64,000 nt of DNA, from positions 783,539 to 847,538 of the forward strand of contig JAQTWV010000001.1 of NCBI GenBank assembly GCA_028689115.1. The letters run 5' to 3'. The translations under genes were made by a program, and so were the position numbers. The stretch comes from Candidatus Altimarinota bacterium (GTDB lineage Bacteria > Patescibacteriota > Gracilibacteria > BD1-5 > UBA6164). The notes under the pieces were generated by a model. That model saw only the letters and a program-made list of their open reading frames with translations, did not search any database and had not been told where the DNA came from. Below are positions 1 to 64,000 of the stretch, one piece after another (position 1 is the first letter of the stretch; every line of letters begins with the position of its first letter).

Positions 1-471
1 ATTTTCATCATCTATAACTACATCATCTTTAAGCTTTTGTAATCTAATTTTTGATTCTGCACGTATTTTCTCAACTTGTGAAATTAATTTTTCTCATAAA
101 TTATTTTCATCATAATTATAAACCTCATCTCAAACTAAACTTTTAAATTTAGTTTTATCATTAATGACTCCAACTAAACGAAAATTATTTGAATAACTTC
201 TAAAATTTCTGGAAATAAAATTATCATTTCTTCAGTAAATATTTAATCAATCATTTGATTTTTTAATAACAAAAGAATTTCAATTACTAGAAATTGAATC
301 AAAATCATTATTAGATAAATCAAATAATTTATTTTCTTTTAATAATATAGAAATTTTATTAAATTGCTCATTTGAATTTATTTCTATTCATCTATTTAAA
401 GAATCAGTTAATAATCTCAATTCTCTACTTTTTCAATTAAAATCAAAATTATTTTGTATTGATTCAATCAT
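1..471 (-). CDS. hypothetical protein, 3' end outside the window
   Basis: The first 157 codons of a minus-strand gene that runs off the left edge; the reading frame is open to base 1 when TGA is read as glycine. It starts with ATG at 469-471. The visible protein is hydrophilic, rich in Asn, Lys, Asp and Ser, with no signal peptide or membrane segment. The last visible part (about residues 120-157) is charged and could be helical. No family was recognised. Six or more in-frame TGA codons show that it is native to the UGA=Gly genome, unlike its right-hand neighbour. Confidence 0.7.
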
Positions 472-524
472 AATTTTTATTATTAATATAAATTAAAATA
501 ATAATAACATATATATTTGAAAAA

Positions 525-560
525 AGAAAAAAAGCTGCATATTTTTAGCAGCTTTTTTTA
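525..560 (-). terminator. Rho-independent terminator of the 574-1422 gene
   Basis: Arms AAAAAGCTGC and GCAGCTTTTT (about 529-538 and 548-557), followed in the minus direction by a run of T. It lies directly after the TGA stop of the foreign-looking gene 574-1422, so that gene carries its own terminator. Confidence 0.8.
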
Positions 561-573
561 AGAATCGGATTAT

Positions 574-1422
574 TCATCCGATTTTTTTTGCAGATTCACC
601 ATCACGAACCAATTTAATTTGGTCCAGAAGTTCAAATGCGCGATTTTCTTCATGAGTCTTGTGAAGACGAACGTTAAGTTGCCCCCACAAACGGTCAAAA
701 GTACTTGCCGGAAGCCCCATGATGCTGTATGGTTCATCTGGCAATTTCACTGGCAACCACGTACAACTGCTCAAAATGTGCTTGAGTTCATCTTCATTAT
801 TGACAGATGAATGTTCTACTGAAGCTGCAACTAGTTGCACGATGTTGTCAGCCAAAGGTGGCTCTTCAACAACAGCTGGGGCAGGAACTTCCGCCTGAGA
901 AACTTCGACTTGAGTCGTAGCTTGTTGCAAAACCTTGACGAATTCTTCAGGCCCTTTTGCAAGAGCATTCTGAAGAAACTGCTTGGTATCAGCATCAAAA
1001 CGACAACTTGCCGAAGCAAGTTCAGCCTTAACAGCTTCGATGATTTCATTGATTTCACCTTGCTGTGCATTGGCTGCTTTGACAAAACTTGCTGCAGACA
1101 TCAGTTGTGCAAGACCAAAGCCTTGCTGCTGAGAACGCTCGTAAACCTTGGAAAAAATTGCGGAAAGTTCCTCTTCGTTTCCAGAAATGGGCTTAGCTGC
1201 ATGTGCAGCATCAACTTGGGAAATAGCTTTTTGAAAAATATTTTTCATGGCAAAATCTCCTTCTTCAACAAAAAAATTGACAATATTTTCTAAACTCTTT
1301 CTTTTTTTCCTGTTATTTAAGACATCTATAACCTTCAAAATAAGGAAAAGAATCAAAAAAAACAAGATAGTAGAAAAAATCAAAAAATCAGGGGAATGAA
1401 AAAACATGCTCCATTGGTCCAC
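574..1422 (-). CDS. foreign-looking membrane-anchored protein ending in a TGA stop
   Basis: 282 residues if TGA is a stop. It starts at GTG with AAGGAGG six bases upstream; an internal ATG at 1246-1248 behind a strong GAAGGAG would give a 224-residue form. One membrane segment lies at about residues 10-30. The rest is soluble, helical and Ala/Glu/Gln-rich, with a Pro-rich stretch near residues 175-190. I recognise no family. GC is much higher than in the neighbours, Arg is often CGN, Trp is TGG, and there is no internal TGA. It ends with TGA directly before a terminator. Read with UGA=Gly it would run through that terminator. It is therefore either a recent transfer from a standard-code bacterium or an assembly insertion. 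Confidence 0.7.
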   Translation of the reverse strand: MDQWSMFFHSPDFLIFSTILFFLILFLILKVIDVLNNRKKRKSLENIVNFFVEEGDFAMKNIFQKAISQVDAAHAAKPISGNEEELSAIFSKVYERSQQQGFGLAQLMSAASFVKAANAQQGEINEIIEAVKAELASASCRFDADTKQFLQNALAKGPEEFVKVLQQATTQVEVSQAEVPAPAVVEEPPLADNIVQLVAASVEHSSVNNEDELKHILSSCTWLPVKLPDEPYSIMGLPASTFDRLWGQLNVRLHKTHEENRAFELLDQIKLVRDGESAKKIG

Positions 1423-1457
1423 ATCTTGCCTCCTTACTTAAAATGCGCTCCTATATA

Positions 1458-1500
1458 ATATATAATAAAATACTATTGTCAATAGTATTTTATTATATAT
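1458..1500. repeat. 43-bp perfect palindrome with embedded promoter-like sequence
   Basis: Two 21-base arms around one central T (1479), entirely A/T except for CTATTG/CAATAG at the centre. On the minus strand it contains TTGACA (1482-1477) followed by an A/T-rich -10-like region at 1453-1460, a plausible promoter for the gene starting at 1422. It sits at the border between the foreign-looking cassette and native sequence. Confidence 0.6.
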
Positions 1501-1553
1501 ATTTAGTGATTTATAGTACAATATAAATAATAATATAAATTATAAGTTATAAT

Positions 1554-2330
1554 ATGAATAATCTTCCTACTTGGATACATCCAGCTTTAATACAAGCTCA
1601 CTTAGATAAACAAGCATTACCAATAAAAAATCAAATAAATGAAACAAAAACTTGAATTGAAAAAGTAACTTGAAATGAAGAAAAACAAGAAAAAATAAGA
1701 AATTCTCCTCAAAGAGCACCTTCAATATCTATAAAATCATTAATTGATTTTTTAAGATTAGATATAGAAGAATTTAAATGAAAAAATATAGTAGATTTAT
1801 GATGATGATTTTGATGAGTAGCAAAAATATTAAATAGTGCTGCAAATAATATAACTATTGTAGATCCTATATTTTCTGAAGATATAGAAAGATATTTAGA
1901 AAATAATATAGAAAATCAAAAATACTTTATTTATGCAAGAAAAGAATTTCTAAAAAATAATAGAAATAAATCTCATATAAATGCTGAAATATTTGAATGA
2001 GAGACTGTTTTAGAAGAAATAAAATGGTGGTTAGATTACTCACCTACAAAATATCCAAATGTAACTAGAAACCCATCTTATGCTGAAAATATAGTTTGAG
2101 TGGGAAATGAAAGTCAGGATTTTGTATTTTGTAATTATGTATTATCAAAAGAAACTATTGATTTAAATGATGCTATAAAAGAACTTAATAGAATACTTAA
2201 ATCATGATGAAAAATTATTTATAGTGATTATGGAAGAGATGAAAAACTAATAGAAGAATTTAAAAAATATTTTTCTGTAGAAATATCTCATGAATGAAAA
2301 GACTGAATAATAATAATTTGTACAAAATAA
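1554..2330 (+). CDS. class I SAM-dependent methyltransferase
   Basis: 258 residues, ATG start. The Rossmann motif I VDLGGGFGGVAKIL (residues 80-93) has several of its glycines encoded by TGA. The acidic motif II is VDP (103-105), and a motif near 188-197 (QDFVFCNYVL) fits post-II of small-molecule or lipid methyltransferases, followed by a GGKIIYSDYG strand. Substrate unknown. The first 75 residues form a charged helical extension. It is the only plus-strand gene in the first 12 kb and converges on the ABC-F gene, sharing a terminator with it. Dense TGA use shows it is native. Confidence 0.85.
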
Positions 2331-2331
2331 A

Positions 2332-2366
2332 AAAATCACTAACAAAATATTTTGTTAGTGATTTTT
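2332..2366. terminator. bidirectional terminator
   Basis: Perfect arms ATCACTAACAAAAT / ATTTTGTTAGTGAT (2335-2362) flanked by A and T runs, between the convergent methyltransferase and ABC-F genes. It can serve both. Confidence 0.85.
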
Positions 2367-3821
2367 TTAGTCTAAATCAAGATATTGATCCATTCTTATT
2401 TGCCAAACAAATTCATCTACGTGGGAAACCATAATTAATCATCATTCAAAATCATTTAAAGCTTCAGCAATAACTGGTATATGTCTAAAGTTTATATGAT
2501 TTGTAGGTTCATCAAGTATCAAAATACCAGGTTTTAAAAATACTAACCTACAAAATGCAACTAGTCATTTTTGCCCTTCTGATAAATCTCAAATCCTAGT
2601 TTTCATTATTTCTCAACTTATCAGAAAACCTGCTGCTTGTCTTCTAAGTTCTTGTTCTCAAATCTCTTCTGGAGCAGTTTCTCTTAAACATTCGTAAACT
2701 GTTTGATTAAAATCTAGATTTGAAAAATCTTGTCTATAATAACCTATTTTAACTCCAGGAGTAAGTTTACAACCTGATTCATCACCATTTACAATCTTTT
2801 CTAAAAGAGTAGATTTTCATATACCATTTGGTCCAGAAATAAGTAGGTGATCATCTTTTCTAAGTTGAATATCAATTGCTTTTTCTACAACATGATCATG
2901 TTTTATAATATGAACAGAATTTATTTGTAATAATACTCAACCTATGTCTTCTTGAAGAGGAATTTTAAATGCTCTAATTGCCTTGTCTTCCTTTCTAGTA
3001 TCAACTATATCTTCTTCCATATCTTCTGCTGCTTCCCTCATTTTTTTTGCTACAAGTCTAAGTTTACCTCATTTATGTGCAAATTTTTCAGCTTGTTCTT
3101 TTTTAGCTTGTGCTTCTTTTGCAAGACGAGCATTTGCCATATTTTCTTTTTCTATTTTAATTTTTATTTGTTCAACTACATCATGATAATTTCAAACAAA
3201 TTGTTCTACTTTTTTAGTATGCACATCTAGATATAATACTCAATCAGTAAAACTATTTAAAAATTCACTATCATGGGAAATAACCAAAACAGTTTTCTTA
3301 TAATTTTGTAAAAAATCAGTTAAATGCCAAATACCATCTTTATCCAGATTATTAGTTGGTTCATCAAGTAATAATATATCTGGATTTTGAATAAGAGCAG
3401 CGGCAAGTAATAATCTAGCTTGTTGACCTCATGAAAATGCATTTATTTTTTTATCAAGTGGAGCTTTTAAATTTACAACATCTAGAATTTCACCTATTTG
3501 TTTATCTATATTGAAAACAGTTGGATCTGGAAAATATTTTCTAAAAAACTCACTTACAGTTAATTCTTTATCTTCTTGTAAAACAACTTGATATCAAGTT
3601 GCAATAGTCAATTTACTATCTATGTTTATAACTCAGACTTTTTTTTCTAAACTTCAATTTATAAGTTTAAAAATAGTTGATTTCCCTGCTCAGTTTTGTC
3701 ACATGATAGTTATTTTACTACCTTTTCTTACATTGAAACTAACTTCTTCTAAAATAGGTTTCCTAAAATCATAGTGAAAATCTACATTTTTAAAACTTAT
3801 CACAGTTTCATTTGAACTCAT
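2367..3821 (-). CDS. ABC-F family ATPase (ribosome-associated type)
   Basis: 484 residues with two ABC domains and no membrane segments, the ABC-F plan (translation factors of the EttA/Uup/antibiotic-resistance group). Domain 1: Walker A GQNGAGKST (41-49), signature SGGQQ (130-134), Walker B LLLDEPTNNLD (150-160). A charged helical linker spans about 215-280, where the P-site tRNA-interaction arm is expected. Domain 2: Walker A GPNGIGKST (330-338), signature LSEGQ (413-417), Walker B LILDEPTNHIN (434-444). Several key glycines are TGA codons. In the family it binds the ribosomal E site. The exact subfamily cannot be told. Confidence 0.93.
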
Positions 3822-3902
3822 TATTTTTTAATATTAAATTTTAAATCTGATATACTATATGCAAAATACTTAAAAAATGAAATTTAAGTAAAATTTTTCA
3901 AA

Positions 3903-3930
3903 GAAAAATCCCCCGCATGCGGGGAATTTT
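3903..3930 (-). terminator. terminator of the acyl carrier protein gene
   Basis: Perfect palindrome CCCCGCATGCGGGG (3911-3924) followed on the minus strand by ATTTTTCTTT. Such a GC-rich stem is unlike native terminators in this window, which are A/T-rich. Confidence 0.85.
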
Positions 3931-3946
3931 TTACAAAAACTTTTTT

Positions 3947-4198
3947 TCAGGCAAGCTTCGGCTTCTTTTCAATAACCTTGTCAATGATTGCCTGAACTGT
4001 AAGAAGCTGTTCAGCTTCTTCATCAGGAATCTTGACTTCGAATTCATTTTCAACAGCCATTACTAGCTCGACAGTGTCTAGAGAATCAGCCTTGAGGTCA
4101 TCAACAAGACGACTTTCGGGCTTGATATCACCAACAGCCACTCCGAGTTGTTCGGAAACAACAGCAATCACACGTTCTGCAACAGATTCTTTCGACAT
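3947..4198 (-). CDS. acpP: acyl carrier protein, standard-code type
   Basis: 83 residues, the usual ACP length. The 4'-phosphopantetheine site is Ser39 in ADSLDTVE, and the flanking helices ([29 protein letters not shown]) are textbook ACP. It carries acyl chains in fatty-acid or lipid synthesis. Codon use is foreign: CGT/CGA for Arg, CTC/CTT for Leu, no internal TGA, higher GC than both neighbours, and the gene ends with TGA. If UGA is glycine here, translation would continue 22 codons through the terminator hairpin to TAA at 3884-3886. No other fatty-acid gene is in the window. Transfer or an assembly insertion are both possible. Confidence 0.92.
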
Positions 4199-4270
4199 TT
4201 ATAGTCTCCCAAAAAAGGTTTATACGTATTGATTCCATAAGAAAATAATCTAGAAATCAACAGCTTGTGT

Positions 4271-4298
4271 AGGATATAAAAAGTTTTGATTTTGTCAA
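4271..4298 (-). promoter_or_regulatory. sigma70-type promoter of acpP
   Basis: On the minus strand TTGACA (4298-4293), a 16-base spacer and TATCCT (4276-4271), about 75 bases before the acpP start and just after the terminator of the upstream gene. A consensus -35 is rare among native promoters in this window. Confidence 0.6.
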
Positions 4299-4301
4299 TA
4301 G

Positions 4302-4332
4302 AAAAAAAATCACCTTAAAAGGTGATTTTTTC
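4302..4332 (-). terminator. terminator of the glutamate dehydrogenase gene
   Basis: Arms ATCACCTT / AAGGTGAT (4309-4316, 4319-4326) followed on the minus strand by a run of eight A/T bases, directly downstream of the stop at 4333. Confidence 0.8.
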
Positions 4333-5586
4333 TTAATTCTCATATCTATCAACCATTGCATCAAGTATTCTCTTTGCAGAAATAAGATATGCTCAAGTTC
4401 TAAGTGAAGAATTATACTCTTTTGCTTTATTAAAAACATCAAAAGTTGCTTTTTCAATCTTTGTTTTTAATTTTAAATCAATTTCATCTTCTTCCCAATA
4501 AAAATTTGTATTATTTTGAACTTGTTCAAAATATGAAACCATTACTCAACCTGAATTAGCTAAAATATCTGGAATAACAGCTATATTATTTTTAAATAAT
4601 ATTTCATCTGCTTCTGGAACAGTTGGTCAATTAGCCAACTCTAAAATCAATTTTGCTTTTATTTTAGAAGCATTATCTAAGGTAATTTGATTTTCAAGTG
4701 CAGCTGGAACAAGTAAATCACAAGATAATTCTAATAATTTTTCATTTGTTATTTTTTTTGCATCACTATAATCAACAACTGATTTTCTAGCTTTTTTTAA
4801 ATTAACAATTTCTTCTAAATTTAAACCTTTTTCATTATAAATTCATCATTTTGAATCTGAAATTCAAATAAGTTTTGCTCATAATCAAGTCAATATTTCT
4901 ACAAATGTTAAACCTGCATTTCAAGCTCATTCTACTACAAAAGTTTTTCCAGAAATATTTTCTCATATTAATTCTAAATATTTTTGTAAAACATAAGCTC
5001 ATCATTGTGCTGTTGATCTACCTCTTCCTTTTGAACCTCCACTACTTAGTGGTTTTCAAGTAAAACTTCCAGGAGAATATTTTCAAACTAATTTTGAATA
5101 TTCATCCATCATCCAAGCCATAATTTGTGGCGTAGTATTTACATCTGGTGCTGGTATGTCTTGTTCTGGACCAATGTATTTGTATAATTCTCTAACATAT
5201 CATCTAGAAAGTCTTTCTAATTCTCAATCTGATAATAATTTTGGATCAACAATTACTCAACCTTTTCAACCTCAAAGTGGAATATCAACTACACTACATT
5301 TAAAAGTCATCCAAATAGATAATGCTTTTACCTCATCTCTAGTAACATCTTGGTGAAATCTAATTCATCATTTAAAAGGTCCACGTGCGTCATTGTGTTG
5401 GCTTCTAAATCAAGTAAAAACTTTTATACTTCAATCATCCATTTTTACTGGAATACTTACTTCAAGTATTCTTTTTGGATTTGAAATAACTTCTAATTTA
5501 GAAGTATAACTTGGATTATTTAAAATATCAATTGCTTGCTTAACTTGTTTTTTAGCATTTTCAAATGGATTTATATTACTTGTCAT
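4333..5586 (-). CDS. gdhA: glutamate dehydrogenase (Glu/Leu/Phe/Val dehydrogenase family)
   Basis: 417 residues, normal length. Oxidative deamination of glutamate to 2-oxoglutarate with NAD(P)+, or the reverse. Substrate-domain motifs: FKGGIRFH (72-79) with the substrate Lys at 73, and PLGGGKGGV with the catalytic Lys at 108. The nucleotide domain has VVEGAGNAGL (217-226). The C-terminal helix ends near [12 protein letters not shown]. It shows bacterial/archaeal hexameric GDH features. Its neighbour toward the 5' side is a cupin-like gene. Together with the ADP-forming synthetase it points to amino-acid fermentation. Many glycines are TGA. Confidence 0.92.
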
Positions 5587-5604
5587 ATATTTATTTTTTA
5601 TTTT

Positions 5605-6150
5605 TTAAAAATTTTGGTCTAATTTTCACAATCTTTGAATAGTGTATTTTCAGGAATTTGTATCTAAATCATAAATATTAAATTCAGTATCTAAATCAAA
5701 TTTATCATTTCTAACTGAAAAATTCATAGATACTGAACCTTCAGGAGAATAATTTCTATGAAAAACTCAAGTTGGCCAACCTAAGATAGCTGGTCATTCA
5801 AAAATAATTTCACCATTCCACTTAATTCTCTCATGTGATATTTCAAATCTCTCAATTTTTCAATGTGCTTTTGTATATAATTCAACATATCTATTTCAAG
5901 AAAGAGTTATTAAATTATCTTCTTGTCAATTATGCATATACCATAAACCATCTTTTCATCCAGCACTACCAGGAGATTTTGCTCAAGGCGCATGTGTTAC
6001 TATATCAATTCAATTAAATTCTTGATAAAATGACATAACATCAAAATCTACTTTATCCGTATGTCTAAGCCTTTTTAATGGAATAATATGAAACAATCAT
6101 TCTATCTTTTTAATTATTTCATTATTTCTGTTATGTATATTTTTTTGCAT
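5605..6150 (-). CDS. small cupin-like protein of unknown function
   Basis: 181 residues, ATG start, no signal peptide. The middle (about 55-150) alternates short strands and glycines, with GLWYMHNGQEDNLI, GNRYVEL and FEGPAILGWPTGVFHRNY, which looks like a single cupin (RmlC-like) barrel. Histidines are present but I cannot assign a metal site. It stops 18 bases before gdhA and is probably co-transcribed with it; a role in amino-acid metabolism is only a guess. The fold call is by eye. Confidence 0.7.
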
Positions 6151-6218
6151 AATTAAAGTTTAAATAAATATTTCATAAATTATAACATATAAACTTAAGA
6201 AATACTTAAAATTTAACT

Positions 6219-8294
6219 TTACAAATAAAATTTTGCATCTACTATAATACTCTCAAAACTACTTGAAAAAATAGGATTTATATCTATTTCAGAAATTGAT
6301 TTAAATTCTTTAAATACAAATTGAAGTTTAAAAATCATATCAACTAAACTATCAAAATTTATTCCAGATATTCATCTAGTTCAAGCAAGAATTGGAAAGC
6401 TAATTAATTCTTTTAACATAAGCATAATTTCATCTTTTGAAACTAATCAAACTCTCATACTTACATCTTCAAAAATATTTACATATAATCAACCTAAACC
6501 AACAAAGATTATATTTCAAAAACTATTATCTCTTTTAAATCAGACAAATATTTCTTGTGTAGTTCTATCTTTTACTAACATCTTAGATAAAGTAACTCAT
6601 GAAATTTTTGCATCCTTACAATTTTTAGAGATATTTTCAAGTATCTTTTTATAAGCATTTTTAGCCTCTTCAAGTCAAGAAATATTTAAAACAACTCATC
6701 AAACATCACTCTTGTGTGGAATATCAGGAGAGCTAATTCTAGCAGCTAAAAGTGGTGAATTTAATTTTAAAAATACATCTTCAACTTCTTGAATGGAATT
6801 TACAAGTATTTCTTTACTGTAATTTATATCAAAAGATTCTAAGATTTCATTTGTTAAATAATTTGAACAAAATTTTTCTTGAGATGAAATTTTTTCTTTT
6901 AATAATTCTATATTTTTAGGTAATTCTAATTTAGGTGATTTTTTAATTTCTTCTAATTCCCATTTTTTCTGTTTCAAAAGAAGTGAATACAAGAAAATAG
7001 CTTTTTCAGGAAAATTAAAGTGTTTTACTCATGCTTTTTTAAGTATTTCTATTCAAGAATCTACCAAATTTCATCACATAAAAGAAACAAATAATAAATC
7101 ATTATTTTCAATATTATATTTACAAATACTCCCTGCAATATTATCTACATCTGTGACACTTTGTGGAGTAAGAAGTAACAAAATAGCTCTTTTTTTAACA
7201 ATTTTTGAAAAATTGTTAAGTATTTGTTCATAAGTTTGTGATGTTGCATCTCAAATTATATCAATAGGATTTGAAACACTTGCTGAACTTGATAGATTAG
7301 TTTTTAAGGCTTCTTTTTCATTAGTAGAAAATTGAGTCAAAACTACATCATTAAATTCGCAATGATCAGTTGATATAACTCAAGGTCATCATGCATTTGT
7401 AATTATAGCCAACTCTTCTGGAATATCTTTATAATCAACTTTTGAAAATATTTCAATCATAGAAAAAAAATCTCCTAGAGAATTTGTACTATGCAATCCT
7501 GAATGAAAAAATGCAGTTTTAAGTATTTTTGAATCCGAAGATAATGCTCAAGTATGAGAAACTGCAGCTTTTTGTCAAAGAGCTGAAACTCATGATTTTA
7601 TAATAATAATTGGTTTTGATTTTGAAATTCTTCTAGCTACTTCATAAAAAAGTTCTCATTTTTCTAAACTCTCTAAATACAAAGCAATAACCTTTGTTTT
7701 TTCATCAGATTCTAACTCTAAAAGCAAATCAACTTCATCAATTCAAGCTTTATTTCACATAGAAATAATCTTTGAAAATCATAGATTATTTTTATTTGCC
7801 CAATCTGTCAGAGCAACTGCCATAGCTCAACTTTGTGAAATAATTCAAATATTTCATTTTTTTATATCTTTAGTTCAAAAACTTAAATTTAAATCATTAT
7901 AAACATCAAAATATCCTAAACAATTAGGTCAAAGAAGAGAAATACCATATTGTTTTGATATTTCTTTTAATCTATTTTCTAGCTCTATATTTCAAATTTC
8001 TTTAAATCAAGCTGATATAATTATAACTCTTTTAATTCATTTTTCTCATGCTTCTATAAGTGACTTTTCTACAAGATCTGATTTAATAGCAAAAACAGCT
8101 ACATCAATAATTTCAGGTAACAAAGAAATAGATTTATAAAAATCTATTTCTTTGTATGTTCATCATCTTGGATTTACTCAATATTTATTTCCTGAGAAAT
8201 TTACTAGATTATTTACTAGTGTATTTCAAATCTTTCACTCTACTTCTGATGCTCAAATAATTGCAACTGAATTTATATCAAAAAAATTTATCAT
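6219..8294 (-). CDS. acetate/acyl-CoA synthetase (ADP-forming), fused alpha-beta
   Basis: 691 residues, matching the fused form of acyl-CoA synthetase (NDP-forming). It converts acyl-CoA + ADP + Pi to acid + CoA + ATP, so it yields ATP in fermentation. N-terminal CoA-binding Rossmann domain (VAIIGASEVEGKIG, 10-23), ligase-CoA domain with LLGPNCLGY (120-128) and IISQSGAMAV, and the phosphorylated His247 in VSHTGALS. The C-terminal ATP-grasp part starts near residue 455. It could pair with glutamate dehydrogenase in amino-acid fermentation. Confidence 0.92.
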
Positions 8295-8353
8295 CTATAT
8301 CTTATTAAACTATAATTTTTATAAAACTAGTTTATCATAAAATTTTTAAATTA

Positions 8354-8986
8354 CTAGATTTTTAAAACAACTTCTTCTTTACTAAATCTAACTTTTGGTT
8401 TAGATGCATATTTATCCTCACTACTTCTATATCAAATTGGTAATACAACGACAGAAGCTAAACCATGTTTATCTAAATCTAAAACTTCATCATATTTTAC
8501 TGGATTAAATCCTCAAATAGCACAAGAATCTATTTCTTTTTGAGCTAATAAATTCATCACATTTCATAAAGCTAAAAAAACTTGTTCACTTGCCCAAAGG
8601 ATTTTTCCTTGTTCATCTAAACTAGAAAAATATCATTTCATCATACCTTCATATCAAACCAAATCTTCTCTACTTACTCAAGTTATTTTAGAATTATTTT
8701 CTAAATATTTATCTATATATGCATCATCTATATTTTTTACTCTAGCAAAAACAAGTAAATGTGATGCTTTTGTAATTTGACTTTGATTCCAACTATGAGC
8801 TTGTAATTCTTGTCTTATTTCCGGATTTTCCACTATAACCAATTTCCAAGGTTCTAAACCAAAACTTGAAGGAGTTAATCTAAATGCTTCAATTATATCT
8901 TCTAAATCTGAATCAGAAACCTTTTTATTAGTATCAAAATCCTTAGTAGCATATCTCCATTGTAATTTTTTAATCAATTCTGACAT
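8354..8986 (-). CDS. nitroreductase-family FMN oxidoreductase
   Basis: 210 residues. Starts with KLQWRYATKDFD, then LTPSSFGLEPWKLVIVENP (about 37-55), the FMN-binding signature of nitroreductase/NfsB-type enzymes, and near the C-terminus DSCAIGGFNP with LPIGYRSSEDKY, the second FMN loop. It reduces nitro compounds or quinones with NAD(P)H; the physiological substrate is unknown. Monocistronic, ends with TAG. Normal length. Confidence 0.9.
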
Positions 8987-9082
8987 ATTTTTTTATTTTT
9001 ATATAATATAATGTTTAAAATATTACTATACTTTATATAGTAAATGTACTATATTTAATATAGAAAAAAATGCAAGAAAAAA

Positions 9083-9112
9083 AAATTAAAAACTTATGTT
9101 TTTAATTTTTTT
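9083..9112 (-). terminator. terminator after trmB
   Basis: Arms AATTAAAAAC / GTTTTTAATT around the TAA stop of trmB, then A/T runs. It overlaps the last codons. Confidence 0.6.
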
Positions 9113-9762
9113 AGTTCCAAATAATTTATTTTCATCTTGTGTTCCCTAAAAATACTCTCAAATTCTGTTAGATTTTTTTTGTCAAAATTCTCTATTTCAA
9201 CTTCATAATCATATGATAATTTTTCTATATTCCATTTAGAAAATTTGTTTATAAGTTCCAAAGTATCATCAAAATATCACTTGTGATCAGTTTTAAAAAT
9301 CACACTTCATCATGACTTTGTTATATCATATAAGTTTGAAATAAATTCTAGGGTCCAAAGTCTATGTTTTCTTTGTCTATCCTTTTTATCCCATGGATCT
9401 GGAAAAAATATATAAGTAAGTGAGACTTCATTTTTCTCAAAAATCTTATCTATATTTTGAGCCATAGATTTGATTAAAACAAAATTTACTCATCATTTTT
9501 CCAGAGTTTTCTCTGCAGTTACAAAAAGTCTCTTATATCTTATTTCAAAACCTATGAAGTTTTTATCATTATTTTTAGAAACTTCTCCAGAAAAAAAGTT
9601 TCATAATCAAGTCCCTATTTCTACTATAATATCATTAGTATTTCAAAAGTAATTATTCCATTTTCACTTTTTTTCAAAAGCCTCAGATTCTTTATCTATT
9701 ATTTTTTCGCTATCTTCTACCTTTTGTATATAAGCATTTATTTCTTTGTATTTTTCAATCAT
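9094..9762 (-). CDS. trmB: tRNA (guanine-N7-)-methyltransferase
   Basis: 222 residues. Makes m7G46 in tRNA using SAM. SAM site VEIGTGLGNFFSGE (about 54-67), FIGFEIRYKRL (acidic residue that binds the ribose), and the family signature YIFFPDPWDKKDRQRKHRL (about 135-153). It follows the YraN gene with one base between stop and start, so it is the last gene of a tmk-yraN-trmB operon. A decayed copy of its 3' end lies at about 12330-12402. Confidence 0.95.
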
Positions 9763-9763
9763 T

Positions 9764-10123
9764 TTATATTTCTAAATTTTTATAATGTTTTAATTTATAA
9801 CTCTTTTCTCATTTCAAAATTGTAATCACATCAAATCTGATTTTTTCAAATGAAAGATGATTTTTTACTGTATAATACTCAATTGTCTTCCTAAATCTAA
9901 AAAGTTTAAATTTTGTTATAGATTCTTCAGGAGCTCAAAATTTAATACTAATCCTATATTTTACTTCTAAAAATACTGTTATTCAGTCTTTAAAAGCTAT
10001 AATATCAACCTCTCAAAATCTACCAAATTTAAAATTTGTGTCTTTGATTATATAATTATATTTTTGTAAATATTTTATAGCAATTAATTCTCAAGCATCT
10101 CATTTATTTTTTGTTGAAAGCAT
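9764..10123 (-). CDS. yraN: YraN family (UPF0102) nuclease-fold protein
   Basis: 119 residues, the family length. Endonuclease-like core: GDAGELIAIKYL (about 8-19), FKFGRFGEVDIIAFK (38-52) with the Glu/Asp pair, and VFLEVKYR (57-64), the E-x-K of the restriction-endonuclease-like fold. The family is near universal in bacteria with no settled role. Middle gene of the tmk-yraN-trmB operon. Confidence 0.9.
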
Positions 10124-10149
10124 TTTTTATAAATTAAAGGAGAGCTTAA

Positions 10150-10800
10150 TTATATTATATGACTTAAAATTTCATTATTTATTTCTTCTATACTTCTCAT
10201 TTCACCATCTTTTTCACAATCTATCTTTAACCAATTATGTTTTTCTACTACTTCTAAAGCACTTTTATGTGCATTTTCTAGATGATTTTTATCTTCTTCA
10301 TGTAAATCCATCTTTTTACCATCTTTTAAATATGCTCTTTCATCTTTTTTTAAGACCAATTTTTGGCTCATAATAGGGCTTACATTTAAAAATATAGTTT
10401 TGTCAGGTTTTGGAATACCAAAAATACCAAATTCCAATTCTTCTAACCAAGCTAAAAATTCTTCTCTTTCTTTTTTATCACTTATTTTTCAAGATTGATG
10501 AATCATATTTGCTGAAACATATCTATTACTAATTATATAATCATAATTTGTTAAATCTTCTCTCAGATTAAAACTATCATCAAATCTATCAAGTGCGTAA
10601 AAAATACTTGCTTGTTTAGCGCTTACTTTTTTTCAATATCATCAATTTAGATATTTTTCTACGAAAAAAGCTGATTTTTCACCATATCTTGGATAATCAA
10701 GTACCTTTACTTTTTTTCAAAGTTTAATTAAATTTTCAAAAAGCAATTTAACTTGTGTTCATTTACCAGAGCCATCAATTCAATCTATTACTACAAACAT
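10150..10800 (-). CDS. tmk: thymidylate kinase
   Basis: 216 residues. Phosphorylates dTMP to dTDP. P-loop GIDGSGKGTQ (7-16, two glycines as TGA), LDYPRYGE with the DxxR-type motif (about 35-42), DRFDDSFNLREDL and the SNRYVSANMIHQ dTMP-binding motif (about 91-102). A longer lid segment contains ERAYLKDGKKMDLHEED. First gene of the operon with yraN and trmB; divergent from the former position of dnaG. Its first 90 bases and upstream region are repeated at 12396-12490, where the start codon is lost. Confidence 0.94.
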
Positions 10801-10975
10801 TTTTTTGAATTTTAAGTATAATAAATTTATTATAATGTATTTTTGAAAATATAAAGTTTTTATTTAATAAATTATATTAAGTTTTTTTAATACAAATACT
10901 TAAAAAATGGGAATAAGTGAGAATTAGAATCCGAATAGATATGGATTTTGTAATAATCGTATAAAAAAAGTATAT
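10711..10975. repeat. left copy of a ~250-bp imperfect direct repeat (tmk 5' / dnaG 5' junction)
   Basis: Covers the first 90 bases of tmk, the tmk-dnaG intergenic region and a decayed start of dnaG. The same order occurs at 12396-12690 with about 85-90% identity by eye over long blocks, for example AACTTGTGTTCATTTACCAG and TTATTTAATAAATTATATTA in both. Here the tmk half is intact and the dnaG half is broken. Confidence 0.85.
10907..10975 (+). pseudogene. decayed 5' fragment of dnaG
   Basis: ATGGGAATAAGTGAG, then AATTAGAATCCG and AATAGATAT, match the start of the intact dnaG at 12629 with single-base deletions and an early TAG. The homology fades by about 10975. It keeps an ATG where the functional copy uses GTG. 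Confidence 0.75.
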
Positions 10976-10994
10976 ACCTATATCAATTTAAAAA

Positions 10995-11037
10995 TAAAAA
11001 ATCAAAAGTAATAAAATTTACTTTTGATTTTTTATTT
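10995..11037 (-). terminator. terminator of the pilin-like gene
   Basis: Arms ATCAAAAGTAA / TTACTTTTGAT (11001-11011, 11018-11028) between A and T runs, just after the stop at 11038. Confidence 0.8.
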
Positions 11038-12207
11038 TTAACCTTTTATACATCTAACAGAGTAACCTGAATTTTCATTAGATGTATTCATATAAACAGA
11101 AGTATATGCATATAGAATATTCATAACTGAAATTTCTGTACTATTCCAAGGATCTTGAGTAGATGACCATAAATAACCAGAATAACCACGTTGTACATAT
11201 TGAGAACCATCTGGCCAACGATATCATGCTAAAGGTATTTTAAGTGCTTTTACTAAATTATTAGTTTCATTTTTTCAAGATTGTGCTGCCCATCATATAA
11301 AATAATCATCTCAATTTTGTGCAGTTAGATAGTCTGTTAGAACAGTCCACTCAATATCACTTGGTACATGCCGTCAAGCAGGACAAGCACTTGGTGAATT
11401 TGCCCAAGTATATAATTTTCACCATATATTATTTACTCAATATGTAGGATTATATAAATTTTCTTTCTCATTACTTGGTCTATTACATCATGTTGTAGAA
11501 TTTCATTGATAATCATAACAATCTACATCTAAACTATATTCAAATCAAGTTCATAAAGTAGAATTACATCATGCCCATACTTGAGTTCATATTGGTAAAT
11601 CTGGTATATCACAATTTGAATCTAAATCTAACCAAGTTACTACTGGTGAAGTTGTTTGTGCTCAAGCAACTATAGTATATGGTAAATCAACTCATCAATC
11701 TACTACAAAAAATGTGTCATCTGAATTGTATGTTATACTTGGACTATCTGAAGGTTGCATCTTGTAATAATTTCATTTTACTACTGCTGTATTTTCTTCT
11801 TCGTTTACTGTTGAAACTTGATTAAATTTATATGCTCATGTTCAACTTCATCATACTGAGTATGATAATACATAATCTCATTTTGTTACTGGATCTTTAA
11901 ATTTACTTCCATCTTCTTTTAGATTTGCAAAATTTGCTGTTCATTGGATTGAACTTCAAGTATTACCATTTATTGTTAATCATAAATTTGTTTTTGTTGT
12001 AGTTATTAGTGTTGATAGACTTGTTCATTTTGAACTTTCTATTCATATCTTTTTCATGATATTGTTTATATCACTTACTCTTTTTCAGTCTCTTGCTGAT
12101 ATAGAGTATCATTGTAAGTTTATAAATGCTATTGTTCATAGTATAGCTAATATTGTTATTACTACTATTAGCTCTACAAGTGTAAATGCTTTGTTATTTT
12201 TTTGCAT
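11038..12207 (-). CDS. type IV pilin-like protein with C-terminal FISUMP-type domain
   Basis: 389 residues. Short N-terminus MQKNNKA then the class III/prepilin signal FTLVELIVVITILAIL: cleavage before F8, with Glu5 of the mature form present, followed by the hydrophobic helix. The long extracellular part ends in a Fib_succ_major-like region: CPAGRHVPSDIEWTVL (about 277-292), WPDGSQYVQRGYSGYLWSST, and NSGYSVRCIKG at the end. This arrangement is common in surface pseudopilins of candidate phyla. It is the cargo between two decayed copies of the tmk/dnaG junction. The A24 peptidase at 19774 could process it. Confidence 0.88.
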
Positions 12208-12329
12208 AGGTTTTATTTTAATAAAAAATACTAATAGTTTAATTATTAGTAATTATCAGATTTTGCAAAGTATTTTTTGGTTTTTAAGTTGACTATTAAA
12301 TTATTAATACTTTAATAATTTTCTTACAT
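12208..12329. promoter_or_regulatory. leader of the pilin-like gene with terminator-like hairpin
   Basis: No gene. On the minus strand a hairpin ACTAATA / TATTAGT (12230-12250) is followed by a T run (12223-12228) only about 20 bases before the pilin start at 12207. It looks like a transcription attenuator but could also be chance in such AT-rich DNA. Confidence 0.35.
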
Positions 12330-12402
12330 TTTCCTCATCTCAAAATAATTTATATTTATCATATTTTATATAATATACTTTAAAATTCTGTTAGATTTTT
12401 TT
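12330..12402 (-). pseudogene. decayed 3' fragment of trmB
   Basis: The block AAATTCTGTTAGATTTTTTT (about 12383-12402) is identical to trmB at 9160-9180. The sequence to its left (CAAAATAATTTATATTTATC) aligns with the trmB end (CAAATAATTTATTTTCATC) with a few changes. It is fused at a T run directly to the tmk fragment, so yraN and most of tmk are missing. Confidence 0.6.
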
Positions 12403-12486
12403 TCAAAGTTTAATTAAATTTTCAACAAGTAATTTAACTTGTGTTCATTTACCAGAGCCATCAATTCAATCTATTACTACAAAAAT
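12396..12486 (-). pseudogene. decayed 5' fragment of tmk
   Basis: Matches the first 90 bases of tmk (10711-10800), still encoding the P-loop region, but the start codon has changed from CAT to AAT on the plus strand and the rest of the gene is absent. Confidence 0.8.
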
Positions 12487-12690
12487 TTTTTTGAATTTTA
12501 AGTATAATAAATTTATTATAATGTAATTTTAAAATATAAAGTTTTTATTTAATAAATTATATTAAGTTTTTTTCTTTACATTTAATACAAATAATTTAAA
12601 ATAAAGGAAATATAACTAATTTAAAAAAGTGGGAATAAGCGAAGAGTTAGAATCCGCAATAGACATAGTAGATTTGGTTAGCAAATATAC
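12396..12690. repeat. right copy of the ~250-bp imperfect direct repeat
   Basis: Repeats 10711-10975. Here the dnaG half is intact and the tmk half is broken. An extra stretch of about 40 bases (CTTTACATTT... to AATATAACTAATT) lies before the dnaG start that the left copy lacks. Confidence 0.85.
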
Positions 12691-14302
12691 TAGTCTAAAA
12701 AAATCTGGGGCAAATTACAAAAGTAATTGTCCTTTTCCTGGTCATTCTGAAAAAACTCCTAGTTTTATGGTAAGTCCAGCAAAACAGATAGCTTATTGTT
12801 TTTGATGTCACAAATGAGGTTGAGCAATAAAATTTATAATGGATATAGAAAATTGTGAATTTAGAGATGCACTAGAAATACTTTGAAACTATACTTGAAT
12901 AAAAGTACAATCAAACTTCAATAAAGAAAAATTTGAAGAGAAAAAAAGTATGTATTCCCTTTATAGAGATGCTGCAAATTATTATAAAAATGCTTTGAAA
13001 AATTATCCTGAAATCAAAAAATACTTATTTGATAGATGATTAAATGATGATATAATCAGAGATTTTGGTATTTGATATAGTGATTCTGGAGTTGAATTAT
13101 TTAATTATTTAAAAGGTAAATGATATGATGATGAGCAAATAAATGACTCTCATATTTTTTTGGACATAAAAAGTAAAAAAGATAAATTTATAAATAGGAT
13201 TATATTTCCAATTCAAAATGCTAGATGAGATTATGTAGCTTTTGCTTGAAGAATTCACTGAACTTGAGAACCAAAATACTTAAACTCTCCTGCTTCAAAT
13301 ATATATGATAAATCAAATATATTATACAATTTATACAATGCTAGAAGCGCTATAACAAAGCTAGATTATGTTATAGTTTCAGAATGATATATGGATGCAA
13401 TAGCACTTTTTAGATGATGATTTACAAATGCGGTTGCAGTTTCTGGAACTGCTTTGACAGAAAAACACTTAACTCTATTAAAAAGATTAACTAAAAAAAT
13501 CTATCTTTGTTTTGATTGAGATAATGCGTGAGAAAAAGCAACAAAACTAAGTTTAGAAAAGATGAAAAACGAAGGTTTTGAAGTAAGAATTATATCAATA
13601 AGTGGTTGAAAAGATCCTGATGAAATAATAAGTTCAGGAAAAGATTTTGGAGAATTTATAAAAAATGCTCTGACGCCAATTTGATACTACATAAAAAAAT
13701 CAAATTTTGATACAAATAGTATAGAAGAAAAGAAAAAATTACTATCAGAACTACTTGATATAGTAAAAAGTTATTCTGACAATATAGAAAAAGATTATTA
13801 TTTAAAAGAGATTTGATCACTTTTAAATATAAAAGATAGTATAATCTATGACGCATTTAATAAGATAAGATTTAAAACTCATGATTCAAAAGATAAACAA
13901 ACAATTGTAAAACAAAACTTAAGCTCTAGTGATTTGGTTATCTGATATTGTTTAATGGATGAAAAAAATATTGATTATATTAAAAAACATATAGTTTTTG
14001 AAGAAGCAATTTGAAAAGATTTAAAATGATTTATAGAAAACTGAATTTCATTTTTAGATAATATGGAATTAAACAAAAAAGAAAGATATAAAGCTATATC
14101 TTTAAAATTGGAAAGTGATAGTTCTACAACAAATTCAACACATATAGAAGAAGAACTAAAAAAAGTAATAGAATGACTTAATAGAGAGTTTTATAAAAGT
14201 GAGGTTGAAAAACTAAAAAATTTGATAAATTCTGGAGATAATGATGCACTTTTAAAATACTCTACCCTTATTGCTAAAGCAAAAAAAGCCCAAATAAAAT
14301 AA
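12629..14302 (+). CDS. dnaG: DNA primase
   Basis: 557 residues from GTG at 12629; an in-frame TAA at 12617 limits upstream starts. Makes RNA primers at the replication fork. The CHC2 zinc ribbon has Cys34, His39, Cys58 and Cys61 in CPFPGHSEKTPSF and CFGCHKGG, with TGA as the conserved glycines. The TOPRIM core follows: VSEGYMDAIAL-type motif with the catalytic Glu, then CFDGDNAWEKA-like DxD. The C-terminal helicase-binding part is divergent. Slightly short (600 is usual). Start and upstream region are duplicated in decayed form at 10907. Confidence 0.95.
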
Positions 14303-14321
14303 ATTTGATTATTTGGCTTTT
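14284..14321 (+). terminator. terminator of dnaG
   Basis: AAAAAAGCC-CAAATA pairs with TATTTGGC followed by eight T (about 14284-14321), overlapping the last codons. Confidence 0.7.
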
Positions 14322-14380
14322 TTTTATATAATAAATCGCGAAAAGAAGTATATCTTCTTTAAAAAGATGAAAAAAATTGA

Positions 14381-14431
14381 TATAATACTTTTTTGCTCCT
14401 TCTACAATAGAATAATAAGAAGGAATTTTTT
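14381..14431 (+). promoter_or_regulatory. rpoD promoter -10 and leader hairpin
   Basis: TATAAT at 14381-14386 preceded by TTGA, then a hairpin TCCTTCT / AGAAGGA (14397-14403, 14418-14424) with a T run at 14426-14431. The -10 followed at once by a terminator-like stem, about 50 bases before the rpoD start, suggests premature termination or attenuation of rpoD transcription. Confidence 0.45.
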
Positions 14432-14481
14432 GTATTAAATTGTTAGATTTCTTATTTATATTTACTAATTAAAAAAGCTAA

Positions 14482-16074
14482 ATGACAGCTAAACAACCAA
14501 ATAAAAAAGTAAAAAATAATATAGCAGAAGAAATATCTCTAGATGATTTAGATTTAGATATTTTAAAAGAAGTTTGAATCACTAGTGAAGAAATAGAAAA
14601 TTTTAGTTTTGAAACAAAATGAAAAAAACAAAAAGAAAATACAAAAGATAATGTGAAATTTAAATCAATTGAAGATAATATAGAACAAGAAAAAATACCT
14701 AAAAAAACAGAAAAAGTTAAAAAAGTAAAAGATGAGGATGATTTTGATTATGATGATGAATCTTCTAGTGATGATGATTTATTAGAAGATGATTTTGATT
14801 TTGAAGAAGATGATTTATTTGTAGAACCAACTCCAGAAGACTTAGAAGAATTAAAAGATATAGATATAGATGCAGATTTTGAAGATATAGCACTTGCTCT
14901 TCAAAAAGAAAAATGATTAAGTAAATTACCAAAAGATAGAAGTGAAGATAAAAGAAGAGTTTGAAAATGATTAAATGAATTCATTGATGTAAATGTACCT
15001 GAAAAAATGCTTGAATGAATGCCAGAAGAGATTCAAGAATTGATGAAAAAAGGTAAAAAAGAATGAAATGTAACTCAAGATGAAATAATGTCAGCTATTC
15101 CAAATGCTGAAGATGATATAGATTTACTTGATGAAATATATACTAGATTTCTTCAACTAGAAATAGATATAGTTGATAATATGGATAAGGAAAATCTTTT
15201 TTCAAGTGATGAAAAAAAGAAAAAAGATAAATCAAATATTTCACTTTCTGAAATAAGTGACGATTCTATTAGAATGTACTTAAATGAAATTGGTAGAGTT
15301 GAACTACTTTCAAGTGAAGAAGAAATAGAACTTGGTAAACAAATAAGATCTTGAAGTATGGAGGCTAGAAAAAAACTAGCAGCAGCTAATTTAAGACTTG
15401 TTGTATCAATTGCTAAAAAATATATGTGAAGAGGTTTAGGTTTACTAGATTTAATTCAAGAATGAAATGTTTGACTATTTAGAGCAGTTGATAAATTTGA
15501 CTCAGATAAATGATTTAAATTTTCAACTTACGCAACTTGGTGGATTAGACAATGAGTAACTAGAGCTATTGCTGACCAAGCTAGAACTATTAGAGTTCCT
15601 GTTCATATGATTGAAACTATAAACAAATTTACACATACTTATAGAAGATTAACTCAAGAATTAACAAGAGAACCACTTATGGAAGAACTAGCAACAGAGC
15701 TAGATATGGATATAAGAAAAGTAAGACAAATCATGAGAATATCTCAAGATATATTATCTCTTGATTCTCCAGTTTGATCTGAAGAAGATACAAGTTTATG
15801 AGATTTTATAGAAGATGATAAAAATCCAACTCCAGATGCTCAAACAAATATGAATTTATTAAAAGATAATTTATATGAAATGTTAAATTTTCTTACTCCT
15901 AGAGAAAGAAAAATTATCATAATGAGATTCTGACTAGATGGTTGAGATGTGCATACTCTTGAAGAAGTTGGTAAAGAATTTTGAGTTACAAGAGAAAGAA
16001 TTAGACAAATAGAAGCTAAAACTCTTGAAAAACTTAGAGAACATCCAAATGCAGATAAAATAAAATTTTTCTAA
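14482..16074 (+). CDS. rpoD: primary RNA polymerase sigma factor
   Basis: 530 residues. Directs RNA polymerase to housekeeping promoters. The N-terminal ~240 residues are highly acidic (long Asp/Glu runs near 90-135), like a region 1.1. Region 1.2 [20 protein letters not shown] begins near 260. Region 2 is [19 protein letters not shown] and [20 protein letters not shown], region 3 starts at [13 protein letters not shown], and region 4.2 is [20 protein letters not shown] near the C-terminus. Follows dnaG, as in the classic macromolecular synthesis order, but with its own promoter. Confidence 0.96.
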
Positions 16075-16112
16075 TAAAAAAAAATATATTTCTTTCGAAA
16101 TATATTTTTTTT
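16075..16112. terminator. bidirectional terminator
   Basis: AAATATATTTC / GAAATATATTT arms flanked by A8 and T8 between the convergent rpoD and the secreted-protein gene. Confidence 0.85.
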
Positions 16113-18531
16113 ATTTACTAAACAATGGTGGTGGACTTATTTGTATTAAAGAGTTGTAATTTATTATAACTGGATAATCCTCGTAAGTTGCTGATTTTTT
16201 TGTAATATAACCTCTTCTTAGATAGTTCATATCATATTTTTGTGCAGTATCTAAATTACATGTTACTACATAAAATGGACATAAATATGGAGATTGTACT
16301 GATCAACCAATTGTATTATTTGAAAATACAGTTCAGTAAATATACAATTGATTACTTAAATAATCGTAAGTTCAACCATTATCTGGAGAAATTTCAGTTC
16401 AATCATAACTCACTACTGCTCTATCAGCATATAATATAGCATCTACTTCTAATACATTTGGATGAATATAAACATTTCATCAATTTCAACTTGTATCATT
16501 TTTTAATGCAATAATTCAAAGGACATCATTTGCTTTATTATTTGCAATAATATCTCATTTTATATAAGCATTTCATCATTCTACAAGTATAGTTTTAATT
16601 CAACTATAATTTCAAGCTAGATTAATCTCTACATTTTCTCAATCAAGTCATCAAAAATACAATACATCTCATATTTTTATTCAAGGAGAAACTTGAGAAA
16701 CATTTGAAACAACTCTTGTTCAGTTATTTGGTGTAATTTCTTTTATTAAAGAATATGCATTTTGTCTTATATCTCTTTGTAAATATGATTTTTCAAGTTT
16801 TCAAAGTAGATTTATATCACTTGATGATTGTCATGAAACTAAATCAACTTGATTTTGACTACTAGTATTTCATGTAATTTTAACTCATCTTTGTGATGTA
16901 TTATCTCAAGTTGGTAATCAAGCATATCTATCCATTCAATAAATATCAGAACTATACACAGATGTTTTTCATCAAACAATAGTACTTATATGAGTTGCAA
17001 AATATGTATTTTGTTCAGCAGTAGTTAATGTACCATCTTGTACTAACTTAGTAAATAAATTACTTGTAGATGTTCAAAATAAAGATAGTGCACTATATGG
17101 GTTTGTATACCCTTCTGTAGAAATATTCCAAGGATCAGTTGATACTTTTTTATAATTTAAATCAATTTTAGTATGTTGTCTATGAGGATCAGTTAACAAT
17201 CAATCATAATAACCATATTCAAAATAAACATTTTTAGATCAACCTGTAGTAACATTTAATGTTCAAACTTGAGTAGATCAAACAATAAATCAATTTGTAA
17301 TTATACTTCAACCAATTGTAGTTACATATAAAGGTTTAAATTGGAAATTTAAATTATTATAGATTGTATCACTTGTTGCTTTATCACTAAGTTTTACTGA
17401 AACATTATTAATATTAAAATTTCAATCAACAAATTCTCTTCAATCAGTAGCTGCCGCACTATAAGTTGGTGAATATATTTTAAAATTTAAATTATATATT
17501 CAATCATTATTAGCTTTACTACTAATAGTTGATAATTTATTTTGTCATACTCATATTGATGAATTTACGTAAACAGAATCATCTATTCATGAAATTTCAA
17601 CTCACGCTCATATTTTATTAACTTGATTCAAATAAAGACTATTATTATAATCAAGTGTATAAGCAACATTTCTAATTAAAGTAGTTCAATTTGATTCATA
17701 AACTGGTATTATATTATTTCAATAATCATCTTTTAGAGTAAATGTTAATGTTTTTGTATTTGCATCTGCAAATTGTCAAACAAAATTTGCACTTCATGCA
17801 GAACTTGAATTTACAAAGTTAATATATCAAGCATAAACATTGTAATTAAAACTTGTTGGATTAATAGTACAATTTCAAGCTTCATCACATATATTTGTAA
17901 TATTATATGTATAATTTCTATAATTATTTACAGTTCTATAATTATCTACTTTTGATATATCTTCATTTGTTTCTAAATTATTTAATGTTGCAGAATTATT
18001 ATCAGAATTTGAAGATTTAGCAGCGTTTAAAGCTAATTCATTATTTCAATTTTCAAATTGTCATTGTAAAACTACTATTGGTGCTTCTCATCAATCACTT
18101 CATGTTATATTTATTGGAAGTGAATTTGTAGCTCTAAAATATCATCAACTTAAAATACTTGATGTAATATCTGAAGCTGATGGTGGTGTATCATCATATT
18201 TACGGCAAGTAATTGAATTTGTTCAATTCCATCAAACTACTCTCTCTCAAGCAGGACAAGCTGTAATTGATCAATTATTATATGTAAATGCAACACTATG
18301 ATCAGAAGACGAATAATAAGAATGTGTTGTACAGTTAACTGTTCATCATCAAGTTCATGGAGCAGCAACATTTGAATTTGGAATTCAATAATGAGTTATT
18401 CAATGTGAAAATGTAGTTCAACATTCAACTTGTCAACTACTTGCAGTCCATACTGCTGTAGATGTTCAACTATTTGCATATACATTTGATGAAAAAACTA
18501 ATGAAATTAGTAAAATTATTATATTTTTCAT
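16111..18531 (-). CDS. large secreted surface protein
   Basis: 806 residues. Signal peptide MKNIIILLISLVFSSNVYA with cleavage after Ala19. The N-terminal third has several Cys pairs (VECGTTF, VNCTTH, TACPAGERV, SITCRKYDD), perhaps disulfides. The middle and C-terminal parts are beta-rich, Asn/Ser/Thr/Gly-rich repeats without close sequence repeats, ending in YLCPFYVVTCNLD and SPPPLFSK. No anchor or sorting motif was seen. Probably a cell-surface or adhesin-like protein. The A24 peptidase and the HExxH gene lie just upstream. No specific family recognised. Confidence 0.85.
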
Positions 18532-18600
18532 TATAAAAAAAATATGAAATAAATATTTATAAAATAATTATCTCATATAAATGTTTTTTTGTAAAATATT

Positions 18601-19722
18601 TTAATATTCTAAATGAGGATATTTAAAATTTACTTGTTTAAAATGTTCTATTTGCTTATTACGTGCTATTTTTATAATATCTTTACTAGGATTTAATTCT
18701 CTTAAAATATCATCCATTAAAGTTATTACATAATCAATTTCTTCAGATATTTCAATTCCTAACTGTGTTAATTTAGCATATTTTTTTATTACTTTTTGTA
18801 AAAATTTAGTTTTTATATGATATAAAACTATTTTTTCTAGCCAATGTAAATCATTTCAAAAATATCAGTCTCTATATGCTTTCATTAATATATACATAGT
18901 TGGTGCAAAAGCATGATATCATATAAATACACCATGAATATGTCTAGCATCTGGTCTAATTGCACTATAATACTTCTCTTCTTTTGTATTAAGTATAATT
19001 GGATCAAAATGCATTATAAGATTTAGTTTATTATGACTTGATTCATGAATAATTGCTTCAAGATTATTTATTTCTGGATTACTTGAATCAATGGTATATC
19101 ATAAATAAATATGTCAAATACACTCCTTATATGAACAAGAATTATGAACTCATTTTGAAGTTCATAAAGGAACTATTTTTTTTATAATCATATTTAGCTC
19201 GGTATATATTCATATATCAACTTTTTTTAATAATTCAAAAGTTTTTTCATAAATATTTAACCATTCTAATTCGCTCCTATCTCACCATCATAATCAAACT
19301 CAACTTATTTTATGATCAGGGTGAGCCTCCATAATGTTATAAGGATTTAAATCAATATTTGTTAATTTTATATTTGTTCATAAAATATTATTTCATTGAT
19401 TTGATGATAATTTATCCAGTTCATTATTAATAAAATAATTAATTTCTTCTCAAAGTTTATTTATATAATTATCTATATTTCCTAAATATTGAGGTGAAAT
19501 TAAAATAATTTCTTTGTATAATAAATTTATTATTGATGAGTAATCTGGATTTAATATAAAATTTATATTATCTTTTTTTAATAATTCAGTTATTTCTTCT
19601 ATTAATATTCATTTACCAGATAATTCAACTAAATAAGTTATTAATAAATTATAATATTTATTCAAATAATTATTTAACATAATATTATCTTGTGTTCATA
19701 GAACATAATAATTTAATTTCAT
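18601..19722 (-). CDS. HExxH-motif putative peptide-modification protein
   Basis: 373 residues, soluble. The zinc-type motif HESSH is at 226-230 in AIIHESSHNKLNLIMHFDP, followed by a conserved block YYSAIRPDARHIHGVFIGYHAFAP (about 252-275). This arrangement fits the HEXXH domain proteins found in natural-product and peptide-modification clusters (TIGR04267 type), not ordinary peptidases. Substrate unknown. It is transcribed away from the A24 peptidase and lies beside the radical SAM island, so I infer that it acts on the same peptides. Promoter-like TATAAT on the minus strand at 19753-19758. Confidence 0.8.
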
Positions 19723-19739
19723 AAAAGTAAAAATGATAG

Positions 19740-19758
19740 TATAATGAAATTAATTATA
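19740..19758. promoter_or_regulatory. divergent -10 elements
   Basis: TATAAT on the plus strand at 19740-19745 (for the gene at 19774) and on the minus strand at 19758-19753 (for the HExxH gene) in a 51-base intergenic space. No clear -35 boxes. Confidence 0.4.
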
Positions 19759-19773
19759 GAATAATAATAAAAT

Positions 19774-21105
19774 ATGCAATACATTTTTTTAAGTATATTA
19801 TCAATTCCTTTTTTATATATAAATTATAAAATAATTTTAAATGATATAAAAGAAAAGAAAATACCCAATAAATATTTATTAAAATTAATATTTATTATTC
19901 CATTTTTTTATATATATTTATTTTTTTATAACTATGATATACATTTATTAAATTATATTATAAATATATTTTTTACACTATTTATTTCATTTATTTTATA
20001 TTATATATGAATATGGAGTGCATGAGATGCCAAATATTTACTGGTTTTATCACTATTTATTCCTTATATATGAATATTAACCTTAATATGAAATCTAGCA
20101 TTAATAACTTTAATCTATTTATTATTATACTTTATATGGTTTTATACAATAAAATGTATATTTCATAAGTGATATGCAAAAAGTTTATATGAACAAATAA
20201 AAAGAGAGATATATGAAAAATGGAATATATATATATATAATAAGTGATGAAATTATCTTTTTATTATTTTTTCATATATAGTTTGATTTTTAACTATATT
20301 TGTTGCTATAAGAATTAGTAAAATATATATTTTAAAATATATATTTAATTGAGAAACCCAAAATACATTTATTTTAAATTTTATAAGTAATTATGGTTTG
20401 TATATAGCTTTATGAATTTTTATATTATTAATGGTAATAATTTATTCTATAAGATACCTAGTATCTAAAATAAGTGAATATTTTAAAATAAATAACTCAA
20501 AAATAAGTAAATTTTTCTTATTTATATTATTTATTTTACTAAATACATTTATTATATATGAGTATAATATAAATAAGACAGAATTATTAGAAAATTTATA
20601 TAAAATATTTACTTTAATGTTATTTATGTATTTTATATTTGTTGTATTTAGATATAGTTATAAAATTACATTTAATATTTCTGAAATGTATTTTATAGAT
20701 ATAAATGAATTATCATCTTGATATATAATAGATAAAGATTACCTAATAAAATTATTTTGAACTCAGGAATCATTATGATATTGTAAAAGTAATATAGACA
20801 AAGAAATAAAAGAAACTAAAAAAGATTTATTACTTTATCCAAGTCCAAAAGAATACTTCTTAAATATAGAAAACCCAATTAGTGAAGAAACTTCAGATAA
20901 AATTAAAGAAGCATATAAAATAGTTAACAATTATCAAAAAGAAAAAGATTGAAATTATATTGATAATAATAACATAAAAGTTTTAAAAACTTTTTCTTTT
21001 GCTCATTATATACTTATTGGTTTTTTAATTACATATATATTTGAAAATAAATTTTTTGTTTTAATAACAAATTTAATAATAAAAAAAATAAAATGAGATA
21101 TTTAA
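19774..21105 (+). CDS. A24-family (prepilin-type) aspartic membrane peptidase
   Basis: 443 residues with about eight membrane segments. The two catalytic aspartates of type IV prepilin peptidases are visible: Asp24 in LNDIKEKKIPN and Asp85 in WSAGDAKYLLV (the GxGD motif, with Ser-Ala before the GD). The canonical length is 220-250; here a C-terminal membrane/soluble extension of about 200 residues follows. It could process the pilin-like protein at 11038, or leader peptides from the neighbouring island. It converges on the radical SAM run and ends within a 58-bp perfect palindrome. Confidence 0.8.
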
Positions 21106-21132
21106 ATATCTCATTTTATTTTTTTTATTATT
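21075..21132. terminator. 58-bp perfect palindrome serving as bidirectional terminator
   Basis: Two exact 29-base arms meet at 21103/21104. It holds the last codons of both convergent genes, which overlap by four bases and therefore encode the same ending, IIKKIKGDI. A run of eight T follows in each direction. Confidence 0.85.
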
Positions 21133-22046
21133 TCTTTCTTTTCTTCAATAGACAATTTTTGTGGATAAACATTTACATAATTAAAAAATTTATCATATTC
21201 ATAAACTCAACTACAAATTTGATTTAAATCACAATTTTTACATTCACTTAATTTTTCATGTTCCCACTCAGTTTCTCTTATCATTTCACGAAAATCTAAA
21301 AAGTGAACTATTCTTTCTTCTTCTTTTACAATTTTTCTTGTTTCAGTACTACACCACTCAAATCATCTAATATAACAAAGTGGCATTTTTTCAGCTCTAA
21401 AAGTTCTACCAGTTGATTGTAAATACTCCATCGCTCTATTTAATGAAGGTTTAAAATTATCAAAATTTGGAAGAGTTGACCAAGCTGTATCGGTTTTTCT
21501 CATCATTTCTGGATCTAAATTATTCCAAACAATATGTTGTATTGGAGGAAAAGTTTTTGTTAAAAACATAACTGTTTTATCTAAATGATTTTCATTATAA
21601 TGATTTATAACAGTATTTATCTGAACTCTAACTCATGAATTAATAGCATTTGTAATACTCATCATAAGCTTTTTCCAACTTCATGGTGTATCAGTTAAAA
21701 AATCATGTATTTTTTCATAACATGAATAAACAGAAAAATGAACTAATTCTAATCAAGAATCAGCTAACCTTTTCATAAAATCTGTATTTGAACACATCAT
21801 TCAATTTGAAATCATTCTATTTCATAATCATATTGTTTTACTATAAGCAAGCCATTTAGGTAAATCAGGGCTTAAAGTTGGTTCTCATCACGTAAATATA
21901 ACTCCACTATAATCTCTTTTTTTAAAATCATCTAAAAGTTCAATACCCCTTTCATAACTTATATTGTTTCAATTTGAAGGATTAGAACAAAAATGACAAG
22001 CATTATTACAATGTCTATTTACTTGAATGTATCATATATTTGCCAT
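21102..22046 (-). CDS. radical SAM protein with C-terminal Cys cluster
   Basis: 314 residues. [4Fe-4S]/SAM motif Cys13-Cys17-Cys20 (CNNACHFC), GGEP at FTGGEPTLSP (about 52-61), and a C-terminal CKNCDLNQIC cluster as in SPASM/twitch proteins that modify peptides. Last gene of the 29-gene run. Its ATG overlaps the stop of the preceding gene by one base (TAATG), so translation is probably coupled. Substrate unknown. Confidence 0.88.
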
Positions 22047-23311
22047 TATTTTATTGGTTGTAATAAACTAAAAGAGTAACTTCTTATAAAGTTTAAATGA
22101 ATTCACTTACATTCATTATTATATTTACAAGTTTTACATCTAAGAGATTTTTTTCTATATAAATTTTTTATATATTTATATGTATAATCTTCCAAGGTAT
22201 CATTTTCTTTTATATCATTATAAAATTGATATATTCAAGTTCATCATAAACATTTAGGAATATTTATTAAAGGTTTATTTATTTTTGATAAATAATTTAT
22301 AAAATCTTGCATACTTTCTCAATATTTTGCAAAAACAAGACTTGGGAATTCTTCTCAAGATATTATTTCATAATTAGAATAATCAGATTTTAATACATTT
22401 GACTCATTTATAAAATCATGACAATATTGTTTTTGAAAACAAACATCGCATTTATCTCAGTAACAATCAGGTTTAATTATTCATTTTGATTTAATAAATG
22501 GTTCAAATATTTCATATGATTCTCACATAACCTCAGATTTAATCTTTCTTGGATCTTGAATCAAGTCTTCATATCATTCAAATACTTCTGGATAAAATCT
22601 ATTTGTCCACATATACATTCAAGGTATTTTTGATAATTCCCATGTTTCTTTTAATTTTTCTCTATAATCTTCTACATTATAAAAAAGTTTCTCTTTATAA
22701 GTTGAAAATCATCTACCAAAAGGAATTATTTGTAATATATCATATTCATACACTCATAATTTCATAAAAAATTTAACAATATCTGGGAGATATGAAACAT
22801 TTATCTTATTTACTACAATATCTATATTTATAATTATATTTGGATAATATTTTTTTATATAAATAAGTCATTTAAGTGATTTTTTAAATGCTCAAGGAGT
22901 ATTAACTAAATAATCATGTAAAGTACTATTATGTCAATGAAATGAAAATGTTACTTCTTCTAATCAAGCATCAAATACTTTTTTACAAAAACTTTCAATT
23001 GCAAACATATTTCAATTAGTAACTGTTTGAACCCTATCATATCAAACTTCTTTTGCAAAACGTATATACTCAGGAAATTTAGGATTTATGCTAGCTTCTC
23101 CTCAAGATATAATAACTCTATTTTCCATTCATGGTTTAAATCAATCAATTATATCTTTTTTTATTTTTTCTTCACTTGGAAATGTTCAATTTTGTGCTTC
23201 ACTATCAAGGCAAAATAAACATGTATTATTACATGCTGAAGCAATTCTAACCCAAATACGATTTTGTTTAGTTGTTTTTTCTTTTGATATAAGATTTTCT
23301 TTATTTTGCAT
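22046..23311 (-). CDS. radical SAM/SPASM-like protein
   Basis: 421 residues. Motif Cys27-Cys31-Cys34 (CNNTCLFC), IISGGEASINP in the GGEP position, and FSFHGHNSTLHDYLVNTPGA, typical of radical SAM proteins that follow peptide clusters. Two C-terminal Cys groups, CYGDKCDVCFQKQYC and CKTCKYNNEC, probably bind auxiliary clusters. Three bases separate it from the Rossmann gene upstream and one base overlaps the next gene. Confidence 0.88.
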
Positions 23312-23314
23312 TTT

Positions 23315-24040
23315 TTATAAATTATTTAATTTTTGTCTCATTAAAATAAAATTATTTTTATATCTAATATTATCATTTTCATCAAAATTTAAAATAATAT
23401 CAATAACTTTTTCAAAAGATGAAAAATGATTAATTTTTTTTCAATTTAAAAATATTATTCAATTATTATAATACAATATATAATTTTTATTTACTATTTT
23501 AAAATTTAAATTAAATGCACCTCTATTTTTCTCATCTTCATATATTATATTGATATTTTTTAATATTAAATCAAAATTATTATTTAATAAAAATCATCAA
23601 AATACATGTTCTAAAACATCTACATTTTTTATCGAAATAATTTTTACATAACTACTATTAAATATCTTATTATAGAGTTTATTAAAAAAAATTTCATCAA
23701 TAAAATAATAAATATTATTATAATTTTTTAATTTTTCAAGTAAATCTAAATCATATGAAACTGGTTTATCAATGAGAATTTTAGAATGTAGATTTAGAAA
23801 ACACAATTTATTAATTAAATTATCTAAACTACTTTTATCTACACATATTATAATTAAATCAAAATTATTTAAAAAATCAAAGCTATAATAATTATCTATA
23901 AAATTAGAATAAGAAATTATATTTTTAACTTCAATTCAAGTTTTATTTATTCCACTTTTTGTAACGCAAAATACATCGTTATTAAAATTTTTAACATATT
24001 TTACTCATTGATTTCACAATCAAAATAAAAGTATATTCAT
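23315..24040 (-). CDS. Rossmann-fold, Gfo/Idh-like dinucleotide-binding protein
   Basis: 241 residues. The N-terminus has a dinucleotide-binding motif, LLFGLGNQGVKYVKNF (4-19), and later ILIDKPVSYDLDLLEKL (about 90-106), which matches the EKP-like motif of Gfo/Idh/MocA oxidoreductases with Asp for Glu. The substrate domain is much reduced (340 residues is usual). It sits between two radical SAM genes with three-base gaps. A redox step on the modified product is possible. Confidence 0.7.
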
Positions 24041-24043
24041 ATT

Positions 24044-24985
24044 TTATTTTATTATAGGAATAATTTCTTCATAATTAAATTCTTCTAAATATAATCTAGG
24101 CAAACCTATACATTTATAATTATAAATACATTTTTTACAAACTGAAGGTTTTACCATATTTTGTACTCAAACGTCTAAATCTAATCATACTTCATTTATT
24201 GAAAAATCATCAACTTTAAGTTTCGTAAAGAAACATCTAGGCATCTGACAATATCATCAAAATTCATATATTATTTTTACTTTACCAGTATAATTTAAAG
24301 TATTTATAACATCTACTACTTTATTGTAACTAACTAATAATTTTTTATGATATGATTTATTAGGATAGATAATTGAAATTATAATATTAACATCATAATT
24401 AGAAAAAAATTTATCAAAAAATTTTATTTGTTCATGAAAAAAATTTATATTTATTTTATTTAATACAACATTTATTTTTATACTATCAGAATCAAAATTA
24501 TTATAAATATTTTTAATTCATAATAATGAACTATAGTATAAATTTGAGCTTGTTATATGATTATAGATTTTTTCAATATGTGAATGAAATGATATAAAAA
24601 AACTTATATAGTTTTTATACTTAATAATTTTTTCAATAAATGATTTATTTGAAAACATTACTGCATTAGTTTGTATTTTTATATTTATTCACTTTTGACA
24701 TATATATTCAACTATCTTATCAAAATTTTTATAAATAGTTGGTTCTCATCAAGATAAACTGAAATAAATACTATAATTAGTAAAATACTTATCAATAAAA
24801 TAATCAATTATTTTAACTAAATCTTCATAAATTATGACAGATTTATCTAAATTTGTATTACAAAATAAACAATTTTCATTACAAACTTTTATTAATCTAA
24901 TAACAATTTCAATTGATTTATTTTCATCATCAATATTTTCATTTATATCTCACTTTGATTTTAATTTATTAATTAATTCAATCAT
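24044..24985 (-). CDS. radical SAM protein with C-terminal Cys cluster
   Basis: 313 residues. Cys35-Cys39-Cys42 (CNENCLFC), SLSGGEPTIYKNF, and a C-terminal CKKCIYNYKCIGLPRLYLE. Its start lies inside the 3' end of the previous gene (17-base overlap). Related in layout to the next gene upstream. Substrate unknown. Confidence 0.87.
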
Positions 24986-26024
24986 AATTTTTAATATATT
25001 TGTTAATTTTTTGAATTACATAATCTTCTCAAACAAAATCCAACCAATTTTTATAAAAACCTAAACAATATTTATTATTATTGCATTTCTTACATAAATC
25101 TAACTTTTTTTTCTCTTTCCATAATATTTTATAACTATCTAGATTATTTTCATTTACATTTCAATGTTCACTATCATTTTCTAAATTTTTTAATCTCTCA
25201 TATTCTAAATTATATTCTGGATAATTTAAAATACATATAGGAGGACAAACAAAATGAAAATCAGGAAGTATTAAATTTTGTTTGCATAACTCTATTATTC
25301 TTGTTATTTCTTGTATTTCAAAATCATCATATTTTAATAAAACTTCTTTTTTATTTAACTCAGCATATCAATTTGGTTGAACAAATCAAAAAGAAATTTT
25401 TGATGTTGTATTTCAATAAATATCAGTAAATCTTGGTATTATATTAATAAATCAAATTTCTATTAGATAAGTAATATAATCATAAATTCAAAAAATATTA
25501 ATACTTGTAACAACTATATTTAAATATATAGAAATTTTTTTATGAATTCAGTTATTAATAATAAAATTAACCCAATCTTTAAATACTTCTATATCATAGA
25601 AACTTCATATTTCACTATTTATATGTATATCATTTGAATGTTGAGCTAAAAAAATTTCATTTAATCATGCATTTATAAGTTCTAATATATAATTTTTATT
25701 TTTAAATAATGTAGTTCAATTTGTTTGAATTTCAATAACTCATATTCATATAGTTTTTGCTAATTTTATATAATTTAAAAGATTTTTATTTAATGTTGGT
25801 TCTCATCATGAAAAAGAAAGAATTATATTTTCTCTTTCTTCATAGTTATATTTTTTAACTAAATTTAAAATTTGATATATGACTTCTTTATCAGTAACAT
25901 CATTATCTAAAAAATTATTAGTTTTTAAAACATTACAAAATTTACATTTCCAATTACACTTATAAGTTACTCTTATAATCTCATTTATATAAATTTTCCC
26001 TTCATTTCATAATTTTGATTCCAT
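24969..26024 (-). CDS. radical SAM/SPASM-like protein
   Basis: 351 residues. Cys23-Cys27-Cys30 (CNWKCKFC), FSGGEPTLNKNLLNYIKLA, and C-terminal clusters CPPIC and CKKCNNNKYCLGFYKNW. The frame passes a TGA two codons before its TAA, which lies within the following gene, a clear case where UGA must be sense. Substrate unknown. Confidence 0.87.
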
Positions 26025-26028
26025 TATT

Positions 26029-26967
26029 TTAAATTATAGGATTAATATCTTCAAATCAGTAAAGCCATTTATAATGAATTGAAGGTCACCAACATTTTCA
26101 TTTATATTTACATCAATCACATTTTTTAGTCCAAAACCTTTCTCTTGGAATATCTTCTTTTTTTTCAAATTTTCATCTATTAAGCACATTTTCATCATAT
26201 GTTATTTTAATTCTATCTCAATAATCATAATCATCAGTTATTTTTATATATTCTTCTAAATTTTCTTTCGGAAAAATACAATAAGGAATATCAACAACTT
26301 TTAATTTTATATTATTTAAATGACAATAATCAATTACTGGTAAAACTTTTTCCATAACTTCTGGATATCTTGGAAAAATTTTACTTAAAATATGTTCTTT
26401 AGTATAATAATCCTTCATTACATCAGGATATGTTATTGATATTTCCTTAACTCATTTTTCCTTTAAAAATTCAACTAATTCAAAAAGATTATTTTTATTA
26501 TCTTGAGTTATAACAATATTTGCTTTAAGTAGATTTCAATTCCAATATTTTTTTATATTTTCAAAAACTCATTCCCAATTTACATAATTATTTGTTCTTG
26601 AGATTTTTTGTTGCTCTTCAATTCAAATTGCTTCAACAGATAAAAAAAGCTCATCAATATATGGTAAAAATTTACTAGCTTGTGAATCTATATGAAGCGT
26701 AGTAGCATTTGTAGTTACTAAAATTGTATAACCTAATTTTTTTCATAAAATCAGTGCATCAAGAAAAACTGGTTGTATAAAAGGTTCACCTCATAAATAT
26801 GTTACGTGGTTATATCAAAGCTTTTTATATTTTAATAATTTTTTTAATATATCATATTTTGATACTTTGATTTTCCAAGCTTTTTCCATATTAGGAAATT
26901 CAATGCAATAAGTACATTTTTGGTTACATGTCCATCATACATATATTTCTAATCTTTTAAAATTCAT
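26029..26967 (-). CDS. radical SAM protein with C-terminal Cys cluster
   Basis: 312 residues. Cys14-Cys18-Cys21 (CNQKCTYC), TYLGGEPFIQPVF, and C-terminal CDGCKYKGKCWGPS. Overlaps the preceding gene by 19 bases and precedes the next by four. In composition and motifs it is closer to classic radical SAM maturases than the shorter NILP paralogues. Confidence 0.87.
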
Positions 26968-27869
26968 TTTTTTATATTTAAATACTTAGAAAAATAATCC
27001 ATTATTTTGTGTAATTCTATTTGTCATTTTATTTTTGATGTTATACTTTTTTCATATAAATCCAACTTATTATTCTTTTTTAATAATATATCTTCTAAAT
27101 CATCTCAAATTAAAAAATTATCTAAATTTCAAATATATAAATCATCCTTTATTTTTTTTCAAAGAAATGTAGAAACAAAATCACTATAATAAATTTTATA
27201 ATCTATATCTATAAATAAAGCATCATAAGTTAATGAAGAATTATAGCCTGTATTTTTTTGAAATCAAAATAAATTTATTTCTTTATCCAATAATGATTTA
27301 TCTAATATATTTTTCATTACAGATGATAAATTTGATAAATCATCTTTGTTCCAAATTTTAGTAAAATAAACTGGTAAAATATTAAAATTTTTATATCAAG
27401 AACTATATATCTTTTCAAATTGATTATATGCTTCAGCCTCTTTTCATGGTGATATTATTAAATTAAAATAAACTTTATTTTTTAAATTATATTTGTCTAT
27501 CAATTTAAAAATATTATTGTAATCAAAAAAATTTTCACTATCTATACTAAAAAATATTATCTCAAAATATTTTTCTAAATAATCACATATTTCTTCATTT
27601 AACAATGAAGTATTTGTTACAAGTTCATATTTATTTCATATAATATTAGCAGTATTTTCAATAATATACTTTATATTTTTAAATGCTAGTAATGGTTCTC
27701 ATCAAAAAAATTTAACTAAATTAATCTGCTCTTTATTTTTTTTAATAAAATTAATAAAAATTTCTAATTTTTCAGAATCTAATTGTTTTTTATCTTTAAC
27801 AACATCACAATAACTACAATCAAAATTACATGATGTAGTTGTATGAAGTATAATGTTATATTTATTCAT
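26949..27869 (-). CDS. radical SAM protein, NILP paralogue 1
   Basis: 306 residues. Cys14-Cys18-Cys21 (CNFDCSYC), FFGGEPLLAFKNIKYII and FNILPVYFTKIW. It shares these blocks with the genes at 35389, 46309 and 47317. No C-terminal Cys group was seen, so it probably binds only the SAM cluster. The frame runs through TGA (K-K-Gly-I-L-K-D) before TAG. Confidence 0.86.
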
Positions 27870-28683
27870 AAAATTTACAATTATCTCTAATAAAACAATT
27901 ATTACATCTTGATTCTAAAAAACAAAATGGTTTTTCTATTGTATCTAATCTCATAATATCTTCTTCTCAAATTTGCTTTAAAACTCAATTATTGAAATCA
28001 TAATAAAATTTATTTTTTCAAAAAAATGATTTTGAAAATTTAACAAAAGATGTTTTTAAATTTAATTTTTCTATTACAAAAAATATTTTATTAATATATA
28101 CCCTATTTTCAAGTTCACTAAATTCTAAATATTTTTTATATAAATCATATGGTCTATCAAATGGAAAATAATTTATAAACTCAAATGTAGTAATTCAAAA
28201 TTTTTTATTTAAAATAAGTATATCTTTATAAATTGTATTTATATTTTGTTTATTAATATGAATAATTATTTTTGTAAATATTTTATTATTATTAAGTAAT
28301 GTTAATACATCTATAAGTTCAATTAATTTGATTCCTCCATTAACTATTAAATTATGTTTTTCTTCATCAAAGCAATTAAAATAAATTCATATTGAATTTA
28401 ATCAAAGATTAACTAAGTTATCCAATACAGATGAACTTAATCAAAATCAATTTGTTAATAATCAAATTGATTCAAATCAATTTGACTTTGAATAAATAAT
28501 TATATCACCTAAATCAGGATGAAATAATGGATTTCATCAGTAAAAAGTTATATTTTTATCAAAATTATTTTCTATTTCTGAAAAAATAATTTTTTTATCA
28601 ATATACTTTTGCTTATTTCTATAAGATTGTTCTAAACAATATAAACAATTATTATTACATGTATTTACAATTCTTAAATCCAT
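27862..28683 (-). CDS. radical SAM protein with C-terminal Cys cluster
   Basis: 273 residues, one of the smallest in the run. Cys9-Cys13-Cys16 (CNNNCLYC), YGGNPLFHPDLG in the GGEP position, and a C-terminal CFLESRCNNCFIRDNC. The short N-terminus puts the cluster almost at the start. It follows the PPDK-N gene by two bases. Confidence 0.85.
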
Positions 28684-28685
28684 AT

Positions 28686-29435
28686 TTATATAGTTATTGG
28701 CCTTACTTGAAGTATAAATAATTTACCATCTTTTATTGTCCATTCAACATCTATTTCAAAATCAAAAAATTCTCTTAATCTTTTTAGTTCTTTAATTAAA
28801 AAAATCATCATAGATTCATTTAAACAGTTATTTTCTTTGTTATATATAAATATATCTAAATTCTCTCAAATGTATTTATATTGATTAGTTTTTATATGTT
28901 TAAATATATTGTAATTAAAATCTAAAACTATTTTGTTTGAATTAACAAAACCATCAACTAAAAATTGATTACATCACTTAACATATTCTATTAACCTAGA
29001 TCAATTATAATTAGAAAAATAAACTCAAGAAATATCTCAAACTATAAATTCTTGAACTAAAACATTCATTTCTCTATTATTAATTTTTTCTCATAATATT
29101 TTTTCTTCATATTCATCTAAAAAATTATTATTTAAAGAATCAAAAACTTCTTTTATATCTAATACTAAATTATTATCTGTATACTTTCACTCTATTGATT
29201 CAAATAATCCTGCATAAGATATTTTCTTACTATCTTCGTTATTCATAGATGAACGGCAAATATAAAAATCAGAATTTATATTTTTAAAATAAAAATTATT
29301 TAATTCTTTATTATTAAATGAAAAATCTGATATTATAAATCATTTTGGAATATTAAACTTATCTTTTATCTTTAATAAATTATTAATTTTTCATCACAAA
29401 TTTAAGTTAATAACTTCATCATAACTTATTATCAT
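28686..29435 (-). CDS. PEP-synthase-type ATP-binding domain protein (split enzyme, part 1)
   Basis: 249 residues. Matches the N-terminal ATP-grasp domain of pyruvate phosphate dikinase/PEP synthase: GGKINNLLKIKDKFNIPKGF (about 16-35), CRSSMNNEDSKKISYAGLFES (73-93), NVLVQEFIVGDISGVYF and DVEWTIKDGKLFILQVRPI at the C-terminus. The usual histidine swivel and PEP domains are absent; a swivel-like domain lies in the overlapping upstream gene (29429-30676). In rifampicin-phosphotransferase-like enzymes this pair phosphorylates a small molecule. Here I infer phosphorylation of a peptide or cofactor. Confidence 0.8.
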
Positions 29436-30676
29436 ATCTTTTTTATTATTCAATTACAAAAATTAATATTTAATAAATCTCAATTATTTAATCAATAAAA
29501 ATATCAAGTTCAAATTCAATCTACATAACTAGCTCAAATCTCTCTTAAAATAATACTATAATGTGCTAACTCTTCTAATTTATTAAAAGAAATAAAATAT
29601 TTAAATTTATAAATATATGGTATATGCAAATTTAGATCATGTTCAAAAAATAAAACTACATATTTAGAAAAATCAGATTTTATACTATAAATATCTTTTA
29701 AATGAACAACTTTTAAATTATTACTAATATTATCATTATTATTGAAAAATCAGATATTTCACTTAATTATACTTCAATCTAAAATATTTTTTTTAAAAAC
29801 AATATTTTCATTTAGATACATAGAAATAGTTTTCTTCCTTAAAAATCAATAATTTATTCAATTATATGTTTTTATTCAATTATCATCTTCCTTAAATATG
29901 TTTTTTTCCGTTTTATATAATTCTATATCAAAGTTTGTATATGAAACAAAAATTGAAAAATTTATTTTTTTTAGTAATTGTTGAAATTTTTTTTGATTTA
30001 TGTAATTTTTAAAAAATAAATTTGTTCTTACTCACTCTACTTCATTATTGATATCTAAAAAATAATTATCATACAAAATTCAATTAGTTCCATCAATAAA
30101 TAATTCTATTTTTTTTGTTAAATTATTATTTAAATTCTCAAAATTAAAATCTAAATCAAACAAAAAATCAAAATAAATAAAATTTCTATTTATTCAAATA
30201 TTTTCAAAAAAATCTAATACTAAATTTATATTTTTAATAAAATCTTCTTTTAATATCAAATCAGTTTTAAAATTTGAAAAATTTGTTTTTCTATTTCACG
30301 AACATATAAAATAATGTTTGCATTCATAACATTTGCTATTTAATTTTGGTATAACATATATTTTATTATAAAAAACATCACTTATAAAATATTTTTTTAT
30401 AAATTGTTCATCTTTAATTATACAAAATGGAAAGTTAAAAAATTTAATAATTATATTATTTGAAATAAGAAATTTATCTATTTTTATAATTTTAGGAATA
30501 AAATTATTTGCTATAAAATCAAATAGTTTTTCATCATTTTTTAATGAAAAAATTATTATTCAAATTTCGTTTCAAAGTTCAATATTTTTTAAATAATTAA
30601 AAAAATATATTTCGAAATGCTTTAAGCTATCAAAATCATCAACATTTATTTTTTTTTTAATATTATTTTTAACCAT
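29429..30676 (-). CDS. SPASM-like Cys cluster plus phosphohistidine-swivel-like domain (split enzyme, part 2)
   Basis: 415 residues. No radical SAM core. A Cys group CYECKHYFICSGN lies near residues 125-137. The C-terminus (about 345-410) resembles the PEP-utilising mobile domain: FFEHDLNLHIPYIYKFKYFI, then ELAHYSIILREIGASYV, where His would be the phosphorylated residue (compare LTCHAAIVARELGIPAVV), and LNNGDLLNIN. It overlaps the PPDK-N gene by seven bases, which supports one functional unit. Domain call made by eye; moderate certainty. Confidence 0.6.
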
Positions 30677-30686
30677 TTAAAATAAA

Positions 30687-31964
30687 TTAATATAATAATT
30701 CGAAATCAACATCGTAGCTATAGTCATAATTTTTATATATAATTGCCCTATCATTATTTTTAAATAAATTATGCATATTAGGTTCTAAATCTATATAACT
30801 ATTTGTTTTATAATAAGAAAATATATTGTTTTCTTTTAGTATTTTTTCAAGTTCTGCAATATTTCAATAAACCCTAAGAATTTTATGTAATCAATATTTA
30901 GTAATTTGAGAAAAATTTATTTTTTTATTTTTAGCATTTGCTTTTTTATATAAAAAATGATGATTTGAAACAGTATCTAAATCACAATAATGCATAAAAA
31001 AACTAGCATTTTTATTAGAAAAATAATCTATTAATTCAAGTGCTAATAATTTACTTCAATATACTCAAATTTCTATTTTTGATATATCATAATATCTATG
31101 ATATATTTCTTTTTCATCACTTGGTAGATCAAGAAATAAATTATTTTGTTTATACTTTTCCTTATTTAAATTATTAAAAGTTAATTCATTTAAATTAATT
31201 CAATCAATACATTTTTCATTATCAATTTTAGTTAATATATCAATCATATAATCCTTTGTATAAGGCATAATAGGCATTTCAATTAATACATGTTTAACAT
31301 ATTTTTTTGCCATCTTATACAATGCTATATTTGGTTCTTCTCAAGGTTTTATACTAAATCTTAATTCATCTAATCATAAATCTTTTAATTTTTGTAACTT
31401 TTCATCATTTAAAAATTCTCAAGTTGTATAAATTCTTTTATGTTTTCATGGATATTTTTCATTTATATACTCAAAAATTTCATAAATTTTATCTATAAAT
31501 AAAAGAGGTTCACCTCAAGTAACTGCTAAAGTTTTATTTGCTGGATTTGAAAAAGAATCATCTATAATTTTATAAATATTATCCATATCCTTTTTATCAT
31601 ATGGATCTATAATTACCTTTGGGGTAAGTGGTGTTTCTTCATAACAAAAAAAACAATCTCTATGACACTTATAACTCAAAACAACAGTACATCATTGTCA
31701 TAATGTACAGTAGGTACATCATACTGACCTTGTTTTATAATATATATCTTTAGAATTTTCATCAATAAATATATCTTTTCTTCACTTCAAACTATCAATT
31801 ATTTTTGATAAATTAGATTCATCTTCATTTTTAACTCATAAAAAATTTATATTTGATAAAATATTTTTAAAAAATATTTGTTTTTTTAGATACAAAGATA
31901 ATAAATCTTTTTTTAAAAATTGATTATTTGATGATTTTATTTTTTCAATTAATTCTTTTTTCAT
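30687..31964 (-). CDS. radical SAM protein with extra N-terminal Cys motif
   Basis: 425 residues. The SAM cluster is Cys100-Cys104-Cys107 (CHRDCFFCYEETP), preceded by CTYCTLGQGC (83-92), a rubredoxin-like extra cysteine group. GGEP in AVTGGEPLLFIDK. An 80-residue helical N-terminus precedes the core. C-terminal third rich in Tyr/Asn without clear Cys motif. It follows a maturase gene with a 16-base overlap. Substrate unknown. Confidence 0.85.
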
Positions 31965-33325
31965 ATTTTTTTATTATCAATATTGCATAGTGGATCTAAT
32001 GCATCATAACTTCAATTATAAATATTTGCATCCATTCTACTACCTCACATACAATCATCTTTATAATAACAATCAGAGCATTCTTTTGGTAAAAATCAAT
32101 TTGTTAATTTTTTTTGTACAAATTCTCACTCCCAAACTTTTTTAATTCATTCTTTAAATATACTTCATAAATGCATATCAAAAGCTGACATTATTTGTAT
32201 ATTTCAATCTGCAGTTATTATAGTTTTTACGTTGTGATTTGGACTTAATTCTCAATCGATAACGCTACTTGCTATATCTATATTTTTAGTTACACAAAAT
32301 GGAACCGCATCAACAATTTTAAAATTTGTATTATAAATTTTATTCAATTTATATAATTTATGAATTGCTAAAGTTATCATTTCTCTACTAATTCATTTTG
32401 TAGTTCATGTTGAAAATAATCTGAAAAAATGCCAATCTTGAACTACAAAATTTCATAACATATATTTATAAATATTTTCTAAATATATAATATTTTTAGG
32501 AGTTAAAATAGTCAAAAATCATAAAGTTAGATTTTTATAATCTTTTACTTTTTTAAGTTGCAATAACTTATTATCATATTTTAATTCCCACTTTTTAAGT
32601 TCATTAATTCAGTATATATTTGAAGCTCATTTTTTATTTAGTTCATAATAATCTTTATTATTAAACTCATGCATGGAAACCATAAAATGCAAAGAATAAT
32701 TTTCATTCAATCTTTTTAGAGTAGTATCAAAAAGTAATGTTCAATTTGTATTTATTCTTGTAAAAATATTTTTCTCCTTTAAATAATCAAGTAAATCCCA
32801 TAAAAATGGACATGAAAATGGTTCTCATCAAGTTAATATTACATCTCTTGTTCATGCATTATATAGTTCATCTATAATTACTTTAAAATCATCCAATCAA
32901 AGGGTTTTTCTAGTATTTCTTGTATCAAGTGGATAATCATAATCATTAAAACAGTAATCACAAAATAAATTACATTTACTTGTAATATTTAGTACTGTTC
33001 AAAATGGTTTTTTATAATAAAAATCTTTAGGCTTAAAAAAATTAAAATCATTAATATCTTTTTTTAATAATATATCATAAATATAGTTTAATAATTCAAT
33101 ATTATCTCATTGTATTTGCCAGTTTTTTATAGTAAATTTTGTATTAAATTTTACAAAATCAATATGTTTAAAAAAAATATATTCACTTTTGTATCAATTT
33201 GAAAATATTACTTTTAACTCTCATAACCTTACTTCCTCAATATTAAAAATACTATAACCTTTGATTATAGTATCAAAATTTATTTCAGGAAATAAGACAA
33301 GAGAATAAAATATTTTATTTATCAT
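31949..33325 (-). CDS. radical SAM/SPASM maturase with N-terminal recognition-like domain
   Basis: 458 residues. An N-terminal ~100-residue domain (beta-strand rich, FYSLVLFPEINFD...) precedes Cys118-Cys122-Cys125 (CNLFCDYC); such N-terminal domains often bind leader peptides. ILTGGEPFSCPFLW, then C-terminal CSDCYYKDDCMGGSRMD and a final Cys, a full SPASM-like set. Overlaps both the carbamoyltransferase gene (11 bases) and the next gene (16 bases). Confidence 0.87.
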
Positions 33326-35387
33326 TATTTAATGTTAAAAAAAGTGAATATATTTTTTCATAATTATTTACAATAATCATGTTTATTTTATCCAATATAT
33401 TTTTAAGTTCAAGATTATTATTTATATTTCAAGAAAAATTATAGACTAAATTTTTATGTTTAAAATAATATCAATTTTCATTATTTGATATAAAAAAATT
33501 AATTTTATATTTATCTTCTCATAAATAAAAATTATATGATAATTTATCCTTGTATATAAAACAAAAATCTACTTTAAATCCATAGGATACAAAAAATATT
33601 TTTTCAAAATATTTCCATATTTTTAAGTATATTCATCTTCATAACTCATTAAAAGAAATATTAAATAAATTTAAATCATAATTAAATTTTAAATTATAAT
33701 CATTTTTATTTTTTGATAATATATTATCTCCGATAATTAAATAATCTAACTCTGTAGATAGAAAAAGAGTAATCGCCTCTTCTGGGGTTTCTACTATAGG
33801 TTCTCATTTAACATTTAAAGATGTATTTATTAAAACTGGTATTCATGATAAATTATAAAAATAATTTAATATATCATATATTTTTCAATTAGTACTTGTA
33901 ATTGTTTGATATCTAACTGTTCAATCAATATGTACAACTCATTTTAATAAATCTAATTTATCTGTTTTAACATGACTTGAAAGAGTCATATAAGGACTAT
34001 CATAATTATCCTCAAGGTAAGCATTTATCTCTTCTCTTAAAATAATTGGAGCTAATGGTCTCCAATATTCTCTTGATTTAATTTGATTAACTTTTAAATT
34101 AGTTTCTTTTAACAATGGTGATGCTAAAATACTTCTATGTCAGAGTGCCCTAGGTCAAAACTCAGATCATAAATCAAAAATTCAAAAAATTTTATTATTT
34201 TTTAATTCATTTGAAATAAGATTTAAATCAAAATTTAGTATATTTATATATTCTTTATATTTATTAAAAATAACATCAAAATCAGTATATATTTTTCATG
34301 TATATGGTGAAAAATCAATTTTATTTAAGAAATTATTTCATTTTATTTTATAATAGAGATAGTATAATCATCATAAAGATATTCATTGATCTCAAACAGC
34401 TGACTGAACAAATATATTTTTAAATCAACATTTATTTATCAAAATACTATTTGCCAAAACATTTAATCAAACTCATCATGAAACACATATATTATCTGAA
34501 TTAGTTAATTTTTTTGCGCATTTTCACAAATATTCTATCGCTTTTTCAGTTTCATATTGTAAATGTGCTGATATATCTGCAAGTATAGTTTTTGTCACAT
34601 CATCAAATCAAGATAAGTCAGAATTTTTAAGTCCATATAATTTTTTAATATAATCACTTAGCTCTAAAAAATTAATTCATTTCTTAATAAAAAAAACTTT
34701 ATTATCTTTTAACTCAAATAAATCAATATGTGAAAATCTATCTTTATTTCAATATGCAGATAATCACATTATACTTCATGGTTCTATTCATATTAATTCA
34801 GATATTGTGCTGTAAATAGTTCAAATTCAATATAATCAAATTTCTTCAGAATATTCTGAAGAAATTAAATATTTAATTTCATTTAAATTTCAATGGTATA
34901 CTGATTGAGTAAATGTTGTTCACCCAAAACATCACTCTCAAAAAAATCAACTATTATCCATTACTAATATTGCACTATCATGAAAATTTGATGGATAATA
35001 TGAACTTAATGCATGAAAAAAATGATGTTCTTCAGATAAATTATTTTCATAAAAAAAACTTTTTATATTTTCCTTTCATAAAAAATAAAAATCTTTTTCT
35101 ATATTATAATCAAAATTAAAATCATTTATATAGTTTTTATTTTCTGAAAATAAAAAAAATCATATTATTTTATAATTTGAATAATTTCAAATAATTGAGA
35201 GAAGATATTTTAATCATTCTTGAAAATATCTTCTCATTATTAAAGCATTCGACCCTTCTTTAATTTCAAGATATTTTAATCTAGACAATCTTTCAAGTTC
35301 AATTCAATAAATTCTATTATTATATATCATAACAATAGATGGATCATGTTCAGTATCAACAAAAGATATATATATTTCTTTTTTCAT
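33315..35387 (-). CDS. NodU/CmcH-family O-carbamoyltransferase
   Basis: 690 residues. Transfers a carbamoyl group from carbamoyl phosphate to a hydroxyl, via an adenylate. N-terminal Kae1/Hsp70-like domain: starts ISFVDTEHDPSIVMIYNN, with EEHHFFHALSSYYPS. Later GGVGLNVLANSILINKCGF and SAVGDQGISLGGLYY. C-terminal YrdC-like part: FGPRALGHRSILASP, REYWRPLAPIILRE and NTSLNVKGEPIVETPEEAI. Such enzymes decorate sugars and antibiotics. In this cluster it may act on a sugar or on Ser residues of the precursor. One base separates it from the upstream radical SAM gene. Confidence 0.92.
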
Positions 35388-35388
35388 A

Positions 35389-36300
35389 TTATTTTGAATT
35401 ACTTTTCAATATATCAGATAATTGCATAAAATTTTCAAAAGATTGTTTTACTAATCATGTTGATAAAAAATTTTTCATATACTCTTTTAGATTAAAAATT
35501 TCATATTTATTAATAAAATTAATAAAATCTAAATTTTTTATATTACCTATTTTAATATAATCATTTGAATAATTTTTCATATCATAAATTGTTTCTCAAG
35601 AATCTAATGTACACATTCAATCTGGCATAATACTAAATTCAATATCAATTTTATTTTCCATAAAATAAAAATATTCATAATTTATATTATTAATTTTTTT
35701 AATAAGAAACAAAAATATTTTTAAATTATCAAAATCTTGTTTAGTATAATTCTTATACATATATATAGGCAAAATATTTATATTTTTAAATCAAATTCAA
35801 ATGATTAATTTTAAAAATTTAAAATGTTCCTTATAACATTTATCTGGATGATATATAAAAGTAATTGCATATTTCTTAAGACAATTTTTTGATATATATT
35901 TATATATATTTGATAATACTTTTAAATTTTTAATAGATATATTACTAAAAGAAATATAAATTGATGAAAAATATTTATCAAAAAATTCAATAATATCATT
36001 ATTAATTAAAATTCAATTAGTAGTAATCTTATATTTTATATCTAAATCTAATGAATTTAAAACAAAATACTTAATTTTATCAAATACTAATAATGGTTCT
36101 CCTCAAAAAAATTCCACTGAAACACTTCAAAAATTATTTCTATTTTTTTTAATAAATAAAATTATATCATCTATAGTTTCAAATGAAATATACTCTTTTT
36201 TAAAATTAACGACACAATAATAACACCTAATATTACATTCAAGTGTCATATAAATAAGTATAACTATATTTTTTTTATCCATAAAATTTATTTCTATCAT
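35389..36300 (-). CDS. radical SAM protein, NILP paralogue 2
   Basis: 303 residues; an internal ATG at codon 7 is a possible start. Cys22-Cys26-Cys29 (CNIRCYYC), EFFGGEPLLVFDKIKYFV, and INILPIYMYKNYTKQDF. A C-terminal MPDGMCTLDS resembles the start of a SPASM segment but lacks the other cysteines. Closely related in plan to 47317-48240. Confidence 0.86.
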
Positions 36301-37690
36301 AATAATAATCTAAAAAAATACTATTATAATACTCTAACTCCTCAGTATTAAATCACATACTCAACCATTTATCTAAAATTTTTTTTAATTGTTTATCTCT
36401 TATATCATCATTTATTAAATATATATTTAATAAATCTAACTCTTTATCTGAATTAAAATTAACATATATATTTCATATTTCATTAATTTTAAAATTAGAA
36501 CTATATCTAATATAAAAATCATTTAACTTACTATGTTTTTTTAATGCTAAATAAAAAATATCTTTATTGATTCATCTTGTAATATTTAAATTTTCAAGAA
36601 TATAAAATAATTCTATATCACTATCATCAAGAATATATCATTTATATTTAAATGTATTTTGTTTCCATCAAGAATAATTTAAATCCTCATAAACAAGTTT
36701 TCAAGGAATATGTGATGTTGATGTTAATCATATTCATAAAATAGCTGTATTTTTAACCTTTCTTTCTTCAATCTCTTCTCTTTTTGTATCAAATAATCAA
36801 ATAAATTTATTATCAATATATTTATCAACAATTCTAACTAATTTTTGAGAATTTTTAATATAATAATTACATATATCTAGAAATTTTTCTTTTCAATATT
36901 TATTTAAAAATAAACTTCAAAAAGTTGTTCTCATTGAAATATCCCATCTATTTGGTTCAAAATTTACATTTATATTATTATTTTTTAATTTTATTCAATA
37001 TTCATACATTTTCTCCATATCTGATATCAAATCTGAAGCAGTCATATATGGTAAATTATACATCATATCAAATGAAACTTTTCTAAAATTTAAATTAATA
37101 ATATTATTAATTGCAAGATCAATTTTATTTAAATCAAAACTTCTATTATTTAGTTTATTAACTTTTTCACTAAAAGTTTGAATTCAAAGCATAATATCTG
37201 TAACACCATATGATTTTAATATATTAAGTGTATTTTCACTTAAATAATAAGGTTGAATTTCAACTTGCCATATTATTTTATCATCAAATTTAAAATTTTT
37301 CTTTATTTCATCACATATTTCAATTATATAATCATCTGGCCAAATATTAAAAGTACCTCATCAAAAATAAATTGAATTTAAAGGTTTTTTAATAATTTTT
37401 CAATAATAATTTATTTGATAAATTATATATTCTTTATATTTTAAAAAATCATTTTTATCTCACTTAATAAATGTTTTACAATCACAATATGAACATCTAG
37501 TTCAACAATATATACTATGAAGATAAAGTTGTAGATTTGAATCTGTATTATTAAATTTTAGCCAATTATCATTAATTAAATCATTTTCTACATTAACGTT
37601 TAAAAAGGTATCCATAGGATACCTAAAACAAAATCAATCTAATTTAAAAAATATTATTAAAAATAAATATTTTTTTAGTTCATCAAACAT
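36275..37690 (-). CDS. HemW/HemN-like radical SAM protein
   Basis: 471 residues. CX3CX2CXC motif at 62-71 (CGTRCSYCDC), the HemN/HemW form, then IYFGGGTFNIWPDDYI, EIQPYYLSENTLNILKSYG and LGIQTFSEKVNKLNNR, all matching HemW/coproporphyrinogen dehydrogenase-like proteins; SFDMMYNLPYMT follows. Family members handle heme or use C-methylation chemistry with two SAM molecules (HemN-like methyltransferases). In a peptide cluster the latter is a reasonable guess. Overlaps the next gene by 26 bases. Confidence 0.85.
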
Positions 37691-37701
37691 AAAAATTAAA
37701 A

Positions 37702-38664
37702 TTAGAAATTCATTATTCTATCAATATTAAAATACATTAAATCTGGATTATAATACAAATCAGTTTTACTATCTGTATATTCTATTTTTTCTTTGTTATC
37801 AATTCTATTTTTATAGAAATTATTTTCTTCTGTATAATATTTAATTTTATCCTCATCTAGATTTTTATTAAACTCATTTATTAAAATATATGAAGAATAA
37901 TAACAATAGTAAGCCTCAAATATTGAATCCTTTTTTGCTAAATCTTTTCATTTTTTAAATATTTCCTCATATATTTTTAAAGAATTATTTAAATCTTTTT
38001 CATTTTTATATGCTTTTGCTAATAAAATAAGTCAAAATAAATCATGAATAGCATATTCTTCTAATTTTTTTGAATTATCTATTATATATTTAAAATTAGA
38101 CTTTTTATATTCATACATAATTTTTTCTATGAAAATATCTAGATTTTCATTATTTTTTATTAACTCTCATGCTTTATCAATATATCAATCATAAATATAA
38201 GCCTGAATTAATTGAGATAAAATTATACTATTAACTCAAATTTCATTATTATTATTTTCTTTTAGCATTTCTAATGCTTTATTTCATAATGATATTACTT
38301 CTTTATAATTTCATTTATCAATATAAATATACATTAATTGTTCATAATCACCTATATCTTTTTTTCCATTTTCATTATATCTTTTCAATGCTAGAGTTAA
38401 TGCAGTATCTATATTTGTGTCATCTATATCTTGAATATGATTATCAAGTGAAAATGATTGAACAATTCAAGTTGATGTACTAACTCACCCCGATCAATTT
38501 CATTCATTTACAACTCATGTCAAACTTTCTTCTTGAACTTGAACAACATTAGTAACTAAAAATTTATCTTTATTAACAAATAAAAAACCTAATAATAATA
38601 CTATTATTACAACTAAAAATATTACTAATATTATTAAAACTGAATTATCTTTATTAGTTTTCAT
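37702..38664 (-). CDS. membrane-anchored TPR-like protein
   Basis: 320 residues. One N-terminal membrane segment (about 9-30, VLIILVIFLVVIIVLLLGF), then a Ser/Gly/Asn linker and helical repeats from about residue 90 to 250 (YEQLMYIYIDKGNYKEVISL, and YKNEKDLNNSLKIYEEIFKK) that look like tetratricopeptide repeats. Likely faces outward. It may be an assembly or secretion partner for the cluster. No catalytic motif. Confidence 0.75.
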
Positions 38665-38691
38665 AAAAATTAAATAAAAAAATAAAATAAA

Positions 38692-39807
38692 TTAAATTGA
38701 TATATCTATATTATATTTTTTTTGAAGTTTTTTCAAAAGAATAAATTTTTTGTCTAAATCATAACTTACATGGTTATTACCATATATATTATTTACATCA
38801 GAATATTTAAAAAAGAATGTTTTATCATAATAATTTAAAAATTTTAATGCTTGCATAAATTCATCTAGTGTTTCCTCATTATAATTAAATATTATATGAT
38901 TATGTAATTCTGTTTTAGAATTCTTTTTTATATCTTTTAATACTTCAGTTATTTTTTCAACATCATATGATCTATTCATTAGTTTTAATATTCTAGGAGA
39001 ATAATGTTGAACTGGTACCAATATATATGGAATTCTTCATCAGTAAATAAATTTTTTTATATCTTCATAATATTTAACTAAATATGATGGATATATATTT
39101 GTAATATAAACTTTAATTTCACTATTTATACTAAAAATATCTTTAAGTAATTCAACAATATTAGTTCATATATCTGATCAATAACTTCAACAATCATCTG
39201 ATAATAAAAATATTTTAGTTTTTTTGTTATTAACTTCTTGTATTATTTGGTTAATTATATTTTCTTTAGTTTGACTTACAGTATTTCATTTTATTTTTTT
39301 AATATTACAATATGAACAATTTAATTGACATCAATCTGAAATTTCAATAAATGCTATTTTATCAAAATTTGATAGTTCTGATTCATATTTTTTAAAAGAA
39401 TTATCAGTGTCTAAAATATCAATCTTCCCATTATGAAAATATTCTCAAATTTTTGAAATTCCAATACTAAATTCAAAATACTTTTCTATATCAGTATAAG
39501 ATTTAGAATCAATATAAATCAATCTATCTCCATATTTTTCAATAAAAATTTTACTTATACATCATAAAAGTATAATTTTTTTTCACAAATTCAAATAATA
39601 TTCAATTTTTCGATGAGTTGCATCAACTAGCTCACTATTAACTCAGCATAAATCCAAAATAACTATACTAGTAATATCAATATTTTCAGTTAATTTATAA
39701 TTATTCACAATAAAAAAATTATAAATTTTTACAAATTTATTATCTGACAATAAACAATCAATTGAAACTCTATCAAACAATAACGAATTTGAATTATTAA
39801 AAATCAT
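38692..39807 (-). CDS. methylthiotransferase-like (MiaB/RimO) radical SAM protein, copy 3
   Basis: 371 residues. The UPF0004-like N-terminal domain has all three auxiliary-cluster cysteines at 18, 54 and 83 (IDCLLSDNKFVKIYNFF, LDLCGVNSE, LLGCIS), then the radical SAM triad Cys160-Cys164-Cys167 (CQLNCSYC) and DDCGSYGSDIGTN, equivalent to the EDTGAYG stretch. The C-terminal TRAM RNA-binding domain of MiaB/RimO is missing. So it is probably an S-insertion or methylthiolation enzyme for a non-tRNA substrate. Highly similar to the next gene upstream (same LMNRSYDVEKI-like block). Confidence 0.85.
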
Positions 39808-39831
39808 TAAATTATTAGATTAAATATTAAA

Positions 39832-40953
39832 TTACCATAAAGGAATATCAATAGAATATTTTTTTTGAAGTTTTTTTAATAATATAATTTTTTTATCCAA
39901 ATCATAACTTATATGATTTTTTCAATATATATTATTTACATCTGAATACTTAAAATAAAATGTTTTATCATAATAATTTAAATATTTAAATGTTTCTACA
40001 AATTCTTCAAGTGTTTCTTCATTATAATTAAATATTATGTGATTATGTAATTCTGTTTTTGAATTCAATTTAATATCTTTTAATATTTCTATTATTTTCT
40101 CTACATCGTACGCTCTATTCATTAATTTAAGAACTCTTGATGAATAATGTTGTACTGGAACTAATATATATGAAATCTTATCTAAGTATATATATTCTTT
40201 TATTTTATTATAATATTTTACTAAATATAATGGATAAATATTTGTTATATATAATTTTATATCTCCTTTAATATTAAATATATCACAAATTAAATCTCAA
40301 AAATTTGTTCATATGTCAAATCAATAACTTCAACAATCATCTGACAATAAAAATATTTCTGTTTTTCAGTCTTTTACTGCTTTTTCAATTTCATTAATTA
40401 TATCTTCTTTTTTTAAACTTTTTGTATTTCCTTTAACTTTTTTAATATTACAATATGAACAATTCAATTGACATCATACAGATATTTCTATAAAAAATTT
40501 TTTATCAAAATTATTTTCTAAAGAATATCATCCTCATTTAAAATGATTTCAAGTTGATAATAAATTAATTTTATTATCACTATAAAATCTATCAATCCTA
40601 ATATAGTTAATAGTAAATTCAAAGTACTTTTCTACATCATTATAATTTTTTGAATCTATATAATAATATTTATTTCAGTACTTATTGCTTATTATATCAC
40701 TAATACATCATATTAAAAATACAATTTTTCACTCATTATAATAAAAATTTGCCTTTTCTTCTGCAATATCTATATAACTTTTTCATACTCAACATAAATC
40801 CAATATGACTATATCTGATTTATCTAAATCAGATGATATTGAATAATTATTAACAGCAAAAAAATTATAAATTTTTACAAATTTATTATCAGATAATAAA
40901 CAATCAGTTCATAATCTATCAAAATATATTCTTTGATTAATACTAAATTTCAT
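39832..40953 (-). CDS. methylthiotransferase-like radical SAM protein, copy 2
   Basis: 373 residues. Cys18, Cys54 and Cys83 (TDCLLSDNKF, LDLCGVGKS, LIGCIS) and Cys161-Cys165-Cys168 (CQLNCSYC) match copy 3; the two are a recent duplication with long identical stretches in the C-terminal half (TELHNHIIFNYNEETL). It has no TRAM domain. Ends in DIPLW. Probably functionally related to copy 3 with a different site preference. Confidence 0.85.
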
Positions 40954-40969
40954 AAAAAAAAATTACATA

Positions 40970-42271
40970 TTAGAAATCTCTATTGTTAAATATTTTTATT
41001 CATTGACTTAAAGTTTCATTTTTATCAAAAATTCTATCTAGAAATTTAACTTTAATTTTCCATAAATAAACAAGTCTTCTCATCATCTCTTTTTTATCAA
41101 TTTTTCATATAAAATCAACTGATTTAGTTCATTTCCTATCTGAATAATACCAAAACCATATTTCATCAAAAATATTCATTACAGAAAAATAACTTTTAAA
41201 TTCATCAAATGTTTCAGTTGGAAATCAATATATGAATTGTGTTGTAATAGTAATATTTTTATTTTTTTCTTTTATTTTTTTTACTATTTCAATTACATTA
41301 TTTATATCATATCTTCTATTCATCAATTTTAAAATTCTTTGAGAATTTGTTTGTAATGGAACACAAAAATGGTCAACTTTATTCCATACATTTTTATCAA
41401 TTTTCTCATAAAGCTTCTCTAGTCTTCATGGTTCAAAATAAAATATCCTAAGTTTAAAGTCTCAATTTATTTTTGCTACTTCATTTAATAAATCAGCAAA
41501 ATCTATTCATATATCTAATCAATAACTTGCACTATCTTCATCTATAAAATGAATTTTTTTATATCATAAGGATATTCATCTATTAATTTTAGCAATTACT
41601 TTTTCTAATGGTACACTGTTAACAAATCCAGCTACATTTCTTATATCACAATAAGTACAATAGCCTCAACATCAAGTACAAATTTCAATAGGATATTCTC
41701 ATGAAATATCATCTAAATAATTATATTTTTCATAATCATATTCTATATTTTCATTTATAATATAGTTTCATGATTTTATTATATCTCAAGTTATTTCTAA
41801 ATCATACTTTGAAAAGACATACTTTGATTCTATATTCATTCAAGAATATCAATATAAATCTAAATTTAAACTATCAAAATATAATGGAATAAAAAATTTA
41901 ACATTATCAACGTCAATCGTATTAATAGAAAAATTATGTTCAAATAAATCATCAAATTTATTTAATGATTTTGCTCAAATAAGAATAACTCTATCAAATC
42001 AATCCATATATTTCATCATTCAAGACATAGATCAAATCAATATAATTTTAGCATTTAAATTTTTCTTTAAATAAAATCATATTGTAAGTAAATCTTTTTT
42101 TTCTTCATTTTCTTCAAATGGATATCAATTTAAAATAATAAAATCAGCTAAATCTGGAGATTTAACTAAATTATATCAATTTTTTTTAAAAAAATTATAA
42201 ATTATAGTACTATGGTATGAACATATTTTATGCTCACTTCAAGATCAGGCTCCAATAAATATATTTAACAT
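40970..42271 (-). CDS. methylthiotransferase-like radical SAM protein, copy 1, lacking auxiliary cysteines
   Basis: 433 residues. The same plan as copies 2 and 3, but the three auxiliary Cys positions are changed (GAGSGSEHK, LNGYPF, IGSMSG), so the sulfur-donating cluster is probably absent. The radical SAM triad Cys201-Cys205-Cys208 is intact (CGGYCTYCDIRNVAG), followed by DEDSASYGLDIG and LMNRRYDINNVIEIV. A longer insert sits between N-terminal and core domains. It may have a different reaction, or may use another protein's cluster. A 103-base gap without gene separates it from the SDR upstream. Confidence 0.83.
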
Positions 42272-42374
42272 ATTTTATTTATTTTTTATATTTTAATTTT
42301 ATAAATTTTTTTGTGTTAATTTTTTCAATCTTATACAATAGAAAATAATAGTGTATTTAAAAAAATTAATTAAA

Positions 42375-43112
42375 TTAATCCCATCATCAATCCAAAAAAA
42401 CAACTTCTCAATTTAAATAAGAAAAATTATCTCAAACTAAGTCTAAAATAACTTTTCATACATCAGATGGAGTTGTAAATTTATTTAAGTAAATTGGATC
42501 CAAATCACTTTTTATATCTATTTTACTATTGTTAATTTCAGTAGATACATTACCTGGTGCAATTGCTAAAACTCTAATTTTAGGTGAAAAAGCTTTTGCA
42601 AAATTTTTAGTCAAAGTTATTATTCATACTTTTGAAATATCATATTCTATTTCATCTGGTGAAAAATACTTAGTTCAATTTATAGATGATAAATTTAAAA
42701 TAACTCCTCCATTTTCATTTTTCAACATCTCTTCAATTCAATACTTACTACACAAAAATGTTCAAAGTAGGTTTGTGTTTATAACTTTATTCCAATCAAA
42801 TACAGTTTTTTCTAATATAGGTTTATTAATTAGAACTCAAGCATTATTAATTAATATATCTAATCTTCAAAAGACTTTAATTATTTCTCAAATCATATTT
42901 TTTACTTGATTTTCATCTGAAACATCACACTTTATAGAAATAGCATTTCATCAAATCTTTCTAATAGATTCCACAACCTTATCTGCTTTTTCCTTTGAAG
43001 ATAAATAGTTTACAACTACAAATGCTCATTCTTTTCAAAAATGAAGTGCTGTTGCCATACCTATTCATCTACTTGCTCAAGTTATTAAAACTACTTTATT
43101 TTTAAATCTCAT
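42375..43112 (-). CDS. short-chain dehydrogenase/reductase (SDR)
   Basis: 245 residues. Classical SDR: TGASRGIG (11-18), NNAG (about 87-90), catalytic Ser in LNLSSING, Tyr-x3-Lys in YDISK, and the APGNVSTEI loop, ending EVVFLDGGWD like FabG. It oxidises or reduces an alcohol/ketone with NAD(P)H. Follows the PIG-L gene by six bases. A modifying step on a sugar or precursor is likely. Confidence 0.92.
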
Positions 43113-43118
43113 AAAAGC

Positions 43119-43784
43119 TTAATTAATATTTCTATATAAAATAAATGCTTCCGCATACTTTAATCAAGATTCCATTCACCTATATTTTGCTAAAACTTCA
43201 ATTCATTCAAAACTTCTAGGATGTGGAAATTCTCTTATTTCTGTTTCATAAATTGAAAATATTTTTTTCTTATTCTCAATAAAATTTTCTATATTTTCAT
43301 AATAATTTGGTATAAAAGTATCTTTTCAAATAGCTAATTCAGTTGTTGATAATACTTCAAACATAAATATAGTTTTTACAAAACTATATTTTCAAAATGG
43401 TCTAAGTGCAGTCAATGTTGCTTTAGAAACAATTCCATGATCTATATTTAAATCATTATAAAAATGAGTATAAACAGTTTTAGGTTTACTTATATCTAAA
43501 ACTTCTTCTATTTTTTTTATTAAATCTAATAGTCTAACTGAATCAAAACTTGTATCAGGAAAATCACTATAAAATATTTCATTAATTCATAATTTTAAAC
43601 ATACTTCTTTAAAATTTTTTAATCTTATTTCTCATTCTTCTTCATTTTGTCTAGCATTTATAGGCTTTGACAATAAAAAAATATCAACAATAAATCAATC
43701 CAAAATATATTTTTGAATTGTTCATCACATTCATAGAACTTCATCATCTGGATGTGCTGTTATTATTAATATTTTTTTATTCAT
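43119..43784 (-). CDS. PIG-L (LmbE-type) deacetylase
   Basis: 221 residues. Zinc motif AHPDDEVLGMGG (10-21), and later HFYNDLNIDHGIVSKAT with a further His. The family removes acetyl from N-acetylglucosamine-type groups. Beside the glycosyltransferase and SDR it forms a small sugar-like tailoring block inside the radical SAM run. A 132-base gap precedes it, with a minus-strand TATAAT at 43805-43800, so there may be an internal promoter. Confidence 0.92.
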
Positions 43785-43799
43785 ATTTTTTTAAATTTT

Positions 43800-43805
43800 A
43801 TTATA
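43800..43805 (-). promoter_or_regulatory. possible internal -10 element
   Basis: TATAAT on the minus strand, 16 bases before the PIG-L start, in the longest intergenic gap (132 bases) of the island. No clear -35. Confidence 0.35.
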
Positions 43806-43916
43806 AAATCATTATTTCTAATAATAAAATATTTTTACTTATAATCAAATGTGTTTTGAATTTCTTTAAAGAATATTAAAACATTGATTTTATATTTTTG
43901 TGGGAAATTATATTGA

Positions 43917-45389
43917 TTATATTCAACTATTATAAAATAATTCATCTTGTTTTAAAATTTGTGATTTAATTAAAACATCATAAGTTTTATTTTTATTAGT
44001 TAATGATGTTATTTTATCTAAAATATACAAATTATATTCATACTCTTTTAATAAAAATCATTTTTCTTTTGTTTGATGAAATCTATGTCATACTCTATTG
44101 AATTGATAAATTCATTTAATATTAATGTTTCAACAAATTATTTCTAAAGTTCTATTATAAAATAAATCTAATGAACATTTATCAAAACTCTTATGATATT
44201 TTAAATCAAGTAAATCTCTATAAAATCTATCAAATATTATAGGTGTTTCCTCTTGACTAACATAAACTGGTAATCTATCAACAATATTTCTATTTGTAAA
44301 AACTCCTGGTTGAGAAAATCATGATTCCATAAAAATATAATCCTTATAATTAATATCATATCTAACATCTACATTTTCGATAGAATAAAGTCACATATGT
44401 CTATAAGAATTAATATTTTTATATAAATTTTCTATTGCTTTATAATCTAAAAAAACATCATCATCTAAAAAAACAACATATTTTGAAATTTTATCTTTTT
44501 TTAATAATTTCCATCTAGTTTTTCAAACTCCTAAATTTTTTTTATTAACAAAATATTGAAAATTATCAAATTTATTTTTATATTTTTTACATATTTCTAA
44601 TATATCTTTTTTTTGTTTCTCATCATATCAATCAATTCAAATAATTATTTTAAAATTTTTATTTGTTTGTAATAATAATGTTTCAAATAAATCTTTTAAA
44701 AACTTAGATCTAGCTACCGGTATTTGTAAAGATATTATTTCATCATAATTATTGAAAAAATTTGAAATCTTAAATTTCAAATTTGAATTAAGAAAAAACA
44801 ATGAATAAGACCAATATCTATATTCTAAAAGTGAAAGAACGAAATCTTTAAAAAATATTTTTCAACACAAAAAATCATCATTAAATTTTTGAAGTTTTAA
44901 TGATAATAAATCATACAATTTGTATAAATTTTCATTTATATCTAAGTATTCTGGAATCAATAAATCATTCTTAACCAAAAAATTATCATCTATATTTTTA
45001 ACAGACATAAAATCTTTTGTAGAAATTTCATTTAATCAATTTATATATGTATTATTTAATGAAACAACTTTAGAAATGTTTGATAAAGTTTTTAGAGCAA
45101 TTCATAAAAGATTATCAAAATAAAAAATTACTTTATATACTAATTTTTCATCATTTAAATTACATATTAAAAAATATTTACTATATTTTTTTCATATTAT
45201 ATCTAAATCAAATCAAAATAAATCTCATTGCTTATCTATATAGATAGTTTTAAAACTTAAATTTTTATCATTAAAAATATACTGATTAAACTCAAATTTA
45301 TCTGCATAATCAATATTATTAACAAAATTAATTCATTCAAATTTACTATTTAGTGAGTGATTAGATTTATTTTTTAAATATATATACAT
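43917..45389 (-). CDS. glycosyltransferase family 2-like protein
   Basis: 490 residues. An unassigned N-terminal part of about 210 residues precedes a GT-A domain: IISLQIPVARSKFLKDLFET with ILLQTNKNFKIIIGIDGYDE, then KYVVFLDDDVFLDYKAI (about 345-361) with the DxD metal motif, and NIVDRLPVYVSQEETPI. Transfers a sugar from a nucleotide sugar. Two bases separate it from the upstream radical SAM gene. Target unknown; a peptide or a sugar made for it is possible. Confidence 0.82.
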
Positions 45390-45391
45390 AA

Positions 45392-46285
45392 TTATTTATT
45401 ACATTCTATTACTTTCGTTCTAACATTTAACAAATTATCATCACATTTTGAACAAAATTTATTTTTCATATCAATTGTATCATAACACTCATTAAGTATT
45501 TTAGTCATTCAATTTTCATCACTATAATCATCAATATTTCACAATTCATAATGCATACAAAGTGAACCTGGAAAAACATCACCTTTCCGGTTAAAAAATG
45601 GTTTAAATCAACACATTCCATTATAATTATAATAAGGATCTGTATTTCATTTTACGTATAATTCTTCATATCTTTCAAGTTTTCATCAAAAATTATGTAA
45701 TCTATGAATAACACAGTCAACTCATAAAACTTTACAAAATTTTTCATAAACTCATACTTCATCTACAGAATATTTTGTTAATAATAATTCCATACAAAAA
45801 TCAAATTTTAATTTTTTCATTCTTTTTATTGAATCAATTGTCTCAGATAAAAAATTTATTTTACTGTTTTTAATTCAATACATCTTATTAATAACCTTTT
45901 CTCTAAGTGAATATAGTCAAAGTTGAAGAGTTATATTTACTCAAGAATCTCTTAATTCTTGAATTTTTTTTATAACATCATCTGATAAAAAACTTAATCA
46001 TTTTGTTGGTAAAATAAACCAAGTTCATGTAAAACCTTTTAGCTCATCTAATATTAATAATATGTTTTTGTTAATTAATGATTCTCCTATTCATGCAAGT
46101 GCTACATAAATTATATCTTCATTATTTAAAGTAACAAAATTTAATACTTTCTTAAAAGTTTCAACAGACATATCTCATAAATCTTTTCTTTTTCAATGAA
46201 TACATCAAACACAATTAAGCATACATCTAGATGAAATTTCTACATCAATTGGATATTTGTATGGTTTATCTAAATATTTTTTCAT
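45392..46285 (-). CDS. radical SAM protein
   Basis: 297 residues. Cys21-Cys25-Cys28 (CMLNCVGCIHGK). The GGEP position reads LAGIGESLINKN. C-terminal cysteines include GMCGFKPFF, SLCMHYE and CSKCDDN, a SPASM-like set. This spelling resembles radical SAM proteins annotated as molybdenum-cofactor-like or SPASM maturases. Substrate unknown. Confidence 0.85.
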
Positions 46286-46308
46286 AACTAGAATTTTATA
46301 ATAATTAA

Positions 46309-47292
46309 TTATATTTTTTTATTAACTAAAAAATCATAAATATTTCAATTCATAATATTTCTATTATTAACATTATTATTCATAATTCTATAAATAACCG
46401 CATATGTTTTTAAATATCATAGTTTTTTAGGAAAACTATAAAGTAATTTAACAATATTTTTTATATCATATTTTGATATTATTTGTTCAAGTTTTATATC
46501 TTTTATATTTCATATTAGAGTAAAGTCTTCAACTTTTTTTAATAAATCATCTCACAATGCTTTAAATTGTTTTCAAATATATAATTCATCACTAGAATCT
46601 TGATAAATATTTAAATTTGTATTTATTACAAATCATATTTCTTTTGGAATTCAATCAAAGTAAGAATATTTTCATATTTTTAAATAATTATACTCATTAT
46701 TTTTTATATAATTATTATCAACATAATTTATAAATTTCATTAAATTAATTAATCACTGATTATCCCATTCTATTGTAAGCATAACAGGAATTATATTTAT
46801 ATGTTTAAATCAAAAATCTACTGTTAAATTCAATTTTTCATATAAAAAATCTATATTTCTAGGACTTGCTATAAAATTAATATTAATTAAATCAATTCAT
46901 TTTGATAAAAATTTTTTTCATAATAAACTTTTATATGTTTTTTCAAAATCAGCATGAAAAGTAAGAAATATTTTTACATTATATTTTACAAAAAAATTTA
47001 ATATATCTTCTGTAAGAAGCATTCAGTTTGTTCAAATAGTATAGTCAATCTTATCGTTTAAATTATTTTCAATAAAATACTTAATATTTTCAAAATTTAA
47101 TAAAGGTTCTCATCAAAAAAAATTTATAGTACAAAAATCATATTCTTCTGTATTTTCTAACAAATAATTTATTAGAAAATCAATATCTTCTTTTTCTAAA
47201 AAATTATTTGTAAAATTTATAGGACAATATTCACATCTTCTATTACAATTATTTGTCATCATTAAATCTATAATTATTTTTCTCTTATTCAT
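46309..47292 (-). CDS. radical SAM protein, NILP paralogue 3
   Basis: 327 residues. Cys16-Cys20-Cys23 (CNRRCEYC), NFFGGEPLLNFENIKYFI, and INIIPVMLTIEWDNQG. It has the same N-terminal layout as the gene at 26949 but a longer C-terminal tail (KIEKIISKYDI-type helices). No C-terminal Cys cluster. Confidence 0.86.
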
Positions 47293-47316
47293 TAATTAAT
47301 TATTACTTAATAAATT

Positions 47317-48240
47317 TTAAATATTTCTAAAAGATTCTTTATCATTGTATTTTTTTAATAGGTTAGATAAAAACAATAAATTTTTATAATCTTGATTTAC
47401 ATTTCAAGTAATAGATATATTTTTTAAATAATCTATATAACTATAATTCTGTAAATTATCATAAATTTCTTCAAAGTTTAAATTTCAAATATATCATATT
47501 GATTTATTTATATTATTTTTTACTCAAAAAAATTGCTCAGCAGTCCCCATATTATCTCATAAAATAGAACCATCTGGATTAATTGTAAACTCAAAATGAT
47601 TACTTTTTTCTTGAATATAATATATAAATTCTAAATTTAAAATATACTTAAATTTCAAAACAAAATTAATAAATGATATTAAGTTTTCAAAATCATTTTT
47701 TTCATATTTATAAACCAATACAATTGGTAAAATATTAATTGATTTATATCATTGTTTAACTACAAATAAAAAATTATTTTTTATATCCTCTAAGTTTTTT
47801 CTTGGATCGTATATAAAATTTATATTTATATTATTTTTATTTTTTATCTTATCAGAAATTCTTACAAATGATTTATTATTATCAAAATAATTTTCATTAT
47901 AACTTAAATTAACTTTGTCTATATTAACAATAAAACTATTATAAATATGATCATCTATAATAGTTCAATTTGTTGTTATCTGAAATTTGATATTAGGTGA
48001 AATATTTGTAGAAGAAATAATTTTAATAATTTTTTCTCTTTGTAATAATGGTTCTCATCAAATAAACTCAACAAAAACATTTTTAAATTTAGAATAATTA
48101 TCTACAATAAATCACGAAATTTGATTTATTGTAGTATCATTCATAACAAATTTATCAAAATTTATTACACAATAAGAACATCTTAAATTACAATCATAAC
48201 TTAGATATATAACTATATGTAAATCAAGTAATTTAAACAT
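47317..48240 (-). CDS. radical SAM protein, NILP paralogue 4
   Basis: 307 residues. Cys17-Cys21-Cys24 (CNLRCSYC), FIGGEPLLQREKIIKI, and SINILPIVLVYKYEKNDFEN. C-terminal INPDGSILGDNMGTAEQ is like a SPASM entry without cysteines. First gene after the precursor, 23 bases away, so it is a strong candidate for a primary modifying enzyme. Confidence 0.87.
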
Positions 48241-48263
48241 TTTTTTTAAAAATTAAAAATATT

Positions 48264-48689
48264 TTACCGTCTACTACCATGTGATCCATGTGACCCATGT
48301 GATCCATGTGACCCATGTGATCCATGTGATCCATGACTACTATGTCATGCTACATTTGTAACTCATCACATACTAGCATTTAATACATGAGTACCTGTTC
48401 AACTATAATGTCAATTAACAATTCAACTTGAATGTGCAACTGTACATTGTGCAGATCAATCAACATAAGTAATATTATAATTTACAGTAACTCCTCAACC
48501 CAAACCATCAGGATTATATCAATTAGCATGCGTTGTTGCTGCTAATGCATCATCAATTCATGATAATAATAATGCTCCTGTTCATAATAATAGAGCATCT
48601 TTCTTACTAATTTTACCACTTTCATCAGTAATAAAACCTTTTAACTTTTTCTTTAACTTTGGAAAAAGCTTTTTATTATTTTGATTCAT
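48264..48689 (-). CDS. His-Xaa-Ser repeat RiPP precursor (HxsA-like)
   Basis: 141 residues. Basic leader (MNQNNKKLFPKLKKKLKGF), a conserved-looking block ITDESGKISKKDALLLGTG, then a hydrophobic stretch LLLSGIDDALAA that may be a signal or cleavage site. The C-terminal core is Gly/His/Ser-rich and ends in one HSS and seven HGS triplets followed by RR-stop. Two further HxS triplets (HSS, HYS) and one Cys lie upstream. The repeat glycines are GGA/GGG/GGT, not TGA, while earlier glycines are mostly TGA. It lies between HxsB-like and radical SAM genes, as expected for the substrate. It is longer and less repetitive than I expect of typical HxsA. Confidence 0.8.
48275..48340 (-). repeat. 9-bp tandem repeat coding for His-Gly-Ser
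   Basis: Seven units of CATGGRTCA-type sequence (the last is CATGGTAGT) in frame at the 3' end of the precursor gene. Third-position changes (GGA/GGG) alternate between units, so they have been kept by protein selection and not only by slippage. Confidence 0.85.
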
Positions 48690-48720
48690 AAAATATAAGA
48701 TTATAAATTTATTTTAATTA

Positions 48721-50202
48721 TTATATAGATTCACATTGACTAGTTACTAAATTATTTTCCATTCATAACCATTTTTCAAATACTTTTTTATCCTCTTCAA
48801 CTCTTATCTTTCAAAATAAATAATCAAGTACAGCATAATCAAGAATTCTTTTATGATCTTTTGCGTAAGTTGGGATTATATTTCAAGATAATTTATAACT
48901 ATGAATTGGACAAACTCAAATGTATGGTTTATATACACTTTCATTGTAACCCGGTAATCAATCTAGAGTCGATGCTTGAACCATTATTTTTGTAGTTTCA
49001 CTTTCAATCATATTTTTATATGTTTCACTTCATGAATCAGTAACCTCAGTCATCAAAAAATTATCATCTCACATTCTTCAAAGCATTCTTCATTCATCAC
49101 AAGAGTATATTTTTCAATCATAATTATAAGCAACTTGACCAATACAAGCTCAACATGGACTTCTTTCATCTAAGAAATTAGGGTCCTTATTTGTAAGTAT
49201 TTTTGATAAATATATAGATGATAATGCTTCTTTAAAAATTACTCATTTTTTATTTAATTCTATTATATAATCAAGAGATTTTTTATAAAATTCTATAAAC
49301 TCTTCTGGTTCATAACCTAGTTTTTCTAATTCAGCAGCTGCAAAACCATATGGATTTAATGGTCTTAAAAATATTCAATCAAGTCATAATCATACATATG
49401 TATCTATTACCTCTTTATATCTAGAAAGTGTTTTTTTAGTTACTGTAAGTAAAGCTCAGACCTTAGTTTCAATTCATCTATTTACATATTCTTGATTTAT
49501 TCTTTTTATCCAATAAGTTACTTTTTCAAAACTATTACCTTCCTTAAATGTTCTATTAAAATTATGAGTTTCTTCATCTCAATCTAAACTTGTAGAAATT
49601 TGAACATTATGAGTTATTAAATAAGCTAACTTTTCTTCATCCATTAAAGAAAGATTTGAAACGATTGCAAAAGTTAAATTTTTATTTAAATGAAGTGCTT
49701 TAATTTCTGCATATTCTATTATATATTTTACTATATCCCAATTAACAAGTGATTCTCATCATTGAAATTCAATAGTTAAACTTGGATTACTTGTAAAAAA
49801 TATAGTATCAACAACTTTTTTAGCAGTATCAATTGTCATATCCATATCTTTGGCAGTCATAGGAGCAACTGCTGCATGACAATATTGACATTTATGATTA
49901 CATCTAAGTGTTGTAACAATTATATGAAGTGATGGTCAATATCTTAAAAATTCATTTTTTAAAGCAAATGCTGAAGCCATTTCTTTTTCATAATCAGAAT
50001 TTTTAATAAATTTTTTATTTAATAATTCATCATACTTTTCTCACTGTTTTAAATTACCTGATATGAAATCAGAAAATTCACTTTTTGTTAAAAATGAATA
50101 TTTAGCTATATCATTTGTAATAAGATAATCATCTCAAAATTTTTTAAATCTAAAAAATCATGTATTATTATCTATTTTTTTTAAATTATCTAATTTTAAC
50201 AT
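48721..50202 (-). CDS. hxsB: His-Xaa-Ser system radical SAM maturase, HxsB-like
   Basis: 493 residues. N-terminal domain of 95 residues with FFRFKKFGDDYLITND, then Cys101-Cys105-Cys108 (CNHKCQYCH) and FQGGESLVNWDIV. The HxsB-typical C-terminal block RSPCGACIGQVAYNYDGKIY, SCDEGRMLGRMGDD is present, giving SPASM cysteines, with YIGVCPIHSYK and a last cysteine CES near the end. I assign it from this block and from the HGS-repeat precursor and HxsD-like neighbour. It probably makes the first modification at the repeats. Confidence 0.86.
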
Positions 50203-50243
50203 TTTAATTTTTTATAAAATACATAAAACTATAAAAAGATATT

Positions 50244-50438
50244 TTATAGCTCATTTATTAATCAAGTAAGGTAATTCATAAACTCATTAAATATATTATC
50301 TATATCCTCTTCATTTCATTCAATAGATAATATTTCATTTTCATAAGTCATTTCTGATACATCTGAAAAATCATCTATTGTTTGTAAAACAAATGATTCA
50401 GGATAAAAATAACTACTTATTTCAAAACTTTTGCTCAT
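50244..50438 (-). CDS. small acidic protein between HxsD-like and HxsB-like genes
   Basis: 64 residues, ATG start. Sequence begins MSKSFEISSYFYPESFVLQ and is rich in Asp/Glu (ENEILSIEGNEEDIDNIF), no Cys or membrane segment. It could be a second HxsD-like fragment or a leader-binding/precursor protein; too short to decide. Position 16 bases after the HxsD-like gene and 41 before HxsB-like makes it part of the same operon. Confidence 0.6.
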
Positions 50439-50454
50439 ATTTTAAATATTAAAC

Positions 50455-51018
50455 TTATTTAATAAATTGCTCTTTTGCTTTTTTAAATCAATCTAAATCC
50501 ACTTTTATCATTGGTTTTTTTCCTTCTAATTCAGATTCTTCTTCAATTTCTTTAAGTATTCTTTCAATTTCTTCTTCATCAATTTTTAAATCAGGATCAT
50601 TTTCTATTTCTCTTAAAATATCATCTATATCTTTATCAAAATCAATTTGGTTTTGTTCAGTATTATTTGAATCAGTATTTATTTGAACAAAATTGTTTGA
50701 ATCTAAACTATTTGCAATAGCAGCTCAAACGATAGCTTCTCTTATAGTTTTATTTTCTTTTTCTAATTTATCTCTCAAATATACAGATAATAATTCATCA
50801 CTAAAATCTGCAATGATATTTTCTGGTTTTTCAGTATTATCTTCTCTTTTTGTAAAAACTAAAACTATATTTCAATCATTATTTAATTTAAAAAAGAAAT
50901 ATCATCTTTCTAAAAAATTATATGCAGCTTTTAATACTATATCTTTATTAAAAATATCTTTATCTATAACTAATTCAAATTTAACTCATTCTATAATATG
51001 ACTCAAAAAATTTTCCAT
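50455..51018 (-). CDS. hxsD: HxsD-like His-Xaa-Ser system protein
   Basis: 187 residues. The first 110 residues match HxsD in plan: VIDKDIFNKDIVLKAAYNFL, a short beta segment, then DFSDELLSVYLRDKLEKENK and TIREAIVGAAIANSL. HxsD is the small conserved component of the system, perhaps for precursor recognition. The C-terminal 75 residues are very acidic (long Asp/Glu-rich helices) and extra to the family. First gene of the island, preceded by a -10 TGTATAAT at 51062-51055. Confidence 0.75.
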
Positions 51019-51054
51019 ATATTCGTCTTTATTAAATAAAAAAATATTTAACTT

Positions 51055-51062
51055 ATTATACA
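51055..51062 (-). promoter_or_regulatory. extended -10 promoter element of the His-Xaa-Ser run
   Basis: TGTATAAT on the minus strand, about 37 bases before hxsD and directly after the U-tract of the ATP synthase terminator. TTGGTC lies 16 bases upstream inside that terminator stem. Confidence 0.5.
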
Positions 51063-51106
51063 AAAAAAAATAAGAAGACCAAATCTTTTTTAGTCTTCTT
51101 ATTATT
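51063..51106 (-). terminator. terminator of the ATP synthase operon
   Basis: Arms AATAAGAAGAC / GTCTTCTTATT around a 13-base loop, followed by nine T on the minus strand. It overlaps the promoter region of the next operon. Confidence 0.85.
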
Positions 51107-51537
51107 TACTTTAAAGTATCACTTAACTTTAATTGTGCAATAGATTTTAAAAGCATATCTTCTGCTTCTATATATTTTTCCATATCAAGTTTATCAGTAC
51201 TATCTCTATATTTTTCCATAAGTTCAATAGCTTTATTTCTAGCTCTTTCTGCAACTCAAACATCTAAATCATCAATATCAACTAACATATCAACCATGAT
51301 TTTTACTTCATTATCACTAACTTCAACAAATCATTTTCATACAGCATAATCATCTCTTTTTTCAACTCAAGAAGAATCTATATATAAAAAATATAGTGTT
51401 GAAGGTTTTATACTTGTAAGTAATGGTGAATGATTATCCAATATAGTTATTTCTCAAATAGTAGTCATCAAAGTTATAGAAACAACATCATCTGAAATAA
51501 AACTTTTTCATGAAAATGATAACATTTTTAATTTCAT
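51106..51537 (-). CDS. atpC: F-type ATP synthase epsilon subunit
   Basis: 143 residues, usual length. Central-stalk subunit regulating rotation. Beta-barrel start MKLKMLSFSGKSFISDDVVS and TTIGEITILDNHSPLLTSI, followed by a C-terminal helical pair (DLDVGVAERARNKAIELMEK, ...KYIEAEDMLLKSIAQLKL). Last gene of the atp operon. Confidence 0.9.
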
Positions 51538-51559
51538 ATTTTTTTAAATTAATATATTA

Positions 51560-52960
<1,401 letters not shown>

Positions 52961-53007
52961 TTTATATAAAATGTTAATTGTAAATTTCTAATTAAAGAAT
53001 TATAACA

Positions 53008-53340
53008 TTATTTTATTTCTTTGTTTACGTAGATTTTTAAATCTTCGTCAATTGGTTCTTTATTTTCATCATTTTTTTCATTAACTATTTTTTTTGATAC
53101 ATTAGTAAAAATAGAAATATAAAATATTTTTCTAAATAACAATGTAATAAGTAATGATAAAAAAATAATTAAAACTGCTATTTTTACATGAATAGGGTCA
53201 TCACTAGCAGGAATTGTTTTTCCCATTATTGATAAAACTAATCAGAAAAGAAAATTTCCTGCAGTAATAAAAATAAATGAATAAAAAACAAATAATAAAG
53301 AATTAATAAACAATTTTAACAAAGTAAATAATGCTTTCAT
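53008..53340 (-). CDS. small membrane protein inside the atp operon
   Basis: 110 residues with two membrane segments (about 11-37 and 50-68) separated by MGKTIPASDDPIH, and a charged C-terminal tail (KKIVNEKNDENKEPIDED). It lies between atpG and atpD, where standard operons have no gene. No similarity to AtpI or AtpZ that I can see. It might assist in c-ring assembly or ion supply. Co-directional, 61 bases after atpG and 47 before atpD. Confidence 0.75.
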
Positions 53341-53401
53341 AATAAATATTTAAAATCTAATAATTTTATTATAGTATTTTTTAAATATGTGTAAAGATTT
53401 T

Positions 53402-54316
53402 CTAAACTTCTTTCATAGATTCTACTCAAGCCGTTATTTCAGAAACTTCACTTGTAATACTTGCTTGTCTAGCTTTATTATATTTTAGAGTTAATGCTCA
53501 TGCTATTTTATTAGCACTATCTTTTGCATTTTTCATAGCAATCATTCTAGAACTATGTTCACTTGCTTTAGCATTAAGTAAAACATCATAGAACATCATA
53601 TCAAGAATCATTGGAATAACATCTGAAATTAATCTTTCAGGACTTGGCTCTATATCATATATAAAACCATTTTTCATATCTTCAATTTCTTTTTCAAGAT
53701 CTATATGTCCTTCTAAAATTGAAAATAAATAATTTTTAATATCAGATGAATCAATAGGAAGACTTACCTTTGCAACCGGAATTTGTCTAATTGTATTTAC
53801 GTAAAAATTGTAAAACACAACTACTTTATTATACTTTCAAGAAAGAAATTCTTCTCTCATTAACTCAGATATATGTTTTGTAAAAACAGGTTCTAGATTA
53901 TCTGAAAAATCTTCACTAAAATCAGCAATTAACTTATTTCAAGTTCTAACAATGAAATTAGCTGCCTTTTTTCAAACTGCAATATATTCAAGTTCTTCTC
54001 CAGTTTCTTTAATGTATGAATTAACTTTTTTCATAACATTAACATTGTAACCTCAACATAAACCTTTATTAGAAGTAACAACTATTGCTAGAGTTTTTCC
54101 AGAAGTAGCTTTATTTGAAAAAAGAGGAAATTCAGATAGAAAATCTTCTACTCTTAGAAATATTTTAAACATTTCTAAAACAAAATTTCTTTTTTCAATT
54201 GCTAAATCTTGAGCCTTTTTCATCTTTACAGTTGAAATTAGCTCCATAGCTTTAGTAATTTTTGCAGTATTTTTTATGGAACCTATTTTTCTTTTTATCT
54301 CTTTAGCATTTGCCAT
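53402..54316 (-). CDS. atpG: F-type ATP synthase gamma subunit
   Basis: 304 residues. N-terminus [20 protein letters not shown] and [17 protein letters not shown], the coiled-coil that rotates in F1, then [16 protein letters not shown], and the C-terminal [19 protein letters not shown] with [16 protein letters not shown]. All are strong AtpG signatures. Ends with TAG. Confidence 0.97.
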
Positions 54317-54340
54317 AAAATTTTTTTATTTATAGATAAA

Positions 54341-55846
54341 CTATTTATTTAATTCAACAACTCTTTTAATAACTTCAACCAATTTTTTCTCAGTATCTTC
54401 TGACATTTGTTTTTCAGAATCAATAGAAGCTAAAATTGTTTTTTCTTCTTCTAATGAAGTGTATAAATCAGCTTCAAATTTAGCTACTTTTGATACATTT
54501 ATTTTATCTAAATAACCTTTTCAACCTGCATATATAGAACAAATTTGTTTTGCAACAGTTACTGGAGAATAAACTCATTGTTTTAATAATTCCATCATTC
54601 TAGCACCTCTATCTAATTGAGCTTTTGTTTCAGAATCAAGATCAGAAGCAAATTGTGAAAATGCAGCTAATTCTCTATATTGAGCTAGGTCTAATTTAAG
54701 AGTACCTGAAACTTTTTTCATACCTTTTATTTGAGCAGAACCTCAAACTCTTGAAACTGATAATCATACATTGATTGCTGGTTTTTGACCTGCATTAAAT
54801 AAGTTTGATTCTAAAAATATTTGTCCATCAGTAATAGAAATTACGTTTGTAGGAATATAAGCAGAAACATCTCAAGCTTGAGTTTCAATGATTGGAAGAG
54901 CAGTCATTGATCCAGCACCTAATTCATCATTTAATTTTGAAGCTCTTTCAAGTAATCTAGAGTGAGTATAAAATACATCTCATGGATAAGCTTCTCTACC
55001 TGGTGGTCTTCTTAATAATAATGACATTTCTCTATAAGCATTTGCTTGTTTAGTTAAATCATCATAGATAATTAATGAATGTTGTCCATTAAACATGAAA
55101 TATTCAGCCATAGCACAACCAGCATATGGAGATAAATATTGCATTGAAGCAGGACTAGAAGCTCAAGCTGCAACTATAATTGTATAATCCATAGCTCCTC
55201 TTTTTTTCAATTCTTCAACAATTCTAGCAATTTTACCTTCTTTTTGACCAATAGCAACGTAAACACAAGTTACTCATTGACCTTTTTGATTTAAAATAGC
55301 ATCTATAGCAATTTGAGTTTTACCAGTTTGTCTATCTCAAATTATTAATTCTCTTTGACCTCTACCAATTGGTACTAAAGCATCAATAGCTTTAATTCAA
55401 GTTGTCATTGGTTCATGAACTGATTTTCTAGCCATAACTCAAGTTGCAACTCTTTCAATTGGGTAAGTTTCAGTTGATTTAATTTCACCTAATCCATCTA
55501 TTGGATTTCAAAGTGCATCAACAACTCTACCAATTAATCAAGTTCCTACTGGAACTTCTAATATTTTACCAGTTGAAAATACTTTTTCTCCTTCTTTAAT
55601 AGAATTAAATCCAGATAAAACTACTATTCAAACAAAATGTTCTTCTAAGTTTAATGCAATACCTCTAGCACCTGATTCAAAATCTACTACTTCATTATAT
55701 GAAACTTGACCTAAACCAGAAACTTTAGCAACACCATCTCATAAATAGAAAACTTCTCCAACATTTCAAACTTCAGGATTTAAATCAACTGAGTCTATTT
55801 TGTTTTCTATTTCACTTATAATACTATTTAATAAGTCTTTTGACAT
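54341..55846 (-). CDS. atpA: F-type ATP synthase alpha subunit
   Basis: 501 residues, usual length. Non-catalytic nucleotide-binding subunit. P-loop [14 protein letters not shown], then a [14 protein letters not shown] block, YTIIVAASSSPAS, and [18 protein letters not shown] with [16 protein letters not shown]-terminus [19 protein letters not shown]. Preceded by a short atpH. Confidence 0.97.
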
Positions 55847-55884
55847 AAAAATTATATTTAATATTAAATTAAAAATTGTGTATT

Positions 55885-56244
55885 TTATTTTCTAACCATT
55901 CTTTCAATCCTATTGTAACTTAAGTCTATCATCTTATCATCAACGTAAACTTTAATTCATCATTTTATATTTTCATTTTTAGAAAAAATAACATCTTTTC
56001 TATCCACATTTAAATTAAAAATTTTTGAAAATATTACAACTGATTCATCCCAAGCTAAATCTTCTGATATTGCTGGAAAATATTCAACTAATAATGTTTT
56101 TTCTCAAGTTCTTAACTTATTGTAGATATTTTGACCTCTAGTTCACAAATGTTTTTTCAAATCGCTATATAATCTAACCTCTTTAAGTAAATTCTTTAAT
56201 TCAATCAAATTTAGATTATCTATATTAATAGGCATATTACTCAT
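55885..56244 (-). CDS. atpH: ATP synthase delta subunit, short form
   Basis: 119 residues against about 180 normally. The C-terminal signature is clear: IKGGIKVYVDDKMIDLSYNR and IERMVRK. The N-terminal helical domain that binds alpha is reduced or too divergent to see; residues 1-60 keep two or three helices (LKNLLKEVRLYSDLKKHL, GQNIYNKLR). Starts at ATG 56244 or ATG 56235. Position between atpF and atpA supports the call. Confidence 0.8.
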
Positions 56245-56254
56245 AATATAAAAA

Positions 56255-56728
56255 TTATTTAGTTAATACTTCTAATTCTTTTTCAAAAAAATCTTTGTTT
56301 GCAGATTCTTTTGAAAATATTTTAGAATTTAATTTTAAAGATAAATCCAAGATTTTAGATTTCATTGAATTATTCATATCCAATCTATCTTTTTCTATTT
56401 CAGTTTTAGCTCTTTCTAAAACATATACTGCTTCTTTTTCTGCTTTTTCTAAAATTTTTGCAGTATTTTGTTTAGATAACTCATCTGCAGATTTTTCAAT
56501 ATCAGATGCTTTAGCTCTTGCTTCATTAAGTATTTTTTCTACTTCTTTTTCTGCATCTTCTAACTTGTTTTTTGCTATATCATCAGCTTCAGCTGATGCT
56601 TTTAAAAATTTTCTTCTTTCTTCAATAGCATTTGCTAATTTTTCTCAAAGAAAATGTTTAAACATAAAAAACAATATTCAAAAATTGATCATAGCAGCAA
56701 AAATCAACTCTAATTTTAAATTTTCCAT
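56255..56728 (-). CDS. atpF: F-type ATP synthase b subunit
   Basis: 157 residues. N-terminal membrane helix (LKLELIFAAMINFGILFFMF) and a long charged helical rod (EERRKFLKASAEADDIAKNK, EDAEKEVEKILNEARAKA), the peripheral stalk. Usual length. Only one b gene is seen. Confidence 0.92.
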
Positions 56729-56757
56729 AGTGTAAATTAAAATAATAATTTAAATAA

Positions 56758-59013
56758 TTACCCAATTACTTTGAAAGCAATTAATAATCAATATATAGCC
56801 ACAACTTCAACTAATGCAACAAATAGTACCATAAATGCTAATGTTTTTGATTTTTGTTCAGGATTAACATTCATTCATTCTATTGAACCACTAATGATAT
56901 ATCATTCTCAAACTCATGCTCATAATCAAGCAAATCAGATTGCTAATCATGCTCATATTGAAGCAAATCAAGCAATAGTAATTCAAGATAAAACTTTAAA
57001 TGATATTACTAATCAATATATTGCTGCAGATTCTACTAAAGCCATTCACAATATAGTAACAGTTAGAAGGAATCACATCATCATTGGGTTTCTTCACATA
57101 ACTTGAATTGATTTTTCAGCCAACATTCATTCTCAAATACTTACTCATAATCAAGCAAATCAGATTGCTAATCATGCTCAGATATAAATCATTTGATCTA
57201 TATTTTGATCTGTTGATCAAGCTAATATTTTAAAAGCTACAACTAATCAATATATTGCTGCTGATTCTACTAATGCAATGAACAACACCATAAATGTCAT
57301 AATCTTTGATTTTACTTTTGGATTTCTTGACATAGCTTGAATTGCTCAAATAACCAACATACCTTCTCATAATCAAGCTCCTAATCATGCTAATCAGATT
57401 GCTAATCATGCTCAAATACTTGCTCAAATACTTAATCCAGCTATACCTGACATTTTGAATGCCACTATCAATCAATAGATTGCTGCTGATTCTACTAATG
57501 CTATACCTAATATTGTTACCGTTAAAAAGTATCACATCATCTTCTCTTGTTTTGCCATCATTTCCATTGATTTCTCTGAAAGTATTCATTCTCAAATACT
57601 TACTCATAATCATGCTAATCATACAGCTAATCACATACCTATAAATGCTTGGCTTGTGAAATCTACATCTCATAGTATCTTAAATGATATTACTAATCAA
57701 TAGATTGCTGCTGATTCTACTAATGCAATGAATAACACCATAAATGTCATCAATTTTGATTTTAAATGTGGACTTGTTGCCATTGAAGATATTGCTCAAG
57801 CAACCAACTTACCTTCTCATAATCAAGCTCCTAATCATGCTAATCAGATTGCTAATCATGCTCAGATACTTGCTCAAATACTTAAACCTACTGTTCAATA
57901 CATTTTGAATGCAACTATCAATCCATAGATTGCTGCTGATTCTACTAATGCTATACCTAATATTGTTACCGTTAAAAAGTATCACATCATCTTCTCTTGT
58001 TTTGCCATCATTTCCATTGATTTCTCCGCAAGTATTCATTGACCAATTGCAACTCATAATCATGCTAATCATACAGCTAATCACATCCCTATAAATGCTT
58101 GGCTTGTGAAATCTGTACTTCATAATATATTAAATGATATTACTAGTCAGTATATTGCTGCTGATTCAACTAGTGCAACAAACAATACCATAAATGTCAT
58201 CAATTTTGATTTCAAATGTGGACTTGTTGCCATCGAAGTTATTGCTCATGCAACCAATTTACCTTCTCATACTCAAGCTCCTAATCATGCTAATCAGATT
58301 GCTAATCATGCTCATATTCAAGCAGCCATACTTAAACCTACTGTTCAATACATTTTAAATGCAACTATAAGTCCATAGATTGCTGCTGATTCTACTAATG
58401 CAATTCAAAGAATAGTTACTGTCAAAAAGTATCACATCATCTTCTCTTGTTTCGCCATCATTTCCATTGATTTCTCTGCAAGTATTCATTGACCAATCGC
58501 AACTCATAATCATGCTAATCATACAGCTAATCACATTCCTATAAATGCTTGGCTTGTGAAATCTGCATCTCATAGTATTTTAAATGCAACTACTAATCCA
58601 TAGATTGCTGCTGATTCTACTAGTGCGACAAACAACACCATAAATGTCATTATTTTTGACTTTAAATGTGGACTTTTATCAATTGCAGTAATTGCTCATG
58701 CAATTAATTTACCTTCTCATAATCAAGATCAAAATCATGCTAATCAAATAGCTAATCATGCTCAAATACTTGCTCAAAGTGATATTCATTCAATTGAAAG
58801 TATTTTAAATGCAACTATCAATCCATAGATTGCTGCTGATTCTACCAAAGCAATACCTAATATAGTTATAGTTAAATAAAAAGATGACATATCTTTATTT
58901 TTTCACATAACCTCTGCTGCTTTTTTTCACAAAATTCATTGACCAAGTGCTACTCAAATTCATGAAATTCAAATAGCTAATCATGCTCAAATAAAATTTA
59001 CTAAATTTTCCAT
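56758..59013 (-). CDS. atpE: ATP synthase c subunit, ten fused hairpins in one chain
   Basis: 751 residues in one open frame made of ten c-subunit hairpins of about 75 residues (20 membrane helices), separated by no stop or start. Each has a helix-1 glycine motif (GAGLAIGLAG type), a polar loop and helix 2 with the ion-binding Glu, ALVESAAIYGL in hairpins 1-9 and VEVVAIYG in 10. Two kinds alternate: one with AEKSMEMM-like loops, one with EGKLVAGAI. Helix-1 ligand Gln occurs in hairpins 1, 3 and 5, Glu in the others. Glu-Ser and Tyr five residues after Glu match Na+-binding c rings. A single polypeptide may form the whole c10 ring. Normal c is about 80-90 residues, from one gene copy. Confidence 0.93.
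56770..58990. repeat. tandem ~225/450-bp coding repeats of atpE
   Basis: Hairpins 3, 5 and 7 and hairpins 4 and 6 are nearly identical at DNA level, giving a ~450-bp higher-order period of two hairpins. Blocks such as ATCACATCATCTTCTCTTGT recur. Outer hairpins (1, 8, 9 and 10) are more diverged, which fits unequal recombination in the middle of the array. Confidence 0.85.
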
Positions 59014-59048
59014 AATAAGATATTTCTAAAATATAATAATAAAATTTT

Positions 59049-59882
59049 CTAATGAACCTTAACTACTTTAATAAAAATTGCTACTAATAGTGGAAATACT
59101 AATGCTTGAATTATTGCTACAAGTAATCATTGAACATGTAATATAATTGGAAACAAGATTGGGAAATCAATTCCAATTACTAAATTTGTTAATGCTACAG
59201 TTCAAGCTAATAACATTCACATAAGCATAGTACCAGAAGTCATATTACCAAATAACCTAAATGATAATGAAATTATTTTAGCTAAATGTCCAACTACATC
59301 TAGTAAACCTAGAAATAATGAAATAACTATATCAAAAAATTTAACCATTAAAAACAATGGAATATCTATATACTTATTTAATTTACCAGTTTCATAAGGA
59401 ATATAGTTTTTTCATAAGATAGGAACATATTCATATATAGCTTTTCAAAATCATAAGAATTTAAATTGTTCATATAAAACAATTAGAACTCAAATTATTG
59501 CCATAGCTACGTTAAAATTTATATCAGAAGTTGGAATTGATATATGATGATGTAATTGAGGAAATCAAACTCAAACTATATCAAAAGCAATTCACATTAA
59601 ATTTGAAAATAAAATTATATAAAACATAGTAATTATATATAATTTAGTCCATTTTTTTTCTTCTTTTCATAATATATCTTCAAAAAAAGAATAAGCTCCT
59701 TCATAAAGCATATCAAAAAATACTCAAAAACTAGAATTAGGTTTTTTAAGTAAAACTATATATATAGTTACCATTATTATAAATTCTAAAAGAATTCATG
59801 CAAAAAAAGGATTCAATCACCAGTGTCAGTTTTCTCACACTATAAGATATGATCATAAAAAATTGTTTATAATTATGTCCAT
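59049..59882 (-). CDS. atpB: F-type ATP synthase a subunit
   Basis: 277 residues, about five or six membrane helices. The ion half-channel subunit. The stator Arg is in ISLSFRLFGNMTSGTMLMGM, the AtpB signature. Later VQGLLVAIIQALVFPLLVAI, with Gln at the usual position. First gene of the operon, followed 35 bases later by atpE. It must face a ring made of covalently joined hairpins. Confidence 0.95.
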
Positions 59883-59944
59883 AATAGTTGTATTAAAAAG
59901 TTATACAAAATAAATTTAAACGTGGAGAGTATATTTATGACAAC

Positions 59945-59980
59945 AAAAAAAGCAAATGAAAATTTATTTTTTTTCATTTG
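59945..59980 (-). terminator. leader terminator-like hairpin before atpB
   Basis: On the minus strand CAAATGAAAA / TTTTCATTTG (59980-59971, 59962-59953) followed by a T run (59951-59945), only 63 bases before the atpB start. It may be an attenuator for the atp operon or the terminator of an unseen upstream transcript. The 257-base gap 59883-60140 has no gene. Confidence 0.45.
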
Positions 59981-60107
59981 TTTTTCCCTATTTTAAAGGA
60001 TTTTCTCATTTATATAATTTAAGTTTTTGTTTTGTATAATAATTTTATTTTAAAAAAAATCAAATTATTTTTTATAGTTTTTTTTAGACAAGTATTTGTC
60101 CACTAAA

Positions 60108-60143
60108 ATAAAAATAATCCTCTTTAAAAGAGGATTATTTTTA
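60108..60143 (-). terminator. terminator of the beta-propeller gene
   Basis: AATAATCCTCTT / AAGAGGATTATT with A/T runs, overlapping the TAA stop at 60141. Confidence 0.8.
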
Positions 60144-62435
60144 TTTTAGTTTTAACTTAAAAATTTCTTTTCAAGTACTTATATTATTTGATGATACATA
60201 AGAATTTGAAACAGCATAAGAATTATCTCATATCCATAATCACCTTTTTATAAAATCTTGGTAATAATTCCAACTAACTGAAGCTAAATATTCTCATACA
60301 GTAGAACCAGCATAACAATATTTTGGTACATAACTATAAACCTTATTTTCACAATACTCAGTTCAATTTATCAGCTTAACACAACTATTTTGAGTTGTAT
60401 CTACAGTATACTTACTACATTCTTTTACTCTTGCATCTTCAAGTCCAGCAGTATCAATATGTGTAATCCTATAATTTTCTTTTATTCAAGAATCATTATC
60501 TATTGTCATAACAAGTAATCAATTGAAAAAATCTGTATATCTATAAATATCTGTTTTATCACTTTGATATAATGAAACAGGTAAAAATAATTTTTTATCA
60601 CTTGCTTTCCACATAAACATTCTTGGGTTATCTAAAGCTTCACTAGTGCTTCAATTTCATCAAAATGTTTTTGTATATTTTTGTTTAACAATAATTCATT
60701 TATAAACTCAAGAATCACAATTTGTTTTTTCTTCACTAGTTAAATTAGAATCACCACATTTTTTATCATAATTTATTTCATATAAATCTACTTTAATTCC
60801 AGAATTAATAGTTCCTCACCATTGATTTTCAGTAGTATCATATCATAATCCAATTAAATGATTTGCATCATATGGATGTAAATATGTACTATAACCTGGA
60901 ATTTTTAATTCTCAAAGAATTTTTGGTTTAGTAGAATCAGCTACATCTATTACAAAAAGTGGATCAACTTGTTTAAATGTAACTAAAAATAATTTATCTC
61001 ATATGTATCTACTAGATTTGAATTGTTCTCAATTTCAAAGATTTGTAAGAGATGATTTTAAATCTAGATTCTTATCCAATATATATAAATTAGTATAACT
61101 TTCATTTGTAGTACTATTCCAATTATTAGTTTGTGTAAGTATTCTAAAATCTGTTTTATACTCATCCATACTATATTGAGTTAATGGAGTTCAAGGTATG
61201 ATTGTAGAATCTTGATAATTTAATTTATTTCCTGAAATATTTAATTTATGTAAAAGAGTATTAGCTCATTTTGGAAACCAAGGAGCAAAACATCTAGCAT
61301 TAATTGGACAAGAAAAATTATAACTTTCATACATTTGAGAAGTTAGATATAAATTATCTAAACTCATAAATATTTCATTATTACTTCAAGCAATAACTGT
61401 TGTTTCAACTTTTTTAGAAGTATTTTTTGTATCAATTACAGAAATTACATTATAACTTGGATTAAACTCGTATTGTTTTACAGTTTCTGCGTCTGGTAAA
61501 ACATAACTTATATTAGTACAATCTGCTACATTTCAAGCAGTTACACTATACGGAAGAGTTGTTCATTTTATTTTTAAATTTTGATTTGATTTAACACTTG
61601 TTTTAGAAATATCTATTTTTTGAGGCATAGTCTTAGAAAGTGTAAAATCTATGTCATCTTCAGTTTTAAAAGTATAATAAGGAATATTGAAATAATTATT
61701 TGAAATTACATATACATAGTCACCTATCTTTCTAGATTGAGTAAAATCTCCATCAGTAATATATAATTTTTCTAATTTAGGAGAAGTAACATCTGCTATA
61801 TTAAAAACTATAACATAAGTTTTATTATTTCTATTTATATAATATCATCTTGATGAATAATCATAATTTGAATATCCACTAGAAATAATAGTTAAAGAAT
61901 TATAACCTAAATACAAAACAGGATTATAAAATGAATCTGGAACTTTAATTTTTTTCAAAATTTCTTGAGAATCAACTCAAACTATATAAACATAATGATC
62001 CTTATCATTATAATAATATATATTTTTTCAATCAGTTTTTATAATGTCTGATTCATCTACTCAAGCAACTTGAGTATTTGTTTTTCAAAAGTCAGAGCTT
62101 GATGCAGATCAAGCAACTTGAGAAGTAACCATATCACTTGATAATCAACCTAATGGTGCATCTAAAATTGCTTGTTCATCGATTGACTTATTATAATAAA
62201 CTGGTCAATAATTATAAAAACGATCTTTATTATTTTTCCAATATGTTTTTATGTAATCATTCATTACATTTTCCATATTATCACAACTATTAAAAGACTT
62301 CAATTTAAAATCTGAAGTCAACGTTTTTACTTCTTGTCATTGTAACTCATCAATAATAGAGTTATCTTCAACTGCTGCATTTACAGAAGAAAAAGTAAAT
62401 AAACCTAAAAACAACAATAAAAAATATTTTTTCAT
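60141..62435 (-). CDS. secreted beta-propeller domain protein
   Basis: 764 residues. Signal peptide MKKYFLLLFLGLFTFSSVNA. After about 100 residues the segment TNTQVAGVDESDIIKTDGKN matches the start of the C-terminal beta-propeller family (PF09826-like); repeated strands such as VYIVGVDSQEILKKIKVPD, VIVFNIADVTSPKLEKLYI and FVIDVADSTKPKILGELKI are the blades. The function of the family is unknown; it is extracellular. An ECF-type promoter lies upstream (62474-62499), so it is probably controlled by the sigma factor at 63399. Confidence 0.87.
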
Positions 62436-62473
62436 AATATATTTATTAAAAAAATAAAATACTTCAAATATTG

Positions 62474-62499
62474 AAACGATACTAAAAATAAAAAGTGAC
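62474..62499 (-). promoter_or_regulatory. ECF-type promoter of the beta-propeller gene
   Basis: On the minus strand GTCAC (62499-62495), a 16-base T/A-rich spacer, CGTTT (62478-62474). The same GTCAC...CGTTT pair with 15-base spacing lies before the ECF sigma gene at 63959-63983, typical for an autoregulated ECF regulon. Confidence 0.6.
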
Positions 62500-62502
62500 A
62501 AA

Positions 62503-62535
62503 AAAACCATAAAATTAAAATAATTTTATGGTTTA
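62503..62535 (-). terminator. terminator of the sigma/anti-sigma operon
   Basis: AAACCATAAAATTA / TAATTTTATGGTTT with a T run on the minus strand that runs into the -35 of the beta-propeller promoter. Confidence 0.75.
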
Positions 62536-62538
62536 ATT

Positions 62539-63396
62539 TTATTTTATTTCCTTAAATTCACAAGTTCAATTTATATAATTACTTGATAAACATTCTTTTT
62601 TATTTACTCTACAAATTTGTTCATTTCAAGCTTCATAAATTACTCATAAATTATTCTTACAAAATACTTCAAAAGTATCATAAACAGCTTCTGATTTAAA
62701 TAATCTAGAAGATGATAAATCCATCATTGGAGAAGCTCAAATTCAAGTAGAATCAATACTATTTTCAAACTCAGAACTTCAAGAAATTCAATAATCATAA
62801 GTTTCTCAAACAGCATCAAGTAAATTACTTATTTCATTATTTTCAACAGATAGATCTGAAGCAACTTGAGTATTAGATTCATCTTTAACATCAACAATTT
62901 CATTAGATTTTTTTATAACTGTTGTATTATTATTTCATGTCTTACTATTTTTAGTAGTAGATATATGATTTGAATTTATTTTTATATCTTCATCTTTATT
63001 TAGTTCTAAATTTTCTTTTTCTAAAATAGAATCATCTAAGTTATCATCTAAAACAATATTTTCATCATTATTATAAGTTTTTATATCAACTATCTCTAGA
63101 TTTTTATTAGGGTTTTTTCAATTAAAAAATGTAATATCTTTGAAATAATAAAAAAATCATGCTACCACAAATACAAAACTAAACACAGGTATAGCAAAAA
63201 TTAAAAAATTATTTTTCTTATTTATTTTTAGTGAAATAACTCAGTTAATTCTTGACTTTAGCTTGTTTTTAAAATCATTTGATGCATTAAAAACAGGCTT
63301 ATTATCATTTAAATAATAAACTACTTTTTCAATAACTTCCTTATTTTTTTCAATTTCAGGAAAATTTTCTATCAATTCTTTTAAAAATTTTTTCAT
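62539..63396 (-). CDS. membrane protein, probable anti-sigma factor
   Basis: 285 residues. N-terminal cytoplasmic part of about 65 residues (FLKELIENFPEIEKNKEVIE), one membrane segment (about 75-97, FLIFAIPVFSFVFVVAG), then an extracellular acidic Asn/Ser-rich region with SNTQVAS similar to TNTQVAG in the propeller protein, and a C-terminal Cys-containing domain (VFCKNNLG, QICRVNKKECLSS). It follows the ECF sigma gene by two bases, as anti-sigma genes do. No zinc His-x3-Cys-x2-Cys motif was seen. Confidence 0.7.
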
Positions 63397-63398
63397 TT

Positions 63399-63950
63399 TT
63401 ACAAAATTATTAAAATCATAATTAAAATAAGGAAATTAGCACTTATAACTTTTAATGTTCTACTAACAATTTTTTTACAATTATCAACACTCAATCAAGT
63501 AATTTCAGATATTTCCTTATAAGATAAATCATCCCATATCCTATAAATAAGTATATCTCTATGCTCTTTTTTTATAGTTTTTAAATATCAAAATACTTCT
63601 TTTAATTTATCCTTATTATCTAAATCTTGAGCAAAATCAGAATTAACAGACATTTCTAAATAATCTCAAATATCTAAATTTTCTTTATTTGTCCTATAAA
63701 AATCTATTACTTTATTATAAGCTATCTTGTATAACCAAGCTTTTACAGATGATCATTCTTCAACTCTAAAAGAATTTATATTATTTAAAGCACTCATAAA
63801 AACATCGCTAACAATATCTTCAGCAACCTCCTTATTTGTAGTTTTTAAATAAACAAAATTATATATTTTATCAATATATCTATCATATATTTCTCAGAAA
63901 TAATCTAGGTTTCAACCTAAACATTTTTCCATTAATTTAAGATCATCCAT
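63399..63950 (-). CDS. ECF sigma factor
   Basis: 183 residues. Region 2: FGEIYDRYIDKIYNFVYLKT (about 28-47), EVAEDIVSDVFMSALNNINSF and WLYKIAYNKVIDFYR. Region 4: LIYRIWDDLSYKEISEITGL and VDNCKKIVSRTLKVI. The C-terminus is unusually hydrophobic (FLILIMILIIL), about a dozen residues beyond the normal end, and may attach to the membrane or to the anti-sigma partner. First gene of the sigma/anti-sigma operon, with an ECF promoter upstream. Confidence 0.92.
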
Positions 63951-63958
63951 ACTGCTTA

Positions 63959-63983
63959 AAACGATAAAAATAAAAAAAGTGAC
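63959..63983 (-). promoter_or_regulatory. ECF-type promoter of the sigma operon
   Basis: On the minus strand GTCAC (63983-63979), a 15-base spacer, CGTTT (63963-63959), nine bases before the sigma start. Matches the element before the beta-propeller gene. Confidence 0.6.
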
Positions 63984-64000
63984 AAAAAAATAATACTATT

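Follow-up and report, generated by a model that had tools for sequence, protein, structure and literature searches.

A probable His-Xaa-Ser type RiPP precursor beside an HxsB maturase in a gracilibacterial radical SAM locus

A locus rich in radical SAM genes in the genome of a Candidatus Altimarinota bacterium (Gracilibacteria) includes a short open reading frame that ends in tandem His-Gly-Ser triplets and adjoins a gene for an HxsB maturase, and it raises the question of whether this frame encodes a substrate of the neighboring enzymes and, if so, how precursor and maturase compare with the systems already on record. We analyzed the locus within a stretch of 64,000 nucleotides, referred to here as the window. 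The ORF very probably encodes the precursor of a His-Xaa-Ser type RiPP. The kind is already known; the gracilibacterial version is new, with an NGH core in the precursor and an HxsB that lacks metal-binding cysteines.

Reading frame and parts of the precursor

The precursor ORF (48264..48689) lies on the minus strand, as do all window genes and precursor segments given below, and is open only when TGA is read as sense; 11 of its Gly codons are TGA. Because the ATP synthase genes of the window, which lie on the other side of the locus, carry TGA at positions where we take Gly to be the expected residue, genetic code 25 applies. Under table 11 the precursor ORF is interrupted, and table 4 places Trp where ATP synthase requires Gly. 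Translated with code 25, the ORF yields a protein of 141 aa, MNQNNKKLFPKLKKKLKGFITDESGKISKKDALLLGTGALLLSGIDDALAATTHANGY...VAHSSGIVNGHYSGTG...AGHSSHGSHGSHGSHGSHGSHGSHGSRR. Across 18 precursors, TGA makes up 25 of 109 Gly codons inside HxS runs vs 168 of 298 elsewhere, an under-use that may reflect repeat duplication. The window also contains a 751-aa ORF (56758-59013) in which the hairpin motif of the ATP synthase c subunit, ALVE(S/V)(A/V)AIYG, occurs ten times, as if a whole c ring were encoded as one polypeptide; no fused c subunits were found in the regions compared from relatives, most of which need not include atp genes.

An earlier note on this DNA had described a 141-residue protein with seven terminal His-Gly-Ser triplets, further His-x-Ser triplets and a single Cys upstream, and a basic leader and hydrophobic segment before Ala-Ala, encoded between an HxsB-like maturase and a radical SAM gene, and these features were all recovered. 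The protein is laid out as an HxsA3-type leader, a Gly-rich core, one HSS, seven tandem HGS and a closing Arg-Arg. The leader (residues 9-46, FPKLKKKLKGFITDESGKISKKDA...; 48552..48665) is delimited by its match to the HxsA3 model and is conserved in an alignment of 22 gracilibacterial precursors, and a hydrophobic segment (48540..48593; about residues 33-49, with Ala-Ala at 50-51) ends in ALA/A, a possible signal-peptidase-like site. H-x-S/N triplets start at residues 54 (HAN), 86 (HSS), 94 (HYS), 116 (HSS) and 119-137 (HGS, seven times), and the single Cys is C82. The conserved core motif HSSGIVNGHYS spans residues 86-96 (48402..48434), and HSS plus seven HGS fill residues 116-139 (48273..48344), where the DNA forms a 9-bp tandem array of 6.6 copies (48277-48335). 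When the residues from 51 on were shuffled 100,000 times, the longest run obtained was four, against the eight tandem HxS units observed.

The ORF is not a chance one, because homologs of the precursor recur across its family, in 30 of 40 genomes with its own included. Of 44 leader codons compared with the relative L057, 21 are identical, 12 differ synonymously and 11 non-synonymously, as expected for coding sequence, albeit from one pair and a small sample. A tblastn search of the precursor against a plasmid collection gave no match, and a Pfam search returned no family for it, nor for HxsD.

Family membership and relatives

The earlier note had proposed an HxsA-type precursor of an HxsB maturase, with His, Ser and Gly positions as possible targets of the enzymes encoded nearby. 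The maturase side of this claim stands: HxsB passes TIGR03978 (498.9 bits, cut-off 370), HxsD passes TIGR03976 (60.2 bits, cut-off 50), and the repeat protein lies 31 bases from HxsB. The HxsA assignment does not stand in its formal sense, as TIGR03979 (HxsA) found no match in the precursor's own genome at E 0.001 with the frame read through TGA, and was not among the matches of the translated precursor. Only the leader half of NF038309 (HxsA3) matches, over residues 9-46 (40 bits, cut-off 65), while NF038313 (HxsA4) matches residues 97-139 (32.7 bits, cut-off 55). Since the curated cut-offs are not reached, we file the precursor as HxsA3/A4-like and not as a formal member. In an alignment of 28 precursors, 18 from Gracilibacteria and 10 selected elsewhere, the HxsA3 model matches 26 and the HxsA4 model 22.

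Among the 22 aligned gracilibacterial relatives, which include L051 (partly masked) and L062 (truncated at a contig end), the most constant element of the core is the NGH motif (HxSGIVNGHYS) rather than the HGS run. All 22 have NGH, 21 as [VI]NGH and one as TNGH, and all have a recognizable leader, most diverged in L072, and, as read by eye from the alignment, a small-or-Val-x-Ala site after the hydrophobic stretch. At least two HxS units in a run occur in 20 of the 22. The NGH motif is not absolutely fixed, since outside this set a G542 precursor has VDGH and the G524 precursor ANGH, and it is absent from all 47 listed HxS-run ORFs outside Gracilibacteria (three named gracilibacterial loci set aside). 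Two distant phylum-mates carry precursors of other dimensions, G348 with two tandem HxS-repeat precursors of 131 and 179 aa (L032, 14554-15514) and G273 with a 521-aa precursor combining HSQ/HSS repeats and a large extra domain (L034, 1503-3068).

Precursors also occur without an HGS run. According to the earlier note, repeat-less homologues that keep the same maturases would speak against its reading, and this pattern was found in part: in L065 and L069, Ser-Gly repeats replace the HGS run, and HxsB, HxsD, the HxsD-like ORF, the leader and the NGH core are kept. These two loci argue against the repeat as an indispensable target, not against the precursor reading. In genome G393 (listed as 98% complete), precursors lie beside radical SAM genes, one with Ser-Gly repeats and one with a short HSNHGSHSS stretch, and no HxsB scores above 42.7 bits. 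The co-variation of repeat number with maturase content, which the earlier note had suggested as a check, is weak: HxS run length and the number of radical SAM genes are not significantly correlated (Spearman 0.38, p 0.20; 13 loci, kinship uncorrected). We count the L065/L069 and G393 cases, the sub-threshold HxsA scores and this lack of a clear relation between run length and gene number against the precursor/HxsB explanation.

The kind as such is known and widespread, since named genomes hold at least 79 HxsB loci from many phyla, including Elusimicrobia, Myxococcota, Clostridia, Omnitrophota and Woesearchaeota, and an ORF with three or more HxS/T units in tandem lies within 6 kb of 50 of the 79 listed. 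Above the cut-off, HxsB was found in 3 of 379 genomes sampled across the phylum and in 22 of 192 genomes of the class, all in the window's own family and order. The precursor directly follows HxsB in 18 of 24 regions as first counted, and in 20 of 24 when L065 and L069 are included. HxsB appears in the available parts of PMC9062424 and PMC8446631, and the available part of PMC11452946, a metaproteogenomic study of Gracilibacteria, yielded nothing on RiPPs.

The locus and the cysteines of HxsB

Genes run on one strand in the order HxsD, HxsD-like protein, HxsB and precursor, followed by a locus with 17 further radical SAM genes, and gaps down to 21102 do not exceed 132 bases. HxsD (50455..51063) probably starts at the ATG at 51018, as in homologs; the 64-aa HxsD-like protein (50244..50438) scores 32.5 bits against NF038315 (cut-off 41). 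The structural model of HxsD has a pLDDT over 90 for about residues 31-100, and its top PDB matches, which are weak (E 6.6e-3, TM by target about 0.5), are to Rpb11-type subunits of RNA polymerase and could hint at a dimer of HxsD with the HxsD-like protein. For HxsD as a PqqD-like recognition element, no PqqD-type entry was among the best 50 structural matches, all weak. HxsB itself (48721..50202) gives a model with pLDDT 89.4.

On the other side of the precursor lies a radical SAM protein gene (47317..48240; PF04055, 48.2 bits, cut-off 29.5), followed by a middle region (23315..47292) with 14 further radical SAM genes, including three MiaB-like and one HemN-like, and genes for a family 2 glycosyltransferase and for PIG-L, SDR, carbamoyltransferase and PPDK_N proteins as well as unknown genes. 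The three MiaB-like proteins (371, 373 and 433 aa, below the family cut-off) are encoded consecutively at 38692-42271. The distal end comprises an HxsC4-like radical SAM gene (22046..23311; NF038332, 131.8 bits, cut-off 500) and an HxsC-like one (21102..22046; TIGR03977), the latter reaching 96.6 bits against a cut-off of 267.9, the best HxsC score among the window radical SAM proteins scanned. A CxxxCxxC motif is present in 18 locus genes, HxsB included, and all 10 of the other 17 radical SAM genes that were scanned pass Pfam Radical_SAM. This array (13 genes by HMM, 4 by motif) is the largest among the compared regions. Orthologs of the two distal genes occur in 9 (22046-23311) and 10 (21102-22046) of 22 other regions, several of them cut by contig ends, and sit 5.4-33.4 kb beyond HxsB, at the array's end or close to it. 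The locus has conserved ends around a variable middle, in which most genes differ from region to region. L061, L066 and L067 have their nearest radical SAM genes on the opposite strand.

We compared seven SPASM cysteine positions across 102 non-redundant HxsB proteins, three identical rows having been dropped; L056, L064 and L003 have the same HxsB sequences as the named loci L135, L152 and L124. Positions were assigned to Aux I and Aux II presumptively, from the anSME ligands and an alignment to CteB. The window HxsB keeps three of the seven conserved cysteines (350, 368, 431), along with C353, and has no Cys at 419, 422, 428 or 452. Across the 102 proteins, the seven vary mostly as two sets: both are complete in 54; Aux I is complete and Aux II absent in 17 (16 of the window's class, with the window HxsB among them, and one from Buchananbacteria); Aux I is complete with three of four Aux II cysteines in 4; Aux II is complete in 19, with Aux I partial in 10 and absent in 9; and both sets are absent in 8. 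Gracilibacterial HxsB proteins thus lack the four presumed Aux II cysteines, and a nested clade of eight lacks all seven, with the radical SAM triad retained. Myxococcota-type HxsB proteins (L088, L090, L092, L094, L095, L097, L098 and others) show the reverse loss, with presumed Aux I gone and Aux II retained. In genome G505, a second HxsB (L071, 2983-4410) has all seven cysteines and no adjoining precursor, and is followed by a 1080-aa secreted-looking protein.

A tree of 101 HxsB rows was built by a quick method with the cysteine columns excluded and the partial sequence L141 omitted; L071, L072 and L146 have long branches. With Aux II three-of-four scored as complete, the four cysteine states need 7 changes on this tree, vs a mean of 40.4 when shuffled (0 of 200 shuffles as low). 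Proteins without any of the seven cysteines group as a single clade (support 99) nested in a gracilibacterial clade of 23 rows (support 97), and, because of this nesting, the losses in gracilibacterial HxsB appear to have been stepwise.

Candidate chemistry and relation to known systems

In the mechanism that we propose, HxsB, together with HxsD and the HxsD-like protein, would dock on the FITDESGKISKKD leader and apply 5'-deoxyadenosyl-radical chemistry to H-x-S/N units, acting first on the HxSGIVNGHYS core and then on the HGS tail. Further decoration might come from the HxsC-like pair and some array enzymes, after which the hydrophobic segment and its ALA/A site would direct passage via the Sec system, and the His-rich modified peptide would be released or held at the cell surface. 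Its likely role, suggested with low confidence, would be to bind metal or to contact a host bacterium. For other SPASM enzymes, the available part of PMC11002830 describes a bond that joins residue i to residue i+2, either C2 of His to a C-beta or C4 of Phe to the C-beta of Ser. By analogy with such His-type triceptides, a bond from the His imidazole to the beta carbon of the Ser or Asn two residues on is the leading candidate, and we put it forward tentatively, as something less than probable.

An oxidative cross-link sits uneasily with the loss of auxiliary cysteines, which would suit redox-neutral chemistry or an external electron acceptor. One could accordingly imagine a redox-neutral gracilibacterial HxsB that epimerizes or isomerizes core residues, so that Aux II became dispensable and, in one clade, so did every SPASM cluster; the loss of cysteines as sets, the clade without any, the retained radical SAM triad and the SPASM fold kept in the model are in keeping with it. 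However, loss need not mean changed chemistry, because myxococcal and other HxsB proteins that lost the other set serve similar HGS precursors, and the structural similarity to EpeE-type epimerases is distant (Z about 18), so we regard this alternative as improbable. To the same low degree we credit the idea that the HGS tail is an unmodified metal-binding or flexible tail and HxsB acts on the NGH core only: L065, L069 and one precursor of G393 have Ser-Gly repeats where the HGS run would be and keep the NGH core, which speaks for it, but HxS runs are the feature shared by HxsB-linked precursors across phyla, none of whose 47 listed representatives has NGH.

A rival with nearly even odds concerns the middle radical SAM genes, which may belong to other pathways that accumulate at the site and not act on the precursor. 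Their MiaB-like and HemN-like members agree with this, as do the 17 of 29 window locus genes that have no ortholog in other regions at 40% identity and 70% cover. Against it stand the single strand, the short gaps and the failure to find a second precursor-like ORF between 20500 and 51200; additionally, the loci without an adjoining precursor (L060, L068 and L071, a small number, with a precursor elsewhere in the L068 genome) have no downstream radical SAM gene in reach. Returning to the precursor reading, its most far-reaching form is a speculation to which we assign little weight: gracilibacterial HxsB lost Aux II and then all clusters while still serving an HxS precursor, and that one precursor is diversified by up to 17 further radical SAM enzymes from a variable cassette, flanked by conserved HxsB and HxsC-like ends, which would make the locus a combinatorial radical-SAM RiPP island. 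The role of the auxiliary clusters is directly testable, since HxsB homologs with both SPASM cysteine sets, one set or none lie beside similar precursors; the precursors that have no HGS run allow core and tail to be told apart as possible targets. Our literature search found no description of a His-Xaa-Ser product or its chemistry, though HxsB spans many phyla.

By profile and by model (Z about 36), the solved structures closest to HxsB are CteB (5wgg) and anSME (4k36-4k39), with 18-20% identity to the window protein; for anSME, model residues 88-481 align with Z 36.6 (356 aligned, rmsd 2.8). CteB and anSME bind auxiliary clusters. With triceptides, the three-residue cyclophane RiPPs treated in the available part of PMC11002830, the locus shares the H-x-S/N layout from i to i+2 and a SPASM-type enzyme; however, HxsB is not a described cyclophane former, and the window HxsB has lost auxiliary cysteines. 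The closest known system is the His-Xaa-Ser system (HxsA/B/C/D; TIGR03979, TIGR03978, TIGR03977, TIGR03976), reportedly described by Haft and Basu in 2011, with which the window shares HxsB and HxsD above their cut-offs and an HxS-repeat protein adjoining HxsB. It differs in a precursor that is below every HxsA cut-off seen and has an NGH core, in HxsC-like genes that are below their cut-off and 25-27 kb away, in an HxsB without some auxiliary cysteines and in the 17 extra radical SAM genes of the locus. Of the curated precursor families, HxsA3 (NF038309) matches the window leader and HxsA4 (NF038313) its tail, and the window precursor is distinguished from both by the long Gly-rich NGH core between leader and repeat.

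What the first reader, a model, noticed from the sequence alone, without database searches (positions are those of the whole stretch)
56758..59013. ATP synthase c ring encoded as one ten-hairpin polypeptide
The frame is open for 752 codons and contains ten complete c-subunit hairpins, each with the ion-binding Glu in helix 2. Fused c-type hairpins are known as duplications in V-type K/c subunits and as a long fusion in Methanopyrus kandleri. A bacterial F-type operon with an entire c10 ring in one chain is, as far as I know, not standard. It fixes ring size at ten by genetics and would also fix the order of non-identical sites.
Basis: partly seen in the sequence, partly recalled or inferred. 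Interest (0 to 1): 0.92.

Follow-up and report, generated by a model that had tools for sequence, protein, structure and literature searches.

The report
Single-chain sodium-type ATP synthase rotor ring
In this family of uncultured Gracilibacteria the rotor ring of the ATP synthase, normally built from about ten separate small proteins, is encoded as one long protein (ten repeats here, twelve in several relatives), so ring size and the order of its ion-binding sites are written directly in the gene.

Summary
On the minus strand, 56758-59013 is one 751-codon frame, open only under code 25 (TGA=Gly, 95 TGA), with ten ATP-synthase c hairpins, each keeping the helix-2 Glu. It lies in a complete F-type operon, and no other c or a gene is found in the assembly (80% complete). 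It is no lone oddity. In one Gracilibacteria family, c genes have 1, 2, 4, 6, 10 or 12 hairpins; nine of 20 genera carry chains of four or more, and six genomes have a 12-hairpin ORF. No genome elsewhere in the class has more than four hairpin hits (353 searched). Purifying selection is strong. Nine of ten hairpins carry the Na+ signature Q/E32-E65-S66-Y70. Many relatives have two Fo modules beside one F1: an H+-type with single-hairpin c and this Na+-type with double-hairpin c; the window's genome has only the latter. Its sister genome has 12 hairpins, the next relatives 6+6, and every other complete chain divides 12. So 'ten' is either a recent loss of one hairpin pair or a collapsed assembly; c10 is unproven. 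To my knowledge a natural single-chain F-type rotor is new.

The parts
56758..59013 (-). c-ring gene: one 751-aa polypeptide of ten c-type hairpins (code 25)
   Evidence: (ten PF00137 stretches, E=1.4e-142)
58795..58992 (-). hairpin 1, type A, ligands Q32-E65-S66-Y70
58570..58767 (-). hairpin 2, type B, E-E-S-Y
58345..58542 (-). hairpin 3, type A, Q-E-S-Y
   Evidence: 100% aa identical to hairpin 5
58120..58317 (-). hairpin 4, type B, E-E-S-Y
57895..58092 (-). hairpin 5, type A, Q-E-S-Y
57670..57867 (-). hairpin 6, type B, E-E-S-Y
57445..57642 (-). hairpin 7, type A, E-E-S-Y
57220..57417 (-). hairpin 8, type B, E-E-S-Y
56986..57183 (-). hairpin 9, type A, E-E-S-Y
56761..56958 (-). hairpin 10, type B, E-E-V-Y (Ser66 ligand lost, as in the last hairpin of every 12-mer)
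57242..58876 (-). tandem array of 450-bp (two-hairpin) units in the c gene, about 87% matches
   Evidence: TRF; identity matrix
59049..59882 (-). atpB, subunit a, of the Na+-type ('type 2') Fo
   Evidence: PF00119 E=9.8e-28; deep split from type-1 a; only a gene in the assembly
56255..56728 (-). atpF, subunit b
   Evidence: PF00430
55885..56244 (-). probable atpH, short delta subunit (119 aa)
   Evidence: position; conserved in relatives; PF00213 only at E=0.053
54341..55846 (-). atpA, alpha
53402..54316 (-). atpG, gamma
   Evidence: TIGR01146 above cut-off
53008..53340 (-). conserved extra ORF of 110 aa with two hydrophobic stretches between gamma and beta
   Evidence: recurs at the same place in most relatives; no family above cut-off
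51560..52960 (-). atpD, beta
   Evidence: TIGR01039 above cut-off
51106..51537 (-). atpC, epsilon

Best explanation
This is the sole rotor gene of a complete F-type ATP synthase/ATPase of a code-25 Gracilibacterium. One polypeptide crosses the membrane 20 times as ten c hairpins and folds into the whole c ring. Short outer-side linkers join helix 2 of each hairpin to helix 1 of the next. Each hairpin carries the transported-ion carboxylate; nine of ten also carry the Na+ signature Q/E32-E65-S66-Y70, so the ring most likely moves Na+, mostly through two-carboxylate (Glu32/Glu65) sites. The chain grew from a double-hairpin (A-B) c of a second, Na+-type Fo that coexists with an H+-type Fo in relatives; duplication of A-B units by unequal recombination gave chains of 4, 6 and 12 hairpins. 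Twelve looks like the family's ring number. The ten seen here means either that one A-B pair was lost (ring c10) or that the assembly dropped one near-identical unit (ring c12). Shown: the gene, the operon, absence of another c gene in this assembly, the relatives' series, the ligand residues, selection. Inferred: the chain is uncleaved, one chain makes one ring, Na+ coupling, the ring number.
For: Ten-hairpin frame. No other PF00137 or PF00119 hit in the assembly. Six relatives carry a 12-hairpin single ORF; in five of them (G002, G030, G036, G037, G039; rated 87-97% complete) every hairpin found lies in that one ORF. Four of the six (G011, G030, G036, G039) have longest exact repeats of only 20-65 nt, so misassembly is an unlikely cause. 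Four 12-mers from three genera align end to end at 66-79% identity. pN/pS 0.11-0.29 over eight hairpins. Complete chain sizes 2, 4, 6, 12 divide 12. Ligands at exact spacing 32/65/66/70 match the Fusobacterium Na+ site (PMC3692424). AlphaFold2 gives 20 helices for this chain and, for a 12-mer, a model (pTM 0.79) whose best structural matches are closed single-chain helical barrels and toroids. An engineered single-chain c10 works in Bacillus PS3 (PMC8809890).
Against: No protein evidence: cleavage, or a ring that uses only some hairpins, is not excluded. The assembly is 79.95% complete, so a monomeric c gene in the missing part is possible. Ten is unlike every complete relative. Model confidence is middling (mean pLDDT 69, pTM 0.55 for the 10-mer), and resemblance to toroids says little about stoichiometry. 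Thr67 of the Fusobacterium site is Ala here. Ion specificity from motifs is indirect.
Confidence: 0.85

Rival explanations
1. The copy number is wrong: the true gene has 12 hairpins (c12), and one near-identical 450-bp A-B unit was collapsed in assembly. This keeps the single-chain reading but removes c10.
For: Sister genome G002 has 12, with two A-B units identical at the DNA level (599-nt exact repeat), which would read as ten if collapsed. F1 tree: G000 with G002 (SH-aLRT 96), then 6+6 species. All other complete chains divide 12.
Against: In the window the longest exact repeat is 102 nt, and the contig is 971 kb in a 4-contig assembly, so it may rest on long reads. Tandem units can also be lost in nature.
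Confidence: 0.45
2. The chain is a precursor that a protease cuts into single or double hairpins, which then assemble like ordinary c subunits.
For: Relatives use separate double-hairpin c subunits, so smaller units are viable in such an enzyme.
Against: Linkers are short (about 5-8 residues between predicted helices) and regular (75-aa period), and no shared cleavage motif is apparent by eye. If the pieces were cut, chain lengths that divide 12 would be unexplained.
Confidence: 0.08
3. The frame is a pseudogene or assembly chimera and a normal atpE elsewhere is used.
For: The assembly is only 80% complete.
Against: Purifying selection, intact frame, conserved synteny, and the same architecture in independent assemblies. 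No other PF00137 hit.
Confidence: 0.03
4. The ring is H+-coupled despite the Na+-like motif.
For: Ion choice depends on conditions and site details. Thr67 is Ala; the last site lacks Ser66.
Against: The co-occurring type-1 c of relatives has the plain H+ pattern I/V32-E65-A66-Y70, in contrast with Q/E-E-S/T-Y of type 2. Keeping two Fo types is most easily explained by different ions.
Confidence: 0.2

Closest known systems
[quoted passage not shown]
   Same: One long chain of c hairpins presumed to form the whole rotor; each hairpin keeps a Na+ ligand set.
   Different: Archaeal A-type enzyme. Here it is a bacterial F-type operon with A/B alternating hairpins, 10-12 per chain, and a graded series of 1, 2, 4, 6 and 12 within one family.
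Acetobacterium woodii F-type c1 (PDB 4bem_J)
   Same: Best PDB sequence match (3e-13) and best Foldseek match: a double-hairpin c in an F-type enzyme, Na+-driven by general knowledge.
   Different: 4bem holds one c1 chain and nine single-hairpin c2 chains, so its ring is heteromeric; here no monomer gene is found.
Fusobacterium nucleatum two-carboxylate Na+ c11 ring (PDB 3zk1, PMC3692424)
   Same: Glu32/Glu65/Ser66/Tyr70 ion site, present in six of the ten hairpins, with Gln32 in three more.
   Different: Eleven separate identical c subunits; here fused and non-identical, and Thr67 is Ala.
Engineered single-chain c10 of Bacillus PS3 (Mitome 2004, described in PMC8809890)
   Same: Ten c hairpins joined by short linkers in one functional F-type chain.
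   Different: Man-made, H+-type, identical hairpins; this one is natural, Na+-type by motif and heterogeneous.
Double-hairpin V-type K/c (e.g. Enterococcus hirae 2bl2)
   Same: Duplication and fusion of hairpins.
   Different: In E. hirae the double binds one ion (PMC2359735); here every hairpin keeps its Glu.

Membership tests
F-type ATP synthase subunit c (PF00137/TIGR01260) | c-hairpin homology above family cut-off | tested here: met
   PF00137 464.5 bits, ten stretches; TIGR01260 245.1 bits against cut-off 43.95
F-type ATP synthase subunit c (PF00137/TIGR01260) | helix-2 ion-binding carboxylate in each hairpin | tested here: met
   ten of ten Glu
F-type ATP synthase subunit c (PF00137/TIGR01260) | encoded in an F-type operon with a, b, delta, alpha, gamma, beta, epsilon | tested here: met
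   delta only weakly by Pfam
F-type ATP synthase subunit c (PF00137/TIGR01260) | short single-hairpin protein (about 70-100 aa) | tested here: not met
   751 aa, ten hairpins; so a fused variant, not a standard c
Na+-type c rotor (Q/E32, E65, S/T66, Y70) | ligand residues at exact spacing | tested here: met
   nine of ten hairpins; hairpin 10 has V66
Na+-type c rotor (Q/E32, E65, S/T66, Y70) | Na+-coupled activity | not testable with these tools
   needs biochemistry
Single-chain multi-hairpin rotor (Methanopyrus-like) | all hairpins of the ring in one gene, no monomeric c gene | tested here: met
   only ten PF00137 hits, all in this gene; caveat: assembly 80% complete
Single-chain multi-hairpin rotor (Methanopyrus-like) | one chain per ring, uncleaved | not testable with these tools
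   needs gel, mass spectrometry or cryo-EM
A/V-type subunit K | found with A/V-type catalytic and stalk subunits | tested here: not met
   F-type gamma, epsilon, alpha, beta, a and b in the operon

The most novel reading that the evidence does not exclude
A natural F-type rotor ring made from one polypeptide, whose ion-to-ATP ratio is set and evolves by gain or loss of hairpin pairs (12 to 10 here would change 4.0 to 3.33 ions per ATP), in a lineage where two alternative Fo motors (H+ and Na+) served one F1.
Probability: 0.4. Interest if true: 0.93.

Novelty: new variant of a known kind. Interest (0 to 1): 0.85.

Why it matters
Ring size sets how many ions are paid per ATP, and why it differs between species is hard to study when the ring assembles from identical monomers. 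A family in which the ring is one gene, with 1-, 2-, 4-, 6-, 10- and 12-hairpin forms among close relatives, makes the evolution of ring size readable from DNA. It offers natural rings with fixed, non-equivalent sites, so far available only by engineering. It also bears on an open puzzle: what the ATP synthase does in Gracilibacteria and relatives that lack an evident electron transport chain, where published accounts reason mainly in terms of protons (PMC6851277, PMC8080830).

Tried and rejected
Plus-strand or table-11 reading: rejected, full of stops. The search for related loci with the protein in genome contigs and viral contigs found nothing, probably because most Gly codons are TGA; a TGA-aware DNA pattern worked and gave names for relatives. 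Foldseek for the 10-mer gave A. woodii c1 and V-type doubles with only partial coverage; PDB rings are multi-chain. For the 12-mer the matches were designed toroids and solenoids; no c ring was listed, which says nothing against it. Chimera and pseudogene readings were rejected on selection and synteny. Literature searches for a fused c in Gracilibacteria or CPR found no such report; the library holds open-access papers only. In one search the figures for the last two hairpins against G002, and for hairpins 6-7 against G005, come from ungapped comparisons out of register and are not used.

Full report
WHAT IS THERE. The interval 56758-59013 read on the minus strand with NCBI table 25 is one open frame of 751 codons plus stop, with 95 in-frame TGA read as glycine. 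The same interval is full of stops on the plus strand and under table 11. TGA=Gly fits this organism: the neighbouring atp genes are intact only in that code, most relatives that share the gene are named Candidatus Gracilibacteria, and UGA=Gly has been shown by proteomics in a BD1-5 bacterium (PMC4032931). In this gene 95 of 121 Gly codons are TGA.

THE PROTEIN. Pfam ATP-synt_C matches ten stretches, 464.5 bits. The helix-2 glutamates lie every 75 residues, with one gap of 78. Hairpins alternate between two kinds, A (odd) and B (even): in the identity matrix 3, 5, 7 and 4, 6, 8 pair off, and the tandem-repeat period is 450 bp, two hairpins. At the spacing of the known Na+ site (positions 32, 65, 66, 70) the ten sites read QESY EESY QESY EESY QESY EESY EESY EESY EESY EEVY. 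In Fusobacterium nucleatum Na+ is bound by Glu32, Glu65, Ser66 and the Val63 carbonyl, with Tyr70 hydrogen-bonded to Glu65 and glutamine in place of Glu32 in Ilyobacter (PMC3692424). Nine of ten sites are complete apart from Thr67, which is Ala. A Na+ ring is the natural inference, not a demonstration.

THE OPERON. All on the minus strand, in order of transcription: a (59049-59882), c (56758-59013), b, a short probable delta, alpha, gamma, a 110-aa ORF, beta, epsilon. No second PF00137 or PF00119 match exists in the 1.23-Mb, four-contig assembly. It is rated 79.95% complete, so absence is not final.

RELATIVES. I fetched atp loci from 42 of the 47 other genomes of the same family in the held set and re-called ORFs under code 25 with an HMM built from the hairpins. 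Complete c genes have 1, 2, 4, 6, 10 or 12 hairpins. Twelve-hairpin single ORFs: G002 (JAQUZB010000004.1), G011 (CAJXJP010000027.1; plus a separate double), G030 (JAMONT010000090.1), G036 (PDTW01000008.1), G037 (DIUG01000001.1), G039 (JAQTXG010000001.1); accessions. Two 6-hairpin genes occur in G001, G003 and G004, two 4-hairpin genes in G035 (a one-contig genome), single 4-hairpin genes in G028 and G032, and a 6-hairpin gene in G038; G005 and G026 are cut by contig ends. In the whole class (353 genomes, 34 families) no genome outside this family has more than four PF00137 hits. In a sample of 59 genomes from the wider phylum the c matches are mostly in single- and double-sized frames, and no long array is seen.

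NOT AN ASSEMBLY ARTEFACT AS A KIND. In G011, G030, G036 and G039 the longest exact repeat inside the 12-hairpin gene is 20, 53, 54 and 65 nt, which ordinary reads resolve. Four 12-mers from three genera align end to end at 66-79% identity. Against the sister genome eight hairpins of the window have pN/pS 0.11-0.29.

THE NUMBER TEN IS OPEN. On an alpha+beta tree the window is sister to G002 (12 hairpins; SH-aLRT 96), inside a genus that otherwise has 6+6. The a-subunit tree puts G005 closest; its gene has at least eight hairpins and runs off its contig. Every complete fused chain except this one has a length that divides 12. G002 has two A-B units identical at the DNA level (599-nt exact repeat), which would read as ten if collapsed. 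In the window the longest exact repeat is 102 nt and the contig is 971 kb. Either one A-B pair was truly lost or the assembler lost it; I put these near even.

TWO FO MODULES. In G006, G007, G012, G017, G018, G020 and G027 the operon reads a2-c2(x2)-b2-a1-c1(x1)-b1-delta-alpha-gamma-(orf)-beta-epsilon; in G008 and G021 the second module lies elsewhere, and in G019 and G022 contigs end near the junction. The two a subunits are separated by a deep split. Type-1 c is I/V-E-A-Y, the H+ pattern; type-2 c is Q/E-E-S/T/V-Y (or F). The window's genome has only type 2. A likely history: an H+ Fo plus a Na+ Fo with double-hairpin c; loss of the H+ Fo; growth of the double into longer chains, mostly to 12 or its divisors. 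Five of 15 doubles read QESY-EEVY, the same as the two ends of the 10- and 12-hairpin chains, which fits expansion between an original A and B. On the F1 tree long chains appear in several places among short ones, so expansion, or transfer of the module, has happened more than once; minimum parsimony on the a tree gives four changes between under six and six or more hairpins, on a partly unresolved tree.

MECHANISM. Shown: gene, operon, ligands, relatives, selection. Inferred: in c subunits both termini lie on the outer side (general knowledge), so a short linker from helix 2 to the next helix 1 only needs to span neighbours. AlphaFold2 predicts twenty helices for the window protein with linkers of about 5-8 residues. 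A 12-mer model (pTM 0.79, mean pLDDT 70) has designed single-chain closed barrels and toroids as best matches, weak support for ring closure. Engineered single-chain c10 of Bacillus PS3 is active with Gly-Ser-Ala-Gly linkers (PMC8809890), so the architecture can work. Ion cost would be 10/3 or 12/3 per ATP.

KNOWN OR NEW. The nearest natural case is the 13-hairpin K of Methanopyrus kandleri, an archaeal A-type enzyme (PMC2359735). The nearest protein of known structure is the double-hairpin c1 of Acetobacterium woodii (4bem). Published work on Gracilibacteria and Absconditabacteria mentions an F-type ATP synthase and reasons about protons, with Na+ considered for Vampirococcus (PMC6851277, PMC8080830, PMC11452946), and the passages found do not note a fused c. 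I therefore call it a new variant of a known kind: a bacterial F-type, single-chain, Na+-type rotor.

Noticed in passing
L050, L051, L057, L061, L062, L064, L071 (G006, G007, G012, G017, G018, G020, G027): One F1 gene set with two complete Fo modules (a-c-b) in the same operon: an H+-type with single-hairpin c and a Na+-type with double-hairpin c. Possibly interchangeable motors on one F1.
   Followed up: partly
L047:3045-4397, L048:3782-5134, L056:7927-10635, L079:11372-12265: Some relatives have an extra fused c gene upstream of subunit a (6, 6, 12 and 4 hairpins) besides the one between a and b (6, 6, 2 and 4).
   Followed up: partly
L074, L080, L072, L076, L079, L082, L070: One or two hairpins per chain carry Arg at position 32 (RESY) in place of Gln/Glu, and G030 has Met in four A hairpins; such sites should bind ions differently, giving rings with fixed unequal sites.
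   Followed up: no
window 53008-53340: Conserved 110-aa ORF with two hydrophobic stretches between gamma and beta in most relatives; no known family.
   Followed up: no
window 55885-56244: The delta subunit is short (119 aa) and hardly recognised by PF00213 (E=0.053).
   Followed up: no
window 48721-51063: Immediately downstream of the atp operon: a His-Xaa-Ser peptide-modification system (HxsB radical SAM maturase, 498.9 bits; HxsD; HxsD-like).
   Followed up: partly
window 60141-62510: Protein of 789 aa with a strong Beta_propel domain (PF09826), next to an ORF at 63399-63950 that looks like a sigma factor by eye.
   Followed up: no
L049:3-1787 (G005): In the nearest relative by subunit a, the A/B alternation breaks (two A-type hairpins in a row at 5-6) before the contig ends, so single-hairpin insertions may also occur.
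   Followed up: no
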